Source: Streptantibioticus cattleyicolor NRRL 8057 = DSM 46488
GTDB taxonomy: Bacteria > Actinomycetota > Actinomycetes > Streptomycetales > Streptomycetaceae
DNA length: 64,000 bases
NCBI RefSeq assembly: GCF_000240165.1
Contig: NC_017586.1
Location: forward strand, 5,965,228 to 6,029,227
Direction of reading: 5' to 3'
The translations under genes were made by a program, and so were the position numbers. The notes beneath the pieces were generated by a model. The model made no database searches and was not told the DNA's origin. It saw nothing but the letters and a program-made list of their open reading frames with translations. Positions 1 to 64,000 of the stretch are shown here, piece by piece. Positions within the stretch are counted from its first letter, which is position 1. Each line of letters starts with the position of its first letter.

Positions 1-1
1 G

Positions 2-1252
2 TTGTACGCGGCGACGCGCGGCGTACCGGACGCCGGGCGGGCGGGACGGGAGGCGTGGATGGGGCCGGCACGCGACGGTGCCCTGGTGATGGGGGTCGTG
101 GTGGCGCGTTCCGGGCGGCTGGCCGGGCTCGGTGACCCGCCGGCGTTCGCCATGTCGTCGCTGGAGCCCTGGCTGGACCGGGTGCGCGCCGGCACGGCCA
201 CGTACCCGGTGCGGCTGGTGAGCCGGGACAGCCGTTCCACGGCGGAGGGCGGACGCCGGGCGGTACGCGAGCTGGCCGGCCAGAAGGGCGCGCGGATCGT
301 CGTCACGCTGGCCGGCACCCAGGTGCTGCCCGCCGTCGCCGACGGCTGCGAGGAGGCCGGGGTGCCCTGTGTCTCCAGCGCGTTCCCCTGGCAGGCCTAC
401 TACTACGGGCGCGGCGCCACCGAGGCCACCCCGTTCCGCTGGACGTACCACTTCTGCTGGGGACTGGACGCCATCGCGGAGACCTTCACCGACCTGTGGG
501 CGCTCTCCGGCGCCGGGCCCACCGTGGGGTGCCTGTGGAACGACGGCCCGCAGGGCACCTGGTCACGGGAGGCGGAACGCGGCTTCGCGGCCGTCGCCCG
601 CGCCCGTGGCTACCGGCTGGTGGACCCGGCCGCCTACCAGGAACCCGCCGCCGACCTCGGCGGCCACGCCGACGCCTTCGCGGCGGCCGGCGCCGAACTG
701 GTCACCAGCGCCGCCACCGCACGCGACCTGGCGCTCTTCCGCACCACCGCCGCCGAACGCGGCACGCACCCACGGCTGATCACCTGCTCGCGCCGGCTCG
801 CCTACCCGCCCTCGGTCACCGGCGGCGAGCGGCCCGCCCAGGCCGACGTGGCCACCCTGGCCTACTGGACGCCCCGCCACCCCTACCGTTCCTCCCTCGA
901 CGGCACCACCGCCGCCCGGCTCGCCGAGGAGTACGAGCGGCACACCGGCTGCCAGTGGCTCCAGCCGCTCGGCCTCGCCCACGCGCTCATCGAGGTCGCC
1001 GTCCACGCGCTGCGCACCGCGGCCGACCCCACGGACCGCGCGGCCGTCGCCGACGCGATCGCCCGCACCAAGCTGGAGACCGTCGCCGGACCGCTGGACT
1101 GGACGGCCGGCCCGGTCCCCAACGTCGCCACGGTGCGCCTCGCCGGCGGCCAGTGGCGACCGGGCCGCCACCACGACGACGAACTGTCCCTGGTGACCGA
1201 CGGCGGCATCGACGGACTGCGCGCCGAGGCCGACCTCGTCCTCAGCCGGTAG
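2..1252 (+). CDS. Branched-chain amino acid-type ABC transporter substrate-binding protein (5' end off the window)
   Basis: This is the C-terminal part of a type I periplasmic-binding protein of the Leu/Ile/Val (LivJ-like) family, which captures small ligands for an ABC importer or for a sensor. The frame is open to the left edge. The first possible start is a TTG at base 2, but no signal peptide or lipobox is visible, so the real start probably lies upstream. The mature fold seems to begin near residue 30 (VMGVVVARSGRLAGLG), after a linker rich in Gly, Ala and Arg. Some actinobacterial proteins fuse such a domain to a Ser/Thr kinase, and the missing N-terminus could be one. That is inference. 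The next gene follows after 26 bases on the same strand. Confidence 0.75.
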   Translation: MYAATRGVPDAGRAGREAWMGPARDGALVMGVVVARSGRLAGLGDPPAFAMSSLEPWLDRVRAGTATYPVRLVSRDSRSTAEGGRRAVRELAGQKGARIVVTLAGTQVLPAVADGCEEAGVPCVSSAFPWQAYYYGRGATEATPFRWTYHFCWGLDAIAETFTDLWALSGAGPTVGCLWNDGPQGTWSREAERGFAAVARARGYRLVDPAAYQEPAADLGGHADAFAAAGAELVTSAATARDLALFRTTAAERGTHPRLITCSRRLAYPPSVTGGERPAQADVATLAYWTPRHPYRSSLDGTTAARLAEEYERHTGCQWLQPLGLAHALIEVAVHALRTAADPTDRAAVADAIARTKLETVAGPLDWTAGPVPNVATVRLAGGQWRPGRHHDDELSLVTDGGIDGLRAEADLVLSR

Positions 1253-1278
1253 CCGGCCGAGGATGGTTGAATCCCCGC

Positions 1279-1956
1279 ATGAATGATCTTGTCGTACTGC
1301 GGGTCTTCCTCGGGCCGGACGGCGGGGGAGGCAACCTGCTGGGCGTCGTCCCCGACGGCACCGCGCTGCCCGGCCGTCCGGAACGCCAGGAGCGCGCCGC
1401 CCGACTCGGCTTCAGCGAGACCGTGTTCATCGACGACCCGGTCCGCGGCGAGGTGGACATCTACACCCCGAGCACCCGACTGCCGTTCGCCGGGCACCCG
1501 TTGGTCGGCACCTCCTGGCTGCTGCGTCGGGACGGTCACGACCCGGCGGTGCTGCGTCCGCCGGCCGGTGAGGTGGCGGCCTGGCGGGAGGGGGAGTTCG
1601 ACTGGATCCGCGGGCGCGCCGAGTGGGCCGCCGGCCGCCGCACCCAGCGGTACGACTCGGTGGCCGAGGTCGACGCGCTGCCCGCCCCGCCGCCCGGCGA
1701 GGGGTGGTTGTACGCCTGGGCCTGGCAGGACGAGGCCGCCGGGGTGGTCCGGGCCCGCGGCTTCCCGCGCCGCTCGGACGGGATCACCGAGGACGAGGCC
1801 ACCGGCGCCGCCGCCGTCGTCCTCACCGCGGAACTCGGCCGCCCGCTCGACATCCGCCAGGGCGCCGGCTCGCAGATCCTCACCCGCCACCACCCCGACG
1901 GCTGGATCGACGTCGGCGGCCGGGTCGCCGAAGCGCCCCGGGCCACCCGGCGCTGA
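1279..1956 (+). CDS. PhzF-family isomerase/epimerase
   Basis: This is a PhzF-type protein of 225 residues with the diaminopimelate-epimerase fold. The family isomerises small metabolites by proton transfer; PhzF itself acts in phenazine biosynthesis, but most homologues have unknown substrates. The family Glu is present at residue 47 in LGFSETVFID, and the FAGHP segment near residue 72 is typical. The protein is shorter than the usual 260-300 residues, mainly in the second lobe. The ATG at 1279 was chosen because conserved PhzF sequence starts immediately after it. No phenazine genes are nearby, so no pathway is assigned. Confidence 0.8.
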   Translation: MNDLVVLRVFLGPDGGGGNLLGVVPDGTALPGRPERQERAARLGFSETVFIDDPVRGEVDIYTPSTRLPFAGHPLVGTSWLLRRDGHDPAVLRPPAGEVAAWREGEFDWIRGRAEWAAGRRTQRYDSVAEVDALPAPPPGEGWLYAWAWQDEAAGVVRARGFPRRSDGITEDEATGAAAVVLTAELGRPLDIRQGAGSQILTRHHPDGWIDVGGRVAEAPRATRR

Positions 1957-2139
1957 CCCGGCGGACGCCACAGCCCCGGTTCCGTACCGGCGCCGCGCCC
2001 AGGTCAGGGTCGCTCTCAGGGTTCGCCCGGGGCCGGATCAGCCTCAAGGGGGAGCGGGGCGCCCGCGCCGGTACGTAAGACTGGTCGGCGAGCGAGCGGG
2101 CGGCCCGGTGAGGCGGCCGTCACCACGAAGGGGGAAACG

Positions 2140-2826
2140 ATGCAACACCGGTCGGCGAAGCGGTTGTTGGCCATGGCCACCGTCACGGCGGTCGGCGCGG
2201 CGGGGCTGACCGCGTGCTCCGGCGTCTTCGACCAGCGGCACCGCACCGTCTCCTACGGCGTCCACGAGACCGTGCACGCCCTGGTCGTCAAGGGCGGCAC
2301 CGGCGACGTCCACGTCACCGGCGGCTCCGGCCCCGTCCAGGTCACCGAACGGCAGAACTACCACGACACGCCCCCCAACGCCACCCACACCACCACCGAC
2401 GGCACCCTCACGCTCGCCTACTCCGGCCGCGACACCGCCATCGACTACGACGTGCGCGTGCCGGCCGGCACCGTGGTCACCATCACCGACGACACCGGCG
2501 ACATACGGGTGGCCGGCATCTCCGGCGCCGTGCGCGCCACCACCGACACCGGCAGCGTCACCGGCAGCGGACTCACCTCCCGCCAGGTCGAGTTGGTCTC
2601 CGACACCGGCGACGTCACCGCCCGGCTCGACGCCGTGCCCGACCGGGTGAGCGCCGGCTCCGGCACCGGCAAGGTCGACCTCAAGGTGCCGGGGAACGCC
2701 TCCTACGCCGTCACCGCCACCGCCGGCACCGGCAAGGCCCGGGTGGAGGTCCCGCAGGCGACCGGCAGCCGTCACACCATCAGCGCCAAGGCCGGCACCG
2801 GGGACGTCACCGTGTCCGCCGGCTGA
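2140..2826 (+). CDS. DUF4097-family beta-strand repeat lipoprotein
   Basis: This is a secreted 228-residue protein. It has a lipoprotein signal peptide ending in the lipobox LTAC (Cys26), so it is probably anchored to the outer face of the membrane. The rest is a run of short beta-rich repeats with recurring GTGDV, DTGDI, DTGSV and GTGK motifs, as in DUF4097/adhesin-like beta-helix proteins. The family is common in actinobacteria and its biochemical role is unknown. The start is preceded by an AAGGGGGAA ribosome site. The stop codon sits inside a 16-bp palindrome shared with the convergent neighbour. Confidence 0.85.
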   Translation: MQHRSAKRLLAMATVTAVGAAGLTACSGVFDQRHRTVSYGVHETVHALVVKGGTGDVHVTGGSGPVQVTERQNYHDTPPNATHTTTDGTLTLAYSGRDTAIDYDVRVPAGTVVTITDDTGDIRVAGISGAVRATTDTGSVTGSGLTSRQVELVSDTGDVTARLDAVPDRVSAGSGTGKVDLKVPGNASYAVTATAGTGKARVEVPQATGSRHTISAKAGTGDVTVSAG

Positions 2827-2839
2827 CCGGCGCCGGTCA
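2824..2839. terminator. Palindrome joining two convergent stop codons
   Basis: TGACCGGCGCCGGTCA is a perfect 16-bp palindrome. It contains the TGA of the DUF4097 gene on the plus strand and the TGA of the lipase-maturation-factor gene on the minus strand. It could act as a compact bidirectional terminator, but the stem is short and has no U tract. Confidence 0.3.
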
Positions 2840-4288
2840 CGCCTCGTACCGCACCCCGCCGAGCACGGCGGCGTTCACCGGCGGCAGATACTCCCGCACC
2901 GGGTTCCGCCGCCACCAGGCACCGGTCTCGCGCAGCTCGCGCGGGCCGGTGAACCGGTAGCGGAACAGCCGGGCCCGCACATAGGCCGGCGGCGCGTCGG
3001 GGAACGGGTTGCGGCGCAGCAGCTTCAGCGTGTCGCGGTCGTTCGCCAGCAGCCTGGCGGCGAGCGCGAGCAGCCACGGCTCCGCGTACAGCGAGGAGAG
3101 CGCGGCGAACCACATCAGCCAGTCCAGCCGCAGATGGTAGGGGGCGAACTGGCGGGGCAGCCGCCGCGGATCACCCGGCTTGCCCTTGAACTCGTACTCC
3201 AGCCAACGCGAACCGGGGCCCGGGTCGGGGTCGGCGGTGCCTTCGACGACCACCTCCATCCGCACCCGGGTGATCGACCCGAAGGCACCGTAGGCGTTGA
3301 CCAGGTGGAGGCGGTTGAAGGAGTAGTTCATCAGCTGGCCACGGGAGACCAGGTTCCGGGCCGGCCAGTAGCTGAGCACCGCCACCAGCACGGTGAAGGC
3401 GAGCACCACGGCCTCGTACCAGACGGGGGCGGCCGGCGACGCGGGCGGCCGGGGCAGCCCGAGGACGTCCGCCGCCCGCGCACCGTCGACGGCGGCGAAG
3501 GCCAGCACGATGGTCAGCCAGTTGAGCCAGGCGAAGTTGCCCGAGGCCACCAGCCACAACTGGGTGACGATCACGATCCCCGCGGCCACGCTCGCCACCG
3601 GCTGCGGGGTGAACAGCAGCACCGGGACGACGAGTTGGGCCATGTGGTTGGCGGCCGTCTCCACCCGGTGCAGCGGCTTCGGCAGATGGTGGAAGAACCA
3701 CGACAGCGGCCCCGGCATCGGCTGCGTCTCGTGGTGGTAGTACAGGCAGGTCAGATCACGCCAGCAGCGGTCCCCGCGCATCTTGATCAGCCCGGCGCCG
3801 AACTCCACCCGGAACAGCAGCCAGCGCACCAGCCACAGCACCAGCACCGGCGGCGCGGTGCGCGCGTTGCCCAGGAAGAGCCCCAGCAGCCCCGCCTCCA
3901 GCAGCAGCGACTCCCACCCGAAGCCGTACCACACCTGCCCCACGTTGACGACGGACAGGTACAGCGCCCACATCACCGCCCACATCACCATCGACGCCCA
4001 CAACGGCACCGCGTCGGCCGCCCCCGCCACCACCGCCGCCGACAACGCCGCGCCACCCCACGCCACCAGGGCGAAGAACCGGTCCGAGTAGTGCAGGTGG
4101 AACAGGCTCGGGGAACGCCGGAACGGCACCCGGGCGGTGAACCGCGGCACCGGCAGCATGCCGTTCGCCCCGATCAGCGCCCGGAACTGGTTGGCCGCCG
4201 CCACGAACGCGATCACGTACAGCGCGGCGAGCGACCGCTGGAAGACCAGCCGGCTCAGCCAGTACCCGGAGGCCGTGAACCACTCCAT
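2837..4288 (-). CDS. Lipase maturation factor family membrane protein
   Basis: This is a polytopic membrane protein of 483 residues resembling the lipase maturation factor (LMF1) family. In animals LMF1 helps lipases fold in the ER; the bacterial role is unknown. Several hydrophobic helices lie in the first 330 residues. Family-like segments include GWESLLLEAGLL, a WLLFRVEFGAGLIKMRGD stretch and the WLxYEFKGKPGDP region after the membrane part. The ATG at 4288 (MEWFTASGYWLSRLVF) was preferred to the ATG seven codons upstream because conserved sequence begins there. The gene is convergent with the lipoprotein gene and divergent from DedA. Confidence 0.82.
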   Translation of the reverse strand: MEWFTASGYWLSRLVFQRSLAALYVIAFVAAANQFRALIGANGMLPVPRFTARVPFRRSPSLFHLHYSDRFFALVAWGGAALSAAVVAGAADAVPLWASMVMWAVMWALYLSVVNVGQVWYGFGWESLLLEAGLLGLFLGNARTAPPVLVLWLVRWLLFRVEFGAGLIKMRGDRCWRDLTCLYYHHETQPMPGPLSWFFHHLPKPLHRVETAANHMAQLVVPVLLFTPQPVASVAAGIVIVTQLWLVASGNFAWLNWLTIVLAFAAVDGARAADVLGLPRPPASPAAPVWYEAVVLAFTVLVAVLSYWPARNLVSRGQLMNYSFNRLHLVNAYGAFGSITRVRMEVVVEGTADPDPGPGSRWLEYEFKGKPGDPRRLPRQFAPYHLRLDWLMWFAALSSLYAEPWLLALAARLLANDRDTLKLLRRNPFPDAPPAYVRARLFRYRFTGPRELRETGAWWRRNPVREYLPPVNAAVLGGVRYEA

Positions 4289-4455
4289 ACCGCAGCCGCC
4301 CCTCGCCACGTCGACGTCTCGCCGGGGATCCGTACCACCTCACCGGGGCGGAAAACCGCGCGGACGCCGGACGCCCGGCCCCCGCGGTGGTACGGCGGGC
4401 CGCGACGGGGAACCGGAGAAGCGGACGAAGAACCGCGAAAGAGGTGACCGGCCTG

Positions 4456-5085
4456 ATGCACACGCTCGTCCAATGGCTCGGCGGTCTGTCCGGCCCCGTG
4501 GTCTACGCGGTCGTCGGGGCGCTGGTCTTCCTCGAGGACGCCATCTTCGTCGGCTTCGTCCTCCCCGGGGAGACCGCCGTGGTCATCGGCGGGGTCCTCG
4601 CCAGCCAGGGGGCGGTCTCGGTCGGCTGGCTGATCCTGGTCGTGGTGGCCGCCGCCGTCGTCGGCGACTCGGTGGGGTACGAGATCGGCAGCCGCGTCGG
4701 CCCCCGGGTGCTCGCCACCCGGCCGCTGCGCCGCCACGCCCACCGGGTCCGCAGCGCGCAGGACCTGATCCGGCGGCGCGGACCCGTCGCCGTCTTCCTC
4801 GGCCGCTTCATCGCCTTCTTCCGCGCCATGATGCCCGCGCTGGCCGGCGTGTCCCACATGCCGTACCCGCGCTTCCTGCTCTTCAACGCCCTCGGCGGGA
4901 TCACCTGGGGGGCCGGCTTCACGCTGCTGGGGTACTTCGCCGGGACGGCGTACGCGCGGGTCGAGCGGGTCGCGGGACGGGTGATCGCGGTGGTGGTGGC
5001 CGCCGTGGTGGTCGTGGCGCTGGTGGTGTGGCACGTGCGCCGGCGCCGCAGGGAGCGCGCGCAGGAGGGCGACGGCGCGCGGTAG
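4456..5085 (+). CDS. DedA family membrane protein
   Basis: This is a 209-residue integral membrane protein of the DedA/SNARE-associated (VTT) family. Members are linked to membrane-potential maintenance and lipid (undecaprenyl phosphate and phospholipid) translocation. The signatures are visible: a FLEDAIFVGFVLPGE motif near residue 30, a GDSVGYEIGSRVG segment, and GRFIAFFRAMMPALAGVSHM with its conserved Arg. The ATG at 4456 has a GAGGTG ribosome site about ten bases upstream. The longer frame from 4387 would add an Arg-rich extension unusual for the family. Its stop lies 18 bases from the convergent stress-protein gene. Confidence 0.88.
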   Translation: MHTLVQWLGGLSGPVVYAVVGALVFLEDAIFVGFVLPGETAVVIGGVLASQGAVSVGWLILVVVAAAVVGDSVGYEIGSRVGPRVLATRPLRRHAHRVRSAQDLIRRRGPVAVFLGRFIAFFRAMMPALAGVSHMPYPRFLLFNALGGITWGAGFTLLGYFAGTAYARVERVAGRVIAVVVAAVVVVALVVWHVRRRRRERAQEGDGAR

Positions 5086-5103
5086 CTCTCCGGGACCGGC
5101 GGG

Positions 5104-5994
5104 TCAGTGGTGCGGGACGATCGCCACCGGGCAGGTGGCGTGGTGCACCGCGGCCTGGGCGACCGCGCCGACCCGGTGGACGCCGCCGTGCCGCCGGTGC
5201 CGGCCGACCACCAGCAGCCCGGCCCCGGACGCCGCCGCCACCACTGCCCGCGCCGGGCTCTCCAGCCGCACCACGGTCTCCACGGTGACCTGGGGGAAGC
5301 GCTCACGGAACGGCCGCAGCGCCTCGGCCACCTCGTCCTCGGCCTCGGCGGAGATCTCCGCCGCCGCGTCCTTGTCCACCCCCCAGGGTGCGTACCCCTG
5401 GGCCGGCAGGGCGCGGCCGTGCACCACCCGCAGCGGGACGTCGCGCTGGGCGGCCGTCTCGAAGGCGAAGTCGGCGACCTCGGTGCCGGGCCGGTCCAGG
5501 TCGAGCCCGACGGCCACCGGGCGCCGGTCGAGCGCGTCCCCCTGGGCCTCCTCACGGGTGGCGGCGCGCACCAGCACCACCGGATGCTCGGCCCGCGCGG
5601 CCACGTGCAGCGCGGTGTCGCCCAGGAAGAAACCGCCGACCGCCCCCAGCCCCCGGGAGCCGAGCACCAGCATCCGGGACTCCTGCGCCGCGGCCAGCAG
5701 CGCGCCGGCCGGCTCCTCGGCGACCAGGTCCTGGACCACGGGGAGATCCGGATGGCGGGCGTGGACCGCCGCCCCGGCGTCGCTGACGACGCGCTTGGCC
5801 CAGTAGTTGGGGTCCTCGCCCTCCGTACCGTGGCCCGGCTCCCGCGCGGGGCCGGGCCGCCCCGGCGACAGCAGCACCCAGGCGTGCGTCAACCGCAGCG
5901 ACAACCCCCGCCGGACCGCCTCCCGGGCTCCCCAGTACGCGGCCGACAGGCTCTCCGGCGAACCGTCCAGCCCCACGGTGATCACGGGCTCCAC
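5104..5994 (-). CDS. Tandem-domain universal stress protein
   Basis: This is a 296-residue protein made of two UspA domains, roughly residues 1-145 and 155-296. The first domain keeps the nucleotide-binding G-x2-G-x9-G pattern near LGSRGLGAVGGFFLGDT. The second is weaker (VVGRHRRHGG...), so only one domain may bind ATP. Two-domain Usps are abundant in actinobacteria and often belong to dormancy or low-oxygen responses. I did not find a convincing DosR-type box in the 267 bases upstream. The gene is monocistronic on the minus strand. Confidence 0.9.
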   Translation of the reverse strand: MEPVITVGLDGSPESLSAAYWGAREAVRRGLSLRLTHAWVLLSPGRPGPAREPGHGTEGEDPNYWAKRVVSDAGAAVHARHPDLPVVQDLVAEEPAGALLAAAQESRMLVLGSRGLGAVGGFFLGDTALHVAARAEHPVVLVRAATREEAQGDALDRRPVAVGLDLDRPGTEVADFAFETAAQRDVPLRVVHGRALPAQGYAPWGVDKDAAAEISAEAEDEVAEALRPFRERFPQVTVETVVRLESPARAVVAAASGAGLLVVGRHRRHGGVHRVGAVAQAAVHHATCPVAIVPHH

Positions 5995-6261
5995 GTCGCC
6001 GTCCTCAGCGCGGGACCCGGCGCCGTCGGCCGGGCGGGAAGGGGCGGCGGGCGGCGACGGTCACGGGGGGCATCCCTTCACGCACCGGCCGGCCACGGCG
6101 GGCCGGCCGGTGCTCGCGGCGACGGCGAGGAGGCGATCCCACTGTGCCAACCCCGGCCGCCGTCCGTCCGGCCGCCGCGCGAATCACCGGCTCGCATTCC
6201 CCCGAACGAGTGAACGTGGCGGCATGGTGTTAGCCCGGCCGGGTGACGGCGGGGTGCCGGA

Positions 6262-6762
6262 TCAGCCCTGGAGCACCTTGTCGAGGAAGGCGTCCAGGTT
6301 GGCCGTCATCCGGGCGACCCGCTCGCTCAGCGGCAGCGTCTCGTCGGCCCGGCCGACCAGCTGGGAGGTGCGCTTGCCGCGTACGTACAGCGGGCAGGCC
6401 AGGTCCGCGCAGAAGTACGCGCCGACCGTGTTGCCCTCCCGGCCCGCGACACCGGCCCGGCGGGCGGTGAGCAGAGTGACCCCGCTGCCCGGGTGACCGG
6501 TCACGCAGATCGAGCACACCGTGGTCCTGGTGAAGCTGCGCCGGATGTTCTGCGGCGCGCGCAGGGTGACGCCGACGAGGCCGCCGTCACGCTCGGCGAC
6601 CAGGTAGCCGCGGTCGGGGGCGCCCTGGTCGCGCCAGCCGAGGAAGTCCAGGTCGGCCCAGGGGAGTTCGGCCAGGTCGCGGGGGAGGGGGAGGCGCCCC
6701 GCCTCGCCCTTGGAGCAGTTGACGAACGACGTGCGTATCCGGTCTTCGGACAGGGGTTGCAT
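6262..6762 (-). CDS. FBP-domain zinc-finger protein
   Basis: This is a 166-residue protein resembling the FBP (elongation factor G-binding, treble-clef) domain family. It has a CSIC pair near residue 80 and a CADLAC pair about 35 residues later, giving four plausible zinc ligands, and a typical NIRRSFTRTT segment before the first pair. Some family members bind EF-G and free it from fusidic acid. Whether this one does is unknown. The ATG at 6762 (MQPLSEDRIR) is the natural start; the upstream extension is basic and non-conserved. Confidence 0.75.
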   Translation of the reverse strand: MQPLSEDRIRTSFVNCSKGEAGRLPLPRDLAELPWADLDFLGWRDQGAPDRGYLVAERDGGLVGVTLRAPQNIRRSFTRTTVCSICVTGHPGSGVTLLTARRAGVAGREGNTVGAYFCADLACPLYVRGKRTSQLVGRADETLPLSERVARMTANLDAFLDKVLQG

Positions 6763-6835
6763 GACGGGGAAGCTAACAGTCGGTGACCGTCGGCGTCGCG
6801 TGATTTTCCGCCCGCGGGCCTCGTGGGCGCGAACG

Positions 6836-9010
6836 TCACGGCGCCGCCGTGATCTCGCACCACACACACTTGCCGGTGCCCCGCGGCTCCACCCCCCACG
6901 CCTGCGCCAACTCCTCCACCAGCAGCATCCCGCGCCCGGAGGTCGACCCCTCGGGGGCGGCGCGGCGGTGCGGGGTGACCGGCGAGGTGTCGGTGACCTC
7001 CAGCCGCAGCGACCGGCCGGCGTGGCGGACCGGGGCGGCGGTCAGCGTGGCGTTGCCGCCGGCGTGCAGCAGGGCGTTGGTGGCCAGCTCCGAGGCGAGC
7101 AGCTCCGCGGTGTCCGCCACCGACTCCAGCGACCAGCGGCGCAGCGCCGTGCGCAGCTCCTGCCGGGCCTTGTGCAGCGACTCGGGGTTGCCCGCGCTGA
7201 TCCTGGTCGCCAGGTGCGGACGCGTCGCGGGGCGCCCCTCCCGGGGCCGGCGCACCAGCAGCAGCGCCACGTCGTCGTCGAGGCCGGTGTGCGCGGCCAT
7301 GGTGCGCAGCAGATGGTCGGCGAGGGGTTCGGGGCGCAGCGGGCCGGAGTGGAGCGCGGTCAGCAGCTGCCGCCGGCCGTGGTCGATGTCGGTGGTGCGT
7401 GATTCGATCAGTCCGTCGGTGCACAGCACCATGGCCGCCCCCGGGGCCAGGGTGACCTCGGTGGCGGGGTAGGAGAGCCGGGCGGTGGGCGGGACGAGCC
7501 CCAGCGGCAGCCCGCCCGGGGTGGCGAGCCAGGTGCCGCCGCCGTCCGGATGGCGGACCAGGGGTTCGAGGTGGCCGGCCCGCACCACCTCGGCGATCCC
7601 GGTCAGCGGATCGAGGGTGACCAGCAGGCAGGTGGCGAAGCGGTCGGTGTCCAGCTCGGTGAGGAACGCCGAGGCGCGGGCCATCACGCTGGACGGCGGA
7701 TGGCCCTCGGCGGCGTAGGCGCGCAGCGCGATCCGCAGCTGCCCCATGACGGCGGCGGCGCGCACGTCGTGGCCCTGGACGTCGCCGACGACGGTGGCGA
7801 CCCGGCCGTCCGGCAGCGGCACGGCGTCGTACCAGTCGCCGCCGATGTCCTGGCCGGTGCCGGCCGGGCGGTAGCGCACGGCCAGGTCGAGCCCGGGCAC
7901 CCGGGGCAGGTGGCCGGGGAGCATCGCGGTCTGCAGCCCGGTGGCCACCTCGTGCTCGTGGTCGTAGAGCAGGGCGCGTTGCAGCGACTGGGCGATCGCG
8001 CCACTCAGCGCGGAGAGCACGGTGCGCTCGTCGTGGGTGAAGCGGTGCTTGCCGCGGAAGGCGAGCCCGAGGGCGCCGATCGGCGTGTCGTGGGCGATCA
8101 GCGGCAGGTAGGCGAAGGCGTCGGCGTCCACCTGGGGCAGGTAACGGCGCAGCCGCGGGTAGCGGCGGCCCAGCTCGGACCGGTCGGTGAGGAAGGTCGG
8201 CCGCCGGGTCCGGATCGCCTCGCTCAGCGGCAGCGCCTCACCCAGCGGCGCCACGTGCACGTCGTGGACGATCTCGTCCGGCACCCCGCGGCTGCCGACC
8301 AGCCGCACCCGCGCGTTCTCCACCAGCCCCAGCACGATGCCGCCGGCGCCCAGCCGGCCCAGCAGCCGAGGCGCGGTGAGCGCCTGGGCCACGTCCTCCA
8401 CGGTCACCGTGCGGGCCAGCGCGTCGGTGACGTCGCGGACCATGCCGGCCTGGCGGCGCCGCTCGTCCTTGGCCTGCCGCAGCTCCTGGGTCCGGTCGAC
8501 GGCGCGCAGCTCCTGGCTGGCGTCGCGCACGATGCCGATCACGCGCAGCGGGCGCTGTTCCTCGTCGCAGACGACATGGGCCTGGGTGTGCGTCCAGCGC
8601 AGCGTGCCGTCGGGCCGGCGGACGCGGAAGTAGCAGCTGTAGCCGGTGCGTTCGGCCAGCGCCCGGTCGATCTGGCCGCGCAGCGCGGGCAGCTCCTGCG
8701 GCAGCATGCGCTCGCTGACGGTGTGCGGGTCGCCGTCGAACTCCGCGGGGTCGATGCCGAGGACGTCGAGCGCGGCCTCGTCGTAGCGGAGCAGCCCGGA
8801 CGCCAGGTCCCACACGAAGCTGCCCATGCCGTTGAGGGCCAGCGCGACGTCCGCGGTGACCGGTGACGGCCCCCGGTGCGCTGGGCGGTCGGACCGAGGG
8901 GAACGGCGCACGCTTGCCTCCCTGGTTGCCCAGGGCCCAGGACGCGCCGGTGGACGCGCCCTCGTGCGCCGGCGGCCACGACGGCGCACGCGCGGGGCCG
9001 GAGCTTCCAT
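6836..9010 (-). CDS. PAS-GAF-SpoIIE phosphatase-HATPase multidomain regulator
   Basis: This is a cytoplasmic 724-residue regulator of the partner-switching type. After a basic, Arg/Pro-rich N-terminus come a PAS domain (about residues 60-165), a GAF domain (about 190-345), a PP2C/SpoIIE serine phosphatase domain (about 360-580, with GGDWYDA and the TDGL and DDD metal-binding motifs) and a C-terminal HATPase_c domain of RsbW type (about 595-724, with ELATNALLHAG and GRGMLLVEELA). Such proteins are thought to dephosphorylate anti-anti-sigma factors and may also bind or phosphorylate them. The ATG at 9010 has GAAGGA seven bases upstream. It is divergent from the DUF574 gene. Confidence 0.9.
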   Translation of the reverse strand: MEAPAPRVRRRGRRRTRARPPARPGPWATREASVRRSPRSDRPAHRGPSPVTADVALALNGMGSFVWDLASGLLRYDEAALDVLGIDPAEFDGDPHTVSERMLPQELPALRGQIDRALAERTGYSCYFRVRRPDGTLRWTHTQAHVVCDEEQRPLRVIGIVRDASQELRAVDRTQELRQAKDERRRQAGMVRDVTDALARTVTVEDVAQALTAPRLLGRLGAGGIVLGLVENARVRLVGSRGVPDEIVHDVHVAPLGEALPLSEAIRTRRPTFLTDRSELGRRYPRLRRYLPQVDADAFAYLPLIAHDTPIGALGLAFRGKHRFTHDERTVLSALSGAIAQSLQRALLYDHEHEVATGLQTAMLPGHLPRVPGLDLAVRYRPAGTGQDIGGDWYDAVPLPDGRVATVVGDVQGHDVRAAAVMGQLRIALRAYAAEGHPPSSVMARASAFLTELDTDRFATCLLVTLDPLTGIAEVVRAGHLEPLVRHPDGGGTWLATPGGLPLGLVPPTARLSYPATEVTLAPGAAMVLCTDGLIESRTTDIDHGRRQLLTALHSGPLRPEPLADHLLRTMAAHTGLDDDVALLLVRRPREGRPATRPHLATRISAGNPESLHKARQELRTALRRWSLESVADTAELLASELATNALLHAGGNATLTAAPVRHAGRSLRLEVTDTSPVTPHRRAAPEGSTSGRGMLLVEELAQAWGVEPRGTGKCVWCEITAAP

Positions 9011-9260
9011 TGTGCGGTCCTTCACCGCCGCCCGCCTGTCGGCGCCGCCGGGACGGCGTGCCCGTACGGGCAACGGGGCGCGCGAACGGCCCGGCCCCGG
9101 CGCGCTGCGGCACGGCCGAGCGGACCCAACGGCTAGGGTTTGCCCATGGGTTGACCACCCGGGCCCGCCCCGTCGCACGGGGCGCGGCATGCCGGTACGA
9201 CAGCGGGGGCGGACGCCGACGGCACCGGATGCCCGGGTCCGCCCGGGGAGGGGAACGACG

Positions 9261-10103
9261 ATGACGGACGCCGCCGACTGGATGCGCGGGAGCGACCGCC
9301 CCCCGGTGGAACTGCACACCGACCGGGCCCACGCCGCCCGGGTCTACGACTACCTGCTCGGCGGCAAGACCAACTACGCCGCCGACCGGCTCGCCGCCGA
9401 GGAGGCGCTGGCCGTCCTGCCGAACGCCGCGTCGACCGCCCGGCACAACCGCGCGTTCATGCACCGTGTCGCCCGCCACCTGGCCGTCCGGGCGGGGATA
9501 CACCAGTTCCTGGACATCGGCACCGGCATCCCCACCTCACCCAACCTGCACGAGGTGGTGCAGGCGGTGGTCCCGCACGCACGGGTCGTCTACGCCGACA
9601 ACGACCCCATCGTGCTCACCCACTCCCGGGCCCTGCACGTCAGCCACCCCGGCGGACGCACCGCCTACGTCCACGGCGACCTGTGCGACCCCGAGGCGAT
9701 CCTGGCCTCCCCCGAACTGCGCGAGACGCTCGACCTGGAGCGCCCGGTCGCCCTGACCCTGGTGGCCGTCCTGCACTGGCTCCCCCGCGACCAGGACCCG
9801 TACGACATCGTGCGCCGGCTGACCGACCGGCTGGCCCCCGGCAGCTACCTGGCGTTATCGCACGTCACCGCGGACTTCGAGCACGACATCGACCGGATCT
9901 CCGAGACCTTCGAGCGGACCGGCTCGCAGGTCAACGCGCGGACCAGGGCCGAGGTGGCGCGCTTCTTCGACGGGCTGGAACTGATCGAGCCCGGCATCGA
10001 GGTGGTCCAGCGCTGGCGCCCCGAGGAGGGCGACCCCACCCTGCTCGACCAGGTCGGCGACGCCCAGGTGCCGCTCTACGGCGGGGTGGCCCGCAAGCCC
10101 TGA
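9261..10103 (+). CDS. DUF574-family SAM-dependent methyltransferase (copy 1)
   Basis: This is a 280-residue protein of the DUF574 (PF04672-like) family, a streptomycete-enriched class of predicted SAM methyltransferases. Family hallmarks are ARVYDYLLGGKTNYAADR near the N-terminus, the FLDIGTGIPT SAM-binding loop, YADNDPIVL as the acidic motif II, and a C-terminal GGVARKP. The ATG at 9261 has a strong GGGGAGGGG ribosome site. Substrates are unknown. Members often sit next to HATPase or DUF397/XRE regulators, as here. A second family member is at 20789. Confidence 0.9.
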   Translation: MTDAADWMRGSDRPPVELHTDRAHAARVYDYLLGGKTNYAADRLAAEEALAVLPNAASTARHNRAFMHRVARHLAVRAGIHQFLDIGTGIPTSPNLHEVVQAVVPHARVVYADNDPIVLTHSRALHVSHPGGRTAYVHGDLCDPEAILASPELRETLDLERPVALTLVAVLHWLPRDQDPYDIVRRLTDRLAPGSYLALSHVTADFEHDIDRISETFERTGSQVNARTRAEVARFFDGLELIEPGIEVVQRWRPEEGDPTLLDQVGDAQVPLYGGVARKP

Positions 10104-10111
10104 ACCGGTCG

Positions 10112-10139
10112 GCGCCCGCGACCCGGTGGCCGCGGGCGC
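10112..10139. terminator. Hairpin between convergent genes
   Basis: GCGCCCGCG and CGCGGGCGC form a perfect 9-bp stem with a 10-base loop. It lies between the stop codons of the DUF574 methyltransferase (plus) and the RsbW-like ATPase (minus). It probably serves both strands. Confidence 0.5.
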
Positions 10140-10147
10140 GCCACTGA

Positions 10148-10672
10148 TCACCGCGCGGTCAGCGCGGCCCACACCGCCTTGCCGGAGGCGTCCGGGGTGG
10201 TCCACCCCCACGAGTCGCTGAGCGCGTCGATCACATGGAGGCCGCGCCCGGACTCGGCGAAGTAGTCCGGCTTCCGTATCACCGGCACCTCGGGGTTGGG
10301 GTCGCAGACCGCGCACAGCACGGTGCGGTCGCGGCGCAGCAGCCCGAGCCAGACCGGTCGGGCGGAGGCGCGCCGGCCGCGCGGACCGGCCACGCCGTAC
10401 CGCAGGGCGTTGCTCAGCAACTCGGAGACGACCACCGCGACGTCGTCCACCACGGTGGCCAGGCCCCAGCCGCCGAGCGTGCGCCGGGTGAACTGCCGTG
10501 CCTCACCGGTGGCCTGGGGGTCGGCACCGAGCGCGCAGGCGGCGAAGCCGGTGGCGCCGTGCCCCAGTTCGCCGAGGGGGAACGCCTCGTCGGCGGCGGC
10601 GGCGAGCCAGTGTCTGCCACCCGGCCCCTCGGAGAGCACGTCACCTGTCGAACCGGCCGGATGTGCAGTCAT
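10148..10672 (-). CDS. RsbW-like ATP-binding protein (HATPase_c)
   Basis: This is a 174-residue stand-alone GHKL ATPase domain, the type used as anti-sigma or regulatory serine kinases in streptomycetes. The N box (VVSELLSNALRYG) and the G box (ESGRGLHVIDALSDSWGW) are intact. The ATG at 10672 has GGAG six bases upstream and was preferred to a GTG at 10708. Its target cannot be read from the sequence. A 12-bp tandem repeat occupies the region upstream of its start. Confidence 0.85.
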   Translation of the reverse strand: MTAHPAGSTGDVLSEGPGGRHWLAAAADEAFPLGELGHGATGFAACALGADPQATGEARQFTRRTLGGWGLATVVDDVAVVVSELLSNALRYGVAGPRGRRASARPVWLGLLRRDRTVLCAVCDPNPEVPVIRKPDYFAESGRGLHVIDALSDSWGWTTPDASGKAVWAALTAR

Positions 10673-10755
10673 CAACAACTCCGCGGTGCCTCTTCGGGCA
10701 ATCGTCACGAACGGGCCTGGGCGATTCCACTATCCCCGCATCCTTCTGGTGCTGC

Positions 10756-10827
10756 AAGCACATCTGCAATTACAGTCGTAAGGACATCGGTAAGCACATC
10801 CGCGCTTGCATCGGTAAGAACGGATGC
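10756..10827. repeat. Six degenerate 12-bp tandem repeats in a divergent promoter region
   Basis: Six consecutive 12-base units fill 72 bp: AAGCACATCTGC, AATTACAGTCGT, AAGGACATCGGT, AAGCACATCCGC, GCTTGCATCGGT and AAGAACGGATGC. Units 1 and 4 differ at one base, and CATCGGTAAG recurs exactly 24 bases apart (10785 and 10809). The block is much less GC-rich than its surroundings. It lies between the divergent RsbW-like gene and the DUF397 gene. It could be a multi-site operator or a decayed minisatellite. Confidence 0.6.
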
Positions 10828-10896
10828 ACGTGCACGAGGAGTTGACGGTCCGTCAGCTCCCAACTGTGTGCCCTGGTACGACGAGGAGCAGCCGCG

Positions 10897-11160
10897 ATGG
10901 ACCAGACAGACAACGGCGTGTACAACGGCGTGCAGTCCACCCGGATCGAAGGCGTGCGGTGGCTCAAGAGCCGGCGCAGCAACCCCAGCGGCAACTGCGT
11001 CGAAGTGGCCGCACTGCCCGACGGCGGGTTCGCCGTGCGCAACTCCCGCCACCCCGAGGGCCCGGCGCTGATCTACACCCACGCCGAGCTGGCGGCCTTC
11101 GTCGGCGGCGCCAAGGACGGCGACTTCGACGCCCTGGTGGCGGGCGAGGGCACCCGGTGA
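10897..11160 (+). CDS. DUF397 domain protein
   Basis: This is an 87-residue protein with a single DUF397 domain. The family core is clear: RWLKSRRSNPSGNCVEVA followed by LPDGGFAVRNSRHPEGPALIYT. In streptomycetes these small proteins are encoded beside Scr1/BldB-type XRE regulators and probably modulate them as partner proteins. Such a regulator follows at 11300 on the same strand, so the two are a likely functional pair. The ribosome site is GAGGAGC about ten bases upstream. Confidence 0.92.
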   Translation: MDQTDNGVYNGVQSTRIEGVRWLKSRRSNPSGNCVEVAALPDGGFAVRNSRHPEGPALIYTHAELAAFVGGAKDGDFDALVAGEGTR

Positions 11161-11299
11161 GCCGGGGGTCCCGGGGCCACCCGCGCCCCGCCCGGGCACC
11201 GCACCGCCCCGGGACCCGAACCGGCGGCCACCGGCGCTGTACCGGACCGCGTCCCGGATGTCAGACTGAGTGCTTGCCCAGTCACTCACGGGAGTTGGA

Positions 11300-12202
11300 A
11301 TGACCGCGATGATGCGGCCGGACAGCCAGCCGTCGATAAAGCGCTACCTGGACCATCCCCGGGGCGGCCCCACCGTCCTGCGGATCGTGCTCGGCACCCA
11401 GCTGCGCAAACTGCGCGAGGCGGCAGGCATCTCCCGTGAGCACGCCGGGGACGCCATCCGCGGCTCGCACGCCAAGATCAGCCGCCTCGAACTGGGCCGG
11501 GTCAGCTTCAAGGAACGCGACGTCGCCGACCTGCTCACCCTCTACGGCGTCCACGACGAGGACGAGCGCGCCGAATACCTCACCCTGGCCCGGCACGCCA
11601 ACACCCCGGGCTGGTGGTACCGGTACGGCGACGTGCTGCCGTCCTGGTTCGAGACCCACATCGGGCTGGAGGAGGCGGCCACCCTGATCCGCACCTACGA
11701 GGTGCAGTTCGTCCCCGGCCTGCTGCAGACCGAGGAGTACGCCAGGGCGGTCACCCGGCTCGGCCACCCCGACGCCTCGGCGCGGGAGATAGAGCGCCGC
11801 GTCGATCTGCGGATGGCCCGGCAGAAGATGCTGGCCCAGCCGGAGGCGCCCCGGCTGTGGGCGGTGATCGACGAAGCCGCGCTGCGCAGACCACTCGGCG
11901 GACCGGAGGCCATGCGCGACCAGCTGACGCACCTGCTGCGCATGGCCGAGCTGCCCAACGTCACCATCCAGGTCGCCCCGTTCAGCGTCGGCGGCCTCGC
12001 CGCGGCGGGCGGACCCATCACCATCCTGCGGTTCCAGGAACCGGACCTGCCCGACATCGTCTACCTGGAACAGCTGACCAGCGCCCTCTACCTGGACAAG
12101 CCCGACGACATCGACCGCTACCTGACGGTGATGGACCGGCTGTGCGCCGAGGCCGCCGAGCCGCGCCACTCGGTGAGGTTCATAAAGGAACTCCTGGTCT
12201 GA
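11300..12202 (+). CDS. Scr1-like XRE-family transcriptional regulator (HTH plus DUF5753)
   Basis: This is a 300-residue DNA-binding protein. A cro/CI-type HTH lies near residues 30-85 (LGTQLRKLREAAGISREHAGD...KISRLELGR). A C-terminal ligand- or partner-binding domain of DUF5753 type follows, with the family stretch FVPGLLQTEEYARAV and the TIQVAPFSVGG segment. It pairs with the DUF397 gene upstream. The ATG at 11300 has GGGAG at a suitable distance and was preferred to the upstream ORF start. A strong hairpin follows the stop. Confidence 0.92.
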   Translation: MTAMMRPDSQPSIKRYLDHPRGGPTVLRIVLGTQLRKLREAAGISREHAGDAIRGSHAKISRLELGRVSFKERDVADLLTLYGVHDEDERAEYLTLARHANTPGWWYRYGDVLPSWFETHIGLEEAATLIRTYEVQFVPGLLQTEEYARAVTRLGHPDASAREIERRVDLRMARQKMLAQPEAPRLWAVIDEAALRRPLGGPEAMRDQLTHLLRMAELPNVTIQVAPFSVGGLAAAGGPITILRFQEPDLPDIVYLEQLTSALYLDKPDDIDRYLTVMDRLCAEAAEPRHSVRFIKELLV

Positions 12203-12206
12203 CCGC

Positions 12207-12232
12207 GTGGTGCCGTCCGCGTACGGCACCAC
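12207..12232 (+). terminator. 10-bp stem hairpin after the XRE gene
   Basis: GTGGTGCCGT and ACGGCACCAC form a perfect 10-bp stem around the 6-base loop CCGCGT, starting four bases after the stop codon. No U tract follows, as is common in streptomycetes. It separates the regulator from the next gene, whose ATG is at 12246. Confidence 0.65.
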
Positions 12233-12245
12233 GGGGCGGCACGCT

Positions 12246-14210
12246 ATGCGGGTGCCTTCACTTCCCAACCAACTCCAACCCGAGGCGCCCGCGCGGCACA
12301 TGGTGGTCTGCGGTGACGACGCGCTCGCCCGCCGCCTCGCCGACGAGCTGTCCGCCGTCTACGGCGAGCAGGTGGTGCTCGTCGTGCCGGCGGCCGGCGA
12401 GGACCCCGGCACGGCCTTCCCGATCGCCGGACTGCCGGTCACCGGCCGCGCGGCGATGATCCTCGGCCGGGTGGCCGGCGCGGTCGGCCGCGCCCCGGCG
12501 ACGGGCTCCGGCCCGCCGCGGATCGTCGAGGCGGCCACCGCCGACGACGAGGCGCTGATCGAGGCCGGTGTGCTCCAGGCCGCCGCGCTCGCCCTGGTCT
12601 TCGACGACGACGAGGCCAACATCCACGCCGCGTTGCGCGCCCGGCGCCTCAACCCCCGGCTGCGCCTGGTGATCCGGCTGTACAACCGGCGGCTCGGCCA
12701 GTACCTCGCGGAACTGCTGGACCAGGCGGTCACCGCCACCGCCCCGGACGGCCGGCCACCGCACGGTGACGACCCGGCGCCGGACGCCCCCTCACAACTC
12801 CCGCCCCCCGACGAGGCGTACGACACCTCCACCACCGTCCTCTCCGACGCCGACACCGCCGCCCCCGCGCTGGCCGCCGCCGCGGTCGCAGGCACCAGCA
12901 AGGTGCTCCAGGCCGACGGACTCCTGCTGCGCGCCACCGAACGCACCGCGGACCGCCGCGCCGACACCGGACCACCGGCCGTCTGCACCCTGGCCGTACT
13001 CTCCGGCAACCGCGGCCGGGGCACCGCAGACGCCACCGGACCACTGCTGCTGCCCTCGGACGCGGAGGTGGAACGCGCCTCGCCGGAACGCAGCACCATG
13101 GTGCTGGAGAAGGTCGCCCGGGGCGGCCCGCCCGCACCGGCCTCCCGGCTGGGCACCGGATCGCTGCCGCTGCGCTCGCTGTTCTCCCGGCGGCTGCGCT
13201 GGGCGCTGGGCGGCCTCGTCGCCGCCGTCGGCGCGCTCGCCGTCGCCTCCTGGCTGGTCACCGGTGAACGCCCGGTGCACGCGGGCTACTTGACGCTGCT
13301 CGACCTGTTCGCCATAGACGACCCGGCGATCGGCCAGCCGGCCGGCCGCAAGATCCTGCAACTGCTCGCCGGGCTCACCGGGTTGCTGCTGCTGCCGCTG
13401 CTGGTGGCCGCCGCGCTGGAGGCCATGGGCACCTTCCGGGACGCCACCACGCTGCGCCGTCCGCCGCGCCGGATGGCCGGTCACGTCGTCCTGCTGGGCC
13501 TGGGCAAGATCGGCTCACGGGTGCTGACCAGGCTGCGGGAGCTGGACATCCCGGTGGTCTGCGTCGAGCGCGACCCCAAGGCCCGCGGGGTCGCCCTCGC
13601 CCGCAGCCTGCGCGTCCCCACCCTGATCGGCGACATCACCCAGGAAGGCGTGCTGGAGGCGGCGCACATCGGCCGCAGCCACGCCCTGCTCGCCCTCACC
13701 AGCTCCGACACCACCAACCTGGAGGCGGTGCTCTACGCGCGCAGCTGCAAACCGGACGTCGGCGCGGTGATGCGGCTCCACGACGACCAGTTCGCCGGCG
13801 CCGTCTACCGCACGCTGCGCGATTCCCATCCGCAGGCGCTCACCCGCAGCCGCAGCGTCTCCTCGCTGGCCGCCCCCGCGTTCGCCGCCGCCATGATGGG
13901 GCGCCAGATCCTCGGGGCCATCCCGGTCGAGCGCAAGGTGCTGCTCTTCGTCACCGTGGAGGCCGGCGGCCACCCCCAGCTGGCCGGGCGCACGGTGGCC
14001 GAGGCGTTCCGCCCGGGCGCCTGGCGGGTGCTCGCGCTGGAGCTGCCCGGCGCCGCCGGGGCCGGTACGGCGGGGGTGGCCGGGCGGCTGCTGTGGGAGC
14101 TGGCGCCGGACCGGATCCTGCGCCCGCGGGACCGGGTCGTCCTGGTGGCCACCCGCCAGGGCCTGGGTGAACTCCTCGGCCGCCGCACCCGCTCGCGGAC
14201 CACCGTCTGA
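12246..14210 (+). CDS. Double RCK/TrkA-N domain ion-transport protein
   Basis: This is a 654-residue protein of the potassium channel/TrkA regulatory family. The first Rossmann-like RCK_N domain spans about residues 15-165, then a long low-complexity linker. Two hydrophobic helices around residues 320-395 flank a short loop, as in 2-TM channels, though I see no canonical TVGYG filter. A second, well-conserved RCK_N domain follows (HVVLLGLGKIGSRVL, with acidic CVERD binding the NAD ribose), then an RCK_C-like tail. It probably gates monovalent cation flux in response to nucleotides. The ATG at 12246 lies just after a hairpin. A GTG at 12207 would put the start inside that hairpin. Confidence 0.8.
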   Translation: MRVPSLPNQLQPEAPARHMVVCGDDALARRLADELSAVYGEQVVLVVPAAGEDPGTAFPIAGLPVTGRAAMILGRVAGAVGRAPATGSGPPRIVEAATADDEALIEAGVLQAAALALVFDDDEANIHAALRARRLNPRLRLVIRLYNRRLGQYLAELLDQAVTATAPDGRPPHGDDPAPDAPSQLPPPDEAYDTSTTVLSDADTAAPALAAAAVAGTSKVLQADGLLLRATERTADRRADTGPPAVCTLAVLSGNRGRGTADATGPLLLPSDAEVERASPERSTMVLEKVARGGPPAPASRLGTGSLPLRSLFSRRLRWALGGLVAAVGALAVASWLVTGERPVHAGYLTLLDLFAIDDPAIGQPAGRKILQLLAGLTGLLLLPLLVAAALEAMGTFRDATTLRRPPRRMAGHVVLLGLGKIGSRVLTRLRELDIPVVCVERDPKARGVALARSLRVPTLIGDITQEGVLEAAHIGRSHALLALTSSDTTNLEAVLYARSCKPDVGAVMRLHDDQFAGAVYRTLRDSHPQALTRSRSVSSLAAPAFAAAMMGRQILGAIPVERKVLLFVTVEAGGHPQLAGRTVAEAFRPGAWRVLALELPGAAGAGTAGVAGRLLWELAPDRILRPRDRVVLVATRQGLGELLGRRTRSRTTV

Positions 14211-14266
14211 AGAAACCTTTCCCCACCGCGACGGCTGCCGGTCCGCCCCGCTCGCCCCCGCCGACG

Positions 14267-14300
14267 CCGACGGCCCGGACGCTTCCGCCCGGGCCGTCGG
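14267..14300. terminator. 12-bp stem hairpin between convergent genes
   Basis: CCGACGGCCCGG and CCGGGCCGTCGG pair perfectly over 12 bp with a 10-base loop. The hairpin lies between the stop of the RCK gene (14210) and the convergent stop at 14354. It is likely a bidirectional terminator. Confidence 0.65.
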
Positions 14301-14353
14301 ACCGTTCCTGGACCGCACGTCCGCCAGGTGAGGGCGGGGCGTACGGCGCGCGG

Positions 14354-14815
14354 CTACAGCTTGGAGACCCCCAGGACCTTCTGCGCCGAGCCGACCCGCT
14401 GTCGCGGGGTCTGGCCCACGTCGTCGATGATGGCCGCGGCCGTCACCTTGTCCCCGACCCGGTAACGGGACGAAGTGTCCTGGACGTTGGGCGTGATGCC
14501 CACCCAGTCGTGCGTCTCGCCGTCGCAGCGCAGCACGAAGCGCTTCTTCTGGTAGGCGGAGCCGAACTGGACGACCCCGGTGCGCCGGTTCTGTGCGGCG
14601 AAGAAGACGCCGGGCTGCCGCACACTCCGTTCGCAGGAGTAGGTCCCCTCGACGACCAGGTTCTCCTCGTGGCCGGGGATGAGCATCGCCCGGTCGACCG
14701 TGATCGTGCCGAGGTCGTCGTCGGCCCGGGCGACACCCGGGGCGGTGACGACGGCGGCGGGCAGGAGCAGCGCGGCGGCGGTTGCCGCGCGCCGCAGACC
14801 GGTTCGCACGTGCAT
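14354..14815 (-). CDS. Small secreted protein, function unknown
   Basis: This is a 153-residue protein with a clear Sec signal peptide: basic start, long Ala/Leu core, and likely cleavage after VARA near residue 31. The mature part has two cysteines about 50 residues apart (YSCERS and LRCDGE) that could form a disulfide. I do not recognise the family. The ATG at 14815 has an AGAAAGG ribosome site. The gene is convergent with the RCK gene. Confidence 0.7.
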   Translation of the reverse strand: MHVRTGLRRAATAAALLLPAAVVTAPGVARADDDLGTITVDRAMLIPGHEENLVVEGTYSCERSVRQPGVFFAAQNRRTGVVQFGSAYQKKRFVLRCDGETHDWVGITPNVQDTSSRYRVGDKVTAAAIIDDVGQTPRQRVGSAQKVLGVSKL

Positions 14816-14941
14816 ATGGCGGTGCCTTTCTTCCGTCAGGGCGTCCCGATCGTAGGGCCGGGTACCACGCCCGACGCCCCGCCGCGCGCCGGAACGGCGC
14901 CGCCTGCACCACCGATTCACCGGTACGGGTGGCGGCGGCCG

Positions 14942-15112
14942 TCACATGCGGTGGCCGCCCAGGTGGAACAGGAGCCAGACGAACCCGGCGAACAGATGGG
15001 TGGCGAAGACGTAGACGAAGACCCGCAGGAGGACCCCGCGCTCCTTGGCCTTCTCGGTGACCTTCTCGTCCTCGGGCGCCGGAAGCGCCCCTCGAGGGGC
15101 GGCGCCGGTCAT
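14942..15112 (-). CDS. Small single-span membrane protein of 56 residues
   Basis: This short gene starts at ATG 15112, seven bases or so after AGGAG. It encodes a charged N-terminal half (PEDEKVTEKAKERG) followed by one hydrophobic segment (VLLRVFVYVFATHLFAGFVWLLFHLGG) near the C-terminus. It resembles the DUF6126-type small membrane proteins I recall from streptomycetes. The ribosome site, good codon bias and sharp hydrophobic segment support it as real. Its function is unknown. Confidence 0.7.
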   Translation of the reverse strand: MTGAAPRGALPAPEDEKVTEKAKERGVLLRVFVYVFATHLFAGFVWLLFHLGGHRM

Positions 15113-15169
15113 CGCGGTTCTCCTGCTCGGCGTGGGCGGCCCCCAACGGTACCCCGCGCCCGGGCCCGG

Positions 15170-15718
15170 TCAGCCGTCGCCGGCCTGGTCCCCCAAGGTG
15201 TGCGGAACGCCGGCCGGCGGCACCGACGGGGCGGTCGCCCGGCCGAGGGAGAGCTCCAGCAGCCGGTCCCACAGCCCGTCCAGCACGGCGGCGGCCGACC
15301 GCTCGTCGGCCGCGTACCGCCGCGCCAGCCGCGCGGTCTCCTCGTCCCCGGCCCGCCCGGCCAGGGCGCCCAGCAACTCGTACCCCGGCACCGCCAGATG
15401 CGCCAGGACGTAGGCGTCCCGGGCGTTGCCGGCCGGGTGGCCGCCGCGTACCCGGGCCAGCAGCGACTCGCCGAGCGCGGCCAGCGCGAGCCCGGTGTCC
15501 CGGGCGGCCGAGGGGGCGGCGCCGTGGGCGGCCAGCCGCGCCTCCAGGGCGGCCAGGTGTTCGCGGGTCACCGCGCGATGGGCCTGGAGCGGCCCGCGCA
15601 ACTCCGGTACCGCGGTGGCGGAGACCAGCGCGCCCAGCCCGGAGTCGACCAGGCGTTCCAGCGCGTGGACGTCGCGTAGCTGGGCGAGGAACACCTCGCG
15701 TACGGTGGCCGCCCTCAT
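15170..15718 (-). CDS. DUF892/ferritin-like helical protein
   Basis: This is a 182-residue, almost entirely helical, Ala-rich protein. The start VREVFLAQLRDVHALERLVDSGL resembles DUF892/YciE ferritin-like proteins, where acidic and His residues of a four-helix bundle can bind metal. Its ATG overlaps the stop of the upstream hydrogenase protease gene by four bases (ATGA), so the two are translationally coupled. That link suggests a role near hydrogenase maturation or metal handling, but this is inference. Confidence 0.6.
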   Translation of the reverse strand: MRAATVREVFLAQLRDVHALERLVDSGLGALVSATAVPELRGPLQAHRAVTREHLAALEARLAAHGAAPSAARDTGLALAALGESLLARVRGGHPAGNARDAYVLAHLAVPGYELLGALAGRAGDEETARLARRYAADERSAAAVLDGLWDRLLELSLGRATAPSVPPAGVPHTLGDQAGDG

Positions 15719-16362
15719 CGCCGCGCCGCCAGCGGAGCCAGCGGATCCCGCAGCAGCTCACCGGTGAGCGACTCCAGTACCGTCACCGCCCCGGCCACCG
15801 CCGCCCGCACCGGCGCGCTCAGCTGTGCGACCGCGCCCGGCCCGCCGTCCGCCGCCCGGACCAGCGGCTCGCACCCCAGCAGCAGCGTCCGGGGGAGCGG
15901 CGCCCCCTCGTCCCGGGCGATCCGGCGGGCTACCGCGAGCGCCCGCGCGGTTCCGGAGGCGCCGGACGGGTCGGGGGCCGGGGCCGGTTCGAGGAGGTAG
16001 AGGGTGCCGGGCCGGCCGCCGCGCGGCGCCGCGTCCACCAGCACGGCCGCGTGGTAGCCGTCCAGCAGCCGGTCGGCCAGGTCCGTGGCGTGGGTGCCGA
16101 AGTCGACCACGTGCACCCCGGCCGGCACCGGCCTGCCCCGCATCGCCTCGACCACCTCCGGGCCGAAGGAGTCGTCGGCCACCAGCAGTTCGCCGACCCC
16201 GGCGACCAGGATCCGCACCGGCCCCGCCCCGGCCGCCGTACCGGTACGTGCCGTGCGCGCCGGGACGTACCCGTGGGTGCCGGGCCGCCCTCCGGTACGA
16301 GGCCGTACCCGGCCTCCCCGGCGGTAGCGGACCTGGCCGGCCGTCACCGTTGGCTCGCTCAC
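15715..16362 (-). CDS. Hydrogenase maturation protease (HupD/HycI family)
   Basis: This is a 215-residue protein whose second half matches endopeptidases that trim the C-terminus of the [NiFe]-hydrogenase large subunit after nickel insertion. The family pattern is ILVAGVGELLVADDSFGPEVVEAM. The usual GxGNxLxxDDxxG appears as GVGELLVADDSFG, so the Asn is replaced by Glu. VHVVDFGTHATDLA follows. An unusual basic N-terminal extension of about 45 residues precedes the domain. The GTG at 16362 has a strong GGAGGAG site. It is divergent from hypF. The structural hydrogenase genes are not in the window. Confidence 0.8.
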   Translation of the reverse strand: MSEPTVTAGQVRYRRGGRVRPRTGGRPGTHGYVPARTARTGTAAGAGPVRILVAGVGELLVADDSFGPEVVEAMRGRPVPAGVHVVDFGTHATDLADRLLDGYHAAVLVDAAPRGGRPGTLYLLEPAPAPDPSGASGTARALAVARRIARDEGAPLPRTLLLGCEPLVRAADGGPGAVAQLSAPVRAAVAGAVTVLESLTGELLRDPLAPLAARR

Positions 16363-16736
16363 GTCTCCTCCAGGGCGGTCGGGAACGCCGCGGCGACCGC
16401 ACCGCCCGCCGTCCTCGGCGGACCAGGGGCGCCGCCGCCAAATCTGGCACAGCGGGATGTTTCCGACAACGGGAGCGTCGGACCACCGACCGCGGCCGGC
16501 CACCGGCACGGTTGGGCCGGGCGGGCGAAGACCGGCCCGCGGCACGGCGGGGGCCACCCCCGTGCGCCACCCGGGCCCCTACAGTGACCGCGTCCGGCCG
16601 CCACGGCGCACCGCCGACCCGCGCCTGGGCCGCCGTAACGCCGGCGGCGCGCCGGCCGTGGACCGCCGGACGCGGGGGAACTCCGGCCGTCCGGTGCCGG
16701 GTCGTCGCACGTGGGCCGAACCGAGGAGACCAGCGG
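16363..16736. promoter_or_regulatory. Divergent intergenic region between hydrogenase protease and the hypF leader
   Basis: This 374-base region has no gene I can support. It must hold the promoters for the minus-strand protease pair and the plus-strand leader/hypF unit. A TACAGT at 16579-16584 fits the TAnnnT form of a vegetative -10 box for hypF, but I see no matching -35. An imperfect GC hairpin lies near 16541-16564. The strong GAGGAG at 16723-16728 is the ribosome site of the leader ORF. Confidence 0.35.
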
Positions 16737-16799
16737 ATGACGCACCGTCGCATCGAGCCCGCCCGGCCTGCGGTCGCCACCGCCACGGCGGTGAGCTGA
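16737..16799 (+). CDS. 20-residue leader ORF in front of hypF
   Basis: An ATG at 16737 follows a strong GAGGAGACCAGCGG ribosome site. It opens a frame for MTHRRIEPARPAVATATAVS, with its stop at 16797-16799. The hypF GTG begins two bases after that stop and has only a weak ribosome site of its own. The arrangement suggests translational coupling of hypF to a leader peptide. The peptide is basic at its N-terminus and otherwise unremarkable. Confidence 0.45.
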   Translation: MTHRRIEPARPAVATATAVS

Positions 16800-16801
16800 C
16801 C

Positions 16802-19210
16802 GTGGCCCGCCGGACGCAGGGGACGCTAACCGCCCCCGGGGACCAGGGGGCCGTTCGGCACCGGGTCGTGGTGCGGGGGATCGTGCAGGGGGTGGGGTTC
16901 CGCCCGTTCGTGCACGGGCTCGCCGGTGAGCTGGGGCTGGCCGGGTACGTCATCAACAACGCCGGCGGGGTCGTCGCCGAGGTGGAGGGCGACCCCGGAC
17001 GGGTGCACGTGTTCTGCCGCCGCATCAGCGCCGACGCCCCGCCCCGCGCCGTCATCCACTCCGTCTCCCACATGCGGGTCCCCCCGCTCGGCGGCACCGA
17101 CTTCACCATCCGCCCCTCCGAGAAGGGCCCCGGACGCACCCTCGTCCCCGCCGACACCGCGCCGTGCCCCGCCTGCCTGGCCGAGCTGACCGCCCCCGGC
17201 GACCGGCGCTACCGCCACCCCTTCATCGCCTGCGCGCACTGCGGCCCGCGGTTCACCATCGTCACCGCGCTGCCCTACGACCGCGCCGCCACCACGATGG
17301 CGCCGTTCCCGATGTGCGGGCGGTGCGCCGCCGAGTACGCCGACCCCGCGGACCGGCGGTTCCACGCCCAGCCGGTGGCCTGCCCCGACTGCGGACCCGC
17401 GCTCCACCTCACCGCGCCGCGCCGTCCGGCACCGCTCCACGGCGACCAGGCGCTCGCCGAGGCCCGCCGGCTGCTGACCGCCGGGGCGGTCCTCGCGGTC
17501 AAGGGCCTCGGCGGCTACCAGCTGGTCTGCGACGCCACCGACGAGGGCGCCGTGGCCGCCCTGCGGAGCAGGAAGGGGCACGGCACCCGGCCGTTCGCCG
17601 TGATGGCCGCCGACCTGGAGACCGCCGCCGCCCTCGCCCCGGCCGGGGAGGAGGAACGCGCCCTGCTCTGCGACCCCCGCCACCCCGTCGTGCTGCTGCG
17701 CCGCGCCGCCGTCCCCGGCCCCGGAGCCGGCCAACGCCCCACCCCGGCCGACGCCGTCTGCCCCGGCGGCCCCGACATCGGCGTCACGCTGCCCCACACC
17801 CCGCTGCACCACCTGCTCTTCGGGCTCCCCGGTGACCCGCCCGGCCCCCGGCTGCTGGTGGTCACCGGCGGCAACCGGCCCGGCGAACCACCCGTCACCG
17901 ACGACACCGAGGCCCGCGACCGGCTCGACGGCATCGCCGACGCCTGGCTGTGGCACGACCGCGGCATCCGGGTGCCCTGCGACGACTCGGTGGTACGCGT
18001 ACGCCCGGACGGCGAGCCGCAGCCGCTGCGCCGGTCGCGCGGTTACGTGCCCGAGCCGGTCGAGCTGCCCTACGCGGTGCCGCCCTCGCTGGCCGTCGGC
18101 GGGGCGGACGACACCACGTTCTGCCTCGCCCAGGGGCGTACCGCCTGGCTCTCCCCGCACCTCGGCGACCTGGCGCGGCCGGCCGCCGCCGCCGCGTTCG
18201 CCCGCACGCTGGACCACCTGGCCGCGCTGACCGGGGTACGGCCGCGGATCCTCGCCGCCGACCGGGACCCCGGCGACCTGGCGGCGCGCTGGGCCCGGGA
18301 GCACGCCGAGGGGCGCCCGCTCCACCTCGTCCAGCACCACCACGCGCACGTGGCCGCCGCCATGGCCGACGCGGGCCTCGACGGCACGGCGCCGGTGATC
18401 GGTGTCGTCCTCGACGGCGGCGGCCACGGCGACGACGGCGCGCTGTGGGGCGGCGAGGTGCTGCTCGCGGACTACGACGGGTACCGGCGGGCGGCCCACC
18501 TGGCCTACCTGCCGCTGCCGGCCGCCGCGCGCGGGAACAGCCCGGCCCCGTACCGGACGGCCCTCGCCCATCTGCGGGCGGCCGGCCTGACCTGGGAACC
18601 CTGGCTGCCGCGCGCGGCGGACCAGCCGGCGGACGAACCGGACGCGGCGGACACCGGCGAGGTCTCCACCTCCAGCATGGGACTGCTCTTCGACGCGGTC
18701 GCCGCCCTCCTCGGGCTCCGCCCCGACGACGGCCACCCGGCCGCCGTGCTGGAGGCGTGCGCGCTGCCCGCCATGGCCGACGAGGGCGACCACGCCTACG
18801 CCTTCGGGCACCGCGCGGACGGCGTGCTCGACCCGGCGCCGGTGCTGCGTTCCCTCGTCGCCGACCTGCGCACCGGCACCCCCGCCGCCACCGTCGCCGC
18901 CCGCTTCCACCACGCGGTGGCCCACGCGGTGCGCACCGCCTGCCGGCGGGTACGGGAGGCCGACGGGGTGACCACGGTCGTCCTCACCGGCGACCTGTTC
19001 GCCGACGCCCTGCTGGAGGAGGGGTGCCACCGGGCGCTGCGCGCCGACGGGTTCACCGTGCTGCGCCACCGCCAGGTGCCGTGCGGCGACGGCGGACTCG
19101 CCCTGGGCCGGCTGATGGTGGCCACCCGGCTGCGCGCCCGCCCGGCCGGTGCCACCGGGACGGGCACCGGCGCGCGGGGCGGTACCTCCCGCGGCCGGTC
19201 GCCCGGGTGA
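16802..19210 (+). CDS. hypF: [NiFe]-hydrogenase maturation carbamoyltransferase HypF
   Basis: HypF makes the thiocarboxamide on HypE that becomes the cyanide ligands of the [NiFe] active site. This 802-residue protein has all four parts. An acylphosphatase domain spans about residues 20-105 (VRGIVQGVGFRPFV). A double zinc finger (about 120-210) has CPAC, CAHC, CGRC and CPDC pairs. A YrdC-like domain follows (about 220-410, VLAVKGLGGYQLVCDAT). The last is a Kae1-like carbamoyltransferase domain with the VQHHHAHVAAAM metal motif. The GTG start is inferred from frame and coupling to the leader ORF. Other hyp genes are not in the window. Confidence 0.95.
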   Translation: MARRTQGTLTAPGDQGAVRHRVVVRGIVQGVGFRPFVHGLAGELGLAGYVINNAGGVVAEVEGDPGRVHVFCRRISADAPPRAVIHSVSHMRVPPLGGTDFTIRPSEKGPGRTLVPADTAPCPACLAELTAPGDRRYRHPFIACAHCGPRFTIVTALPYDRAATTMAPFPMCGRCAAEYADPADRRFHAQPVACPDCGPALHLTAPRRPAPLHGDQALAEARRLLTAGAVLAVKGLGGYQLVCDATDEGAVAALRSRKGHGTRPFAVMAADLETAAALAPAGEEERALLCDPRHPVVLLRRAAVPGPGAGQRPTPADAVCPGGPDIGVTLPHTPLHHLLFGLPGDPPGPRLLVVTGGNRPGEPPVTDDTEARDRLDGIADAWLWHDRGIRVPCDDSVVRVRPDGEPQPLRRSRGYVPEPVELPYAVPPSLAVGGADDTTFCLAQGRTAWLSPHLGDLARPAAAAAFARTLDHLAALTGVRPRILAADRDPGDLAARWAREHAEGRPLHLVQHHHAHVAAAMADAGLDGTAPVIGVVLDGGGHGDDGALWGGEVLLADYDGYRRAAHLAYLPLPAAARGNSPAPYRTALAHLRAAGLTWEPWLPRAADQPADEPDAADTGEVSTSSMGLLFDAVAALLGLRPDDGHPAAVLEACALPAMADEGDHAYAFGHRADGVLDPAPVLRSLVADLRTGTPAATVAARFHHAVAHAVRTACRRVREADGVTTVVLTGDLFADALLEEGCHRALRADGFTVLRHRQVPCGDGGLALGRLMVATRLRARPAGATGTGTGARGGTSRGRSPG

Positions 19211-19365
19211 GCCGCCGGACGACAGGTGGGATCGGGGTGGTGGCCGTGGCCGGTGGGGCGCGGGCGCCCGGCCGCGGGCCGTTCAACTCGCCGTCGAGCG
19301 GGTAGCCGCGAAGCGTAAGGCACCGACCGGCCACCACAAACCGACCACAGATCGAGGTGAGGGTG

Positions 19366-19734
19366 ATGTTCCTGCTGGGCTTCCTGCTGCTCGCGGCCTC
19401 CGCCGCGTTCACCGGGCTGGTGATCGCCGGCAACACCGGCGGCGGACCCGACTACACGGCGAACGTGCTCGGCCAGCATGTCGCCACCCTCAACACGCTG
19501 GGCGTCTTCGCGGCCGGCCTCGCCCTCGGGCTGATCTTCTGCCTGGGCCTGGCGATGATGACCGGCGCCGCGCGGGCGCGCCGCCGCAAGGCCGAGCTGA
19601 CCTCCGCCCGCCAGGAGGCGGCGCGGGCCACCGCCGAACGCGACGCGGTCACCGCCCGTACCGGTGACGAGGCCGACCGCCCGGCCGCCACCGGCGCCCG
19701 GCACCGGCACGCCCGCCACCTGTTCGGCCACTGA
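19366..19734 (+). CDS. Small two-span membrane protein
   Basis: This is a 122-residue protein with two hydrophobic helices (residues 1-22 and about 42-66) separated by a short polar loop. A charged, Arg/Ala-rich cytoplasmic tail follows (RARRRKAELTSARQEAAR) that looks like a short coiled coil, and the end is His-rich. The layout resembles LapA-domain-like proteins. GAGGTGAGG sits just before the ATG at 19366, which was chosen over the GTG three codons upstream. Function unknown. Confidence 0.7.
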   Translation: MFLLGFLLLAASAAFTGLVIAGNTGGGPDYTANVLGQHVATLNTLGVFAAGLALGLIFCLGLAMMTGAARARRRKAELTSARQEAARATAERDAVTARTGDEADRPAATGARHRHARHLFGH

Positions 19735-19750
19735 ACGACGCGGGCACCCG

Positions 19751-20350
19751 GTGTCGCCCAGGTCAGGCCGCCCTGAACTGGCCGAATACCGCCGTAAGCG
19801 CGACTTCGCCGCCACCGCGGAACCCGCGGGCGGCGAGGACGCGGGCACGCCGGGCGGCGACGGCCGGTTCGTGGTGCAGCTCCACGACGCGAGCACCCGA
19901 CACTTCGACTTCCGGCTGGAGTCGCGCGGCGTGCTGAAGTCGTGGGCGGTGCCCAAGGGACCCTCCAGCGACCCGCGTGACAAGCGGCTGGCGGTGCCCA
20001 CCGAGGACCATCCGCTGGAGTGCCGCGACGTCGAGGGCGTGATCGGCGAGGGCTACGGCGCCGGCACCGTGCTGGTGTGGAACACCGGCACCTACCGCAA
20101 CCTCAGCCGGCGCCACGGTGAGCCGGTGCCGTTCGCCGACGCGCTCGACGCCGGCCACGTCTCGTTCTGGCTGGACGGCGGGAAGCTGCGCGGCGGCTAC
20201 GCGCTGACCAGGCTGCGCGACGGGGCCTGGCTGCTGGTGAAGGAACGCGACCGGTACGCGCACGGTGGCGGGTCCCCGAGTCCGGAGCGGGTGCGTTCGG
20301 CGCGGACGCACCGCACGCTGCGGCAGATCGCGCGGGAGGAGGGCGGCTGA
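19751..20350 (+). CDS. Stand-alone LigD-type 3'-phosphoesterase
   Basis: This is a 199-residue protein equal to the phosphoesterase domain of the non-homologous end-joining ligase LigD. That domain removes 3'-phosphates or ribonucleotides from DNA ends. Family residues are present: FVVQLHDASTRHFDFRLE, LKSWAVPKGPS, the PTEDHPLE segment and YGAGTVLVWNTGTY. The start is a GTG at 19751. Streptomycetes often carry such single-domain copies apart from the ligase and polymerase domains. No Ku or ligase gene is nearby. Confidence 0.9.
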   Translation: MSPRSGRPELAEYRRKRDFAATAEPAGGEDAGTPGGDGRFVVQLHDASTRHFDFRLESRGVLKSWAVPKGPSSDPRDKRLAVPTEDHPLECRDVEGVIGEGYGAGTVLVWNTGTYRNLSRRHGEPVPFADALDAGHVSFWLDGGKLRGGYALTRLRDGAWLLVKERDRYAHGGGSPSPERVRSARTHRTLRQIAREEGG

Positions 20351-20788
20351 CCGGCACCGGGAACGCGCGCACAGCGGAACCTGCGGGGCGTTCTCCCTTC
20401 GCCGGTATTGCCCGGATCAGGTATTGGGGGTCGCCTCCGGATCGTGCGATCCCGGGGCTTTCGGCACACCCGGAATTCGTCGTCCTTGATCCTTCGGCCT
20501 CTCAGTCCGATCGTCGACCGAGGTACCAGCGGCAGATCAACCGGTCTGTCGCCGCTGCCTCCTGCGGTCGAACTCCCTCGCTCGCCTCGCAGGCCCACCT
20601 CCATAGTGCATCGCCCCACCGGTGAACACCAGAGGTTCCGCGAACAATACCGACGAGTAGGCAAGGGTTTTTCCAGCCATCTCCACGCGCCCGTTCGTAC
20701 CGCTGTACGGGCCGCGTCCAGCCGTCGCGGGCGGCTCCGCCACCCTATGATGAGCGCCGACAACACCCGGTAACGAAGGGGCAGTTGG
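20351..20788 (+). promoter_or_regulatory. 438-base intergenic region upstream of the second DUF574 gene
   Basis: I see no gene with good codon bias here, and the composition is less biased than in flanking genes. TATGAT at 20746-20751 is a plausible -10 box about 38 bases before the ATG at 20789, without a recognisable -35. GATCGTGCGATC near 20440 is a short inverted repeat. The ribosome site is GAAGGGG at 20776-20782. Confidence 0.35.
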
Positions 20789-21619
20789 ATGACCGACGCC
20801 ATCGGCGAGGTGGACCAGACGAAGCCGAGCATCGCCCGTGTCTACGACTATCTGCTCGGCGGCAAGGACAACTACGCCGTCGACCGGGAGATCGGTGACC
20901 GGTTCAAGAACGAGATGCCCGGGTCGGTCGCCATCGCCTACACCAACCGCCGGGCGCTGGTGCGCGCGGTGCGGGACATCGCGCTGCACACACCGATCCG
21001 CCAGTTCATCGACGTGGGCAGCGGCCTGCCGACCGCCGACAACGTGCACCAGGTGGCCCAGCGCCACGCGCCGCCGACCCGGGTGCTCTACGTCGACAAC
21101 GACCCCATCGTGCTCGCCCACGGCCGCGCCCTGCTGGAGGAGAACGACCTCACCGGCGTCATCCGGGCCGACGTGCGCCACCCGCAGGTCATCCTCGACC
21201 ACGCCATCGCCAGCGGGCTGATCGACTTCGGGCGCCCGGTCGCCATCATCCTCAGCGCGATCCTGCACCACATCAACGACGACGAGGACCCGCGTGCCGT
21301 GGTGCGTTTCTGGCGCGACCACGTCCCCTCCGGCAGCCACTTCTTCATCAGCCACTTCCGCAGCGGCCACAACGACGAGACCAGGGAGGCCGAACGCGTC
21401 CTGCAGACCACCTTCGGGCGCGGCCGGTGGCGCACCGACCAGGAGATCGAGGCGCTCTTCGACGGGCTGGAGATCCTCGAACCCGGCATCCTGCCCGCCG
21501 TGCTGTGGCGGGCCGGCGACCCCGACGACGACGTCTCACGCATCGGCCAGGAGTCCGCCGGACGGGCCCCCACGGTGTGGGAGCAGCTGATCGTCGCCGG
21601 CCTCGGCCGCAAGCCCTGA
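20789..21619 (+). CDS. DUF574-family SAM-dependent methyltransferase (copy 2)
   Basis: This is a 276-residue paralogue of the protein at 9261, with the same hallmarks: ARVYDYLLGGKDNYAVDR, FIDVGSGLPT, YVDNDPIVLAHGRA and a C-terminal AGLGRKP. The overall plan is a Rossmann-type SAM-binding core. The HHINDDEDP loop is more typical of the family than the HWLPRDQDP of copy 1. Substrate unknown. Its last 84 bases overlap the convergent glycosyltransferase gene. Confidence 0.9.
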   Translation: MTDAIGEVDQTKPSIARVYDYLLGGKDNYAVDREIGDRFKNEMPGSVAIAYTNRRALVRAVRDIALHTPIRQFIDVGSGLPTADNVHQVAQRHAPPTRVLYVDNDPIVLAHGRALLEENDLTGVIRADVRHPQVILDHAIASGLIDFGRPVAIILSAILHHINDDEDPRAVVRFWRDHVPSGSHFFISHFRSGHNDETREAERVLQTTFGRGRWRTDQEIEALFDGLEILEPGILPAVLWRAGDPDDDVSRIGQESAGRAPTVWEQLIVAGLGRKP

Positions 21620-22780
21620 CGCGGTCCGGCCGGCCACCGCCACGCCCCGCGTACCCCGGCGGCCCGGCCCCGCCCGCCGTACCCACACCGACAGCACCAC
21701 CGGCAGCGTGAGGTAGCCGAACCGGCCCGCCGGGGCCAGCAGGAACGCCACCGACAACCCGGCGGCCAGCCGGTCCGCGGCGGCCACCGCGGTCCGTGGC
21801 GGACGCACCACCAGCGACACCGCCACCAGCACCGCGCCGCAGACCACCAGCGCCACCGCCGCGTACCACCCGGCCGGACCCAGCGCCGCCAGCAGATGGC
21901 CCGGCAACGGGCTGCCCGCCGGGGTCGCCACCGCACCGCGTCCGGCGGGGAACGCCAGCACCTGCTCCACCACCCGGCCCGGGGCCACCAGCACGCACGG
22001 CAGCACCAGCGCCACCGCCCCCGTCCCGGCCACCACCGCGCACCGCACCGCCGCCCGGGCACCCAGCACCGCGCCGGCGAACGCCACCACCACGGCGACC
22101 GCCGGCCACGCCGTCCACTTCAGCGACGACGCGGCGGCGAGCGCGACCCCCGCCCACCCCGGCCGCCCCCGCGCCGCCCACGACACCGCCAGACAACACA
22201 ACCCGGTCAACGGCAGATCGACCCCGCTGACACACAACGGCAACGCCACCACCGGCGAGGCGATCAGCACCCACGGCCGCCCCCGCGCCCACCCCGGACG
22301 CGCCGCCGCCAACGACCCCAGGAAGACCGCCGCACACCACACCCGGGCGTCCCCCAGCACCGCGCCCACCCCGCCGAGCGGTGCCAGCACCACCCGCGGC
22401 AGCCCGAGCAACGCCATCCCCGGCAGGTACGGCGTGTAGTCGCCCACCCGGCGCGGATCGGGCAGGTACGGGGTGCCCGTCGACAACAGCAACCGCGCGG
22501 AACGCTCGATCACGTCCACCTCGCTCTGCCGCCCCCCGGTCAGCAGCAGCACCGCCAACGGCACCACGACCGCCCCGGCGACCGCGCACCCCGACGCAAC
22601 CCCCCGCGCCCGCGAGGCGGGCCACCACAGCGTCACACAGGCCGCGAGGAGATACCCGGCCGCCGCACAGCGACCCCACACCCGGTGCGTGTCCAGCGTG
22701 GACAGCAACGGGAACCCCGCGGCCCACACCGCCGCCCCCAGCCACACCACGGCCCACTTCCACCGTCCCGCTGCCTCCAC
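21536..22780 (-). CDS. GT87-like polytopic mannosyltransferase
   Basis: This is a 414-residue membrane protein with about ten hydrophobic helices. It resembles the GT-C glycosyltransferase family 87/DUF2029, polyprenyl-phosphate-mannose-dependent enzymes acting on the outer face of the membrane. The segment near residues 100-115 (GTPYLPDPRRVGDYTPYLPGMALLG) fits the loop that follows the first catalytic acidic residue. The start is a GTG at 22780. The C-terminal tail of about 28 residues is hydrophilic and encoded antisense to the methyltransferase gene, which suggests a recently extended end. Confidence 0.7.
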   Translation of the reverse strand: MEAAGRWKWAVVWLGAAVWAAGFPLLSTLDTHRVWGRCAAAGYLLAACVTLWWPASRARGVASGCAVAGAVVVPLAVLLLTGGRQSEVDVIERSARLLLSTGTPYLPDPRRVGDYTPYLPGMALLGLPRVVLAPLGGVGAVLGDARVWCAAVFLGSLAAARPGWARGRPWVLIASPVVALPLCVSGVDLPLTGLCCLAVSWAARGRPGWAGVALAAASSLKWTAWPAVAVVVAFAGAVLGARAAVRCAVVAGTGAVALVLPCVLVAPGRVVEQVLAFPAGRGAVATPAGSPLPGHLLAALGPAGWYAAVALVVCGAVLVAVSLVVRPPRTAVAAADRLAAGLSVAFLLAPAGRFGYLTLPVVLSVWVRRAGPGRRGTRGVAVAGRTASGLAAEAGDDQLLPHRGGPSGGLLADA

Positions 22781-22998
22781 CGGCGCCGTCCTCCCTCAAC
22801 AGACGTACGCCACCGACGACTTCGGGGCGTTCGCACCCCGGAATCGGATCACCGCGCGCCCGCCGCCGTCACGGCGTCTGGACCGACCCCCGCCGGTGGG
22901 GTTTTCCCCACCGGCGACCGGCCGGGCAGCCGCAGCGCGCCGGGCCGGCGGGGTGTGCCAGGCTGGCGGCGGAGACGGCACGGCGAGGAGGCGAGGGC

Positions 22999-24183
22999 GT
23001 GGGGAGCGGGACGGGGGCGCCGCCGTGCGCGTGGCGGGCGGTGCGCGCGCGTCCGTTCCGGTACCTGTGCTCGCTTCGGCCGTTGCGGTGCGCGGCGTAC
23101 GTGCTGACCGGCGCGGTGTGCGGTCCGGTGCTGATGTCGGCGCTGGCCGTGCTGACGGTGGCCGGGGTGGTCACGGCGCCGCTCGGGGTCGGACTCGTCG
23201 CGTTGCTCGCGGTGGCGCTGAGCGGGGTCGCGGTGGGGGCGGTGGAACGCCGCAGGCTGCGGCTGGTCGAGCCGGGACGGCCGGCGAGCCCGCACCGCGC
23301 ACCGGTCGGCGCCGACCCGCTGCGCTGGGTGCGTCTGCGCCTCACCGAGCGGGCCACCTGGCGGGAACTGGGGTACGTGGCGCTGTGGTGCACGGTGTTC
23401 ACCGGCACCGGGGTGGTCTTCGCGGCGCTGCTGGGGCTGAGTTGCCTGCTCGCCGCGGCGCCGGTGGTGGCCGCCGCCATCGCCCCGGACCACCTGATGA
23501 TCCCGGCCGGCCACCTGGTCCCCGGCCCGGCGCGGGCGCTGCCGGCCGCGGTGGTGGGGCTGGCCGGGCTGGTGGTGTGCGCGTGGCTCGCGGCGTTGCT
23601 GGCCGGCGCGCAGGCCAAGGCGGCCGGTGCGCTGCTCGGCCCCCGGGACGACGACCTGGGCGCCCGGGTGATCGAACTGACCCGGTCCCGGGCGCGGATG
23701 GCACTGGGGCAGCGCGAACGGGAGGCCGGAGCGCTGATCGCCAGGGCCAGGGGCGAGGCCCGTGACGCCCTGGACCTCCTGCGCGACCTGGTGCGCGGCG
23801 TCCACCCCCAGGTGCTCACCGACCACGGACTGGTCGCCGCCGTCGAGGAGTTGGCGGCCCGCCACCCGGTCCCCGTCGCCGTCACCGTCGACCTGCCGCA
23901 CCGGCTGCCGCCCGCCGTCGAGGCCACCGCGTACTTCACCGTGGCCGAAGCGCTCACCAGCGCCGCCAAGCACAGCGGGGCCGGCCGGATCGAGGTGTCG
24001 GGCGGCTTCGACGGCACCCGGCTCGCGCTGCTCGTCCACGACGACGGGCGCGGCGGCGCGGACCCGTCCGCCGGGGCCGGACTCCAGGGGCTCGCCGACC
24101 GGCTGGCGATCCTCGGCGGGACGCTGGTGGTCTCCAGCCCGGCCGGCGGCCCGACCCGGCTGCGGGTGGAGGTGCCGTGCTGA
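22999..24183 (+). CDS. Sensor histidine kinase-like protein lacking the phospho-acceptor region
   Basis: This is a 394-residue protein with four hydrophobic segments in an N-terminal sensor domain (about residues 20-210) and a C-terminal HATPase_c domain of the NarL/LuxR-coupled class (about 270-394, HDDGRGGAD and GLQGLADRLAILGG). The HisKA_3 motif normally found as ERxRIxRDLHDG is absent: LTRSRARMALGQ runs almost directly into ARDALDLLRDLVRGVHP. The N-box Asn is also Ser (EALTSAAKHS). It therefore looks like a degenerate or unconventional kinase. The GTG start has GAGGAGG. It overlaps its response regulator gene by seven bases. Confidence 0.85.
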   Translation: MGSGTGAPPCAWRAVRARPFRYLCSLRPLRCAAYVLTGAVCGPVLMSALAVLTVAGVVTAPLGVGLVALLAVALSGVAVGAVERRRLRLVEPGRPASPHRAPVGADPLRWVRLRLTERATWRELGYVALWCTVFTGTGVVFAALLGLSCLLAAAPVVAAAIAPDHLMIPAGHLVPGPARALPAAVVGLAGLVVCAWLAALLAGAQAKAAGALLGPRDDDLGARVIELTRSRARMALGQREREAGALIARARGEARDALDLLRDLVRGVHPQVLTDHGLVAAVEELAARHPVPVAVTVDLPHRLPPAVEATAYFTVAEALTSAAKHSGAGRIEVSGGFDGTRLALLVHDDGRGGADPSAGAGLQGLADRLAILGGTLVVSSPAGGPTRLRVEVPC

Positions 24184-24839
24184 ACGTGGTGCTCGCCGAG
24201 GACTCGGTGCTGCTGCGCGCCGGTCTGGTGGAACTGCTCACCCGTGGCGGCCACCGGGTCACCGCGGCGGTCGGTGACGCCGAGGCGTTGTCGCGGGCGG
24301 TGGACGCCCAGGTGCCGGACGTCGTCGTGGCGGACGTGCGCATGCCGCCCGGCCACCGGGACGAGGGCCTGCGCGCCGCCGTCGAGCTGCGCGAGCGCCA
24401 CCCCGGACTCGCCGTGCTGGTGCTCTCCCAGTACGTCGCCACCGCGTACGCGACCCGGCTGCTGTCGGACGGCGGCGCCGGCCCGGCCGGCCTGGGGTAC
24501 CTGCTGAAGGACCGGGTCGGTGAAGTGGCCGAGTTCTTCGACGCGTTGCGGCGGGTGGCGGCCGGCGAGACGGTGATCGACCCGGAGGTGGTACGCGTTC
24601 TGCTGGCCCGCCGCACCGCCGGCCGCCCGCTGGACCGGCTCACCCCGCGCGAACGCGAGGTGCTGGCGCTGATGGCCGAGGGACGCACCAACGAGTCGAT
24701 CGCCCGGCGCATCACCACCACCGAGGCCGCCGTGGTCAAGCACGCGGGCAACATCTTCGCCAAGCTCTCCCTGGAACCGGCGGACGGCAACCGTCGGGTG
24801 CTCGCGGTGCTGGCGTACCTGCGGCACGCCACCGGCTGA
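24177..24839 (+). CDS. LuxR/NarL-family response regulator
   Basis: This is a 220-residue two-component regulator. The receiver domain (residues 1-125) has the acidic pair E8-D9, the phospho-acceptor D53 in VVADVRMPP and the Lys in YLLKDR. The C-terminal LuxR HTH is standard (LTPREREVLALMAEGRTNESIARR). The GTG start lies within the stop region of the kinase gene, so the two are coupled. The receiver looks intact while its partner kinase does not, so another kinase or a small phosphodonor may feed it. Confidence 0.93.
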   Translation: MLNVVLAEDSVLLRAGLVELLTRGGHRVTAAVGDAEALSRAVDAQVPDVVVADVRMPPGHRDEGLRAAVELRERHPGLAVLVLSQYVATAYATRLLSDGGAGPAGLGYLLKDRVGEVAEFFDALRRVAAGETVIDPEVVRVLLARRTAGRPLDRLTPREREVLALMAEGRTNESIARRITTTEAAVVKHAGNIFAKLSLEPADGNRRVLAVLAYLRHATG

Positions 24840-24897
24840 CCGGCCGCGCCCACACGGCGACGTGCTCCGGCGGGACGCCGTCTGCGATCATGCGGCG

Positions 24898-25485
24898 ATG
24901 ACCTCCTCGATACCGCCCGTGGTGGCCGCCGGACGGATGGCCCGTGGCGAACAGCCGGTGCTGGGGCTCTCCGACGGCGAGGAACTGCGCCCCTGGCGCG
25001 CCGAGGACGCCGGGGTGCTGGCGGCCTCCTGCGGCGACCCGGCGATCAGGCAGTGGAACCGCACCCCGGCGCTGACGATCCGCGAGGCCGAGGAGCGCAT
25101 CGACAACTGGCGGCGCCGGTGGTGGGCGGAGGAGCGCGCGGTGTGGGCGATCGCGCGGCGCGGCGGCGAGGTGCTCGGCCTGATCGGGGTCGGCGACATC
25201 GACCTGGGGCGCGGCGGCGGCGAGTTGTTCTACTGGCTGCTGCCCGCGGGCCAGGGCGGCGGCACCATGACGCGGGCGGTGCTGCGGGTCGCCCGGTGGG
25301 CGCTGGACGAGGTCGGCCTGCACCGTCTGGTGATCACCCACTCGGTGGCCAACCCGGCCTCCTGCCGGGTCGCCGAGGCCACCGGGTTCCGGCTGGAGGG
25401 CACCATGCGCGGCGCGCTGCTGCACGCCGACGGCTGGCACGACGAGCATCTGCACGCCCGCCTCCAGGGCGACCCCTGGCCCTGA
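24898..25485 (+). CDS. GNAT-family N-acetyltransferase (RimJ-like)
   Basis: This is a 195-residue acyl-CoA-dependent acetyltransferase of the RimJ/RimL subgroup. The acceptor side is LRPWRAEDAGVLAASCGDP. The acetyl-CoA side has WLLPAGQGGGTMTRAV (the Q/RxxGxG/A loop as GQGGGT) and LHRLVITHSVANPASCRVAEATGFRLEG. Possible substrates are protein N-termini or small amines. The ATG at 24898 marks the end of a 58-base gap after the response regulator gene. Confidence 0.9.
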   Translation: MTSSIPPVVAAGRMARGEQPVLGLSDGEELRPWRAEDAGVLAASCGDPAIRQWNRTPALTIREAEERIDNWRRRWWAEERAVWAIARRGGEVLGLIGVGDIDLGRGGGELFYWLLPAGQGGGTMTRAVLRVARWALDEVGLHRLVITHSVANPASCRVAEATGFRLEGTMRGALLHADGWHDEHLHARLQGDPWP

Positions 25486-25587
25486 CCGGGCCGGCGTCAC
25501 CCGTCCTGGCGCGTCCGGGCGGGGCGGGCCGGTGGCCGTCCGGGATGTCGCGGCGCCGTGCGGCGGCGGGCGCCGGAAGCTGGGCCG

Positions 25588-26580
25588 GTGGACGGCGATC
25601 ACCGGCGGCGGCCGGAACGGTGCCCGGGCGGCGGCCTGGATGCGGTCACCCCGGCGCACGGCGCGGGCGTGATGGCGACCGGGGTGCTCTCGGTCGGGCT
25701 CTCCTCGGCCGGCGCCGGACGGTTGTCGGCGGCCCTGCTGGTGGTGGCCGTCGGGTGGTGGCTGGTGCTGGCGGTGGTCTTCGCGGCGCGTCTGGTGCGG
25801 CGGCCGGAACGCTGGTCGAGCGAGGCGGAGAGCCCGCCGGCGCTGACCGCGGTGGCCGCGACCGCCGTGCTCGGCACCCGTTTCGCGCTGCTCGGCCGGT
25901 ACCCGGTGGCGTGGGCGCTGCTGGCGCTCGCGGCCGTGGCGTGGCTGGGACTGCTGCCGGTGGTGCTGGTACGCCGTGGCCGGCGTGACGCGGTGCCGGG
26001 CTCGGCGTTCCTGGTCACCGTGGCCACCGAGGCGCTCGCGGTGCCGGGTGGCGTGCTCGCCGCCGCGCTGCGTGTCGAGTGGCCGCTGGTGCCCTCCGGC
26101 TGCCTGCTGCTGCTCGGGCTGGTGCTGTACGCGCTGGTGCTCACGCGGTTCGACTTCGGGCAGCTGCGCGACGGGGCGGGGGACCAGTGGATCTTCTGCG
26201 GCGCGGTGGCGATCTCGGCGCTGGCCGCCGCCCGGCTCGACGCGGCGGTGCGCCGGGTGTCCGGTCCAGGCCGCCCGGGTACGGCGGTGACGGTGCTGGA
26301 CGAGGCGGCGCTGGCGCTGCTGCTGGTCTCGTTCGCCTGCTGCCTGGCCGCGCTCTGCTGCGAGGTGCGGTGGCCGCGGCCCAGGTACGACGTACGCCGC
26401 TGGTCGACCGTGTTCCCGCTGGGCATGACCGCGTCGGCGGCGCTGGCCACCGGGCAGACGTCGGGCCTGCGGTGGGCGGCGTCGGCGGGCCGGGCGCTGG
26501 TGTGGGTGGCGCTGGCGGCGTGGGTGGTGGTGGCGGTGGGCGCGCTGCGCCGTTCCGGCCGGAAGGCTGTTACGCAGTAA
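25588..26580 (+). CDS. TDT/SLAC1-family membrane transporter
   Basis: This is a protein of about 330 residues with eight to ten hydrophobic helices. Near the N-terminus it has PAHGAGVMATGVLSVGLS, matching the FALVMATGIVS start of the tellurite-resistance/dicarboxylate transporter family. That family exports C4-dicarboxylates, sulfite or anions. The segment VFPLGMTASAALATG near residue 275 corresponds to the pseudo-symmetric second motif. The GTG at 25588, with GGAAG nine bases upstream, is my choice; a GTG at 25558 is also possible. The stop is followed directly by the AT-rich island before pls. Confidence 0.75.
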   Translation: MDGDHRRRPERCPGGGLDAVTPAHGAGVMATGVLSVGLSSAGAGRLSAALLVVAVGWWLVLAVVFAARLVRRPERWSSEAESPPALTAVAATAVLGTRFALLGRYPVAWALLALAAVAWLGLLPVVLVRRGRRDAVPGSAFLVTVATEALAVPGGVLAAALRVEWPLVPSGCLLLLGLVLYALVLTRFDFGQLRDGAGDQWIFCGAVAISALAAARLDAAVRRVSGPGRPGTAVTVLDEAALALLLVSFACCLAALCCEVRWPRPRYDVRRWSTVFPLGMTASAALATGQTSGLRWAASAGRALVWVALAAWVVVAVGALRRSGRKAVTQ

Positions 26581-26788
26581 ATAATTCGTCCAATTTAAGG
26601 ACTAATCACATTATTTGATGTGGAGTCTACCGATTCTTGGGTAATTGTTTCCTTGTTGGTCGTCATCGGTCACACCGCTCCGTGCGTCTCTATAAGTGCG
26701 CGCGTCCGTTCGCCGGAACGCGCGTCCGCCGCGACAGGCGGCCGAAGCGGCAGCGGTGCCGCACAGAGTCGATCACAAGGAACTGGCG
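26581..26788 (+). promoter_or_regulatory. AT-rich upstream region of the Pls-like synthetase gene
   Basis: About 100 bases here (26578-26680) are dominated by A and T, in sharp contrast to the rest of the window. CACAT and ATGTG (26607-26622) form a small inverted repeat. TATAAG at 26691-26696 could be a -10 element, though I see no good -35. If transcription starts near 26703, the GTG at 26696 cannot be the pls start, which favours the TTG at 26789 with its AAGGAA site. Confidence 0.4.
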
Positions 26789-29700
26789 TTGACCCCTCGT
26801 TCGAGATCCGCCGACCCGGCACGCCGGGCCGCACCAGCTCCCACCGCACCGGACACCGGCGCGGTGTGGCCCGCGGTATCCCCGGCGCCCCCCCGGACCC
26901 TCGTCGACATCCTGCTCGACACCGTCCGCCGGCACCCCACCGCACCGGCCCTCGACGACGGTTCCACGCTCCTGACCTACCGTGCGCTGCTGGCCGACGT
27001 CACCGCCCTCGCCGGCAAGCTGCGCGCCGAGGGCATCGGCGCCGGTGACCGGGTCGGGATACGCGTCCCGTCCGGCACCGCCGATCTGTACGTGGCCGTG
27101 CTGGCCGTGCTGTACGCGGGCGCCGCGTACGTGCCCGTGGACGCCGACGACCCGGACGAGCGGGCCGAGCTGATCTGGTCCGAGGCCGGGGTGTGCGCGG
27201 TGCTCGGGGCCGAGCGGTCGTTGACGCTGCGTCCGGAGGTGGCGGTGGGGGGTGTGGAGCGTGGTCCGGGTCCGGGGGATGACGCGTGGGTGATCTTCAC
27301 GTCGGGGACGACGGGGCGGCCGAAGGGGGTGGCGGTCGGTCATCGGTCGGCGGCGGCGTTCGTGGACGCGGAGGCGGGGTTGTTCTGCCGGGAGCGGCCG
27401 TTGGGTCCGGGGGACCGGGTGCTGGCGGGGTTGTCGGTGGCGTTCGATGCGTCGTGTGAGGAGATGTGGCTGGCGTGGCGGCACGGGGGGTGTCTGGTGC
27501 CGGCGCCGCGGGAGGTGGTGCGGGCGGGGGCTGACTTGGGTCCGTGGCTGGTGGAGCGTGGGGTGACGGTGGTTTCCACGGTGCCGACGCTGGCGGCGTT
27601 GTGGCCGGTGGAGGCGTTGGCGCGGGTGCGGTTGCTGATCGTGGGGGGTGAGGCGTGTCCGGCTGAGCTGGTGGAGCGGCTGGGTGCGGGGCGGGAGATG
27701 TGGAACACCTATGGTCCGACGGAGACCACGGTGGTGGCGTTGGCGGCGCGGCTGGTGCCGGGTGAGCCGGTGCGGATCGGGGTGCCGCTGGCGGGGTGGG
27801 AGGTGGCGGTCGTCGACGCCCGTGGCCGTGCGGTGGCGTGGGGTGGGACGGGTGAGTTGTTGATCGCGGGGGTGGGGACGGCTCGTTATCTGGACGCGGT
27901 CAAGGATGCGGAGAAGTTCGGTGCGCATCCGGTGTTTCCGGGGCGTCGGGTGTACCGCAGTGGTGATCTGGTGCGGGCGGAGCGGGCGGGTCTGGTCTTC
28001 GCCGGACGTGCGGACGAGCAGGTGAAGCTGGCGGGGCGCCGGATCGAACTGGGGGAGGTCGACGCGGCGTTGAGCGCGCTGCCGGGGGTCCGCGCGGCAG
28101 CCGCGGCGGTACGGCAGAGCCCGGCCGGCGGCCAGGTGCTCGTCGGTTACCTGGTCGCCGAGGACGGGCCGCTGGACCTGGCGGCCTTGCGGCACCGGCT
28201 CCTCGACGCCCTGCCGCAGGCCCTCGTCCCCGTACTGACCGTGGTCGACCGGCTGCCGGTACGCACCTCCGGGAAGGTCGACCGGGCCGCCCTGCCCTGG
28301 CCACTGCCGACCCACGAACCGCGGGCCGACGGGGTGCCGGAGGGCACGGCGGCATGGCTCGCCGAACGGTGGCGCGAACTGCTGGGCGTCCCGGTCACCG
28401 CCGACGCCGACTTCTTCGCCCTCGGCGGCACCAGCCTGACCGCGGCCACCCTGGTGACCACGCTGCGCGAGCGCTACCCCGAGGTCTCCGTCGCCGACCT
28501 CTACCACCACCCCGGCCTGCGGCAGCTCGCCGACCACCTCGACACCTCGGCCGGAAGCGGCGGCACCCGGCGCGACGTTCGTCCGGTACCGCGCCGCGCC
28601 GGAGCCGTGCAGGCCGCCGTGGTGACCGCGCTCGCCACCTTCACCGGACTGCGCGCGCTGGTGGTGCTCGCCGCCGTGGACAACCTCCTCGGAGCCCTGC
28701 CGTGGGCGACGCACACCTCGTGGTGGACGGTGGCGGCCGGCTGGCTCGTCCTCCACAGCCTCCCGGCCCGGCTGCTCCTCGGCGCGGGCGCGGCCCGGCT
28801 GCTCACCCGCGGGATCCGCCCGGGCAGCCACCCGCGCGGCGGCCGGGTCCACCTGCGGCTGTGGGCGGCCGAACGGACGGTGGCCACCGTCGGGGTGCCC
28901 CATCTGCTCGGCACCCCGTGGGCCCCGCTCTACGCCAGGCTGCTGGGGTGCGCGGTGGGCCGGAACGTGGTGCTCCACGCCATGCCGCCGGTGACCGGCA
29001 TGGCCGCCTTCGGCGACGGCTGCGCGGTGGAACCCGAGGCCGACGTCGCCGGCCACTGGCTCGACGGCGACGTGCTCCACGTCGGCCCGGTACGCGTCGA
29101 CGCCGGCGCCCGGGTGGCCACCCGCGCCACCCTCCTCCCCGGCGCCCACCTGGGCCCCGGCGCCGAACTCGCCCCCGGCGCCTGCGCCACCGGCCCCGTA
29201 CCCGCCGGCCGCACCTGGACCGGAAGCCCGGCCCGCCCCGGCCGGGACGCCGTGCGGTCCGAAGACGTATCGGCCGGCGGTCCCGTCGGCGGGCGGGCGC
29301 GGTGGTGGCGTGGTGCCTACGCCGTTGCGCTGACCGGGCTGGGGGCGTTGCCGCTGGTCTCGCTGGTTCCGGCGGTGGCGGTGCTGTATCCGCTGGTGGC
29401 CGACGACCGGACGCTCGGGTCGCTCGTGGCTGACCTGTTGTGGAGCGCCCCGCTGCTGACCGTGGTCACGGCGGGTACGTACGCGGGGTTGCTGGCGGCC
29501 GTGGTGCGGGCGGTCGCCCCGGGGCTGCGCCCGGGGGACCACCCGGTCGACGGCGGTGCCGCGTGGTGCGCCTGGCTGACGACGCGGGTGATGGACACCG
29601 CCCGCAGGTCGCTCTTCGCTTGCTACGCCTCGCTGTTCACCCCTGTGTGGCTGCGGTTGCTGGGGGCGCGGGTGGGGCGCCGGGCGGAGGTGTCGACGGT

Positions 29701-30697
29701 GCTCACGCTGCCGGGGCTGCTGCGGGTGCGGGACGGTGCCTTCCTCGCCGACGACACCCTGGCCGCCCCCTTCGAGGTGCGCGGCGGCCGGCTGCGGCTG
29801 GGCCGGGCCGAGATCGGGCAGCGGGCGTTCCTCGGCAACTCCGGGATCGTCGGCCCGGGCCGCACCCTGCTCGCCGGCGCCCTCGTCGGGGTACTGTCGG
29901 ACGTGCCGGAACACGCCGGACCCGGCACGTCGTGGCTGGGCCGGCCGGTCTTCCCGGTGGCCCGCACCGCCGACGCCGCCGATCCCCGGCGTACCTTCGA
30001 CCCGCCGGCCCGGCTGGTGGTGGCGCGCGCGGCGGTGGAGTTGTGCCGGATCGTGCCGCTGATCTGCGCGGCGGTCCTGGCCGACCTGGTCTTCGTGGCC
30101 CTCCAGGCGCTGGTGACCACCGCCGGGGCGCCGGCCGCGGCGGCCTGCGGCGGGGTGCTGCTGCTGGCCGCCGGCACCGTGGCCTGCCTGACCGCCACCG
30201 CCGCCAAGTGGCTGCTGGTCGGCGCCTTCCGGCCGGGCGAACACCCGCTGTGGAGCTCGTTCGTGTGGCGCAACGAGCTGTACGACACCTTCGTCGAACA
30301 GCTCGCGGTGCCGTGGCTGGCCGGCGCGCTGCACGGCACCCCGATGCTCAACGCCTGGCTGCGCACGCTGGGCGCCCGCATCGGCCGCGGGGTGTGGTGC
30401 GAGACGCACTGGCTGCCGGAGACCGACCTGGTGCGGCTGGACGACGGAGCGAGCGTCAACCGGGGCTGCGTGCTGCAGACCCACCTGTTCCACGACCGGC
30501 TGATGCGGATCGACGCCGTCCGGCTGGCCGAGGGCGCAACGCTCGGCCCGCACTCGGTGATCCTCCCCGGCGCCCTGGTCGGCGCGGGAACCGTCGTCGG
30601 ACCCGCTTCGTTGGTCATGCGGGGCGAGACGGTCCCGCCGGGTGGCCGGTGGATGGGCAACCCGGTGGCCGTCTGGCCGTCCGGCGACCGCCGGTGA
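26789..30697 (+). CDS. pls: Epsilon-poly-L-lysine synthetase-like NRPS (Pls architecture)
   Basis: This membrane-bound single-module peptide synthetase has about 1302 residues; known Pls is about 1319. An adenylation domain spans about residues 30-520 (IFTSGTTGRPKG, WNTYGPTETT, YRSGDLVR). A thiolation domain carries Ser549 in LGGTSLT. Three repeats of two membrane helices plus a left-handed-beta-helix-like domain follow, the layout unique to Pls-type enzymes that join lysines through the side-chain amine. By alignment to GrsA the specificity residues read D-A-E-S-I-G-T-V-V-K, close to lysine codes I recall. The TTG start has AAGGAA upstream and is not certain. No terminator separates it from the M1 peptidase gene. 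Confidence 0.9.
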   Translation: MTPRSRSADPARRAAPAPTAPDTGAVWPAVSPAPPRTLVDILLDTVRRHPTAPALDDGSTLLTYRALLADVTALAGKLRAEGIGAGDRVGIRVPSGTADLYVAVLAVLYAGAAYVPVDADDPDERAELIWSEAGVCAVLGAERSLTLRPEVAVGGVERGPGPGDDAWVIFTSGTTGRPKGVAVGHRSAAAFVDAEAGLFCRERPLGPGDRVLAGLSVAFDASCEEMWLAWRHGGCLVPAPREVVRAGADLGPWLVERGVTVVSTVPTLAALWPVEALARVRLLIVGGEACPAELVERLGAGREMWNTYGPTETTVVALAARLVPGEPVRIGVPLAGWEVAVVDARGRAVAWGGTGELLIAGVGTARYLDAVKDAEKFGAHPVFPGRRVYRSGDLVRAERAGLVFAGRADEQVKLAGRRIELGEVDAALSALPGVRAAAAAVRQSPAGGQVLVGYLVAEDGPLDLAALRHRLLDALPQALVPVLTVVDRLPVRTSGKVDRAALPWPLPTHEPRADGVPEGTAAWLAERWRELLGVPVTADADFFALGGTSLTAATLVTTLRERYPEVSVADLYHHPGLRQLADHLDTSAGSGGTRRDVRPVPRRAGAVQAAVVTALATFTGLRALVVLAAVDNLLGALPWATHTSWWTVAAGWLVLHSLPARLLLGAGAARLLTRGIRPGSHPRGGRVHLRLWAAERTVATVGVPHLLGTPWAPLYARLLGCAVGRNVVLHAMPPVTGMAAFGDGCAVEPEADVAGHWLDGDVLHVGPVRVDAGARVATRATLLPGAHLGPGAELAPGACATGPVPAGRTWTGSPARPGRDAVRSEDVSAGGPVGGRARWWRGAYAVALTGLGALPLVSLVPAVAVLYPLVADDRTLGSLVADLLWSAPLLTVVTAGTYAGLLAAVVRAVAPGLRPGDHPVDGGAAWCAWLTTRVMDTARRSLFACYASLFTPVWLRLLGARVGRRAEVSTVLTLPGLLRVRDGAFLADDTLAAPFEVRGGRLRLGRAEIGQRAFLGNSGIVGPGRTLLAGALVGVLSDVPEHAGPGTSWLGRPVFPVARTADAADPRRTFDPPARLVVARAAVELCRIVPLICAAVLADLVFVALQALVTTAGAPAAAACGGVLLLAAGTVACLTATAAKWLLVGAFRPGEHPLWSSFVWRNELYDTFVEQLAVPWLAGALHGTPMLNAWLRTLGARIGRGVWCETHWLPETDLVRLDDGASVNRGCVLQTHLFHDRLMRIDAVRLAEGATLGPHSVILPGALVGAGTVVGPASLVMRGETVPPGGRWMGNPVAVWPSGDRR

Positions 30698-30740
30698 GCC
30701 GGACACGGAAGGAGGAACGGAGCACTGAGGAGTCCACAGC

Positions 30741-32195
30741 GTGTCCATGTCGACGTCGACCCGCCGGGCCTTCCTGGCCGGGATGATCGCCTTGCCGGCC
30801 CTGGGCCTGGCCGCCGACGCCGCGGGTAGGAGCAACGACGAGATGAGGTTCTGGCCACGGCGGCACCACGTTCCGCCCGGTACCCGGTACTTCGCCGAGC
30901 ACGGCGATCCGGAACTCCACGTCGCCGAGTACGACCTGCGTCTGGCCTACCGTCCCGACCGCCGGACGCTGGACGCGGTCGCCCGGATCACCGCCACGCA
31001 CGGCGCCGGCGCCCCCGGTGCCGACCTCGACCTCTCCTCCGCGCTCAAGGTCTCCGAGGTGCTGCTCGACGGCGCCCCGGTGCCTTTCCGGCACCACCGC
31101 GGCAAACTGCGGATCACCCCGGAGGGGGGCTTGCGCGCGGGGCGCCCGTTCCACGCCGAGGTGCGCTACGGGGGCCGGCCCAAGCCGCTGCGCACCGCCG
31201 CCTTCGGCGAGATCGGCTGGGACTACGACGAGGCCGACCCCACCGGTGTGATGGTGGCCAGCCAGCCCGTCGGCGCCCCCTCCTGGTACCCGTGCAACGA
31301 CCACCCCGCCGACAAGGCCGCCTACCGCTTCGAGGTCACCGTCCCGGCCGGCCTCCAGGTGGTCGCCAACGGCGTGCTCACCGACCGCCGCCCGATGCCC
31401 TCCGGCGCTGAGCGGTGGACGTACGAACACGCCGGGCCGATGGCCAGCTACCTGGCCACCCTGGGCATCGGCAGCTACGTCCTCCACTCCCAGCACGGCG
31501 GCAGCGTGCCCATCCGCAACGCCTTCCCGGAGCGGCTGGCCGCCCTCTTCCACCACGACTTCGGCCGCCAGCCGCAGATGACCCGGGTCTTCACCGACCT
31601 GTTCGGGCCGTACCCGTTCGAGGTGTACGGGGCGGTGGTGGTCGACGCCGAACTCGACGACCCGGTGGAGAACCAGACGTTCTCCCTGTTCGGCACCAAC
31701 CACCTCGACGGCCGGCGGGGCAGCGAGCGGCTGGTCGCCCACGAGCTGGTCCACCAGTGGTTCGGCAACAGCGTCACCCTCGCCGACTGGCGCGACATCT
31801 GGCTCAACGAGGGGTTCGCCACCTACGGCGAGTGGCTGTGGTGGGAGTTCTCCGGCGACCGCCCGGCCGCCGCCCACGCCGCCGAACACTGGGCCGACCT
31901 CGACGACGACCCGCAGTGGCTGCGCATCGGCGACCCCGGCCCCGACCGCATCTTCGACGACCGGGTCTACACCCGTGGCGCCTGCACCCTGCACGCGCTG
32001 CGCACCACCGTCGGCGACGACCGCTTCTTCGCCACGCTGCGCGCCTGGGCGGGTGAATACCGCCACCGCAGCGCCGGCACCGCCGAGTTCATCGCCCTGG
32101 CCGAACACCACGCCGGCCGCGAGCTGGGCTCGCTCTTCACCCCCTGGCTCTACGAGAAACGGCTGCCGCCGCTGCCCGGGACCACCGGCGCCTGA
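30741..32195 (+). CDS. M1-family zinc metallopeptidase with Tat signal, partner of Pls
   Basis: This is a 484-residue aminopeptidase-N-like enzyme. It has a twin-arginine signal (STRRAFLAGM, then an Ala/Leu core ending near ADAAG), so it is probably exported folded. The zinc site is H334-E-L-V-H338 with E357 in WLNEGFATYGE, and the substrate-side motif is an acidic VENQTF variant of GAMEN. It is shorter than full M1 enzymes and lacks most of the C-terminal domain. It follows pls by 43 bases. In epsilon-polylysine producers a zinc exopeptidase degrades the polymer or protects the cell, and that is the likely role here. A GTG at 30741 or ATG at 30747 starts it. Confidence 0.88.
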   Translation: MSMSTSTRRAFLAGMIALPALGLAADAAGRSNDEMRFWPRRHHVPPGTRYFAEHGDPELHVAEYDLRLAYRPDRRTLDAVARITATHGAGAPGADLDLSSALKVSEVLLDGAPVPFRHHRGKLRITPEGGLRAGRPFHAEVRYGGRPKPLRTAAFGEIGWDYDEADPTGVMVASQPVGAPSWYPCNDHPADKAAYRFEVTVPAGLQVVANGVLTDRRPMPSGAERWTYEHAGPMASYLATLGIGSYVLHSQHGGSVPIRNAFPERLAALFHHDFGRQPQMTRVFTDLFGPYPFEVYGAVVVDAELDDPVENQTFSLFGTNHLDGRRGSERLVAHELVHQWFGNSVTLADWRDIWLNEGFATYGEWLWWEFSGDRPAAAHAAEHWADLDDDPQWLRIGDPGPDRIFDDRVYTRGACTLHALRTTVGDDRFFATLRAWAGEYRHRSAGTAEFIALAEHHAGRELGSLFTPWLYEKRLPPLPGTTGA

Positions 32196-32275
32196 CCGCG
32201 CGGGGCGCGACCCGACACGCGGCGGCACCCCGTGTCGTCACCGAAACAGCGTGCGCGATCACCCATCGTAAGGGG

Positions 32276-34672
32276 ATGAGATCTTTCCACTCACGCCTGT
32301 GGACCCCGCTGGTGGCCGCGACCACGGTCGTGCTGCTGGTGGGGTCGGCAGGGCCGCTGCCCGCCGCCGACGCCGCCGGATCCGTCACCGATCTGGTCAA
32401 CCCGTTCGTCGGCACCGCCAGTGACAGCAACACCTTCCCCGGGGCCGCGGTGCCCTTCGGGATGGCCCAGGTCTCCCCGGACACCGGCTACTTCGCCGGG
32501 TACGTCTACGGCGGCCCCCGCAGCCGGGCCTCCGGCCACTACCGGGCCTACGACTACGCGCAGAAGCGGATCCGCGGCTTCAGCATGGTCCACCTGTCCG
32601 GGGTCGGCTGCGGGGCCGGCGGCGACCTGCCGACGCTCCCCACCACCGGCCCGGTCACCTCCACCGACTACGCCGACTACGCGGCCTCCTTCTCGCACGC
32701 CTCCGAACGGGCCACCCCGGGCTACTACCGGGTCCGCCTCACCTCCTACGGCGGCATCACCGCGGAGCTGACCGCCACCGCGCGCACCGGACGGCAGCGG
32801 TACTCCTTCCCGGCCACCCGCACCGCCAACGTCCTGGTCAACACCGGCCAGGCGCTGCACAAGGTCACCTCCAGCAGCGTCACCGTGCTCGACGACCGCA
32901 CCGTGGCCACCACCGTCACCGGCCGCGGCTTCTGCGCCGACACCCGGCCCTACACGCTGTACGCGATCACCCGCTTCAGCAGGCCCTTCACCGCCCACGG
33001 CACCTGGAACGGCCGTACCGTGACCGCCGGTTCGCGGCACACCGCGGGCGGCGGGCGGCGCGGCGCCTACCTGCGTTTCGACACCCGTTCCGACCGCACG
33101 GTGACCGCCACCACCGCGCTCAGCTACGTCAGCGCCGCCGGCGCGCGGCGCAACCTGGACCGCGAGGGCGGCGGCGGTTTCGACACGGTGCGCGAGAACG
33201 CCCGCCGCGAATGGGAGCGCCGGCTCGGCCGGTTGCGGGTGCGCGGCGGCACCGAGTCGCGGCGGCGCATGCTCTACTCGGCGCTCTACCACGCGCTGCT
33301 GTCACCCAACGCCGCCGACGACGTCAACGGCGACTACCGCGGCTGGGACGGCCGCGTCCACCGCGCGCGGGGGTTCCGCTACTACCAGAACTGGTCGTTG
33401 TGGGACACCTACCGCACCCAGGCGCGGCTGCTGGAGCTGTTCGCCCCCGGTGAGGCGCGCGACATGGCGCTGTCGCTGCTGAAGGTGAGCCAGCAGGGGT
33501 GGCTGCCCAAGTGGGGGCTGGCCACGGTGGAGACCAACGTCATGACCGGCGACCCGGTCACCCCGTACCTGACCGACGCCTACGCCCAGGGGCTGCTCAA
33601 GGGACACGAGGAGGAGGCGTACACGGCGCTCAAGCGCAACGCCGACTCGGTGCCCTCGGCCTCCTCGCCCTACGAGGGACGCGGCGGCAACCCCCGCTAC
33701 CTCAAGGACGGCTACGTGCCGCTGGAACCGCACGCCGCCCACAAGCCCGGCGACTACGACCCCGTCCAGGGCGGTTCGGCGACCCTGGAGTACGCGCTGG
33801 CCGACGCGGCGCTCGCGGCGATGGCGCACGACCTCGGCCACGACGCCGACGCCGAGCGCTTCCTGGCCCGCGGACACAACTACCGCAACCTGTTCGACCG
33901 CAGGACCGGGTGGTTCCGGGCCCGTGACGCCCGCGGCGCCTTCACCGGCCCGGCCGACCCCAAGGACAGCGTCGGCTTCCACGAGGGCACCGCGGCGCAG
34001 TACATGTGGCTGGTGCCGCAGGACCTGCCCGGACTGGTCGACCTGATCGGCGGCCGGAAGCGGGCCAACGCCCGGCTCGATGCCTTCTTCGGCTACGACC
34101 GGCTGCTGAAGGACCCCTCCGGCACCGCCCGCACGGTGTGGGTGCACGGGCCGTTCGACTACTACCACCAGAACACCTACAACCCGCAGAACGAGCCCGA
34201 CCTGCTGGCGCCCTACACCTACCTGGCCACCGGCGAGCCGTGGAAGAGCGCCGACGTGGTGCGGGCCGCCCTCGCGCTCTACGGCGACAAGCCGAACGGC
34301 ATCCCGGGCAACGACGACATGGGCACCATGTCGGCCTGGGCGGTGCTCTCGGCCATCGGCGTCTTCCCGGTGCAGCCCGGTACGCCGGTGTGGGGGCTGA
34401 GCACGCCCGCGTTCGAGCGGATCGACCTCGCCCTCGACCCGGCGTACTACCCCGGCGGCCAGCTCACCGTCACCGCGCCCGGCGTCTCCGACACCAACCG
34501 CTACGTGCGCTCGGTGCGGGTCGGCGACCGGTCGTGGCCGGCCACCTGGCTGACCACCGACGACCTGCGCAGGAGCGGCACGGTGGCGTTCACCGTGGGC
34601 GGCTCCCACAGCCGCTGGGGCACCGGGGACGACGACGGGCTGCCCGCGATCGGGCCGCGCCGCGACAGGTGA
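32276..34672 (+). CDS. Secreted GH92-family alpha-mannosidase
   Basis: This is a 798-residue secreted glycoside hydrolase. A Sec signal peptide (residues 1-33) precedes the two GH92 parts: an N-terminal beta-sandwich beginning VNPFVGTASDSNTFPGAAVPFGM, and a C-terminal (alpha/alpha)6 barrel. The family catalytic-region motif GIPGNDDMGTMSAW is present near residue 680. GH92 enzymes are calcium-dependent exo-mannosidases, mostly alpha-1,2 or alpha-1,3, acting on yeast mannan or N-glycans. The ATG follows CGTAAGGGG. It lies 80 bases after the peptidase gene, but a functional link to polylysine is not evident. Confidence 0.92.
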   Translation: MRSFHSRLWTPLVAATTVVLLVGSAGPLPAADAAGSVTDLVNPFVGTASDSNTFPGAAVPFGMAQVSPDTGYFAGYVYGGPRSRASGHYRAYDYAQKRIRGFSMVHLSGVGCGAGGDLPTLPTTGPVTSTDYADYAASFSHASERATPGYYRVRLTSYGGITAELTATARTGRQRYSFPATRTANVLVNTGQALHKVTSSSVTVLDDRTVATTVTGRGFCADTRPYTLYAITRFSRPFTAHGTWNGRTVTAGSRHTAGGGRRGAYLRFDTRSDRTVTATTALSYVSAAGARRNLDREGGGGFDTVRENARREWERRLGRLRVRGGTESRRRMLYSALYHALLSPNAADDVNGDYRGWDGRVHRARGFRYYQNWSLWDTYRTQARLLELFAPGEARDMALSLLKVSQQGWLPKWGLATVETNVMTGDPVTPYLTDAYAQGLLKGHEEEAYTALKRNADSVPSASSPYEGRGGNPRYLKDGYVPLEPHAAHKPGDYDPVQGGSATLEYALADAALAAMAHDLGHDADAERFLARGHNYRNLFDRRTGWFRARDARGAFTGPADPKDSVGFHEGTAAQYMWLVPQDLPGLVDLIGGRKRANARLDAFFGYDRLLKDPSGTARTVWVHGPFDYYHQNTYNPQNEPDLLAPYTYLATGEPWKSADVVRAALALYGDKPNGIPGNDDMGTMSAWAVLSAIGVFPVQPGTPVWGLSTPAFERIDLALDPAYYPGGQLTVTAPGVSDTNRYVRSVRVGDRSWPATWLTTDDLRRSGTVAFTVGGSHSRWGTGDDDGLPAIGPRRDR

Positions 34673-34694
34673 GGCGCCCCCGCCCGGCCCCGGC

Positions 34695-35000
34695 TCACCC
34701 CCGCCCCTGGCGGTCGGTGCCGGTGAGCCGGGCGGCCAGCCAGTCGGCGCCGCGCGCGGCGAGCGCGCGGCGCCGCATCCGCCGGGAGCGCGGCAGCAGC
34801 GGCGGGGTGACCGGGGCGGCGGGGACGGTGGCGACCCGGGCCAGCCGGCGGCCGGCCAGCGCCAGGGCGCCCAGCAACTCGGCGCGGACCGCCGGATCAC
34901 GGGTGGCCAGCAGCGCGGTGTAGAGCCCCTCGATGTCGGCGACCGCGGCGGCCACCCGCAGATTGGTCTCGCGGATCCGGCGTAACCGTTCCCGTGACAT
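34695..35000 (-). CDS. Small basic hypothetical protein
   Basis: This is a 101-residue, helical, Arg-rich protein (MSRERLRRIRETNLRVAAAVADIEGLY...). I recognise no domain. The ATG at 35000 has a strong GGGGGAG site on the minus strand, and codon bias is good, which supports it as real. It is convergent with the GH92 gene, with 22 bases between stops, and divergent from the gene at 35231. Confidence 0.55.
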   Translation of the reverse strand: MSRERLRRIRETNLRVAAAVADIEGLYTALLATRDPAVRAELLGALALAGRRLARVATVPAAPVTPPLLPRSRRMRRRALAARGADWLAARLTGTDRQGRG

Positions 35001-35230
35001 CAGTGACGCTCCCCCCATCGGCCGGCCCGCCACCGGACCCCGGAAATTGCCTGGTTGCGCAATGTAGCAAACAAGACGTGAGGTCGCCGCCCGGTATCCC
35101 CCGGGGGTGGTCGCGCGGGGGCATCCGCATGACGTGCGGTGTGACATATGCCGATAATCTGGGCATAGAGGGTGGACAACGCGACGGCCGCCGCCGCGCC
35201 ACCGTCCCCGAGCCGCGATCGGAGACCCCC

Positions 35231-35710
35231 ATGAGTGACAGTGACACCACGGGCACCGCCACCGCCACCACCGCGCAGGACCGGCCGTCGGCCACGGCGA
35301 CCCTCACCCGCCCGGTGCGCGCCATGGCCTCGACCGTGTCGCACGTACCCGGCGCCACCTCGGTCACCTCGGCGCTCGGCGGCGTACTGGACAAGGTCTC
35401 CGCGGTCTCCCCGCGCACCCGGCGCATCGCCGCCTACGCCGGGGCCGGTGTGCTCGGCGCCGTCGGGGTGGTCGAGTGGCCGGTGGCCGCGGCCGGCGCC
35501 GCCGTGGTCTGGCTCACCCAGCCCCGCCCCCGGCAGACCACCCCCGCCGGGGACGTCGCCGAGACCGTGGCGCAGGCCCGCGAGACCGTGCAGCCGCACC
35601 CCGAGGACGAGACCGCGCACCCGGACGAGGCGCCCCGCCCCGCCCGCACCGTCAAGCCCTCCGCCAAGACCGCCCGGTCCTCCAAACCCCGCGCCAAACA
35701 CCACGGCTGA
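35231..35710 (+). CDS. Small membrane protein upstream of the CtpI-like ATPase
   Basis: This is a 159-residue protein: a Ser/Thr-rich N-terminus, a central hydrophobic stretch (IAAYAGAGVLGAVGVVEWPVAAAGAAVVWLT, about residues 65-95) of one or two spans, and an acidic then Lys/Arg-rich tail. I do not recognise a family. It lies 57 bases before the large P-type ATPase gene on the same strand. A similar small membrane gene next to ctpI homologues would suggest an accessory role, but that is not shown here. Confidence 0.6.
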   Translation: MSDSDTTGTATATTAQDRPSATATLTRPVRAMASTVSHVPGATSVTSALGGVLDKVSAVSPRTRRIAAYAGAGVLGAVGVVEWPVAAAGAAVVWLTQPRPRQTTPAGDVAETVAQARETVQPHPEDETAHPDEAPRPARTVKPSAKTARSSKPRAKHHG

Positions 35711-35767
35711 CCCCCCATCCGCCGGCCCCGCCGACCCCACGGCGTCCGGGTGACCCGAAGGTGGCAC

Positions 35768-38700
35768 ATGCTTCCACGGCTGCTCACGCGCCTGCCCGTC
35801 GTCGGGCTCGACCTGGCGTTCTCCGCGCCGGTGCACGCCGCCCGGCTGGTGGTGCCCCCGGCCGGCGCCGCGGTGCGCTCCGCGGTGGACCTGGCCGGCA
35901 CCGGGGTGCGCACCACGGTCGGCGGCGCCGCCGCGGCCACCGCGACCGCCGTGCGGGTCGGCCGGGTCGCCCGCCAGGCGCTGGCCGGGCCGGGCGGCCC
36001 CTGGCAGGCCGGCAAACGCCTCCAGTTCCCGCTGCGGCCCCGCCCGCAGGTCGCCCACGCTCTGGAGGACAGGGCCCGGAAGGTCGCCGCGCTCCTGGCC
36101 GAACACCCCGACGTCCTCACCGCCTACTGGGACGGCGGCCTGGGCCGGCTGGTCGTCCAGGTCACCGAGGACGCCGTCACCGACCGCGTGGCCGACCGGG
36201 CCGGCCGGCTCGCCGCCGACCACCAGCTCGACCAGCCCGAGGACCGCGCCGAGGAGGGCCCCGTCCACCCCGGCGACGTACGCCACGTACGCGCCGCGGT
36301 CGCCGCCCTCGCCTGCGACGCGGCCGGCGTGGCCGCCGCCCTCACCGCCCGCACCGCCCATCTGCGCAGCGCGCCACGGCTGGTCACCGCCCTGGTCACG
36401 TTGGCGCGTGAGGACTCCCGGGTACGCTCCCGGCTGGCCGGCCTGCTCGGCCCGGCCGGCGCCGACCTCGCCCTCACCGCGGTCAACGCCGCCGCCCACG
36501 GCATCGGGCAGGCTCCCACCGCGCTGCTGCTCGACGCGGCGCTGCGCGGCAGCCAGCTCGCCGCGGCGGTGGCCCGCGCCGCCGCCTTCGACGCCGCCCA
36601 CGACACCGTCTGCGTACCGGACCGGACCAGCCCGCCCGCCACCGGCCACCCCCGCCCGCCGCTGGCCGCGCTCCCCGGCGAGACCTACGCCGACCAGGCG
36701 GTCACCGGCAGCGTCGTCGGCGCCGCCACCACCTTGCTGTTCACCCGGGACATGGCGGAGGCCGCCGAGGCGGTGCTGGCCGGATCGCCCAAGGCCGCCC
36801 GCTACGGCCCGGCCGCCTTCACCGCGGCCCTGGGCACCGCGCTCGCCCGCGACGGGGTGCTCGTCCGCGACCCCGACCGGCTGCGGCGGCTGGAGTGCGT
36901 GGACACCGTGGTGCTCCACCCCGAGGCGCTGCGCGGCACCCGGCGCACCGTGCTCGACGTCCACCCCAACGTGCCCGGCTGGGACCACGACCGGCTGTGG
37001 CAGGCGGCCACCGCCGCGCTGCGGCCACCCGGCGAGGCGCCACCGGACGGCGCCGGCCCCGCGCTGGACCTGCGCCCGGTGCCCGACGCGGGCCCGCTGC
37101 CGGCCGAGGACGCCACCGGCCTGATGATCGCCACCGCGGCCGGCGAGGACGTCGGCACCGTACTCGTCGGCCGCGAACTCGACCCCCGCGCCGAAGCCGT
37201 GCTCGGCGCCGCCCGCCGCGCCGGACTGCGGGTCATCGTCGCCGACGACCCGGCGCTGGAGGACTTCCGCGCCCTCGCCGACGAAGTGGCCGGCGCGGAA
37301 CGCCCGTTGGACGAGATCGTGGCCGGCCTGCACCGCCAGGGACACGTGGTGCTCGCCGTCGCCCGGGTGCCCGCCGCCCGCCATCCGGCCCCCGGCCGGG
37401 CCGGACTCGACCCCGAGGCCGACCGGCTGCGCCACGGGCTGCTCCGCGCCGACCTCGCGGTGGCCGTCACCGACGAGCACAGCGCCGTGCTCTGGGACGC
37501 CGACCTGCTCGCGCTCGACGGACTCCAGGGCGTCTGGCGGCTGCTGACGGCGGTGCCGGCGGCCCGCACGGTCAGCCGTCACGCCAGGATCTTCGCGCAG
37601 GCCGGCGCCGCCCTGTCCGAACTGCTGGTCATCACCCGCGGCAGACGCCCGCACCACGCCCCGCGCCCGGCCGGCTTCCGGCTCAGCCCGGTCAACGCCG
37701 CGGCGGCAGCCGCCCTGCTGTCCGGCTGGCGGGCCGCGCTGACGGTCGCCACCCGCCCGGTGCCGCACCCGCGCCCCCGCGTCCACTGGCACGCCCTGGA
37801 ACCCGCCGAGGCGCTCGACCGGATCGCCGCCGTCGCCCCCCGGCCGCCCAGCGGCCCGGCCGCCGTCCGCGCCAAGGCGGCCGGCGCCGCGGGCGCCCTC
37901 GCCCGGCTGCCGGTCCTCACCCCGGTACGGATCACCGCCCACCTGGCCGGCGCCGTACGGGCCGAACTCGACGACCCGCTCACCCCGGTGCTCACCGTGG
38001 GCGCCGCCGCCTCCGCGCTGCTCGGCTCCACCATCGACGCCCTCCTGGTGGCCGGTGCCCTCGGCATCAACGCCACCGTCGGCGGCGTCCAACGGCTGCG
38101 CGCCGAGAGGGCGTTGGCGGCGCTCGCGGTCGGCCAGCGGCGCAAGGCCCGCCGGGTGGGCGAGGCCGGCGCCACCACCGTCGACGCCGCCCGGCTGCGC
38201 CCCGGCGACATCATCGAACTGGGCACCGCCGACGTGGTCCCCGCCGACGGCCGGCTGCTGGAGGCGGACGGCCTGGAGGTGGACGAGTCCTCGCTCACCG
38301 GCGAATCGCTGCCCACCGCCAAACACCCCGCGGCCACCCCGCGGGCCACCGTCGCCGACCGCCGGTGCATGGTCTACGAGGGCACCACCGTGGTGGCCGG
38401 CCGCGCCCGGGCCGTCGTGGTGGGCACCGGGGAGCAGACCGAGGCGGGCCGGGCGGCGACCCTGGCGGCCCGCGCCCCGGCCGCGGCCGGCGTCCAGGTG
38501 CGGCTGCGCCGGCTGACGTCCAAGGTGGTGCCGCTCACCCTGGCCGGCGGCGCGGTGGTCACCGGGCTCTCCCTGCTGCGCGGCCGTCCGGTACGGGACG
38601 CGGTGGGTGGGGGAGTGGCGGTCGCGGTGGCCGCCGTCCCCGAAGGGCTGCCGCTGGTGGCCACCGTGGCGCAGATGGCCGCCGCCCGCCGGCTGAGCCG

Positions 38701-40363
38701 GCACGGCGTCCTGGTACGGGCCCCGCGCACGCTGGAGGCGCTGGGCCGGATGGACACCATCTGCTTCGACAAGACCGGCACCCTCACCGAGAACCGGCTG
38801 CACGTCGTCACCGTGGTCACCGCCGACGGCACCACCGCGCCATCCGGCGCCGGGGCCGCCGCCGTCCTGCGGCCGGCCGCCCGCGCCTGCCCGCGCAAGG
38901 CCGACGACACCGGCGCCCACGCCCACGCCACCGACGAGGCCGTGCTCACCGCCGCCCCGCCCGACCCCGACTGGCACCCGCTGGCCCAGCAGCCCTTCGA
39001 GGCGAGCCGCGGTTACGCCGCCGCGGTCGGCCGCCCCGGCGACGCCGCCGCCCTGCTGGTGGTCAAGGGCGCCCCCGAAGTCGTCCTGCCCGCCTGCCGT
39101 CGGACGGCGGCCGACCCCGAACGCGTCGTGCAGAAACTGGCCCGGCAGGGGCTGCGCATCATCGCGGTGGCCCGGCGCGCGGCCGGCCGGCGCCCCGCCG
39201 CCGACGTGCTCGCCGAACCCCTGGCCGACCTGGAACTCCTCGGCTTCATCGGCCTGGCCGACGCCCCGCGGGCCGGCTCCGCGCCGCTGATCGCCGCGTT
39301 GCGGCAGGCGGGCGTGCGCCCCGTGATGCTCACCGGCGACCACCCGCAGACCGCCCGTGCGGTCGCCGTGGCCCTCGGCTGGCCGCCCGACGTCACCGTG
39401 GCCACCGGCGACCGGCTGGCCGCCCTCGACCGCGACGGCCGCGCCGCGCTGCTGCGCGACTGCGACGTGGTCGCCCGGGTCGCCCCGGAACAGAAACTCC
39501 AGGTCGTCGAGGCCCTCCAGGCCGCCGGGCGGGTGGTGGCCATGGTCGGCGACGGCGCCAACGACGCCGCCGCGATCCGCACCGCGGACATCGGCGTGGG
39601 GATCGCCGCCCGCGGCTCCGCCGCCGCCCGCAACGCCGCCGACCTGGTGCTCACCGGCGACGAACTGCTGCCGCTGTTGGAGGCGGTGGCCGAGGGCCGG
39701 GCGCTGTGGCACAGCGTGGCCGACGCTGTCAGCATGCTGCTCGGCGGCAACGCCGGGGAGGTCGGCTTCACCGTGCTGGGCACCCTGCTCTCCGGCGCCT
39801 CACCGCTGTCCACCCGGCAGTTGCTGCTGGTCAACCTGCTCACCGACATGTTCCCGGCGATGGCGCTCGCGGTCACCCCGCAGGACCGCCCCGGGCCGGA
39901 CGAGGGCACCGGGGACACAGGCGGCACCGGGGTCGCCGCGCTGGGGGCACCGCTGACCCGGCAGATCCGGCGGCGCGGGGTGATCGCCGCGCTCGGCGCC
40001 ACCACCGCCTGGCTGATCGGCACCCTCACCCCCGGCTCCGCCCGGCGCACCAGCACCATGGCGCTGTGCGGCCTGGTCGGCGCGCAGCTCGCCCAGACCG
40101 TCGTGGGACGCCGGCGCAGCCCGCTGGTGCTGGGCACCGTCCTCGGCTCGGCCGTCGTGCTCGCCGCGCTGGTGCAGACCCCCGGCGTCAGCCACTTCTT
40201 CGGCTGCACCCCGCTCGGCCCGGTGGCCTGGGCCGGGGTGGCCGTCGCCCTCGGCGCCGCCGTCCTCGCCCCCAAGGCGCTCCCCGCCGCCGAGGAACGC
40301 CTCCTGCGGCAGGCCCGCCGGCTGCGCCGCCCCACGGCCACCGGGCGGACCGCGCCCGCCTGA
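35768..40363 (+). CDS. Very large CtpI-type P-type cation ATPase
   Basis: This is a 1531-residue P-type ATPase resembling mycobacterial CtpI (about 1600 residues). The first 750 residues are an extended N-terminal region with hydrophobic patches, typical of this subgroup and of unknown function. The ATPase core follows: actuator motif VDESSLTGES, phosphorylation motif CFDKTGTLTEN with Asp1001, and hinge motif MVGDGANDAAAIRTADIG. It ends in several membrane helices. The transported ion is not evident from the sequence. The ATG at 35768 has AAGGTGG upstream and was preferred to the GTG six codons earlier. Confidence 0.88.
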   Translation: MLPRLLTRLPVVGLDLAFSAPVHAARLVVPPAGAAVRSAVDLAGTGVRTTVGGAAAATATAVRVGRVARQALAGPGGPWQAGKRLQFPLRPRPQVAHALEDRARKVAALLAEHPDVLTAYWDGGLGRLVVQVTEDAVTDRVADRAGRLAADHQLDQPEDRAEEGPVHPGDVRHVRAAVAALACDAAGVAAALTARTAHLRSAPRLVTALVTLAREDSRVRSRLAGLLGPAGADLALTAVNAAAHGIGQAPTALLLDAALRGSQLAAAVARAAAFDAAHDTVCVPDRTSPPATGHPRPPLAALPGETYADQAVTGSVVGAATTLLFTRDMAEAAEAVLAGSPKAARYGPAAFTAALGTALARDGVLVRDPDRLRRLECVDTVVLHPEALRGTRRTVLDVHPNVPGWDHDRLWQAATAALRPPGEAPPDGAGPALDLRPVPDAGPLPAEDATGLMIATAAGEDVGTVLVGRELDPRAEAVLGAARRAGLRVIVADDPALEDFRALADEVAGAERPLDEIVAGLHRQGHVVLAVARVPAARHPAPGRAGLDPEADRLRHGLLRADLAVAVTDEHSAVLWDADLLALDGLQGVWRLLTAVPAARTVSRHARIFAQAGAALSELLVITRGRRPHHAPRPAGFRLSPVNAAAAAALLSGWRAALTVATRPVPHPRPRVHWHALEPAEALDRIAAVAPRPPSGPAAVRAKAAGAAGALARLPVLTPVRITAHLAGAVRAELDDPLTPVLTVGAAASALLGSTIDALLVAGALGINATVGGVQRLRAERALAALAVGQRRKARRVGEAGATTVDAARLRPGDIIELGTADVVPADGRLLEADGLEVDESSLTGESLPTAKHPAATPRATVADRRCMVYEGTTVVAGRARAVVVGTGEQTEAGRAATLAARAPAAAGVQVRLRRLTSKVVPLTLAGGAVVTGLSLLRGRPVRDAVGGGVAVAVAAVPEGLPLVATVAQMAAARRLSRHGVLVRAPRTLEALGRMDTICFDKTGTLTENRLHVVTVVTADGTTAPSGAGAAAVLRPAARACPRKADDTGAHAHATDEAVLTAAPPDPDWHPLAQQPFEASRGYAAAVGRPGDAAALLVVKGAPEVVLPACRRTAADPERVVQKLARQGLRIIAVARRAAGRRPAADVLAEPLADLELLGFIGLADAPRAGSAPLIAALRQAGVRPVMLTGDHPQTARAVAVALGWPPDVTVATGDRLAALDRDGRAALLRDCDVVARVAPEQKLQVVEALQAAGRVVAMVGDGANDAAAIRTADIGVGIAARGSAAARNAADLVLTGDELLPLLEAVAEGRALWHSVADAVSMLLGGNAGEVGFTVLGTLLSGASPLSTRQLLLVNLLTDMFPAMALAVTPQDRPGPDEGTGDTGGTGVAALGAPLTRQIRRRGVIAALGATTAWLIGTLTPGSARRTSTMALCGLVGAQLAQTVVGRRRSPLVLGTVLGSAVVLAALVQTPGVSHFFGCTPLGPVAWAGVAVALGAAVLAPKALPAAEERLLRQARRLRRPTATGRTAPA

Positions 40364-40513
40364 CGGGCCGGCCCGGCGCGGGCGTACCGGCGACCCGACC
40401 GGCGTACCGTTCCGCGCCCCGGTGGCACCGGTAGGCAAGTCGGCTTATTCCACGAGGGGTTGGCCACCCTGGTGCGTAAACAGGGGTGAAAAGACATCCT
40501 GGTGGGGGCGGCG

Positions 40514-41053
40514 ATGCCGGGCAGCCCGCCCCTGCCGCGACATCCCTGGAGCGCCGTCGTGGATGCGAAGAACCGCTTTGAGACAAAGGTCACCTTCCGG
40601 CTCTCCAGACTGGAATGGCTGACCGCGCTCGTGATTTCGCTGGTGCTCGCCTACCGCCATCTGACCGACATCCGCTGGCCGGTCTTCGCCGGGCTGTTCG
40701 CGGGAATCGACGCCATCGGCTACCTGCCCGGCGCGATCGCCTTCCGGCGCAGCTCCGACGGGCGGATCGGCCGCGGTTACTACGTGGCCTACAACCTCAT
40801 GCACAGCCTGGTGACCGCCACCGCGATCGCCGCCGGCTGGGCGCTGCTGGTGAAACCGGAATGGGCGCTGCTCGCGCTGCCGATCCATCTCATGGGCGAC
40901 CGGGCGCTGTTCGGGAATTCCCTCAAACCGTTCGGCATCTCCTTCGAACCGGAAAAGCACCCGGCCTACACGGAATTCGAGCGCCATTACCGTACGGCAC
41001 CGACCGGTGCCCGCCGTGACCTCGCGGAGGGCGCCGATGCCGTCCGTGCTTGA
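40514..41053 (+). CDS. Small integral membrane protein, first gene of the putative azoxy/fatty-amine operon
   Basis: This is a 179-residue protein with three or four hydrophobic helices (WLTALVISLVLAYRHL, WPVFAGLFAGIDAIGYLPGAIAF, MHSLVTATAIAAGWALL, WALLALPIHLMGDRALFG). A hydrophilic tail rich in Glu, His and Pro follows. I do not recognise it by family. Its gene overlaps the next by 17 bases, so it is coupled to the DUF2156 transferase. The valanimycin cluster also encodes a small membrane protein (VlmO, as I recall) beside a tRNA-dependent transferase, which makes a comparable role conceivable. The start could alternatively be a GTG near 40559. Confidence 0.65.
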   Translation: MPGSPPLPRHPWSAVVDAKNRFETKVTFRLSRLEWLTALVISLVLAYRHLTDIRWPVFAGLFAGIDAIGYLPGAIAFRRSSDGRIGRGYYVAYNLMHSLVTATAIAAGWALLVKPEWALLALPIHLMGDRALFGNSLKPFGISFEPEKHPAYTEFERHYRTAPTGARRDLAEGADAVRA

Positions 41054-41999
41054 CACCCTCGCCGTGCACAGCGACAACCCCAGCGCGTTCCTGGCGCTCA
41101 ACAGCGGCAACGAATACTTCCAGGACGGCCGTTTCGACGGCGCGTGCGCCTACCTGAAGTCCGGGCGCCACGTGTTCCAGTTCGGCGGGCCGTTCGCCGC
41201 CGAGGGCGACCGCGCCGCGCTGCTCGACGCGTTCGCCGAACACTCCGGCCGCCGGCTCGTCGCCGTCCAGCTGCAACGCGACGACGCCGAGCTGTACGCG
41301 GCACGCGGCTTCACCGTCAACCAGCTCGGCGCCTCCTACGCCGTCGACCTCACCCGCTTCACCCTGCGCGGCTCACCCTTCGTACGGCTGCGCAACAAGA
41401 TCTCCCGGGCCCGCCGCGCCGGGCTGGAGGTCACCGAGGCCGAGGTCGGCGACGACACCGCCGAGCTGGACGCCATCGACCGGTGCTGGCTGCGGGACAA
41501 GGGCGGACACGCCAAGGAGCTGCGCTTCCTGGTCGGCCAGCGCACCGGTCCGCTCCAACGCCACCGGCGGCTCTTCGTCGGCCGCATCGACGGCTCGGCC
41601 GTGTGCTACATCAACTACTCCCCGGTCTTCGGCAGCCGACCCGGCTGGCTGCACGACCTGAGCCGGCGGCGGCCCGACGCGCCCCCCGGGGTGATGGAGG
41701 CCGTCAACGCCACCGCCATCGAGCGGATGACCGAGGAGGGCGCCGGCTGGCTGCACTTCGGCTTCACCCCCTTCACCGGCCTCGACCCGGCCTGCGAACT
41801 CCCCGGCGCCAGCCGCACGTTCGCCCGCGTGGTACGGCTGCTGGCCGAGCACGGCAAGGCCGTCTACCCGGCCGCCAGCCAGCTCGACTACAAGGAGAAG
41901 TGGGCCCCGCACGCCGTACTGCCGGAGTACATCGCCTTCCGCGGCCGGCCCAGCCTGACCGCGGTGCTCCGCCTGCTGCGCGCCACCAACGCGCTGTGA
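41037..41999 (+). CDS. DUF2156/LPG-synthase-like aminoacyl-tRNA-dependent transferase
   Basis: This is a 320-residue soluble protein with the double-GNAT fold of DUF2156, the C-terminal domain of lysyl-phosphatidylglycerol synthase (MprF). There is no membrane domain, so it probably aminoacylates a small molecule rather than acting as a full flippase-synthase. Typical segments are LRNKISRARRAGLEVTEAEV, VCYINYSPVFG, and the C-terminal YPAASQLDYKEKWAPHAVLPEYIAF. The stand-alone homologue VlmA moves serine from seryl-tRNA to isobutylhydroxylamine in valanimycin biosynthesis. The neighbouring oxygenase and flavin reductase support an analogous step. GGAGG precedes the ATG. Confidence 0.8.
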   Translation: MPSVLDTLAVHSDNPSAFLALNSGNEYFQDGRFDGACAYLKSGRHVFQFGGPFAAEGDRAALLDAFAEHSGRRLVAVQLQRDDAELYAARGFTVNQLGASYAVDLTRFTLRGSPFVRLRNKISRARRAGLEVTEAEVGDDTAELDAIDRCWLRDKGGHAKELRFLVGQRTGPLQRHRRLFVGRIDGSAVCYINYSPVFGSRPGWLHDLSRRRPDAPPGVMEAVNATAIERMTEEGAGWLHFGFTPFTGLDPACELPGASRTFARVVRLLAEHGKAVYPAASQLDYKEKWAPHAVLPEYIAFRGRPSLTAVLRLLRATNAL

Positions 42000-42104
42000 C
42001 CCGCGCGGCGGCCGGCCCCGCCCACCGCCGCCGGCCGCCCCGGGGCCCCAGGTCGCCCAAGGCCCTTCAGCCCATGGTCCCCACTGCCGGAAGGACGTCC
42101 GGTT

Positions 42105-43244
42105 ATGCGATTCCTCGACCGCGAACGCACCGCGTTGGCCAAGCTCCTGCCCGACCTGGACGCCGGGCTGCGGGAAGTGCCGCTGATGGAGCTGGAACGC
42201 CCGCGCAGCCCCGGTATCGAGCTGTTCCGGGCCGGCGGCGGCCCCGGGCTGCTGGTGCCCGAGTCCCACCAGGGCAAGGGGGCCACCGCGCTGGACGCGC
42301 TGCGGGTGCAGCGGGCCATCGGCGCTCGTTCCCCGTCGCTGGCGGTGGCCACCACCATGCACCACTTCTCCATGGCCACCCTGGTCGGCCTCGGGGACGG
42401 CAACAGCGGCGACGGACTGGAGTGGATGCTGATCGAGGGGGTGGCGGCGGGCAACCGCATCGTCGCCTCCGGCTTCGCCGAGGGACGCCCCGGCACCGGC
42501 ATCCTCGACCCCACCATGACCGCCCGGGTCACCCCGGACGGGGTGCGCATCAGCGGCGTCAAACGCCCGTGCAGCCTGGCCCGTTCCATGGACCTGCTGA
42601 CCGCCAGCGTCATGGTGCCGCGCGAGGACGGCCAGGGCGAGGAGCTGGCGGTGGCGCTGGTGCCCGCCGACAGCGAAGGGCTCACCGTCAGCGACTTCTG
42701 GTCCAGCTCCTTCCTGGCCGGCGCCGAGAGCGAACAGGTCACCCTCACCGACGTCGTCGTCCCGCCGGAACTGCTGGTGCGCACCGCCGCCCCGGCCGGA
42801 CAGCAGCTCGACGACCTCCAGACCGCCGGCCTGGTCTGGTTCCAGATGCTGATGACCGGCAGCTACCTCGGCGCCGCCAGCGCCGTGGTGGAACGGGTGC
42901 TGCTCAACGAGAAGATCCCCGAGCACGAGCGGGTGCGGCTGCTGGTGGAGACCGAGGGCGCGATGGCCGCCGCCGAGGGCATCGCGCGCCGGGTGGACGA
43001 GGGCGGCCCGGACGAATCCACCCTCGTCGACGCCCTGTTCGTGCGCTACACCGTGCAGGACACCATCGCCCGGGTGGTCCCGCGCGCGGTGGAACTCCTC
43101 GGCGGGCTCAACTTCATGACCTCCGACGAGATCGGCCACCTGGCCGCCTGCGCCCACGGGCTCGCCCTCCACCCGCCGTCCCGCGCCCGGATGACCGGCC
43201 CGCTCGCCGACTACCTCGCCGACCGGCCGCTGTCCATCGCCTGA
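42105..43244 (+). CDS. Acyl-CoA dehydrogenase-fold flavoprotein, likely amine N-hydroxylase
   Basis: This is a 379-residue protein with the acyl-CoA dehydrogenase fold (an N-terminal helical domain, a middle beta domain with ASGFAEGRPGTG, and C-terminal helices). The dehydrogenase signature near the C-terminus that carries the catalytic Glu (Y-E-G-T-x2-I-x-R) is absent; the protein ends ...HPPSRARMTGPLADYLADR. That loss fits the flavin-dependent monooxygenase branch. This branch includes isobutylamine N-hydroxylase (VlmH) and DszC-like enzymes, which take reduced flavin from a partner. Such a reductase is encoded at 46251. Proposed role: N-hydroxylation of an alkyl amine made by the next two gene products. 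Confidence 0.8.
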   Translation: MRFLDRERTALAKLLPDLDAGLREVPLMELERPRSPGIELFRAGGGPGLLVPESHQGKGATALDALRVQRAIGARSPSLAVATTMHHFSMATLVGLGDGNSGDGLEWMLIEGVAAGNRIVASGFAEGRPGTGILDPTMTARVTPDGVRISGVKRPCSLARSMDLLTASVMVPREDGQGEELAVALVPADSEGLTVSDFWSSSFLAGAESEQVTLTDVVVPPELLVRTAAPAGQQLDDLQTAGLVWFQMLMTGSYLGAASAVVERVLLNEKIPEHERVRLLVETEGAMAAAEGIARRVDEGGPDESTLVDALFVRYTVQDTIARVVPRAVELLGGLNFMTSDEIGHLAACAHGLALHPPSRARMTGPLADYLADRPLSIA

Positions 43245-43326
43245 CCCCACGCCCGCGCCCGGCCGCCGCACACCGTCCCGCCCGCGGCACCGGGCCACAC
43301 CGCGAACCCGCAGGGGGAACCACACC

Positions 43327-44448
43327 ATGTCCACGTACCCGTTGCGTCCCACCACCGCGTCACCCCACCCGGCGCCCGGCCGCCGGCGCCCCACCCTGCT
43401 GCTCACCGGCGGCTCCGGGGTGCTCGGCCGGGCGCTGATCGACGAACTCGTCCGCGACTTCGACCTGGTCTGCCTGCGCCACCACCGGCCGCTGGCCGAC
43501 CCCCGGGTCCGCGAGGTCGGCGCCGACCTGGTCGCCCCCGGTCTCGGGCTCACCGCCCGCGAGCGCTACCAGCTCGCCACCGAGGTGGACGTGGTCCTCC
43601 ACTCCGCCGCCCAGACCAACTGGCGCACCCCGCCCGAGGACATCTGGCACACCAACACCCAGGGCACCGCCGGCCTGCTGGAGCTGGCCGCCCGCGCCGA
43701 CGCGCCGTTCTACTACATGAGCACCGCCTTCGTCGCCAGCGAACTGGGCCAGGAGGACCGGGAACGCTTCCCCGGCGCCGCCGCCTACCTCGCCTCCAAG
43801 ACCGCGGCCGAACAGATGGTGCGCGACAGCGGGCAGCCCGGCGCCATCCTGCGCCCCTCCGTCGTCATGGGCGACTCCGGCACCGGCCGGATCGCCGGCC
43901 AGCAAGGGCTCACCAAGGCGCTCGGCGCCATCGTCCTCGGCCAGGTGCCGGTGCTGCCGGGCGCCCCGGAGGCCCGGGTGGACATGGTGCCGCAGGACTT
44001 CGTGGCCCGCGCCACCGGCGACCTGGTCCGGGCCGGCGTCACCGGCGGCGAGTACTGGCTGACGGCCGGCAAGGAGGCACCGCTGCTGCGCGAAGTGGTC
44101 GAGGTCTGCCAGGAGTTCGCGGTCGACAACGGGCTGCCCAAACCTCCCTCGCCACGGCTGATCCCGGTCGAGGCGGTGCACCGGCTGCTGCTGCCGATGC
44201 TGGAGGGCACCGCGCTGCCCGAGACGATGCGCAAGCGCTTCCGCTACTACGCCGAACTGCTGCTGGTCTTCCAGCGGGAGCTGCCCTTCGACTCCTCGAT
44301 GGGCGTCGACGGCATCGGCCGGCGCCCCAGCCACGCCGCGATCCGCGCCGCGCTGCGCCGCAACGTGGACAGCTGGGCCGAGGGCAGGCCCGGACTGCTC
44401 GACCGCCGGGTCGCGGCCGGCGCCGGGGTGCGGGAGATGGCCTCGTGA
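43327..44448 (+). CDS. Thioester-reductase-like SDR
   Basis: This is a 373-residue extended short-chain dehydrogenase of the NAD_binding_4/fatty acyl reductase type. The nucleotide loop is TGGSGVLG (residues 27-34) and the catalytic pair is Y154 and K158 in YLASK. VLHSAAQTNW and the TQGTAGLLELA helix are typical. Stand-alone reductases of this kind convert acyl thioesters to aldehydes. The stop overlaps the aminotransferase GTG (GTGA), an arrangement suited to acyl thioester, then aldehyde, then amine. There is no attached adenylation or carrier domain, so the thioester must come from elsewhere. Confidence 0.85.
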   Translation: MSTYPLRPTTASPHPAPGRRRPTLLLTGGSGVLGRALIDELVRDFDLVCLRHHRPLADPRVREVGADLVAPGLGLTARERYQLATEVDVVLHSAAQTNWRTPPEDIWHTNTQGTAGLLELAARADAPFYYMSTAFVASELGQEDRERFPGAAAYLASKTAAEQMVRDSGQPGAILRPSVVMGDSGTGRIAGQQGLTKALGAIVLGQVPVLPGAPEARVDMVPQDFVARATGDLVRAGVTGGEYWLTAGKEAPLLREVVEVCQEFAVDNGLPKPPSPRLIPVEAVHRLLLPMLEGTALPETMRKRFRYYAELLLVFQRELPFDSSMGVDGIGRRPSHAAIRAALRRNVDSWAEGRPGLLDRRVAAGAGVREMAS

Positions 44449-45734
44449 GCGCCCCCGTCCGCCCCGCCGCCGTACCCGCACCGGCCGCGGCCGGCGAACC
44501 GCGGCCCGACGTCGCCGAGTTGTACCGCCGCCACCTCGGCAGCGGCCGGGCCGTGATGGGCACCGTACTGGGCGGCATGGCCGAGGTCGGCTCCGGCGGG
44601 CCGTGGGTCCACACCGACGACGGCCGCCGCTTCCTGGACTTCGGCGGCTACGGGGTCTTCCTGCTCGGCCACCGCCACCCGGCCGTGGTCGCCGCCGTCC
44701 ACCGGCAGATCGACACCCACCCGCTGGCCACCCGGGTCTTCCTGGAACCGGTGGCCGCCCACGCCGCCGAGGCGCTGGCCGCCCACACCCCGCCCGGACT
44801 CGACCACATCCACTTCGTCAACTCCGGCGCCGAGGCCACCGAGACCGCGCTCAAGCTCGCCCGGGCCGGCGGCCACGACGCCATCGTCACCACCCGCGGC
44901 GGCTTCCACGGCAAGACGTTCGGCGCGCTCAGCGTCACCGCCAACCCCAAGTACCAGGAGACGTTCCGGCCACTGCTCCCCGGCGTCACCGAGGTGACCC
45001 ACGGCGACGCCGCCGAACTCGCCGCCGTGCTCGCCCGGTTGGGGGAGCGCGCCTGCTTCGTGCTGGAACCGGTGCAGGGCGAGGGCGGGGTACGCATCCC
45101 GCCCCCCGGCTACCTCGCCGAGGTCGCCGCGCTCTGCCGCCACCACGGCGCCTTCCTGATCGTCGACGAGATCCAGACCGGCATGGGCCGCCTCGGCAGC
45201 TGGTGGGGGGTGGACGCCGAACAGGTGGCGCCGGACGCGCTGCTGATCGGCAAGGGGCTCAGCGGCGGCGTCGTCCCGGTGGCCGCCGTGGCCGCCACCA
45301 AGGAGGCGTACGCCCCCTTCAGCCGCGACCCGTACCTGCACACCTCCACCTTCGGCGCCTCCCCGATCGCCTGCGCCGCCGCGCTCGCCACCGTGCGGAC
45401 CATGGTGCGCGAGGAGACCGTGGCCCGCGCCGCCGCGCTCGGCGAGCGGCTGCTGGCCGGGGTACGGCAGGTGTGCGCGCCCCACCTCGGCACGCTCGTG
45501 CGCGAGGTACGCGGCAAGGGGCTGCTGATCGGCATCGAGTTCCACCGCGAACAGGCGGTCGGCGAACTCGTCCTGGAGATGGTCGGCCGCGACGTGCTGG
45601 TCAACCACTCGCTCAACTCCACCACCGTGCTGCGGCTGACCCCGCCCGCCGTGGTGGACGACGCCGCGGTGGAGCTGTTCCTGACCACCTTCGCCGACGC
45701 GCTGCGCGTCACCGCGGCCCGGCTGCCCGGCTGA
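44445..45734 (+). CDS. Class III PLP-dependent aminotransferase
   Basis: This is a 429-residue fold-type I aminotransferase of the acetylornithine/putrescine class. The motifs are FVNSGAEATETALKLAR, GGFHGKTFGALSVT, the cofactor-holding IVDEIQTGMGR, and the Schiff-base Lys270 in LLIGKGLSGGV. The enzyme probably aminates the aldehyde formed by the reductase encoded just upstream, giving a primary alkyl amine. It is translationally coupled to that gene by a four-base overlap. Confidence 0.92.
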   Translation: MSAPVRPAAVPAPAAAGEPRPDVAELYRRHLGSGRAVMGTVLGGMAEVGSGGPWVHTDDGRRFLDFGGYGVFLLGHRHPAVVAAVHRQIDTHPLATRVFLEPVAAHAAEALAAHTPPGLDHIHFVNSGAEATETALKLARAGGHDAIVTTRGGFHGKTFGALSVTANPKYQETFRPLLPGVTEVTHGDAAELAAVLARLGERACFVLEPVQGEGGVRIPPPGYLAEVAALCRHHGAFLIVDEIQTGMGRLGSWWGVDAEQVAPDALLIGKGLSGGVVPVAAVAATKEAYAPFSRDPYLHTSTFGASPIACAAALATVRTMVREETVARAAALGERLLAGVRQVCAPHLGTLVREVRGKGLLIGIEFHREQAVGELVLEMVGRDVLVNHSLNSTTVLRLTPPAVVDDAAVELFLTTFADALRVTAARLPG

Positions 45735-45799
45735 ACTCGCCGCAGCACGCCGTCCCCGCCGCCCACCCGGCGGCCCACCGCACCCCAGAAAGGCACACC

Positions 45800-46279
45800 A
45801 TGCGCCATGTGGTCCTGCACGCGATGGCCCACGCGCTGCAACCAGCCGCGGCCTACGAGCGCATCAGCGACTTCCGCCGGTACCCCGAACTCACCGACAC
45901 CGTACGGGAGGTGCTCGTCCAGGCACCGCTGCCGGACGGCTCGGTGGTCTCCGAGTGGACCGTCTCGTTCCGCAACGGGCTGATGCGCTGGCGGGAACGG
46001 GACGCGTTCTCCCCCGAGACGCTCTCCATCACCTTCGAACAGCTCACCGGCGACTTCGAGGTCTTCAACGGCAGCTGGCACTGCGCCCCCCGGGACGGCG
46101 GCACCCTGATCACCTTCGCCGCCGACTTCGACCTGGGCATCCCCACCCTGTCCGAGATCATCGACCCGGTCGCCGAATCCACCCTGCGCACCAACATCGC
46201 CCGCATCCTGCACGGGCTGACCGGCGCCGAGATCGTCGAGGAGGCGCAGGGTGAACCCGCCGTCGCCGCTCGTGGCTGA
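45800..46279 (+). CDS. SRPBCC (START-like/polyketide cyclase fold) protein
   Basis: This is a 159-residue protein of the SRPBCC superfamily: an N-terminal strand and helix with AYERISDFRRYPELTDTV, then a seven-strand sheet, and a long C-terminal helix. It resembles aromatase/cyclase and coenzyme Q-binding START proteins that hold hydrophobic ligands. In a cluster handling long-chain intermediates it may carry or orient a lipid-like substrate. The gene ends 29 bases inside the flavin reductase gene. Confidence 0.82.
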   Translation: MRHVVLHAMAHALQPAAAYERISDFRRYPELTDTVREVLVQAPLPDGSVVSEWTVSFRNGLMRWRERDAFSPETLSITFEQLTGDFEVFNGSWHCAPRDGGTLITFAADFDLGIPTLSEIIDPVAESTLRTNIARILHGLTGAEIVEEAQGEPAVAARG

Positions 46280-46847
46280 GGCCGCCACCGGCCACCGTCC
46301 GGCCACCGCGGCGGACGGACCCGGCTGGGACCCGCTGGACGCCGAGCCGGGCCCCGACGCCGCCCGCTGCCTCGGGCTGTACGCCAAACTCGCGGCCGGT
46401 GTCACCGTGGTCACCGCCCGAGGCCCGGACGGACCGCTGGGCATGACGGTCTCCGCCGTCACCTCGCTCTCCGCCCGCCCGCCGCTGCTCCTGGCCTGCC
46501 TGCGCAACGGCTCCCGCACGCTGACCGCCATCCGCGGCAACGGCTCCTTCGCGGTCCACCTGCTGCGCGAGGAGCAAAGCGGCCTCGCCGCCCGGTTCGC
46601 CGACCCCGCCGCCACCGCCGCCGAACGGTTCGCCGGCGCCCAGGGCCGCCAGGTGCTCGGCGTCCCGGTGCTCTCCGGCGCGCTGGCGTGGACCGTCTGC
46701 CTCCTGTCCGACGTGCGGCGGTACGGCGACCACCACCTGGTGGTCGGGCGGGTGGCCGCGGTCCACGTGGGCGGCGGGCGCCCGCTGCTGTGGCACGACC
46801 GCCGCTTCGGCACGCTCACCGGCGCCACGGGGGGCGAGGCCGGATGA
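46251..46847 (+). CDS. Flavin reductase family protein
   Basis: This is a 198-residue FMN-binding split-barrel flavin reductase, like VlmR, HpaC and the small components of two-component monooxygenases. The family pattern is LAAGVTVVTARGPDGPLGMTVSAVTSLSARPPLLLACL, then NGSFAVHLL. It should supply free reduced flavin to a partner, most likely the acyl-CoA-dehydrogenase-fold oxygenase encoded at 42105. The halogenase-like protein at 53599 could also use it. Starts with GTG inside the SRPBCC gene and overlaps the next by ATGA. Confidence 0.9.
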   Translation: MNPPSPLVAEAATGHRPATAADGPGWDPLDAEPGPDAARCLGLYAKLAAGVTVVTARGPDGPLGMTVSAVTSLSARPPLLLACLRNGSRTLTAIRGNGSFAVHLLREEQSGLAARFADPAATAAERFAGAQGRQVLGVPVLSGALAWTVCLLSDVRRYGDHHLVVGRVAAVHVGGGRPLLWHDRRFGTLTGATGGEAG

Positions 46848-48178
46848 CCCCAGCCCCGGACGGCACCCCCTGCTGGGTGCCGGACGACGGCGGCCCGGCG
46901 CTGTCCCCGCTGCCTGCCGTGACCGGCGAGACCGGCGCCGACGTCACCGTCGTCGGCGCCGGTCTCGCCGGGCTCTCCACCGCCTACCACCTCGCCCACC
47001 GCGCCCCGGGGCTGCACATCGCCGTGGTCGATGCCGGCCACCCCGGGGCCGGCGCCAGCGGCCGGGGCACCGGGCTGCTCGGACCGCGCGCCGGCCCCGC
47101 CGTGGACGTCGCGGTCCGCCGCTACGGCCCGGCCACCGCGCGCCGGATGTACCAGGCGAGCCTGCGCGCGGTGGCCGACGTCCTCGACCTGTGCGACCGC
47201 CTCGGGGTGCGCCGAGGGGTCCGCCCCGGAGAGCAACTGGTGGCCACCCGCTCGCCCGGCGGACTCATCGCGCTGACCCGGCAGGCCGACGCCTACCGCG
47301 CCCTCGGCCTCGACGTGCCGGTGCTCACCCGCACCGCGCTGCGCCGCCGCCTCGAACCGCCGTACACCGCCGCCCTGTTGTACCGCGACGCCGCCACCCT
47401 CGACCCGGCCGCGCTCACCCGCGCCCTCGCGACCGCCTGCGCCGCCAAGGGGGTGCACCTGTACGGCGCCAGCCCGCTGCGCGAGGTGCGCGCGGGACGT
47501 CCCGGCGGCACGCGGCTGGTCTTCCCGCACGGCACCGTGCGCACCGGGCAGGCCGTGCTCGCCGTCGGCGCCGCCGCCGCGGCCGGGGCGCCGGTCGGCA
47601 CGGTGCTGCCGTTGCAGGTCTACGCCATCGCCACCGCGCCGCTGCCGCCCGCCGCCCGCAAGGCGCTGGGCGGCGGCGCCCTCTCGGTGGTGGACGCGAT
47701 GCCGCTCGCCCCCTACTTCCGGCTGCTGCCGGACGGCGGCCTGGTGGCCGGCGGCGGCACCGTCACCCACCTCCCGGACCCGGACGCCCGCCACGCGGAC
47801 CGGGCCCGCGGGCGTGCCTGGGCCTGGCTGGCCGGCTGGGTCCGCGGACTCCACCCCGAACTCGCCGGGGTACCGGTGACCCACCGCTGGGCCGGCCGCA
47901 TCGGCCACACCCTGGACGGCCTGCCGGTGGTCGGCCCGGTGCCCGGCCGGCCCGGGGTGTGGTACGTCGGCGGCTGCTGCGGCCACGGCCTGGCGATGTC
48001 GGTCGCGCACGGTGCCCACCTGGCCGGCGAACTGCTCGGCGAGGGCTGCCCGGAGCCGGGCGGACCGCTGCCCTGGCACCGTTCCCGCGCCCCCCGCCTG
48101 CCGCTGCCCGCCCCGGCCCGTCCGCTGCTGCGCGCCGCGCTGGCCACCGCGGGCCGCGCCGCCCGGCGCAACTGCTGA
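46844..48178 (+). CDS. DAO-type FAD-dependent oxidoreductase
   Basis: This is a 444-residue flavoprotein of the D-amino acid/glycine oxidase (DadA/ThiO) family. It has an N-terminal FAD loop VVGAGLAGLSTAYHLA, a GASGRGTGLLGPRAG segment, and the C-terminal FAD-contacting IGHTLDGLPVVGPVPGRPGVWYVGGCCGHGLAMS. Such enzymes oxidise C-N bonds, and some act on N-hydroxy or hydrazine-like substrates. A role in oxidising an N-N or amine intermediate is possible but unproven. Its ATG overlaps the flavin reductase stop. Confidence 0.88.
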   Translation: MTPAPDGTPCWVPDDGGPALSPLPAVTGETGADVTVVGAGLAGLSTAYHLAHRAPGLHIAVVDAGHPGAGASGRGTGLLGPRAGPAVDVAVRRYGPATARRMYQASLRAVADVLDLCDRLGVRRGVRPGEQLVATRSPGGLIALTRQADAYRALGLDVPVLTRTALRRRLEPPYTAALLYRDAATLDPAALTRALATACAAKGVHLYGASPLREVRAGRPGGTRLVFPHGTVRTGQAVLAVGAAAAAGAPVGTVLPLQVYAIATAPLPPAARKALGGGALSVVDAMPLAPYFRLLPDGGLVAGGGTVTHLPDPDARHADRARGRAWAWLAGWVRGLHPELAGVPVTHRWAGRIGHTLDGLPVVGPVPGRPGVWYVGGCCGHGLAMSVAHGAHLAGELLGEGCPEPGGPLPWHRSRAPRLPLPAPARPLLRAALATAGRAARRNC

Positions 48179-48240
48179 GCGCCCCCGGCCACTTCGACCC
48201 ACCCGACCCGGCGAAACCGGCAACCAGAGAGCGAGCCGCG

Positions 48241-49479
48241 ATGCACCCACAGCCCCGCACCGCACGGACCGTGCCGCTCGGCGCGGCGGACCTGGCCTTC
48301 CTGGAAAGCGGCGGGGAGAAGACGCTGCCCACCGTGTTCATGCTCAACTTCGCCGGTCCGCCGCCCACCCTGGACGCGCTGCGCGCCCGGGTCGCCGAAC
48401 GCGCCGGGCGCGTCCCGGTGCTCGGCTGCCGGGTCACCACCTCCCGCCGGGCGCTGGAACGCGTCGAGCGCCTCGACCTCACCCGCCACGTCCGCGAACT
48501 GTCGCTCCCCGGCCCGCTGGACGACGGGCACATCGCCACCCGGATGCTCTCCCGCCCGCTGCCCGGTCTCGACGGACCCCCCTGGGACCTGTGGCTGGTG
48601 CACGGCACCGAGGGCGGCTACCGGGTCGTGCTGCGGGCGCCGCACGCCCTCCAGGACGGCGCGGGCGCCGCGCACACCGTCCGCGCGCTGCTCGCCGACG
48701 AACCCGGCGGCGGGCCGCCCGCGCACCGTCCCTCCCGGCCCCGGGCCCGCGGCTTCCTGGACACCCTCGGATACGTCGCCGCCGCCTTCCGCGACGCGGG
48801 CCCCATGCCCGCGTTCGCCGCCCGCCCCACCGGGGTCACCGAGGTCTGCCACGTCGACACCCCGGTGGCCCGGCTGCGCGCCATCGGCCGGGCGGTCGGC
48901 GGCAGCGTCAACGACGTCTACCTCGCCGCGCTCGCCCACGCCGTGCACACCTGGCACGCCAAGGAGAACGGCGCCGTCCATCCGCCGCTGCCGGTCGTGG
49001 TGCCGATGTCGGTGCGCCGGGCGGGGGAGGAACACGCCCCGGGCAACCGGATGGTCACCGCCCGGCTGCTGCTCCCGTGCGACCAGGACTCGCCGTTCGG
49101 CGCGCTGGCCGCGGTGATGGCACGCACCGCCCGGCTGCGGCGCAGCGGACAGCGGGACGCCACCCGGCTGCTGATGACGGCCACCCCGCGGCGGATCGCG
49201 GCCAACCTCGGCAAGCGCATGGTGCACGGCTCGACGGTGGCCGCGGTCACCAGCGGCGTCAACCTCGGCGACCCGTTCACGTACCAGGGCGATCCGGTGG
49301 TCAACGCGGCCGTGTTCACCGACGCCATCGCCGGCGTGATGTGCGTGGCCGTCCTCACCGGCTGCGGCGGCAACGCCCGGTTCACCTTCGTCCACGACCG
49401 GGCGCTGCCCACCGCCGACGAGATCCCCGACCTGTGGCTGGCGTCGCTGCTGGAGCTGGACAAGGCGCACACCGGCTGA
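48241..49479 (+). CDS. WS/DGAT-family acyltransferase-like protein
   Basis: This is a 412-residue protein resembling wax ester synthase/diacylglycerol acyltransferases: MVxLGAADLAFLESG at the start, the active-site region RAPHALQDG, and C-terminal SGVNLGDPFTYQGDPV. The usual HHxxxDG reads PHALQDG, so the first His is Pro but the catalytic His135 and Asp139 remain. It probably transfers an acyl group to an alcohol or amine. It is the last gene of the operon before a perfect 21-bp terminator stem. Confidence 0.82.
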   Translation: MHPQPRTARTVPLGAADLAFLESGGEKTLPTVFMLNFAGPPPTLDALRARVAERAGRVPVLGCRVTTSRRALERVERLDLTRHVRELSLPGPLDDGHIATRMLSRPLPGLDGPPWDLWLVHGTEGGYRVVLRAPHALQDGAGAAHTVRALLADEPGGGPPAHRPSRPRARGFLDTLGYVAAAFRDAGPMPAFAARPTGVTEVCHVDTPVARLRAIGRAVGGSVNDVYLAALAHAVHTWHAKENGAVHPPLPVVVPMSVRRAGEEHAPGNRMVTARLLLPCDQDSPFGALAAVMARTARLRRSGQRDATRLLMTATPRRIAANLGKRMVHGSTVAAVTSGVNLGDPFTYQGDPVVNAAVFTDAIAGVMCVAVLTGCGGNARFTFVHDRALPTADEIPDLWLASLLELDKAHTG

Positions 49480-49491
49480 CGCGCGGCGGGC

Positions 49492-49537
49492 CGACGCGAA
49501 GGTCCCGGGGCGATCACGCCCCGGGACCTTCGCGTCG
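49492..49537. terminator. Perfect 21-bp stem hairpin between convergent operons
   Basis: Bases 49492-49512 pair without mismatch with 49517-49537 around the loop ATCA. The hairpin lies 12 bases after the acyltransferase stop and 6 bases before the methyltransferase stop. It will terminate both converging transcripts and is the strongest hairpin I found in the window. Confidence 0.9.
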
Positions 49538-49543
49538 CAGCGC

Positions 49544-50395
49544 TCATCGCACGCCGGTGACCAGGAAGACCACCTTGGCCGCACCGGCCTTGGTCAGGAA
49601 CGGCAGCAGCGTGGCGAACCGCTCCATGGCGTACGGCAGCGCGAACAGATCGGCGACCTGGGTGGCCCAGCCCAGCGAGCCCCACCAGTTGACCGGGTCA
49701 CCGATCTGCCAGTGCCACCCCAGCCCGCGCGAGGCCAGCGACGTCAGGAACGGCGCCACGAACGGCGAACCGGCGGCCCGCGCGTTGACGCACTCGGCGG
49801 AGAACGTACTGCCCGGCGCGGAGAGCGCCGCCATCACCGCGGCCACCGCGGCCACCTGGTCCGGCTCGCGGAAGTACAACGGGCTCTCGCACAGCCACGC
49901 CGTGGGCCGCGCGGGGTCGAACCCGGCGGCGATCAGCGCCGGCCCCCAGTCGGCCGCCAGGTCCGCCTCGACCACCGTGCGCTCCGCCCGGGGCGGACGC
50001 CGCCCGCCCAGCACCCGTTCCTTCAGCGCGAAGACCGACGCGTCGTCCACCTCGAACACCCGCACCCCGTCCGGCCACTCCAGCCGGAAAGCCCGGGCGT
50101 CGAGGCCGGCGCCGAGCAGCACCACCTGGCGCCGCCCGGTCTCCGCCGCGGCCAGCAGGAAGTCGTCGAAGAACCGGGTGCGCACCACCATCCAGTCCGG
50201 CAGCAGCTGCTGCAACGGCCCGTTCCCGGGCGGCCCCCCGGTGAACCCGGCCGCCGCCAGGAACTCGGCGGCCCACGGATCGTGCACCAACGGCGTCGGG
50301 CGGTTCGCCTCCTGGGCGTGCGCGCCCGCCGTCCACAGTGCCTCCGGGCGGATCAGGATCTCCGGTGGCGACAGGGGTACGGGGCTCTCCGGCAT
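49544..50395 (-). CDS. Leucine carboxyl methyltransferase-like SAM methyltransferase
   Basis: This is a 283-residue member of the LCMT/PPM1-like methyltransferases common in actinobacteria. The SAM-binding loop is VVLLGAGLDARAFRLEWP, the acidic motif is VFEVDDASVFALKERVL, and WLCESPLYF follows. Family members methylate carboxyl groups or serve in specialised metabolism. If the neighbouring operon makes a product with a free serine carboxylate, this would be a suitable O-methyltransferase. That link is inferred only from position. It is the last gene of a minus-strand series. Confidence 0.85.
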   Translation of the reverse strand: MPESPVPLSPPEILIRPEALWTAGAHAQEANRPTPLVHDPWAAEFLAAAGFTGGPPGNGPLQQLLPDWMVVRTRFFDDFLLAAAETGRRQVVLLGAGLDARAFRLEWPDGVRVFEVDDASVFALKERVLGGRRPPRAERTVVEADLAADWGPALIAAGFDPARPTAWLCESPLYFREPDQVAAVAAVMAALSAPGSTFSAECVNARAAGSPFVAPFLTSLASRGLGWHWQIGDPVNWWGSLGWATQVADLFALPYAMERFATLLPFLTKAGAAKVVFLVTGVR

Positions 50396-50440
50396 GGTGG
50401 TCCTTTCGGCGAAGAGGAACGGGAACGGCGCACGGCCGCC

Positions 50441-51994
50441 TCAGCGCGCGCCCCGGCGGCCGGCCATCAGGGCCAGCGCGCCCAGCGCGAACATGCCGAC
50501 CGACGGCCGGACGGGACGCTGACCGCCCTTGGCCGCCGGCGTACGCGGCTCGTGCACCTGCAAGGCGAGCTGCCGGTTGGACAGATCCGCCAGCACGCTG
50601 CGCATCTGCTCCGGGCCGGCGACCGCGGCCAGCATCAACTCCATCGTGGTCCGGGCGATCTGGGCGCCGGAGAACAACTCCCTGGTCAGCGAGCGCAGGA
50701 TGCCCGGCACCTCGCCCTTGAACACCTCCGGCAAGGTGATCTCCGGTGCCAGGCAGCGCACCGAACCGTCCAGGTTGGCGAAGGACTTGCCCAGCAGCGA
50801 GACCGCCGGCGGCGAGCCGATCCCGCGCCGGGACGCCTTCTGCAGCACCGTGGTGAGCGACACCCCGAAGTTGAGGTCCTCCAGCGACAGATGGGACACC
50901 TTCGGCACGAAGGCGGCCATGTCGGCGGCGAACGCCGGCATGTCCGACCACGCCGTGATCCGTCCCATCTCCGCCCAGTGCTGGGCCAGTCCGTGACCGT
51001 CGTTCTGCGCCAACGTCATGAACAGCGGCAGCAGTTGCAGGCTGGTGCGCCGGTCCAGCCGGCCCACCATGCCCCAGTCGATCAGGGTGGCCGGGCCGCC
51101 GGGCGCCGCGAAGACGTTGCCGGCGTGCGGATCGGCGTGGAAGACCCGGTCGACGAAGTAACCGCGGTACATGAAGCGCAGCAGGTCCCGGCCGATCTCG
51201 ATGCGCTCGGAGTCGGTGAACAGACCGCGGTCGAGATGGCGTACGGAGACCCCGGGCGCCAGCGACTGCACCAGCACCCTGGGGGTGGCGTGCACCACCC
51301 GGGGCACCGACAGGGTGCGATAACGGCGCACATGGGCGCGTGCCTCGTCCATGTTGCGCGCCTCGCCGGTGAAGTCCAGCTCCGGCTCCATCGCGTCGAA
51401 GACCGCGCCGAGCATCGCCTCGACGTCGATGACCTCGTTGAACCGGGGCGCCACCTTCGCCAGGACGCGGGAGGCCCGGCGCATCATGGCCATGTCGGCG
51501 AAGACGCTCTCGCGGATCCCGGGCCGCTGGATCTTCACCACCGCGGCGCGTCCCCCCGGCAGCACGACCCGGTAGACCTGGGCGAGCGAGGCGGCGCCCA
51601 GCGGGGCGAGGGTGTCGATGTCGTCGAAGCGCAGTTTCCAGTCGGGCCCCAGGTCCCGGGCGAGCACCGGCTCGAAGACCGAGAACGGCTGGACGTCCAC
51701 CTGGTCGTGGAGGTTCTGCAACTCGGCCCGGACCGCCTCGGGCACCATGTCGGGCCGGGTCGACAGGATCTGACCGAGTTTCACATAGAACGGACCGAGG
51801 CTCTCCAGCGCGTGGCGCACCGCCTTGGCGCGCCGCTGGTCGGCCCCGGCGGCGGCTTCCTCCGCCTCCGCCGGGGCCCGGTCGTCCCGCTTCGCCCGCC
51901 GGCGTTCGCGCGTCACCTGGCCGACCTCGTCGCTGACGAGACTGCCCAGGACCTTCACCACCACACGCAGCCGATCGCCGACAACAGACGCCAC
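50441..51994 (-). CDS. ABC1/AarF/UbiB-family atypical kinase
   Basis: This is a 517-residue UbiB/ADCK-type protein. It has the family N-terminal KxGQ motif (YVKLGQILSTRPD), a nucleotide-binding stretch (LAPLGAASLAQVYRVVLPGGRAAVVKIQRPG), and kinase-like catalytic residues in HADPHAGNVF and ATLIDWGMVG. A hydrophobic C-terminal helix may bind membranes. The family supports quinone and other isoprenoid-lipid pathways. Here it lies in a minus-strand series with the phasin-like and methyltransferase genes. Confidence 0.92.
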   Translation of the reverse strand: MASVVGDRLRVVVKVLGSLVSDEVGQVTRERRRAKRDDRAPAEAEEAAAGADQRRAKAVRHALESLGPFYVKLGQILSTRPDMVPEAVRAELQNLHDQVDVQPFSVFEPVLARDLGPDWKLRFDDIDTLAPLGAASLAQVYRVVLPGGRAAVVKIQRPGIRESVFADMAMMRRASRVLAKVAPRFNEVIDVEAMLGAVFDAMEPELDFTGEARNMDEARAHVRRYRTLSVPRVVHATPRVLVQSLAPGVSVRHLDRGLFTDSERIEIGRDLLRFMYRGYFVDRVFHADPHAGNVFAAPGGPATLIDWGMVGRLDRRTSLQLLPLFMTLAQNDGHGLAQHWAEMGRITAWSDMPAFAADMAAFVPKVSHLSLEDLNFGVSLTTVLQKASRRGIGSPPAVSLLGKSFANLDGSVRCLAPEITLPEVFKGEVPGILRSLTRELFSGAQIARTTMELMLAAVAGPEQMRSVLADLSNRQLALQVHEPRTPAAKGGQRPVRPSVGMFALGALALMAGRRGAR

Positions 51995-52068
51995 CGTGGC
52001 GAGCCTCCTTCGCGGTCGAGTTCACTTGCGCCCGGTGGTCGCTCCGGGCGGGACACCGTCGGCCGGGG

Positions 52069-52638
52069 TCAGACCTGGGGCGGCTGGCCGGGCTGGCCGG
52101 GCTGGGCCGGCCCGCCGACCCCCGGGATGCGCTGCACCAGTGAGGTGAGCTGCGCCACCATGTCCACCAGCTGGTTGAACTTCTGCGGCAGCGTGGCCAG
52201 CGCCTGCACCGACTCGCCGAGCCCGGCGACCGTCTGCCCGGCGCTGCCGGCCAGGTGGCCCACCTGTCCGAGGGCGCCCAGCGGGTTGGCGGCGCCGGCC
52301 AGCGCCCCCAGCGGGTTGCCCGCGCCGCCGAGCGCGGCGAGCGGGTTGGCCGCCGAGGCGGCGCCGGAGGCGGCCTGGCCGGCCAGCGCGGTCAGCGGGG
52401 CCGCGGCCCCGGCCACCGACGCCAGCGGGTTGGCGCCGAGCGCGGTGAGCGCGCCCACCACGTTCTGCGGCAGCCCGGCCATCGACTGCAGGGCGTTCGC
52501 CCCGGACTGGTTCTGACCGCCGATCGCGCTGGTCGTGCCCGCTCGGTTCAGGATTTCGTCGAAGGCCAGCTTGTAGCTGTCCGTAATGTTGCCGATGAAG
52601 TCCTTGATGGTTTCCTGCGTGTTTTTGTTCGATGCCAT
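52069..52638 (-). CDS. Low-complexity phasin-like protein
   Basis: This is a 189-residue protein. A short helical N-terminus (TQETIKDFIGNITDSYKLAFDEIL) precedes about 100 residues of Ala/Gly/Leu-rich repeats built on GANPLxxxxGAA and NPLGALAG. A second helix follows (KFNQLVDMVAQLTSLVQRI), then a Pro/Gln tail. The repeats suggest an amphipathic coat or assembly role, as in granule-associated phasins. I do not recognise a specific family. GAAGGAAC precedes the ATG at 52638. It is flanked by an ECF sigma gene and the AarF gene on the same strand. Confidence 0.65.
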   Translation of the reverse strand: MASNKNTQETIKDFIGNITDSYKLAFDEILNRAGTTSAIGGQNQSGANALQSMAGLPQNVVGALTALGANPLASVAGAAAPLTALAGQAASGAASAANPLAALGGAGNPLGALAGAANPLGALGQVGHLAGSAGQTVAGLGESVQALATLPQKFNQLVDMVAQLTSLVQRIPGVGGPAQPGQPGQPPQV

Positions 52639-52729
52639 GGGACAAGTTCCTTCCGGGCTGTTTTCTGGTCCCGCGCAATAAATCCCGGGCGGACCGGGAC
52701 CCACTGTGCGGAAGGGGTTCCGCCGGCGG

Positions 52730-53257
52730 TTATCCAGTGGCGCCTTCCAATGCCTTCGCGCAGGCCATCCGAAGTCGTGCCCGACCTCGGGTGAACGCGC
52801 CTTCCGCCGCCTTCACGGAAATCTTGTGGATGCGGGCGAACTCCGCCGTGGAAATGCCGTCGGCGCGCGCCAGTATTACCTGCTGTTCCCTTCCCCGCAG
52901 GAGCTGCGCCTGTTGGAGCAGCCATCTGCCGAAATCCTCGTCGCACACGCCCTCCTCGGGGGTCTCCGGTTCGTCCACCACGGCGGCCCGTTGCAGCAGC
53001 CGCTTGCGGCGGTCCTGGTCGCGGTAGAAGTCGATGCACAGCCGCATCGCCACCGAGGTCAGGAAGGGGCCGAGGCGCTGACGGTCCAGCGTGGTGTGGG
53101 CGGCGGCACGCATCATGGTCTCCTGAACGCAGTCCTCGGCATCCGCGGAATTCGGCAGTCTTCGGCGTACCAGACGCATGAGACGCTCCTGATGCTGGAA
53201 GATGTCCTCCCAGGAGCATTCGGCGGGGGACCGGCGTGCGGGGTTTCGCAACTCCAT
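52730..53257 (-). CDS. ECF-type RNA polymerase sigma factor
   Basis: This is a 175-residue sigma-70-family factor with regions 2 and 4 only. Region 2 is visible as HQERLMRLVRRRLPNSADAEDCVQETMMRAAAH with SVAMRLCIDFYRD. Region 4 has LRGREQQVILARADGISTAEFARIHKISVKAAEGAFTRGRARLR. No anti-sigma gene is adjacent. A perfect 14-bp palindrome lies 122 bases upstream of its start. It may control the phasin-like, AarF and methyltransferase genes that follow it. Confidence 0.9.
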   Translation of the reverse strand: MELRNPARRSPAECSWEDIFQHQERLMRLVRRRLPNSADAEDCVQETMMRAAAHTTLDRQRLGPFLTSVAMRLCIDFYRDQDRRKRLLQRAAVVDEPETPEEGVCDEDFGRWLLQQAQLLRGREQQVILARADGISTAEFARIHKISVKAAEGAFTRGRARLRMACAKALEGATG

Positions 53258-53379
53258 GTCAATCGTGGCCCGATGTCTCGAAAGGGCAGGATGTCCACGA
53301 CCGGTGATTCACTCCGTCGGTCGCCGGGCATTTCCTACCCGGGGTGTCGCGTCGACAAACCGTGGTCTTCCGGCTTACG

Positions 53380-53393
53380 CTCATTCGAATGAG
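53380..53393. promoter_or_regulatory. 14-bp perfect palindrome upstream of the sigma factor gene
   Basis: CTCATTCGAATGAG is a perfect palindrome in the 286-base gap between the sigma factor start and the terminator of the halogenase-like gene. Its position suggests an operator for a dimeric regulator. The same gap contains an A/T-rich patch near 53507-53520. Confidence 0.4.
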
Positions 53394-53543
53394 GTGTCCC
53401 GGGAATCGCCTCGGTGCTGTTCCGGAGGGCATCCGGAAATGTTTCCGAGAGAGCCGGTGAAATCGTCTCCCGGCGTGTATTACCGCCCCCGGCGTGGTCA
53501 TCTCTCCATATTTATTTTTCAGTCTTTCGAGGGACCTATCCGG

Positions 53544-53584
53544 CGGCAGGCCGGTGACACCGGGAAGGTGTCACCGGCCTGCCG
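53544..53584 (-). terminator. 18-bp stem hairpin after the halogenase-like gene
   Basis: Bases 53544-53561 pair perfectly with 53567-53584 around a 5-base loop. The hairpin starts 15 bases after the stop of the minus-strand flavoprotein gene. It separates that two-gene unit from the sigma factor region. Confidence 0.85.
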
Positions 53585-53598
53585 GGCCGCCACCGCAC

Positions 53599-55374
53599 TC
53601 AGCGCGGCGGCTCGCCCGTGGTACGCGGGGCCGGCTTGCGCGCCCAGTCCCGGTTCCAGTTGAACCACATGTCGCGCACCGTCTCGTTCACCAGCCGCGA
53701 GCCGTGCCGCAGCTCCGCGGCGTACGCCTGCACCGCCTCCCGGCCGACCAGCCCCGCGCCGCCGGTGAGGTACTTGCCGCGCACATGGCGCGGGGCGAAG
53801 AACTTCCCCCACACCAGCAGCTTCATCAGCGGCCACATCGTGAACGCCCGTGCCGGACACCGGTCCTCGGGGTCGAGCGTGCCCCACACCGCCGGGGAGA
53901 GCCCGCTCTCCCGCATGGCGTGGAAGAGCCTGGCCACCGTCTCCTCCCGGCTCAGCTCACCGGCCCGGTACGCCAGCATGGTGTCCCGGCACCGGGTGAA
54001 CATCTGCTCCACCCACGGGTTGTCGGCGCCCTGCAGCCCCCGGTACGGAGCCCGCTCCAGCATGGCGAAGACCGCCGGGTCCTGGGACTTCTCGAACTCG
54101 ACCGCCGCCTGGTTCTGCCCGTTGGTGCCGTACAGCGTGGTGAGCGTCCACACCCGGGTCCAGGCGTTCCACAGCTCGAAGTCGTCGAAGGAGATGTAAC
54201 TGCACGACACCAGGTCGTCGTAGAAGGCGAACATGCGCTTGATCCACACCTGGAGGTAGTCGAAGCGCTCGGTGGCGAAGTCCTGCTTGCGCACCGCGTC
54301 GATCAGCCGGTGCCCCAGCGCGTTGAGCGCCATCACCGTCACCGCCAGCCCGCTGGAGAACAGCGGGTCGATGAAGTCACTGGCGTGCGGCATCAGACAC
54401 CAGCGGTCGCCGACCACCTGGTCGGAGAAGAACTGCGTGCGGTCGGTGGCCACGTACGGCCGCACCGCCCGGGCGTTCGCGAACTGCCGCGCCACCGACG
54501 GGAACCGGCGCACGTGCTGCCAGAACTCCTCCTCCGGCGCCACCTCGGCCGGCCGCGGATAGCGCTCCATGTCCAGGTTGAGCCCCACGCTGCACAACCC
54601 GCTGGTGGACCCCGAGTGGTTGTCGAAGGGGATCACCCAGAACCATCCGCCCTCGAACAGGTGGTGCAGCGTGCCCTCGCTGAACGGGCTCGGCATCCCG
54701 TGCTGCTTGCGCGGCGGCCCCACGGTGTCGAACGGCAGCACGTTGACCATGTGGGTGTAGATGGTGCGCGACCGCGTACGGTACGGCGCCTCCTTGCGCA
54801 GCCCCAGCCGCTCCGGCAGCACGGCCCGCATCCCGCCCGCGTCCACCACGTACGACGCCTGGAAGGTGCCCTTCTCCCGGGTGACGAGGGTGACCCCGTC
54901 CTCCTCGAACTTCACGTCGTCCACCAGGGTGTGGGTGTACGCGGTCACCCCGTACTCCACGGCGACGCGGAACATGTAGGCGTCCACGTCCTGCCGGAAG
55001 TAGTGCGAGTCGGGCCCCAACGGCGGGCCCCAGGTGGGGTACTGGGTGCACTCCTTGGGCCGGGTCGGCTCCCCCTCGCGGTGGTAGACGAAGCCGAAGT
55101 TGCGCTTCACCCCGCAGTTGGAGGAGACGTTGCGGCGCAGCGCCGAGTTGGTGGCCAGGTGCTCGATCTCCGGGACGTCGTAGCGCCGGGCGAGCACCCG
55201 CAGCCCGAAGGTGGTCTCCGGCACGGTGGACTCGCCGATCGCGAACCTGGGGTGGCCGCTTCCCTCCAGCAGCAGCACCCGCACGCCATGGCGCGCCAGG
55301 ATGGCTCCCAGCATCGTCCCCCCGATGCCGCCGCCGATCACGGCCACATCGAACACACGCTGGTCGTCTTGCAT
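53599..55374 (-). CDS. Flavin-dependent halogenase-family protein
   Basis: This is a 591-residue FAD-binding protein. The dinucleotide loop is VAVIGGGIGG (residues 12-19), and the halogenase-type W-x-W-x-I-P motif appears as GWFWVIP at 243-249, followed by the FIDPLFSSGLAV segment near residue 340. These are hallmarks of flavin-dependent halogenases and close monooxygenase relatives that use reduced flavin. Lys90 in GVKRNFGF is a candidate for the halogenase active-site lysine, but I cannot align it firmly. It is preceded by the HD-domain gene with 33 bases between, so the two are probably one transcript. Confidence 0.8.
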   Translation of the reverse strand: MQDDQRVFDVAVIGGGIGGTMLGAILARHGVRVLLLEGSGHPRFAIGESTVPETTFGLRVLARRYDVPEIEHLATNSALRRNVSSNCGVKRNFGFVYHREGEPTRPKECTQYPTWGPPLGPDSHYFRQDVDAYMFRVAVEYGVTAYTHTLVDDVKFEEDGVTLVTREKGTFQASYVVDAGGMRAVLPERLGLRKEAPYRTRSRTIYTHMVNVLPFDTVGPPRKQHGMPSPFSEGTLHHLFEGGWFWVIPFDNHSGSTSGLCSVGLNLDMERYPRPAEVAPEEEFWQHVRRFPSVARQFANARAVRPYVATDRTQFFSDQVVGDRWCLMPHASDFIDPLFSSGLAVTVMALNALGHRLIDAVRKQDFATERFDYLQVWIKRMFAFYDDLVSCSYISFDDFELWNAWTRVWTLTTLYGTNGQNQAAVEFEKSQDPAVFAMLERAPYRGLQGADNPWVEQMFTRCRDTMLAYRAGELSREETVARLFHAMRESGLSPAVWGTLDPEDRCPARAFTMWPLMKLLVWGKFFAPRHVRGKYLTGGAGLVGREAVQAYAAELRHGSRLVNETVRDMWFNWNRDWARKPAPRTTGEPPR

Positions 55375-55407
55375 GTCTCGGTCCTTTCACGACACGGGAA
55401 GCGGCGG

Positions 55408-56067
55408 TCAAGCGGTCGTCCGGCGGCCCGCGGCGGACGGCCCGGGCGCCGTGCGGTGCAGCCGGCAGGCGGCCAGCCGCACGGTGAAGGTGAGCGGGAA
55501 CCACGGCGTCGGGGCGAGCGCGGCCAGCCGGCGGCGCTCACCGGGCACCTGCCGCCCGCCCCGCCCGGTCACATCGAGCCAGGCCCCGAAGTGCAGCAGC
55601 CGCGCCTCGGTGCCGGCGCCCCGCCCCGGCCACGGCCGCATGTGTCCGGAAACCGCGCGCACCAGCGCCCGCCGGCGGGCCTCACCCACCGCGTGGGCCA
55701 CCAGGAAGCGGTCGAGCACCGCCGCCGAACGGCGCGGGAACGGACCCCGTCCGGCGGCGGCACCGGTGAGTCCGGTGTCGTGGAAGGCGGCGGCGGCCAG
55801 CAGCCCCGGCGCGTCGTAGCCGACACCGTGGCGCCGGGCGTAGGCGTCGGCCAGCAGGAAGGTGCGCAGCGAATGCACCGCGATCTCCGGCGGCACCAAC
55901 CGGTCCAGCGCGTCCAGCGCGTCGTCCACCAGCGGCCGGCCGAGCAGCCGGGCCAGCGCCGGCTCGGCCAGCAGCCCGCGCCAGGCGGCCGGCCCCGGGG
56001 CGGCCCGGTCCGCCCACCGTACGTCGTCCCCGTCCCGGTCCTGGCCGTCCGCGAACAAAGCCCCCAT
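55408..56067 (-). CDS. HD-domain protein (cyanamide hydratase/phosphohydrolase-like)
   Basis: This is a 219-residue protein with a compact HD fold: His65 in IAVHSLRTFLLADAY and the His96-Asp97 pair in AAAAFHDTGLTG, all likely metal ligands. The spacing resembles cyanamide-hydratase-like HD proteins. The C-terminal third is basic and less conserved. The substrate is unknown. It probably shares a promoter with the halogenase-like gene downstream and is divergent from the antiporter unit. Confidence 0.7.
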   Translation of the reverse strand: MGALFADGQDRDGDDVRWADRAAPGPAAWRGLLAEPALARLLGRPLVDDALDALDRLVPPEIAVHSLRTFLLADAYARRHGVGYDAPGLLAAAAFHDTGLTGAAAGRGPFPRRSAAVLDRFLVAHAVGEARRRALVRAVSGHMRPWPGRGAGTEARLLHFGAWLDVTGRGGRQVPGERRRLAALAPTPWFPLTFTVRLAACRLHRTAPGPSAAGRRTTA

Positions 56068-56273
56068 GCGCCGCTCGCCCCCCTGGATCCACCGTGCGCT
56101 GTGCCGGTCTCACCCCTCTTTACGCGCCAACCGGCGTCAACCCTGCGCGCGTTGACACACTGCCGCGCACCGGAGGCGACAAGGCGGTGGCCTGAGTTCG
56201 CCGCCCGGCCGTCCGTGGTGGGTAACTTGGCAAGGATCGGTCGGTTCACGCGGGGAGCGACCCAGGAGTTCAC

Positions 56274-56369
56274 ATGAACCACATAGCGTCCACCGGTTCC
56301 CATCGACTCCTTCCGGCCAAGGCCACCGGATGCCCGTACCGGGCGACGGGGGGCCGCCGGGATGGCTGA
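56274..56369 (+). CDS. 31-residue leader ORF overlapping the antiporter start
   Basis: An ATG at 56274 follows CCAGGAGTTCAC, a good ribosome site. The frame encodes 31 residues beginning MNHIASTGSHRLLPAK. Its TGA at 56367-56369 lies just inside the antiporter gene, whose ATG is at 56362, giving an 8-base overlap. The antiporter start has only a G-rich run upstream. This suggests translational coupling or a regulatory leader. Confidence 0.4.
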   Translation: MNHIASTGSHRLLPAKATGCPYRATGGRRDG

Positions 56370-57786
56370 CGCCGAAAACCTGCGCCCGGCGGTCACCGCG
56401 CGCCGGGCCCTGCTGAGTTACGGAGCGCTGGTCGGCATCCCGGTGGCGGCCACCGCGCTCATCGTGGTGGCCATCGGCTACCCCGGCACCGCCGCGCCGC
56501 ACGCCGCCGCCTCCGGTGCCAACACCACCTACCGGATTCTGGCGGCACTGGCCCTGGTCACCGCCGGCGCGGGCGGCGCGGGGGTGCTCGCGCGGCGGCT
56601 GGGCCAGCCCCGGGTGGTCGGCGAGATAGCCGCCGGGGTCCTCCTCGGCCCCTCCGTCCTCGGCGCGCTCGCGCCGGGGGTGCAGCACTGGCTGCTGCCG
56701 CCGGAGGTCCTCCCGGTGCTGAGCGCGCTCGGCCAGATCGGCGTCTCCCTCTTCATGTTCACCGTGGGGCTGGAGCTGTCGGTGGGCACCCTGCGCAGCA
56801 ACGGACTGACGGCATCGGCCCTTATCGGCCATTCCGGGATCGCGCTGCCGTTCCTGGCCGGCGTGGTGGCCGCCGTCACGCTCCCCGCGAGCTACCGGCC
56901 GCCCGGCGCCTCCACCGCCCCCTACGTGCTCTTCATGGGGCTGAGCCTGAGCATCACCGCGGTGCCGGTACTGGCCCGGGTCCTGGCCGAGGAGGGGCTG
57001 CTGCGCACCGGACTGGGCACGCTGGCGATGGCCTCGGCCGGGGTGGCCGACGTCACCGCCTGGTGCCTGCTGGCGCTGGTGCTCGCCGTCGCCCGCGGCG
57101 GCTCGCTGCTGGGCGCCGCCGTCACCGTCGGCTGGGTCGCCCTCTTCGCGCTGGTGGTCTGGTACGGGCTGCGTCCGCTGCTGGCCAGGTGGCTCGACCC
57201 GGCGCGTCCGGACACCCCGCTGGCGATGGCCCGCACCGCGACCATCGTGCTGGTCAGCGTCCTGCTGTGCGCGCTGGCCACCGAACGCATCGGCGTCCAC
57301 GCGCTGTTCGGCGCGGTCGCCGCCGGTCTGGCGATGCCCCGCACCGCCGCGGTACGCCAGATCACCTGGCGCATCGAAGGGCTCACCACCTGGCTGCTGC
57401 TGCCCTCGTTCTTCATGACCGTGGGGCTGAGCACCCGGCTGGGCACGGTGGGCGGGGCGACCGGCTGGCTGTGCTGCGGGGCGGTGCTGCTGGCCGCGGC
57501 GGCCGGCAAGTTCGTCGGCACGCTCGTCCCGGCCCGGCTGATGCGTTTCGACTGGCGCAGTTCGGCACAGCTGGGCGCCATGATGAACTGCCGCGGGCTG
57601 ACCGAGCTGATCATCCTCAACACCGGACTCGCGGCCGGGCTGCTCTCCCGCGGGCTGTTCGCCATGATGGTGGTGATGGCGCTGGTGACCACCGCCATGA
57701 CCTCCCCGCTGCTGCGGCTCTTCGGCCACCGGCGGCCCCGGCAGCCGGCCGCCGGGGCGGCGCCGGAGTGTGCGCCGCCGGGGTGA
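56362..57786 (+). CDS. CPA2-family cation:proton antiporter (Kef/NapA-like)
   Basis: This is a 474-residue membrane protein with about twelve helices. Typical CPA2 segments are LGQPRVVGEIAAGVLLGPSVLG near residue 80, LSALGQIGVSLFMFTVGLEL near 120, and the FLAGVVAAV and SITAVPVLARVL helices, where acidic or polar residues form the ion path. The C-terminal half has the NCRGLTELIILNTGL motif. It exchanges Na+ or K+ for protons, or secures resistance to toxic organic ions. A perfect 16-bp terminator stem follows. Confidence 0.9.
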   Translation: MADAENLRPAVTARRALLSYGALVGIPVAATALIVVAIGYPGTAAPHAAASGANTTYRILAALALVTAGAGGAGVLARRLGQPRVVGEIAAGVLLGPSVLGALAPGVQHWLLPPEVLPVLSALGQIGVSLFMFTVGLELSVGTLRSNGLTASALIGHSGIALPFLAGVVAAVTLPASYRPPGASTAPYVLFMGLSLSITAVPVLARVLAEEGLLRTGLGTLAMASAGVADVTAWCLLALVLAVARGGSLLGAAVTVGWVALFALVVWYGLRPLLARWLDPARPDTPLAMARTATIVLVSVLLCALATERIGVHALFGAVAAGLAMPRTAAVRQITWRIEGLTTWLLLPSFFMTVGLSTRLGTVGGATGWLCCGAVLLAAAAGKFVGTLVPARLMRFDWRSSAQLGAMMNCRGLTELIILNTGLAAGLLSRGLFAMMVVMALVTTAMTSPLLRLFGHRRPRQPAAGAAPECAPPG

Positions 57787-57800
57787 CCACCGGCCACGCC

Positions 57801-57836
57801 GTCACGGTGGCGCGGGCGCCCCCGCGCCACCGTGAC
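57801..57836 (+). terminator. 16-bp stem hairpin after the antiporter gene
   Basis: GTCACGGTGGCGCGGG (57801-57816) pairs perfectly with 57821-57836 around the loop CGCC. It starts 15 bases after the stop codon. Its right arm covers the GTG at 57832, so that codon is an unlikely start for the next gene. Confidence 0.85.
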
Positions 57837-57855
57837 CGCGCTGCCGCCCGCGGAC

Positions 57856-58326
57856 ATGGCGAAGGAGCCGACGGTGCTCAAGGGCTTCAAGAACTTCCTG
57901 ATGCGTGGCGACGTCGTGGTGGTCGCCATCGGGCTGATCACGGCGATCGCCTTCAGCACGCTGATCAAGTCGTTCACCGACGACGTGATCAACCCCCTCA
58001 TCGCCCGCGCCCAGGGCGGCCGTTCCCTCGGACTCGGCTGGCAGCTCGGCAGGCCCGGCAACCGGGCGACCTACCTGGACATCGGCTCGTTCGTCTCGAC
58101 CGTCATCTACTTCGTCATCTTCATGGCCGTGGTGTACTTCGTGATCGTGGTGCCCTACCGCCACTACCAGCAGCGCCGCGGCCTCCAGGTCTTCGGCGCT
58201 CCGGTGGCGGTCACCACCTGCCCCGCCTGCCTGTCCCCGGACATCCCGCGCGGCGCCACCCGCTGCCGGTACTGCGGCGCCGACCTGCCGCCTCACCACG
58301 CCACCGGCAACGCCGCCACGCCGTAG
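57856..58326 (+). CDS. mscL: MscL mechanosensitive channel with C-terminal zinc ribbon
   Basis: This is a 156-residue large-conductance mechanosensitive channel. The N-terminal VLKGFKNFLMRGDVVVVAIGL leads into TM1, a periplasmic loop follows, and TM2 is VSTVIYFVIFMAVVYFVIVVPY. The C-terminus has an added zinc-ribbon-like module with Cys122, Cys125, Cys137 and Cys140 (CPAC...CRYC). Classical MscL ends in a helical bundle instead. The ATG at 57856 is chosen over a GTG within the terminator hairpin. The last 34 bases overlap the convergent P450 gene. Confidence 0.88.
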   Translation: MAKEPTVLKGFKNFLMRGDVVVVAIGLITAIAFSTLIKSFTDDVINPLIARAQGGRSLGLGWQLGRPGNRATYLDIGSFVSTVIYFVIFMAVVYFVIVVPYRHYQQRRGLQVFGAPVAVTTCPACLSPDIPRGATRCRYCGADLPPHHATGNAATP

Positions 58327-59483
58327 ATGATCACCTCCGGCCGGAAGACGATCTCCTCGAACGGCACCGCCAGCCGCAGCCCCGGCAGCCGGCGCCACAA
58401 CGTGGCCAGCGCCACCTCCAGCTCGATGCGGGCCAGCCGGTGGCCCAGGCACCGCCGCACCCCGTAGCCGAAGGCCAGATGGCGCCGGGCCGGCCGGGTC
58501 ACCTCCAGCGCGTCCGGCTCGGCGAAGACCTCCGCGTCCCGGTTGGCCGCCGAGACCATGCACAACACACCCTCGCCGGGCCGGATCAGCTGCCCGGCCA
58601 CGGTCACCTCCTCGGTGGCCGCCCGGGCCACCCCGGCCTGGATCACCGTCAGATAGCGCAGCAGCTCGTCCACCGCCCCCGGCACCAGACCCGGCCGCCC
58701 GCGCAACCGGGCCAACTGCTCCGGATTACGCAGCAACGCCAGCACCGACAGCGCGATCATGTTGGTGGTGGTCTCGTACCCGGCCAGCAGCAGCAACTGC
58801 GCCAGCCCCGCGATCTCCCGGGTCGACAGCTCACCCTGCGCGGCGAGCCGGCCCACCACGCTGCCGTCCGGCGCCCGCCGCAACGTGGCGGCCAGCCGCT
58901 CCAGGTACCCCAGCAGCTCCACCGCCGCCCGCTGGATCTCCTCCGGGTCGCCGTGGTGGTCGACCAGCAGGCAGGCACGGCGGTGGAAGAAGGCGTGGTC
59001 CTCGTAGGGCACCCCGAGCACCAGGCAGATCACCCGGGACGGCAGCGGCAGGGCGAGCGCGGTGACCAGATCGGCCCGGGTGCCCCCGGCCGCCATCTCC
59101 TCCAGCAGCTCGTCGGCGATCCGCTGGACGCGCGGGCGCAGCGCCTCCATCGCGGCGCCCCGGAAGTACCCGGGCACCAGCCGCTGCAACCGCTCGTACC
59201 CGCCGCTGTCCATGCCCAGCAGCGCCGGGTTGTCCCGCATCAGCGCCCGGTAGCCCGGGGTGGGGAAGGGGTAGCCGGGGCGGTGCGGGTCCGAGCTGAA
59301 CCGCGGGTCGGCCAGGACCGCCCGCACGTCCTGGTAACGGGTGACGATCCACGGCGTGGAGCCGTCCCACAGCGTGCCCCGGGCGATGGGGGCCTGCCGG
59401 TAGGCGGGCGGCGGGGCGAACGGGCAGGCACCGCGCGGCGCGGGGAGCTGCAGGTCCGGCAGCGGCTGGTGGGAGAGGGTCAT
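58293..59483 (-). CDS. Cytochrome P450 (class I bacterial type)
   Basis: This is a 396-residue soluble P450. The I-helix oxygen motif is LAGYETTTN (the usual His/Asp position is Tyr), the K-helix motif is DELLR, and the haem-ligand loop is FGYGVRRCLGHRLA. Length and motifs match CYP105/107-like macrolide or terpene hydroxylases. It needs a ferredoxin, not encoded here. It is probably a tailoring enzyme for the terpenoid cluster to its right, and it is downstream of another P450 gene on the same strand. Confidence 0.95.
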   Translation of the reverse strand: MTLSHQPLPDLQLPAPRGACPFAPPPAYRQAPIARGTLWDGSTPWIVTRYQDVRAVLADPRFSSDPHRPGYPFPTPGYRALMRDNPALLGMDSGGYERLQRLVPGYFRGAAMEALRPRVQRIADELLEEMAAGGTRADLVTALALPLPSRVICLVLGVPYEDHAFFHRRACLLVDHHGDPEEIQRAAVELLGYLERLAATLRRAPDGSVVGRLAAQGELSTREIAGLAQLLLLAGYETTTNMIALSVLALLRNPEQLARLRGRPGLVPGAVDELLRYLTVIQAGVARAATEEVTVAGQLIRPGEGVLCMVSAANRDAEVFAEPDALEVTRPARRHLAFGYGVRRCLGHRLARIELEVALATLWRRLPGLRLAVPFEEIVFRPEVIIYGVAALPVAW

Positions 59484-59531
59484 CGGGCTCGCATTCGTCG
59501 GTGGGGACGATGGGGACGTGGGGACGGCCGG

Positions 59532-60782
59532 TCAGGTACGCCGGCGCACGACGGCCGGCAGCGGTCCGCCGGGCCGCAGATTGGCGCCGAACACCGGGGC
59601 GGCGGGGGGATCGCGCAACTCGACGGTGAACGCGGGCAGCAGCCGGGCCAGCAGCGCGGCCGTTTCCCGCAACGCGAACTGCTGCCCCAGACAGGCGCGC
59701 GGACCGAGGCCGAACGGGACGTACGCGCCGGGGTGCGCCGGCCGCACCCCGCCGGGCAGGAAGCGCGCCGGATCGAAACGCTCCGGGTCGGGCCACCACG
59801 CGGGCTCCCGGTGCGTCAGGTACGGGCACACCAGCACCCCGCTGCCGGCCGCCACACGCCGCCCGCCGAGCACGTCGTCCCGCGCCGCGCACCGGGGCAC
59901 CAGCCACACCGCCGGGTACAGCCGCAGCGTCTCCGCCACCAGCGCCCCGGGCTCCGACGTCCGCGGCACGTGGATATTCTGATGCAGCATCAGAAACAGC
60001 CAGGCGAGCGTCTGCGCCGTGGTCTCGTGGCCCGCCACCAGCAGCGTCACCAGTTCGTCGCGGACCAGCCGGTCGGGGTCGCCGGCGTCGGAGCCGGAGG
60101 CGTCCAGCAGCAGGTCGAGCAGGGCGTCCGAGGGGCCGTGGGCGGCCCGGCGGGCGCGGGCGGCGGCGATCACCCGGCGGGCGGTGGCGTCGATCCGGCC
60201 GAGCGCCGCCCCGACCTCGGCCGGATCGCCCGTCGGGGCCCCCGCGGTGGTGGGTAGCGCGGCCACCACGGTGTCCACCGCGGCCAGTTCGCGGTGGGCC
60301 GCCTCGTCCAGCGGGTCCCCGGTGAGCGCCCGCCAGATGGTGTCCAGGGCGAAGAACCGCATGTCCTCGCCGACGTCGACCAGGTCGCCGGTGCCGGCCG
60401 CCGCCGACCAGCGCCGCGCGATCCGCTCCGCCGCCGCGGCGATCCCGGCCTCGTACCGCCGCACCCCGGTGACCGTGAACCGGGCCTGGAGGAGGCGGCG
60501 TTGGCGCTTCCAGGCGTCCCCGGTCGCGGTGATCAGACCGTCCCCGAGCAGCGCCCGGGCCCGGTGCGAGTGCTTGACGTAGACCTCCGGGCGGCACGCC
60601 AGCACCTGGCGCACCTGCTCCGGATCGGTCACCAGCGTCATCGGCCGCCCGTCCAGCTCGAACGCGGCCGGCGAGCCGTGCCCGGCGGCCCGGGTCAGCA
60701 CCTCGATCAGCGCCGGGCCGGGCGGGGCCTGCCGGGCGGGAGTTGACGGCGCCTGGGGCGGGCGGGGGACGGCCGCGGTCAA
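59532..60782 (-). CDS. Cytochrome P450 with a TTG start
   Basis: This is a 416-residue P450 closer to the CYP4/CYP102-like fold. Its I-helix is LLVAGHETTAQTLAW, the K-helix ETLRLYP, the PERF region FDPARFLPGG, and the haem loop FGLGPRACLGQQFA. The stretch between the I- and K-helices (LMLHQNIHVPRTSEPGALVA) is shorter than usual, and its coding bases include a small AT-rich inverted repeat (59979-59993). The TTG at 60782 has an AGGAG seven bases upstream. It is divergent from the NUDIX/cyclase genes, a typical terpenoid tailoring arrangement. Confidence 0.93.
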   Translation of the reverse strand: MTAAVPRPPQAPSTPARQAPPGPALIEVLTRAAGHGSPAAFELDGRPMTLVTDPEQVRQVLACRPEVYVKHSHRARALLGDGLITATGDAWKRQRRLLQARFTVTGVRRYEAGIAAAAERIARRWSAAAGTGDLVDVGEDMRFFALDTIWRALTGDPLDEAAHRELAAVDTVVAALPTTAGAPTGDPAEVGAALGRIDATARRVIAAARARRAAHGPSDALLDLLLDASGSDAGDPDRLVRDELVTLLVAGHETTAQTLAWLFLMLHQNIHVPRTSEPGALVAETLRLYPAVWLVPRCAARDDVLGGRRVAAGSGVLVCPYLTHREPAWWPDPERFDPARFLPGGVRPAHPGAYVPFGLGPRACLGQQFALRETAALLARLLPAFTVELRDPPAAPVFGANLRPGGPLPAVVRRRT

Positions 60783-60905
60783 TGGGGTTCTCCTGCTCGG
60801 CCCGGCCCCGGGCCGGACGCGCACGGACTTTGACAGCACGGAGTGTATGCGTTTCGATACGTAGTGCAAACTCCGATCCCGGGCAAGCGATCGACGGTAA
60901 CGGCA

Positions 60906-61400
60906 ATGGGGATGATCGACGGCATGGCACCCGAGACGGTCGACTACGTCGACGTGCGGGACCGGCCGGTCCGCCGCGGCCCGCGCGGCCGGGCCGCCCG
61001 GTACGGCCTGCACTACCGGGTGGCCGCCACCGTGTGCACCGATCCGCTCGGCCGGGTGCTGGTCTACCGCCGCCCCGCCGACGCCGCCGTCCTCCCCGGC
61101 CACCACGACGTCCTGATCGGCGGCTCGGTCCGGGCCGGGGAGAGCTACCTGGCCGCCGCCGCCCGTGAACTCGCCGAGGAACTGGGGGTACGGCCACCCC
61201 TGCGCGAGATATACCGCAGCCGGCAGACCGCCGGGCCGGGGCCGTGCTGGCTCACCGTCCACCACGCCACCGTCACCGGCCCGCTGCGCCCCGACCCGCG
61301 CGAGATCGCCTGGTGCGACTGGGTCCCGGCGGGGGCGGCAGGTTCCCTGCGCCCCTTCGTCCCCGCCGGACGGACAGCGGTGACCCGGCTCCTCGGCTGA
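60906..61400 (+). CDS. NUDIX hydrolase next to the terpene cyclase
   Basis: This is a NUDIX protein of about 164 residues. The full Nudix box GGSVRAGESYLAAAARELAEELGV fits G-x5-E-x7-R-E-U-x-E-E-x-G-U exactly, so the metal-binding catalytic core is intact. The family removes nucleoside or prenyl diphosphates. Its place 97 bases before a class II cyclase gene suggests it could remove the diphosphate that such cyclases leave on their product, or act as an isopentenyl-diphosphate-like enzyme. The start is uncertain: ATGs at 60906, 60912 and 60924 are in frame. Confidence 0.85.
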   Translation: MGMIDGMAPETVDYVDVRDRPVRRGPRGRAARYGLHYRVAATVCTDPLGRVLVYRRPADAAVLPGHHDVLIGGSVRAGESYLAAAARELAEELGVRPPLREIYRSRQTAGPGPCWLTVHHATVTGPLRPDPREIAWCDWVPAGAAGSLRPFVPAGRTAVTRLLG

Positions 61401-61497
61401 GCCCGGCCGGCGCGCCGGGCGGCCCGCGGCCCCCGGCCCGGTCCCCGAGCGGCCCCGGGTACGGCCCTCCGGGACGTCATCCAACGAAAGACCCTTG

Positions 61498-63096
61498 ATG
61501 ATCACCTCCTCACTGCTGTCCCGCCCCGGACGAACCGCGCCGGCCGGCTCCGCGGCGCTGCGCTGCCGCGACCGGCTGGCGCAGCGCGTGGCGGACCAGG
61601 TCGGGCCGGACGGACTCGTCAAGGCGCCCTGCGCCAGCCGGGTGCTGGAATCCTCCCTGCTGCTGCGGCTGCTCACCGTCGAGGGGTACGCCCCGCACGT
61701 CCGTGAACGGCTCACCCGCTATCTGCGCAACCGTCTCGAACACCGGCCGCCCGACGCCATCCAGGGCGCCGTCGCCCGCGCCGCGCTCGGCGAGCGCCTC
61801 CCCGGCGGCTGCTTCGCCGAACGCGCCCTCGCCTCCTTCGACCACTTCACCGCCGACCGCAAACGGCTGATGTTCACCACGCTCCTCGCCGAGTTGGGCG
61901 TCACCGTCTTCCCCCGGACCCGCCCGGAGGCGTTCACCGCGCGGGGTCAGCAGAGCTGGCTCCAGGCCGAGATGGCCGCGCTGAAGATCATGACGGCCTA
62001 CGGCACCGGCACCACCGGGCTGCTCACCGAACGCGACTGGTTCCTGCTGGCCCCCGCCGTCCGCCCCGGCCCGGTGTGGGAGGGCAACCACTTCGCCCGG
62101 CTGCTCGCCCTCCTCGCGCTGCGCAAGAACCCCGCCCACCGCGGCGCGGTCCGGCGCACCCTCGAAGCGGTCACCGCCGATCTGCGGCCCGACGGCGGCC
62201 TGCCGTTCATCACCGGCATGGACATCTTCGCCACCGCCATCGCCGGGCTCGCCCTCACCGGCCCCGCGGCCTGCGCCCACGCCGGCCACCGCCCGGTCCG
62301 CTGCGGCACCGGCCCGCTCCCGGCCGCCATGGCCGACGCGCTCGCCACCCGCCAGAACCCCGACGGCGGCTTCGCCTTCACCCCCGGGGTGCGCCAGAGC
62401 GACGTGGACGACACCTCGTACACCGTCGAGTTCCTGCGCGTCGCCGGCCCCTACCGGCACCGCAGCGCCATCGCCGCCGCGGAACGGTACCTGCTCGCCG
62501 TGCGCAACCCGGACGGCGGCTTCCCCACCTTCGCCCGCGGCACCCCGTCCGAGATCGCCATGACGGCCGCCGCCGTCAACGCGCTCGCCCCCAACCCCGC
62601 CCACCGCACGGTGGTCGACGAGGCGCTGGCCTTCCTCACCCGCAGACGCCAGCCCGACGGCATCCTGGAACGCAGTTGGAGCCGCAACGTCACCAACGCC
62701 GTCTTCCGTACCACCCTGGCCTGCGCCGCCGCGGGCCCGGGCGCCCCGCCCGGCCTGAGCCGGGCCGCGGGCACCACCAAGCGCCAGGCCACCCGCTACC
62801 TGGCCTCGGTCCAGAACCTGGACGGCGGCTGGGGTCACCACCCCGGCGACGCCAGTGACCCGATCAGCACCGCCTACGCCGTCATCGCGCTCAGCCGGGA
62901 CGGCGGCCACCCCACCGCCCTGGCCCGCGCGCTCGACCACCTGGTCCGCGCCCAGCGCCCGGACGGCGGCTACCGCAGCAGGCCCGACCAGGCAGGGCCC
63001 CGGCCACTGCTCTACGACGTCCCGGCGCTGGCCGACGTCTGCGTCCTGCTGGGGCTGGCCCACGCCGTCGGACCGACGGCCCGCCCGCGTGTCTGA
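61498..63096 (+). CDS. Class II (DxDD) terpene cyclase
   Basis: This is a 532-residue protein of the squalene-hopene/copalyl-diphosphate-synthase-like fold. The class II acid motif is D302-V-D-D305 in QSDVDDTSYT, preceded by QNPDGGFAF. Several QW-like repeats follow (RNPDGGFPTF, QNLDGGWGHH, QRPDGGYRS). Length and motif fit bacterial diterpene or drimane-type cyclases that protonate an alkene and keep the diphosphate. No class I DDxxD synthase or prenyltransferase is in the window. The ATG at 61498 follows a weak site; a TTG just before it is possible. Confidence 0.88.
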   Translation: MITSSLLSRPGRTAPAGSAALRCRDRLAQRVADQVGPDGLVKAPCASRVLESSLLLRLLTVEGYAPHVRERLTRYLRNRLEHRPPDAIQGAVARAALGERLPGGCFAERALASFDHFTADRKRLMFTTLLAELGVTVFPRTRPEAFTARGQQSWLQAEMAALKIMTAYGTGTTGLLTERDWFLLAPAVRPGPVWEGNHFARLLALLALRKNPAHRGAVRRTLEAVTADLRPDGGLPFITGMDIFATAIAGLALTGPAACAHAGHRPVRCGTGPLPAAMADALATRQNPDGGFAFTPGVRQSDVDDTSYTVEFLRVAGPYRHRSAIAAAERYLLAVRNPDGGFPTFARGTPSEIAMTAAAVNALAPNPAHRTVVDEALAFLTRRRQPDGILERSWSRNVTNAVFRTTLACAAAGPGAPPGLSRAAGTTKRQATRYLASVQNLDGGWGHHPGDASDPISTAYAVIALSRDGGHPTALARALDHLVRAQRPDGGYRSRPDQAGPRPLLYDVPALADVCVLLGLAHAVGPTARPRV

Positions 63097-63189
63097 CCGG
63101 TCCCGGCCACGCCCACCCGCCCGTGTCCGGCCCCCGACCTGTGACACCCCCTCGGGCCCCGGCCCGCCCTGAAAGGACACGTTCCCACC

Positions 63190-64000
63190 ATGCCCCCCAA
63201 CACCGTCCCGACCCCGGTGCCAGGAGGCCGACCGCTGATCGGGCACGCCCGCCAACTGCTGTGGCGCAGGCTGCCGTTCCTGGAGTCGCTGCGGGACCAC
63301 GGCGACATCGTGGTGATCCGCCTCGGCCCGTGGCGGATCCATGTGCTCAACGACCCGGCGCTCGTCCGCGACGTCCTCACCAAACGCTCCCCGGACTTCG
63401 GGCTGAGCCCCCAGTTCCAGGTGATGAAACGCGTCATCGGCAACGGGCTCCTCGCCACCGACGGCCCCTTCCACCGCCGGCAGCGCAAACTGATCCTCCC
63501 CGCCCTGCACCACACCAGGATCCGCGCCTACGCCCGCACCATGACCCGCCTCGCCGACGCCCGTACCGCCCGCTGGCAGGACGGGCAGACCCTGCGCGTC
63601 GACGCGGAGTTCACCGAACTGGCCACCGAGATCGTGCTGCGCTGCCTGTTCTCCACCGAGATCGGCGGCGCCGACGTGGCCGCCGTGGTGGCCGCCCTGC
63701 CCGACCTGATGAGCTGGGCCGGCAGCCGCGGCCTCGACCCGACCGGGCTGCTCGGCGCCGTCCCCACCCCGCTGGGCCGCCGCTTCCGGCGCTCCATGGC
63801 GGTGCTGGACGCGCTGCTCGCCCGGGTCATCGGGGCCCGCCGGGCGGACGGCCCGGCCACCGACCACCCCGACCTGCTCGCCGCGCTGCTCGCCGCCCGC
63901 GACGCGGAGACCGGGGAGCCCATGTCCGACCGGCAGATCCGCGACGAGGCCATGTCGTTCCTGGTGGCCGGGGCCGAATCGGTCTCCCGCACCCTGACCT
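63190..64000 (+). CDS. Cytochrome P450, C-terminal half beyond the window
   Basis: This is the first 270 codons of a P450 truncated by the window end. It opens MPPNTVPTPVPGGRPLIGHARQL, a proline-rich start typical of terpene-oxidising P450s such as pentalenene oxygenase-like enzymes. The C-helix (HRRQRKLILPALHH) carries the WxxxR-like haem propionate contact, and the I-helix AGAESVSRTLT is reached at the edge. AAAGGA lies about 13 bases before the ATG. It is probably co-transcribed with the cyclase gene, 93 bases upstream. Confidence 0.9.
   Translation, partial: MPPNTVPTPVPGGRPLIGHARQLLWRRLPFLESLRDHGDIVVIRLGPWRIHVLNDPALVRDVLTKRSPDFGLSPQFQVMKRVIGNGLLATDGPFHRRQRKLILPALHHTRIRAYARTMTRLADARTARWQDGQTLRVDAEFTELATEIVLRCLFSTEIGGADVAAVVAALPDLMSWAGSRGLDPTGLLGAVPTPLGRRFRRSMAVLDALLARVIGARRADGPATDHPDLLAALLAARDAETGEPMSDRQIRDEAMSFLVAGAESVSRTLT

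Follow-up and report, generated by a model that had tools for sequence, protein, structure and literature searches.

The closest described relatives of the operon analysed here are the clusters for aliphatic azoxy compounds. The valanimycin (vlm) cluster combines VlmO, VlmA, VlmH and VlmR with VlmB, VlmJ, VlmK, VlmL and a valine-derived amine (PMC9379638; PMC11705231), and the diiron oxygenase VlmB is reported to form the azo/azoxy group from a hydrazine (PMC11705231). The azodyrecin (ady) clusters contain a fatty-amine front end, homologues of VlmA, VlmH, VlmR and VlmO, the VlmB homologue Ady8, a putative desaturase (Ady9) and Ady1, a member of Pfam family PF04072 that methylates the azodyrecin carboxylate; the main text mentions neither a DAO-type oxidase nor a WS/DGAT-like acyltransferase (PMC9379638). 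In the Spb38–40, Tri26–28 and Apy9–11 pathways a hydrazine-forming enzyme is paired with a DAO-fold oxidase, and the DAO-family members Spb39, Tri27 and Apy10 reportedly act on intermediates that are hydrazines; these hydrazines, however, are produced by a cupin/MetRS-like synthetase and not by VlmO (PMC11705231).

The window, a 64 000-nucleotide stretch of the Streptantibioticus cattleyicolor genome, contains an operon of ten genes spanning positions 40559–50395. Judging from its sequence, we think it rather likely that the product of this operon is a long-chain lipid derived from a hydrazine that is formed by the VlmO route, with a flavoprotein replacing VlmB in the oxidation that follows hydrazine formation. 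Analysis of open reading frames and Pfam matches located all ten genes in the order and on the strands given in the preliminary description, and the coordinates confirm its overlapping or adjoining layout and convergent methyltransferase gene. Overlaps occur at 41053/41037, 44448/44445, 46279/46251 and 46847/46844, and the remaining intergenic gaps are 62–105 nt. The operon shares homologues of VlmO, VlmA, VlmH and VlmR with the vlm cluster, which bears out the suggested kinship with the aliphatic azoxy machinery; no family corresponding to VlmB, VlmJ, VlmK or VlmL is present among its Pfam matches. The ten-gene order is shared by 24 of 80 VlmO-bearing loci (the best 80 of 220 VlmO relatives), including those of S. 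tendae (L088), S. hyderabadensis (L089), S. parvulus (L090), S. griseoviridis (L094), S. coelicoflavus (L095) and S. ardesiacus (L106), and by 12 of 66 non-self VlmO loci drawn from 394 genomes of the family, the two samples having genomes in common. As it recurs in both sets, the arrangement is not a product of chance. Five loci (L109, L112, L113, L116 and L118) display the order VlmO–VlmA–SRPBCC–VlmR–DAO, with no VlmH, thioester reductase or aminotransferase gene within 20 kb.

The first gene (40559–41053, + strand) encodes a small membrane protein of 164 residues, which the preliminary description had listed without recognizing it as a homologue of VlmO, the N—N bond-forming enzyme. Translation most likely starts at the GTG codon at 40559 and not near 40514, since all 19 aligned relatives share the aspartate at this start, with Met (ten sequences) or Val (nine sequences) before it, compatible with an ATG or GTG start, and since the numbering of VlmO is then reproduced exactly. 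Asp51, His82, His110 and Asp114, the VlmO iron ligands named in PMC11705231, are found under the same numbers in the window protein and are invariant in all 19 aligned sequences, the window protein included.

The second gene (41037–41999, + strand) encodes a DUF2156 protein (PF09924, 200.7 bits) and the third (42105–43244, + strand) a protein of the acyl-CoA-dehydrogenase fold, whose only Pfam match is below threshold (PF02770, 26.3 bits; cut-off 33.3). They score 564 and 623 bits on VlmA-like and VlmH-like family models, respectively, values that are partly self-scores since the models were built from sets including the window proteins; the genome encodes four further PF09924 proteins, which score 15–45 bits on the former, and its PF02770 proteins reach at most 38 bits on the latter. 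The preliminary description had named membership of the phospholipid aminoacylases or of the true acyl-CoA dehydrogenases as grounds for abandoning its proposal, and on these scores both assignments were rejected. The family-model scores and the paralogues of the same genome likewise set the VlmA-type transferase apart from MprF/LysX-like proteins, and the best-scoring solved structures for the VlmH homologue are DszC monooxygenases. These two proteins are thus predicted to be an aminoacyl-tRNA-dependent transferase and a flavin-dependent amine N-hydroxylase. The seventh gene (46251–46847, + strand) encodes a flavin reductase (PF01613, 133.6 bits) of the VlmR type. The assignment of VlmA-, VlmH- and VlmR-like enzymes made earlier is upheld by the Pfam matches, the family models and the identities to a VlmB-type locus of Streptomyces atratus JCM 3386 (L120), which are 53.9% for VlmA, 45% for VlmH and 34% over 141 residues for VlmR; the VlmO homologues are 61.7% identical.

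We infer that L120 is the elaiomycin locus from its species and from the listing of ElaO from S. atratus (PMC11705231). Its homologues of VlmO, VlmH, VlmA, VlmR, the class III aminotransferase and the SRPBCC protein are 34–62% identical to those of the window. L120 differs in having VlmB, two ketosynthase-type genes, desaturase-like and aldehyde-dehydrogenase-type genes, a SARP-type regulator and an FkbM-type methyltransferase, whereas no DAO, thioester reductase, WS/DGAT or PF04072 gene, all four of which are present in the window, was seen in its 20 kb. The nearest VlmB-type cousin, from Solihabitans fulvus (L111), shares the order VlmO–VlmA–VlmH–thioester reductase–aminotransferase–SRPBCC and a PF04072 methyltransferase, but adds VlmB and a valanimycin-like tailoring set (a VlmJ-like kinase and a VlmK-like MmgE/PrpD protein); it contains neither DAO nor WS/DGAT, and no flavin reductase was detected in 20 kb. 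A further VlmB-type locus (L102) displays the same six-gene core with VlmB, a VlmJ-like kinase and a PF04072 enzyme.

Three genes lie between the VlmH and VlmR homologues. The thioester-reductase-like SDR (43327–44448, + strand; PF07993, 132.1 bits; TIGR01746 below cut-off) and the class III aminotransferase (44445–45734, + strand; PF00202, 298.9 bits; best NCBIfam model putrescine aminotransferase, below cut-off) belong to families that support the suggested front end, in which a fatty acyl thioester would be converted to an aldehyde and then to a fatty amine. The SRPBCC protein (45800–46279, + strand; PF03364, 63.4 bits) has a predicted fold of the START/polyketide cyclase type. Its gene is present in 70 of 81 loci, 23 VlmB-type loci among them, and we accordingly rejected it as a novelty of this cluster. 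Across the 81 loci, 64 have both the SRPBCC and the aminotransferase gene, ten have neither and seven are discordant; the SRPBCC protein is possibly a carrier or binder of a long-chain amine intermediate.

The ninth gene (48241–49479, + strand) encodes a WS/DGAT-like acyltransferase (PF03007, 53.8 bits; TIGR02946 below cut-off). All 25 family members retain the H-x-x-x-D-G motif, and among the best 80 of 220 VlmO relatives the enzyme occurs in 24 loci, all of the DAO type. The convergent gene (49544–50395, − strand) encodes a predicted carboxyl methyltransferase (PF04072, 160.3 bits; TIGR00027, 223.6 bits), the position of which is conserved in 24 of the same 80 loci; close relatives of this gene occur in the set of loci with DAO and WS/DGAT, although weaker PF04072 relatives are also present in two VlmB-type loci. 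The preliminary description had taken the oxidase, the SRPBCC protein and the acyltransferase together as signs of a new variant; the DAO and the acyltransferase are true departures from the azoxy clusters, but the SRPBCC protein is not an extra.

A search with a 14-row VlmB-family alignment (E of 1e-6) gave no match to VlmB in the operon or in the whole genome. Of 21 genomes tested, 18 gave no VlmB match, G000 among them; 20 of the 21 carry a DAO-type locus, and that of the remaining one (G179) is truncated at the end of its contig. Among the 66 non-self VlmO loci of the 394 family genomes, 40 have VlmB, 21 have the DAO, none has both and five have neither, counts that stand after the extension of two loci; the two oxidases also never occur together in the best 80 of 220 VlmO relatives. 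The five loci with neither (L047, L061, L073, L161 and L179) suggest that the oxidation may not be essential or that its gene may lie elsewhere. L047 and L161 are cut by contig ends and the genomes of L073 and L161 have VlmB elsewhere, while L061 and L179 show neither oxidase even in extended stretches. At least six switches between VlmB and DAO are required on a 126-row tree, seven on 54 representatives and four when seven long or odd rows are omitted. Phylogenetically independent contrasts are few: supported branches provide four pairs, in almost every case all of them opposite, and the sign test is not significant (median p of 0.125). The azoxy product put forward in the preliminary description is therefore unsupported, VlmB having been found in neither the operon nor the genome and the DAO loci being disjoint from the VlmB loci. 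Among the openly accessible papers surveyed we saw no description of a VlmO cluster with a DAO replacing VlmB, although other key papers may mention one.

The oxidase itself is encoded by the eighth gene (46844–48178, + strand; PF01266, 180 bits). Its AlphaFold model (pLDDT of 82.7) adopts the fold of glycine, sarcosine and imino-acid oxidases, enzymes that oxidize N-substituted amino acids, and superimposes on glycine oxidase (4ysh) with a Z score of 37.2 and an r.m.s.d. of 2.6 for 354 aligned residues. The positions that align in a phmmer alignment with the carboxylate-binding arginines of glycine oxidase are not kept in the window protein, so that its substrate would bind differently. When the DAO protein was used to query plasmid records (tblastn, E of 1e-30), nothing matched. 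We considered close kinship with the hydrazine-synthetase-linked DAOs, using DAOs that adjoin MetRS-like genes as stand-ins for Spb39, Tri27 and Apy10. No convincing MetRS-like gene was found near 20 of the DAO matches outside VlmO loci (tblastn with one MetRS protein, best E of 1.0); 20 match-rich genomes were then re-searched and 19 weaker matches were examined, of which five adjoin MetRS-like genes. None of these five exceeds 39 bits on the window-type DAO family model (39 bits for L246, beside a cupin–MetRS fusion, and 32 bits for L247), and the kinship was rejected; other DAO proteins outside VlmO loci reach 222 bits on the A3 model.

The pathway that we propose would begin with release of a free fatty aldehyde by the thioester reductase and its conversion to a primary amine by the class III aminotransferase. 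The VlmH/VlmR-like pair would oxidize the amine to an N-alkylhydroxylamine, to whose oxygen the VlmA-like transferase would add an aminoacyl group from aminoacyl-tRNA, and the VlmO-like membrane enzyme would rearrange the ester to an N-alkyl-N′-(1-carboxyalkyl)hydrazine; the SRPBCC protein may hold the greasy amine intermediates. As a new proposal, the DAO would remove two electrons from the hydrazine to give an azo compound or its hydrazone tautomer, after which the PF04072 enzyme would methylate the carboxylate and the WS/DGAT-like enzyme would acylate a hydroxyl or a nitrogen. The proposed oxidation accords with the fold of the DAO and with the reported activity of Spb39, Tri27 and Apy10, whereas the distance from the hydrazine-synthetase-linked DAOs, the arginines that are not kept, the few independent contrasts and the five loci with neither oxidase count against it. 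All of the chemistry in this strain, including the sequence of the tailoring reactions, is inferred, the steps through VlmO from homology to characterized enzymes; what is observed is this homology, the gene order, the lack of a detectable VlmB and the mutual exclusion of DAO and VlmB. With VlmB missing and a flavin oxidase in its place, the cluster probably yields an N—N lipid related to, but different from, the azoxy lipids.

Other roles for the oxidase would lead to other products. It might cleave the amino-acid half off the hydrazine by C—N oxidation and hydrolysis, leaving an alkylhydrazine; acylation by the WS/DGAT-like enzyme would turn this into an alkylhydrazide of the hydrazidomycin/geralcin type. 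Apy10 is reported to cut the Cα—N bond of a hydrazine, releasing pyruvate and a free hydrazine (PMC11705231), and natural N-alkenyl-N-acyl hydrazides exist, their biosynthesis being termed unclear in 2019 (PMC6344404); confinement of the H-xxx-DG acyltransferase to DAO loci among the best 80 of 220 VlmO relatives would also fit. However, the conserved methyltransferase, being of the family of Ady1, points to retention of the carboxylate, the window DAO is no close relative of its hydrazine-synthetase-linked counterparts, and a hydrazidomycin-type product is made less probable by S. atratus, which is cited as a hydrazidomycin producer and yet has a VlmB-type VlmO locus. We regard such cleavage as unlikely.

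An azoxy lipid might still be made if the DAO formed the azo compound and VlmH/VlmR or an oxygenase encoded elsewhere added the oxygen. The core genes are indeed those of azoxy clusters and two P450 genes lie 8–10 kb away in the window (58293–60701), but the ten-gene block conserved in 24 relatives (best 80 of 220) contains no P450, we have seen no evidence for action of VlmH on azo groups and VlmB was not found in the genome at an E of 1e-6; we consider this quite improbable. Exclusion of VlmB across several switches would be unexpected if the DAO served an unrelated step such as precursor supply, with the pathway ending at the hydrazine or an acylated form. That assignment seems to us very unlikely, although L061 and L179 have neither oxidase in extended stretches and, of the nearest DAOs that lie outside VlmO loci, two (L224 and L231) adjoin transporter genes, one of them also an aldehyde dehydrogenase gene.

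Returning to the preferred reading, oxidation of the VlmO-derived hydrazine by the DAO, we put slightly above even the chance that bacteria possess a second, flavin-based exit from this hydrazine, exchanged with VlmB several times and leading to azo, hydrazone or hydrazide lipids in place of azoxides. The window cluster, with its acyltransferase and carboxyl methyltransferase, would then be one widespread version, with a product of an undescribed class. To our knowledge, selective hydrazine-oxidizing enzymes are few, and the exchange of VlmB and DAO in otherwise matching operons would provide a natural comparison set in which the same upstream chemistry has two exits. It also cautions in genome mining that VlmA together with VlmH need not imply an azoxy product. 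The finding may offer a starting point for tracing how natural hydrazides or hydrazones arise, and it predicts a family of N—N lipids in many Streptomyces.

The operon (40559–50395) comprises ten genes, nine on the plus strand followed by one convergent gene, and the gene families named in the preliminary description agree with the Pfam and NCBIfam matches. The small membrane protein at its head has no match in either database. Its likely start is the GTG at 40559; counted from there by script, Asp51, His82, His110 and Asp114 carry exactly the numbers of the likely iron-binding, essential residues of VlmO, the N–N bond-forming enzyme of valanimycin biosynthesis (PMC11705231, excerpt), and none of the four varies across 19 aligned sequences, the window protein among them. 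Because of this matching numbering and invariance, we take the protein, on sequence grounds, to be a VlmO homologue.

The azoxy-type kinship proposed earlier is borne out by the two genes that follow. Against a model of VlmA-like proteins encoded near VlmO genes, the DUF2156 protein reaches 564 bits, compared with 15–45 bits for the four other PF09924 proteins of the same genome, and the acyl-CoA-dehydrogenase-fold protein at 42105 scores 623 bits on a VlmH-like model, compared with at most 38 bits for those of the genome's 23 PF02770 matches that match it at all; both models were built from families including the window proteins, so that the high scores, though not the identities, are partly by construction. 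On these paralogue scores, we rejected the readings of the two proteins as a phospholipid aminoacylase and a true acyl-CoA dehydrogenase. The top-scoring solved structures for the latter protein are DszC flavin monooxygenases. Streptomyces atratus JCM 3386 has a VlmB-type locus (L120) that shares 62, 54, 45, 34, 54 and 39% identity with the window in VlmO, VlmA, VlmH, VlmR, the aminotransferase and the SRPBCC protein, respectively. ElaO of elaiomycin biosynthesis is listed from S. atratus (PMC11705231, excerpt), and we infer that L120 is the elaiomycin cluster.

VlmB is reported to take the hydrazine formed by VlmO on to the azo and azoxy stages (PMC11705231, excerpt). Ferritin-like VlmB-type proteins (14-row alignment A2, E 1e-6) were searched for in 21 genomes, 20 with a DAO-type locus and one (G179) whose locus is truncated at a contig end. 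This search gave no match in the window's genome (100% complete) or in 17 of the 20 others. The three with VlmB are G059, in which it adjoins a second VlmO gene, and G378 and G241, in which it lies far from such a gene or on another contig. The latter two genomes (L073, L161, L188 and L189) each carry a second VlmO locus besides the DAO-type one; the reading frame of the second VlmO contains a single TGA, and a VlmH-like gene is likewise distant or on another contig.

A VlmO homologue was found in 61 of 394 family genomes, the window's among them, and all 66 non-self match regions were fetched and searched with family models. Of these, 40 contained VlmB only, 19 DAO only, none both and seven neither. 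The flavin reductase and DAO of L183 and L184 lay beyond the first fetched stretch; after extension the counts were 21 DAO, 40 VlmB, none with both and five with neither. Among these five, contig ends truncate L047 and L161, the genomes of L073 and L161 carry VlmB elsewhere, and L061 and L179 contain neither gene in their extended stretches (with L185 and L186). Of 220 named relatives, the best 80, a sample overlapping the first in genomes, comprised 39 loci with DAO only, 30 with VlmB only, none with both and 11 with neither; contig ends truncate several of these 11, and DAO matches of 173–285 bits appear in three. At least six changes between DAO and VlmB are required on a 126-row VlmO, VlmH and VlmA tree labelled from both samples. 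A 54-row tree requires seven, or four without seven long or odd rows; its well-supported branches alone force four and two, respectively. Pair tests on supported branches gave four independent pairs, nearly always all opposite (median p 0.125), too few for significance. A kinship-blind count predicts 11.5 double carriers where none is seen, with a hypergeometric p of 4e-11 that overstates the evidence. VlmO–DAO pairs also occur outside Streptomycetaceae, in Rhodococcus ruber (L129) and the Gram-negative Paraburkholderia saeva (L131), with divergent DAO proteins (34–35% identity to that of the window).

The predicted structure of the DAO protein (46844–48178; pLDDT 82.7) superimposes on glycine oxidase 4ysh (Z 37.2, r.m.s.d. 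2.6, 354 residues) and also matches other oxidases of N-substituted amino acids, the class to which the VlmO hydrazine would belong. Such chemistry has precedent, since the DAO-family proteins Spb39, Tri27 and Apy10 are reported to act on hydrazine intermediates (PMC11705231, excerpt). We consider it probable that the DAO takes two electrons from the VlmO hydrazine, giving an azo compound or a hydrazone. The main rival, in which the same enzyme cleaves the hydrazine to an alkylhydrazine, appears unlikely. A DAO protein occurs in five of 19 MetRS-like loci, of which L246 and L247 also encode an N-oxygenase and L246 a cupin fusion; none of these five proteins exceeds 39 bits with the DAO family model, and the window DAO is therefore no close relative of the DAOs linked to hydrazine synthetases. 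Given this distance, the pairing of hydrazine former and DAO seems to have arisen separately. VlmO-linked DAO proteins score at least 348 bits on the A3 model among the matches listed, and those outside VlmO loci up to 222 bits.

The nearest VlmB row to the window by tree path is L111 (Solihabitans fulvus), which with L102 (a MAG called Corynebacteriales) forms one supported clade with it. All three share the order VlmO–VlmA–VlmH–thioester reductase–aminotransferase–SRPBCC, but in L111 and L102 VlmB lies upstream of VlmO. These two loci also encode PF04072 methyltransferases and VlmJ-like DAGK/YegS kinases, with a VlmK-like MmgE/PrpD protein in L111. In the window lineage the DAO follows the flavin reductase. 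It is succeeded by the WS/DGAT gene and a convergent PF04072 gene in 24 of the best 80 named loci; other DAO loci instead have a small methyltransferase, a P450-type gene and a protein without a Pfam match. The usual WS/DGAT motif is HHxxxDG; here HxxxDG is kept in 25 of 25 members, with Asp, Glu or Pro in place of the first His. Since PF04072 is the family given for Ady1-like enzymes and Ady1 methylates the azodyrecin carboxylate (PMC9379638), analogy favours retention of the amino-acid carboxylate in the product.

The SRPBCC protein (predicted START/polyketide cyclase fold, pLDDT 90.8) and the aminotransferase are both present in 64 of 81 loci, both missing in ten and discordant in seven, irrespective of oxidase type; the SRPBCC protein is therefore part of the fatty-amine module. 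Five VlmO–VlmA–SRPBCC–VlmR–DAO loci (L109, L112, L113, L116 and L118) have no VlmH, thioester reductase or aminotransferase in the 20 kb covered. In the VlmB-type locus L151 (12617–13807), one protein combines an O6-methylguanine methyltransferase DNA-binding domain with an HhH-GPD repair domain, and members of its family occur in the VlmB-type loci L143 and L144; this pairing of domains suggests self-protection against an alkylating product.

Four minus-strand genes at 50441–55374 encode an ABC1-kinase-like protein, a small protein, a sigma-70-region-2 protein and a Trp-halogenase-like flavoprotein. They look to be outside the cluster, because the three called by the gene caller have no family member in the best 80 named loci, although PF04820 is said to be common in the vicinity of certain VlmA groups (PMC9379638). 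Two adjoining minus-strand P450 genes (58293–60701), past an Na/H exchanger gene, are also outside the conserved block. A 1277-residue plus-strand protein (26864–30697) has AMP-binding, carrier and hexapeptide-repeat matches, as in epsilon-poly-lysine-synthetase-like enzymes.

The VlmB, VlmO and VlmR genes are described as highly conserved around VlmA, with no mention of a DAO (PMC9379638), and no description of a DAO exit from the VlmO pathway was found in the literature searched, a search outside which several key papers lie. VlmO-type N–N biosynthesis is already known, and we regard the proposed DAO exit as a new form of it.
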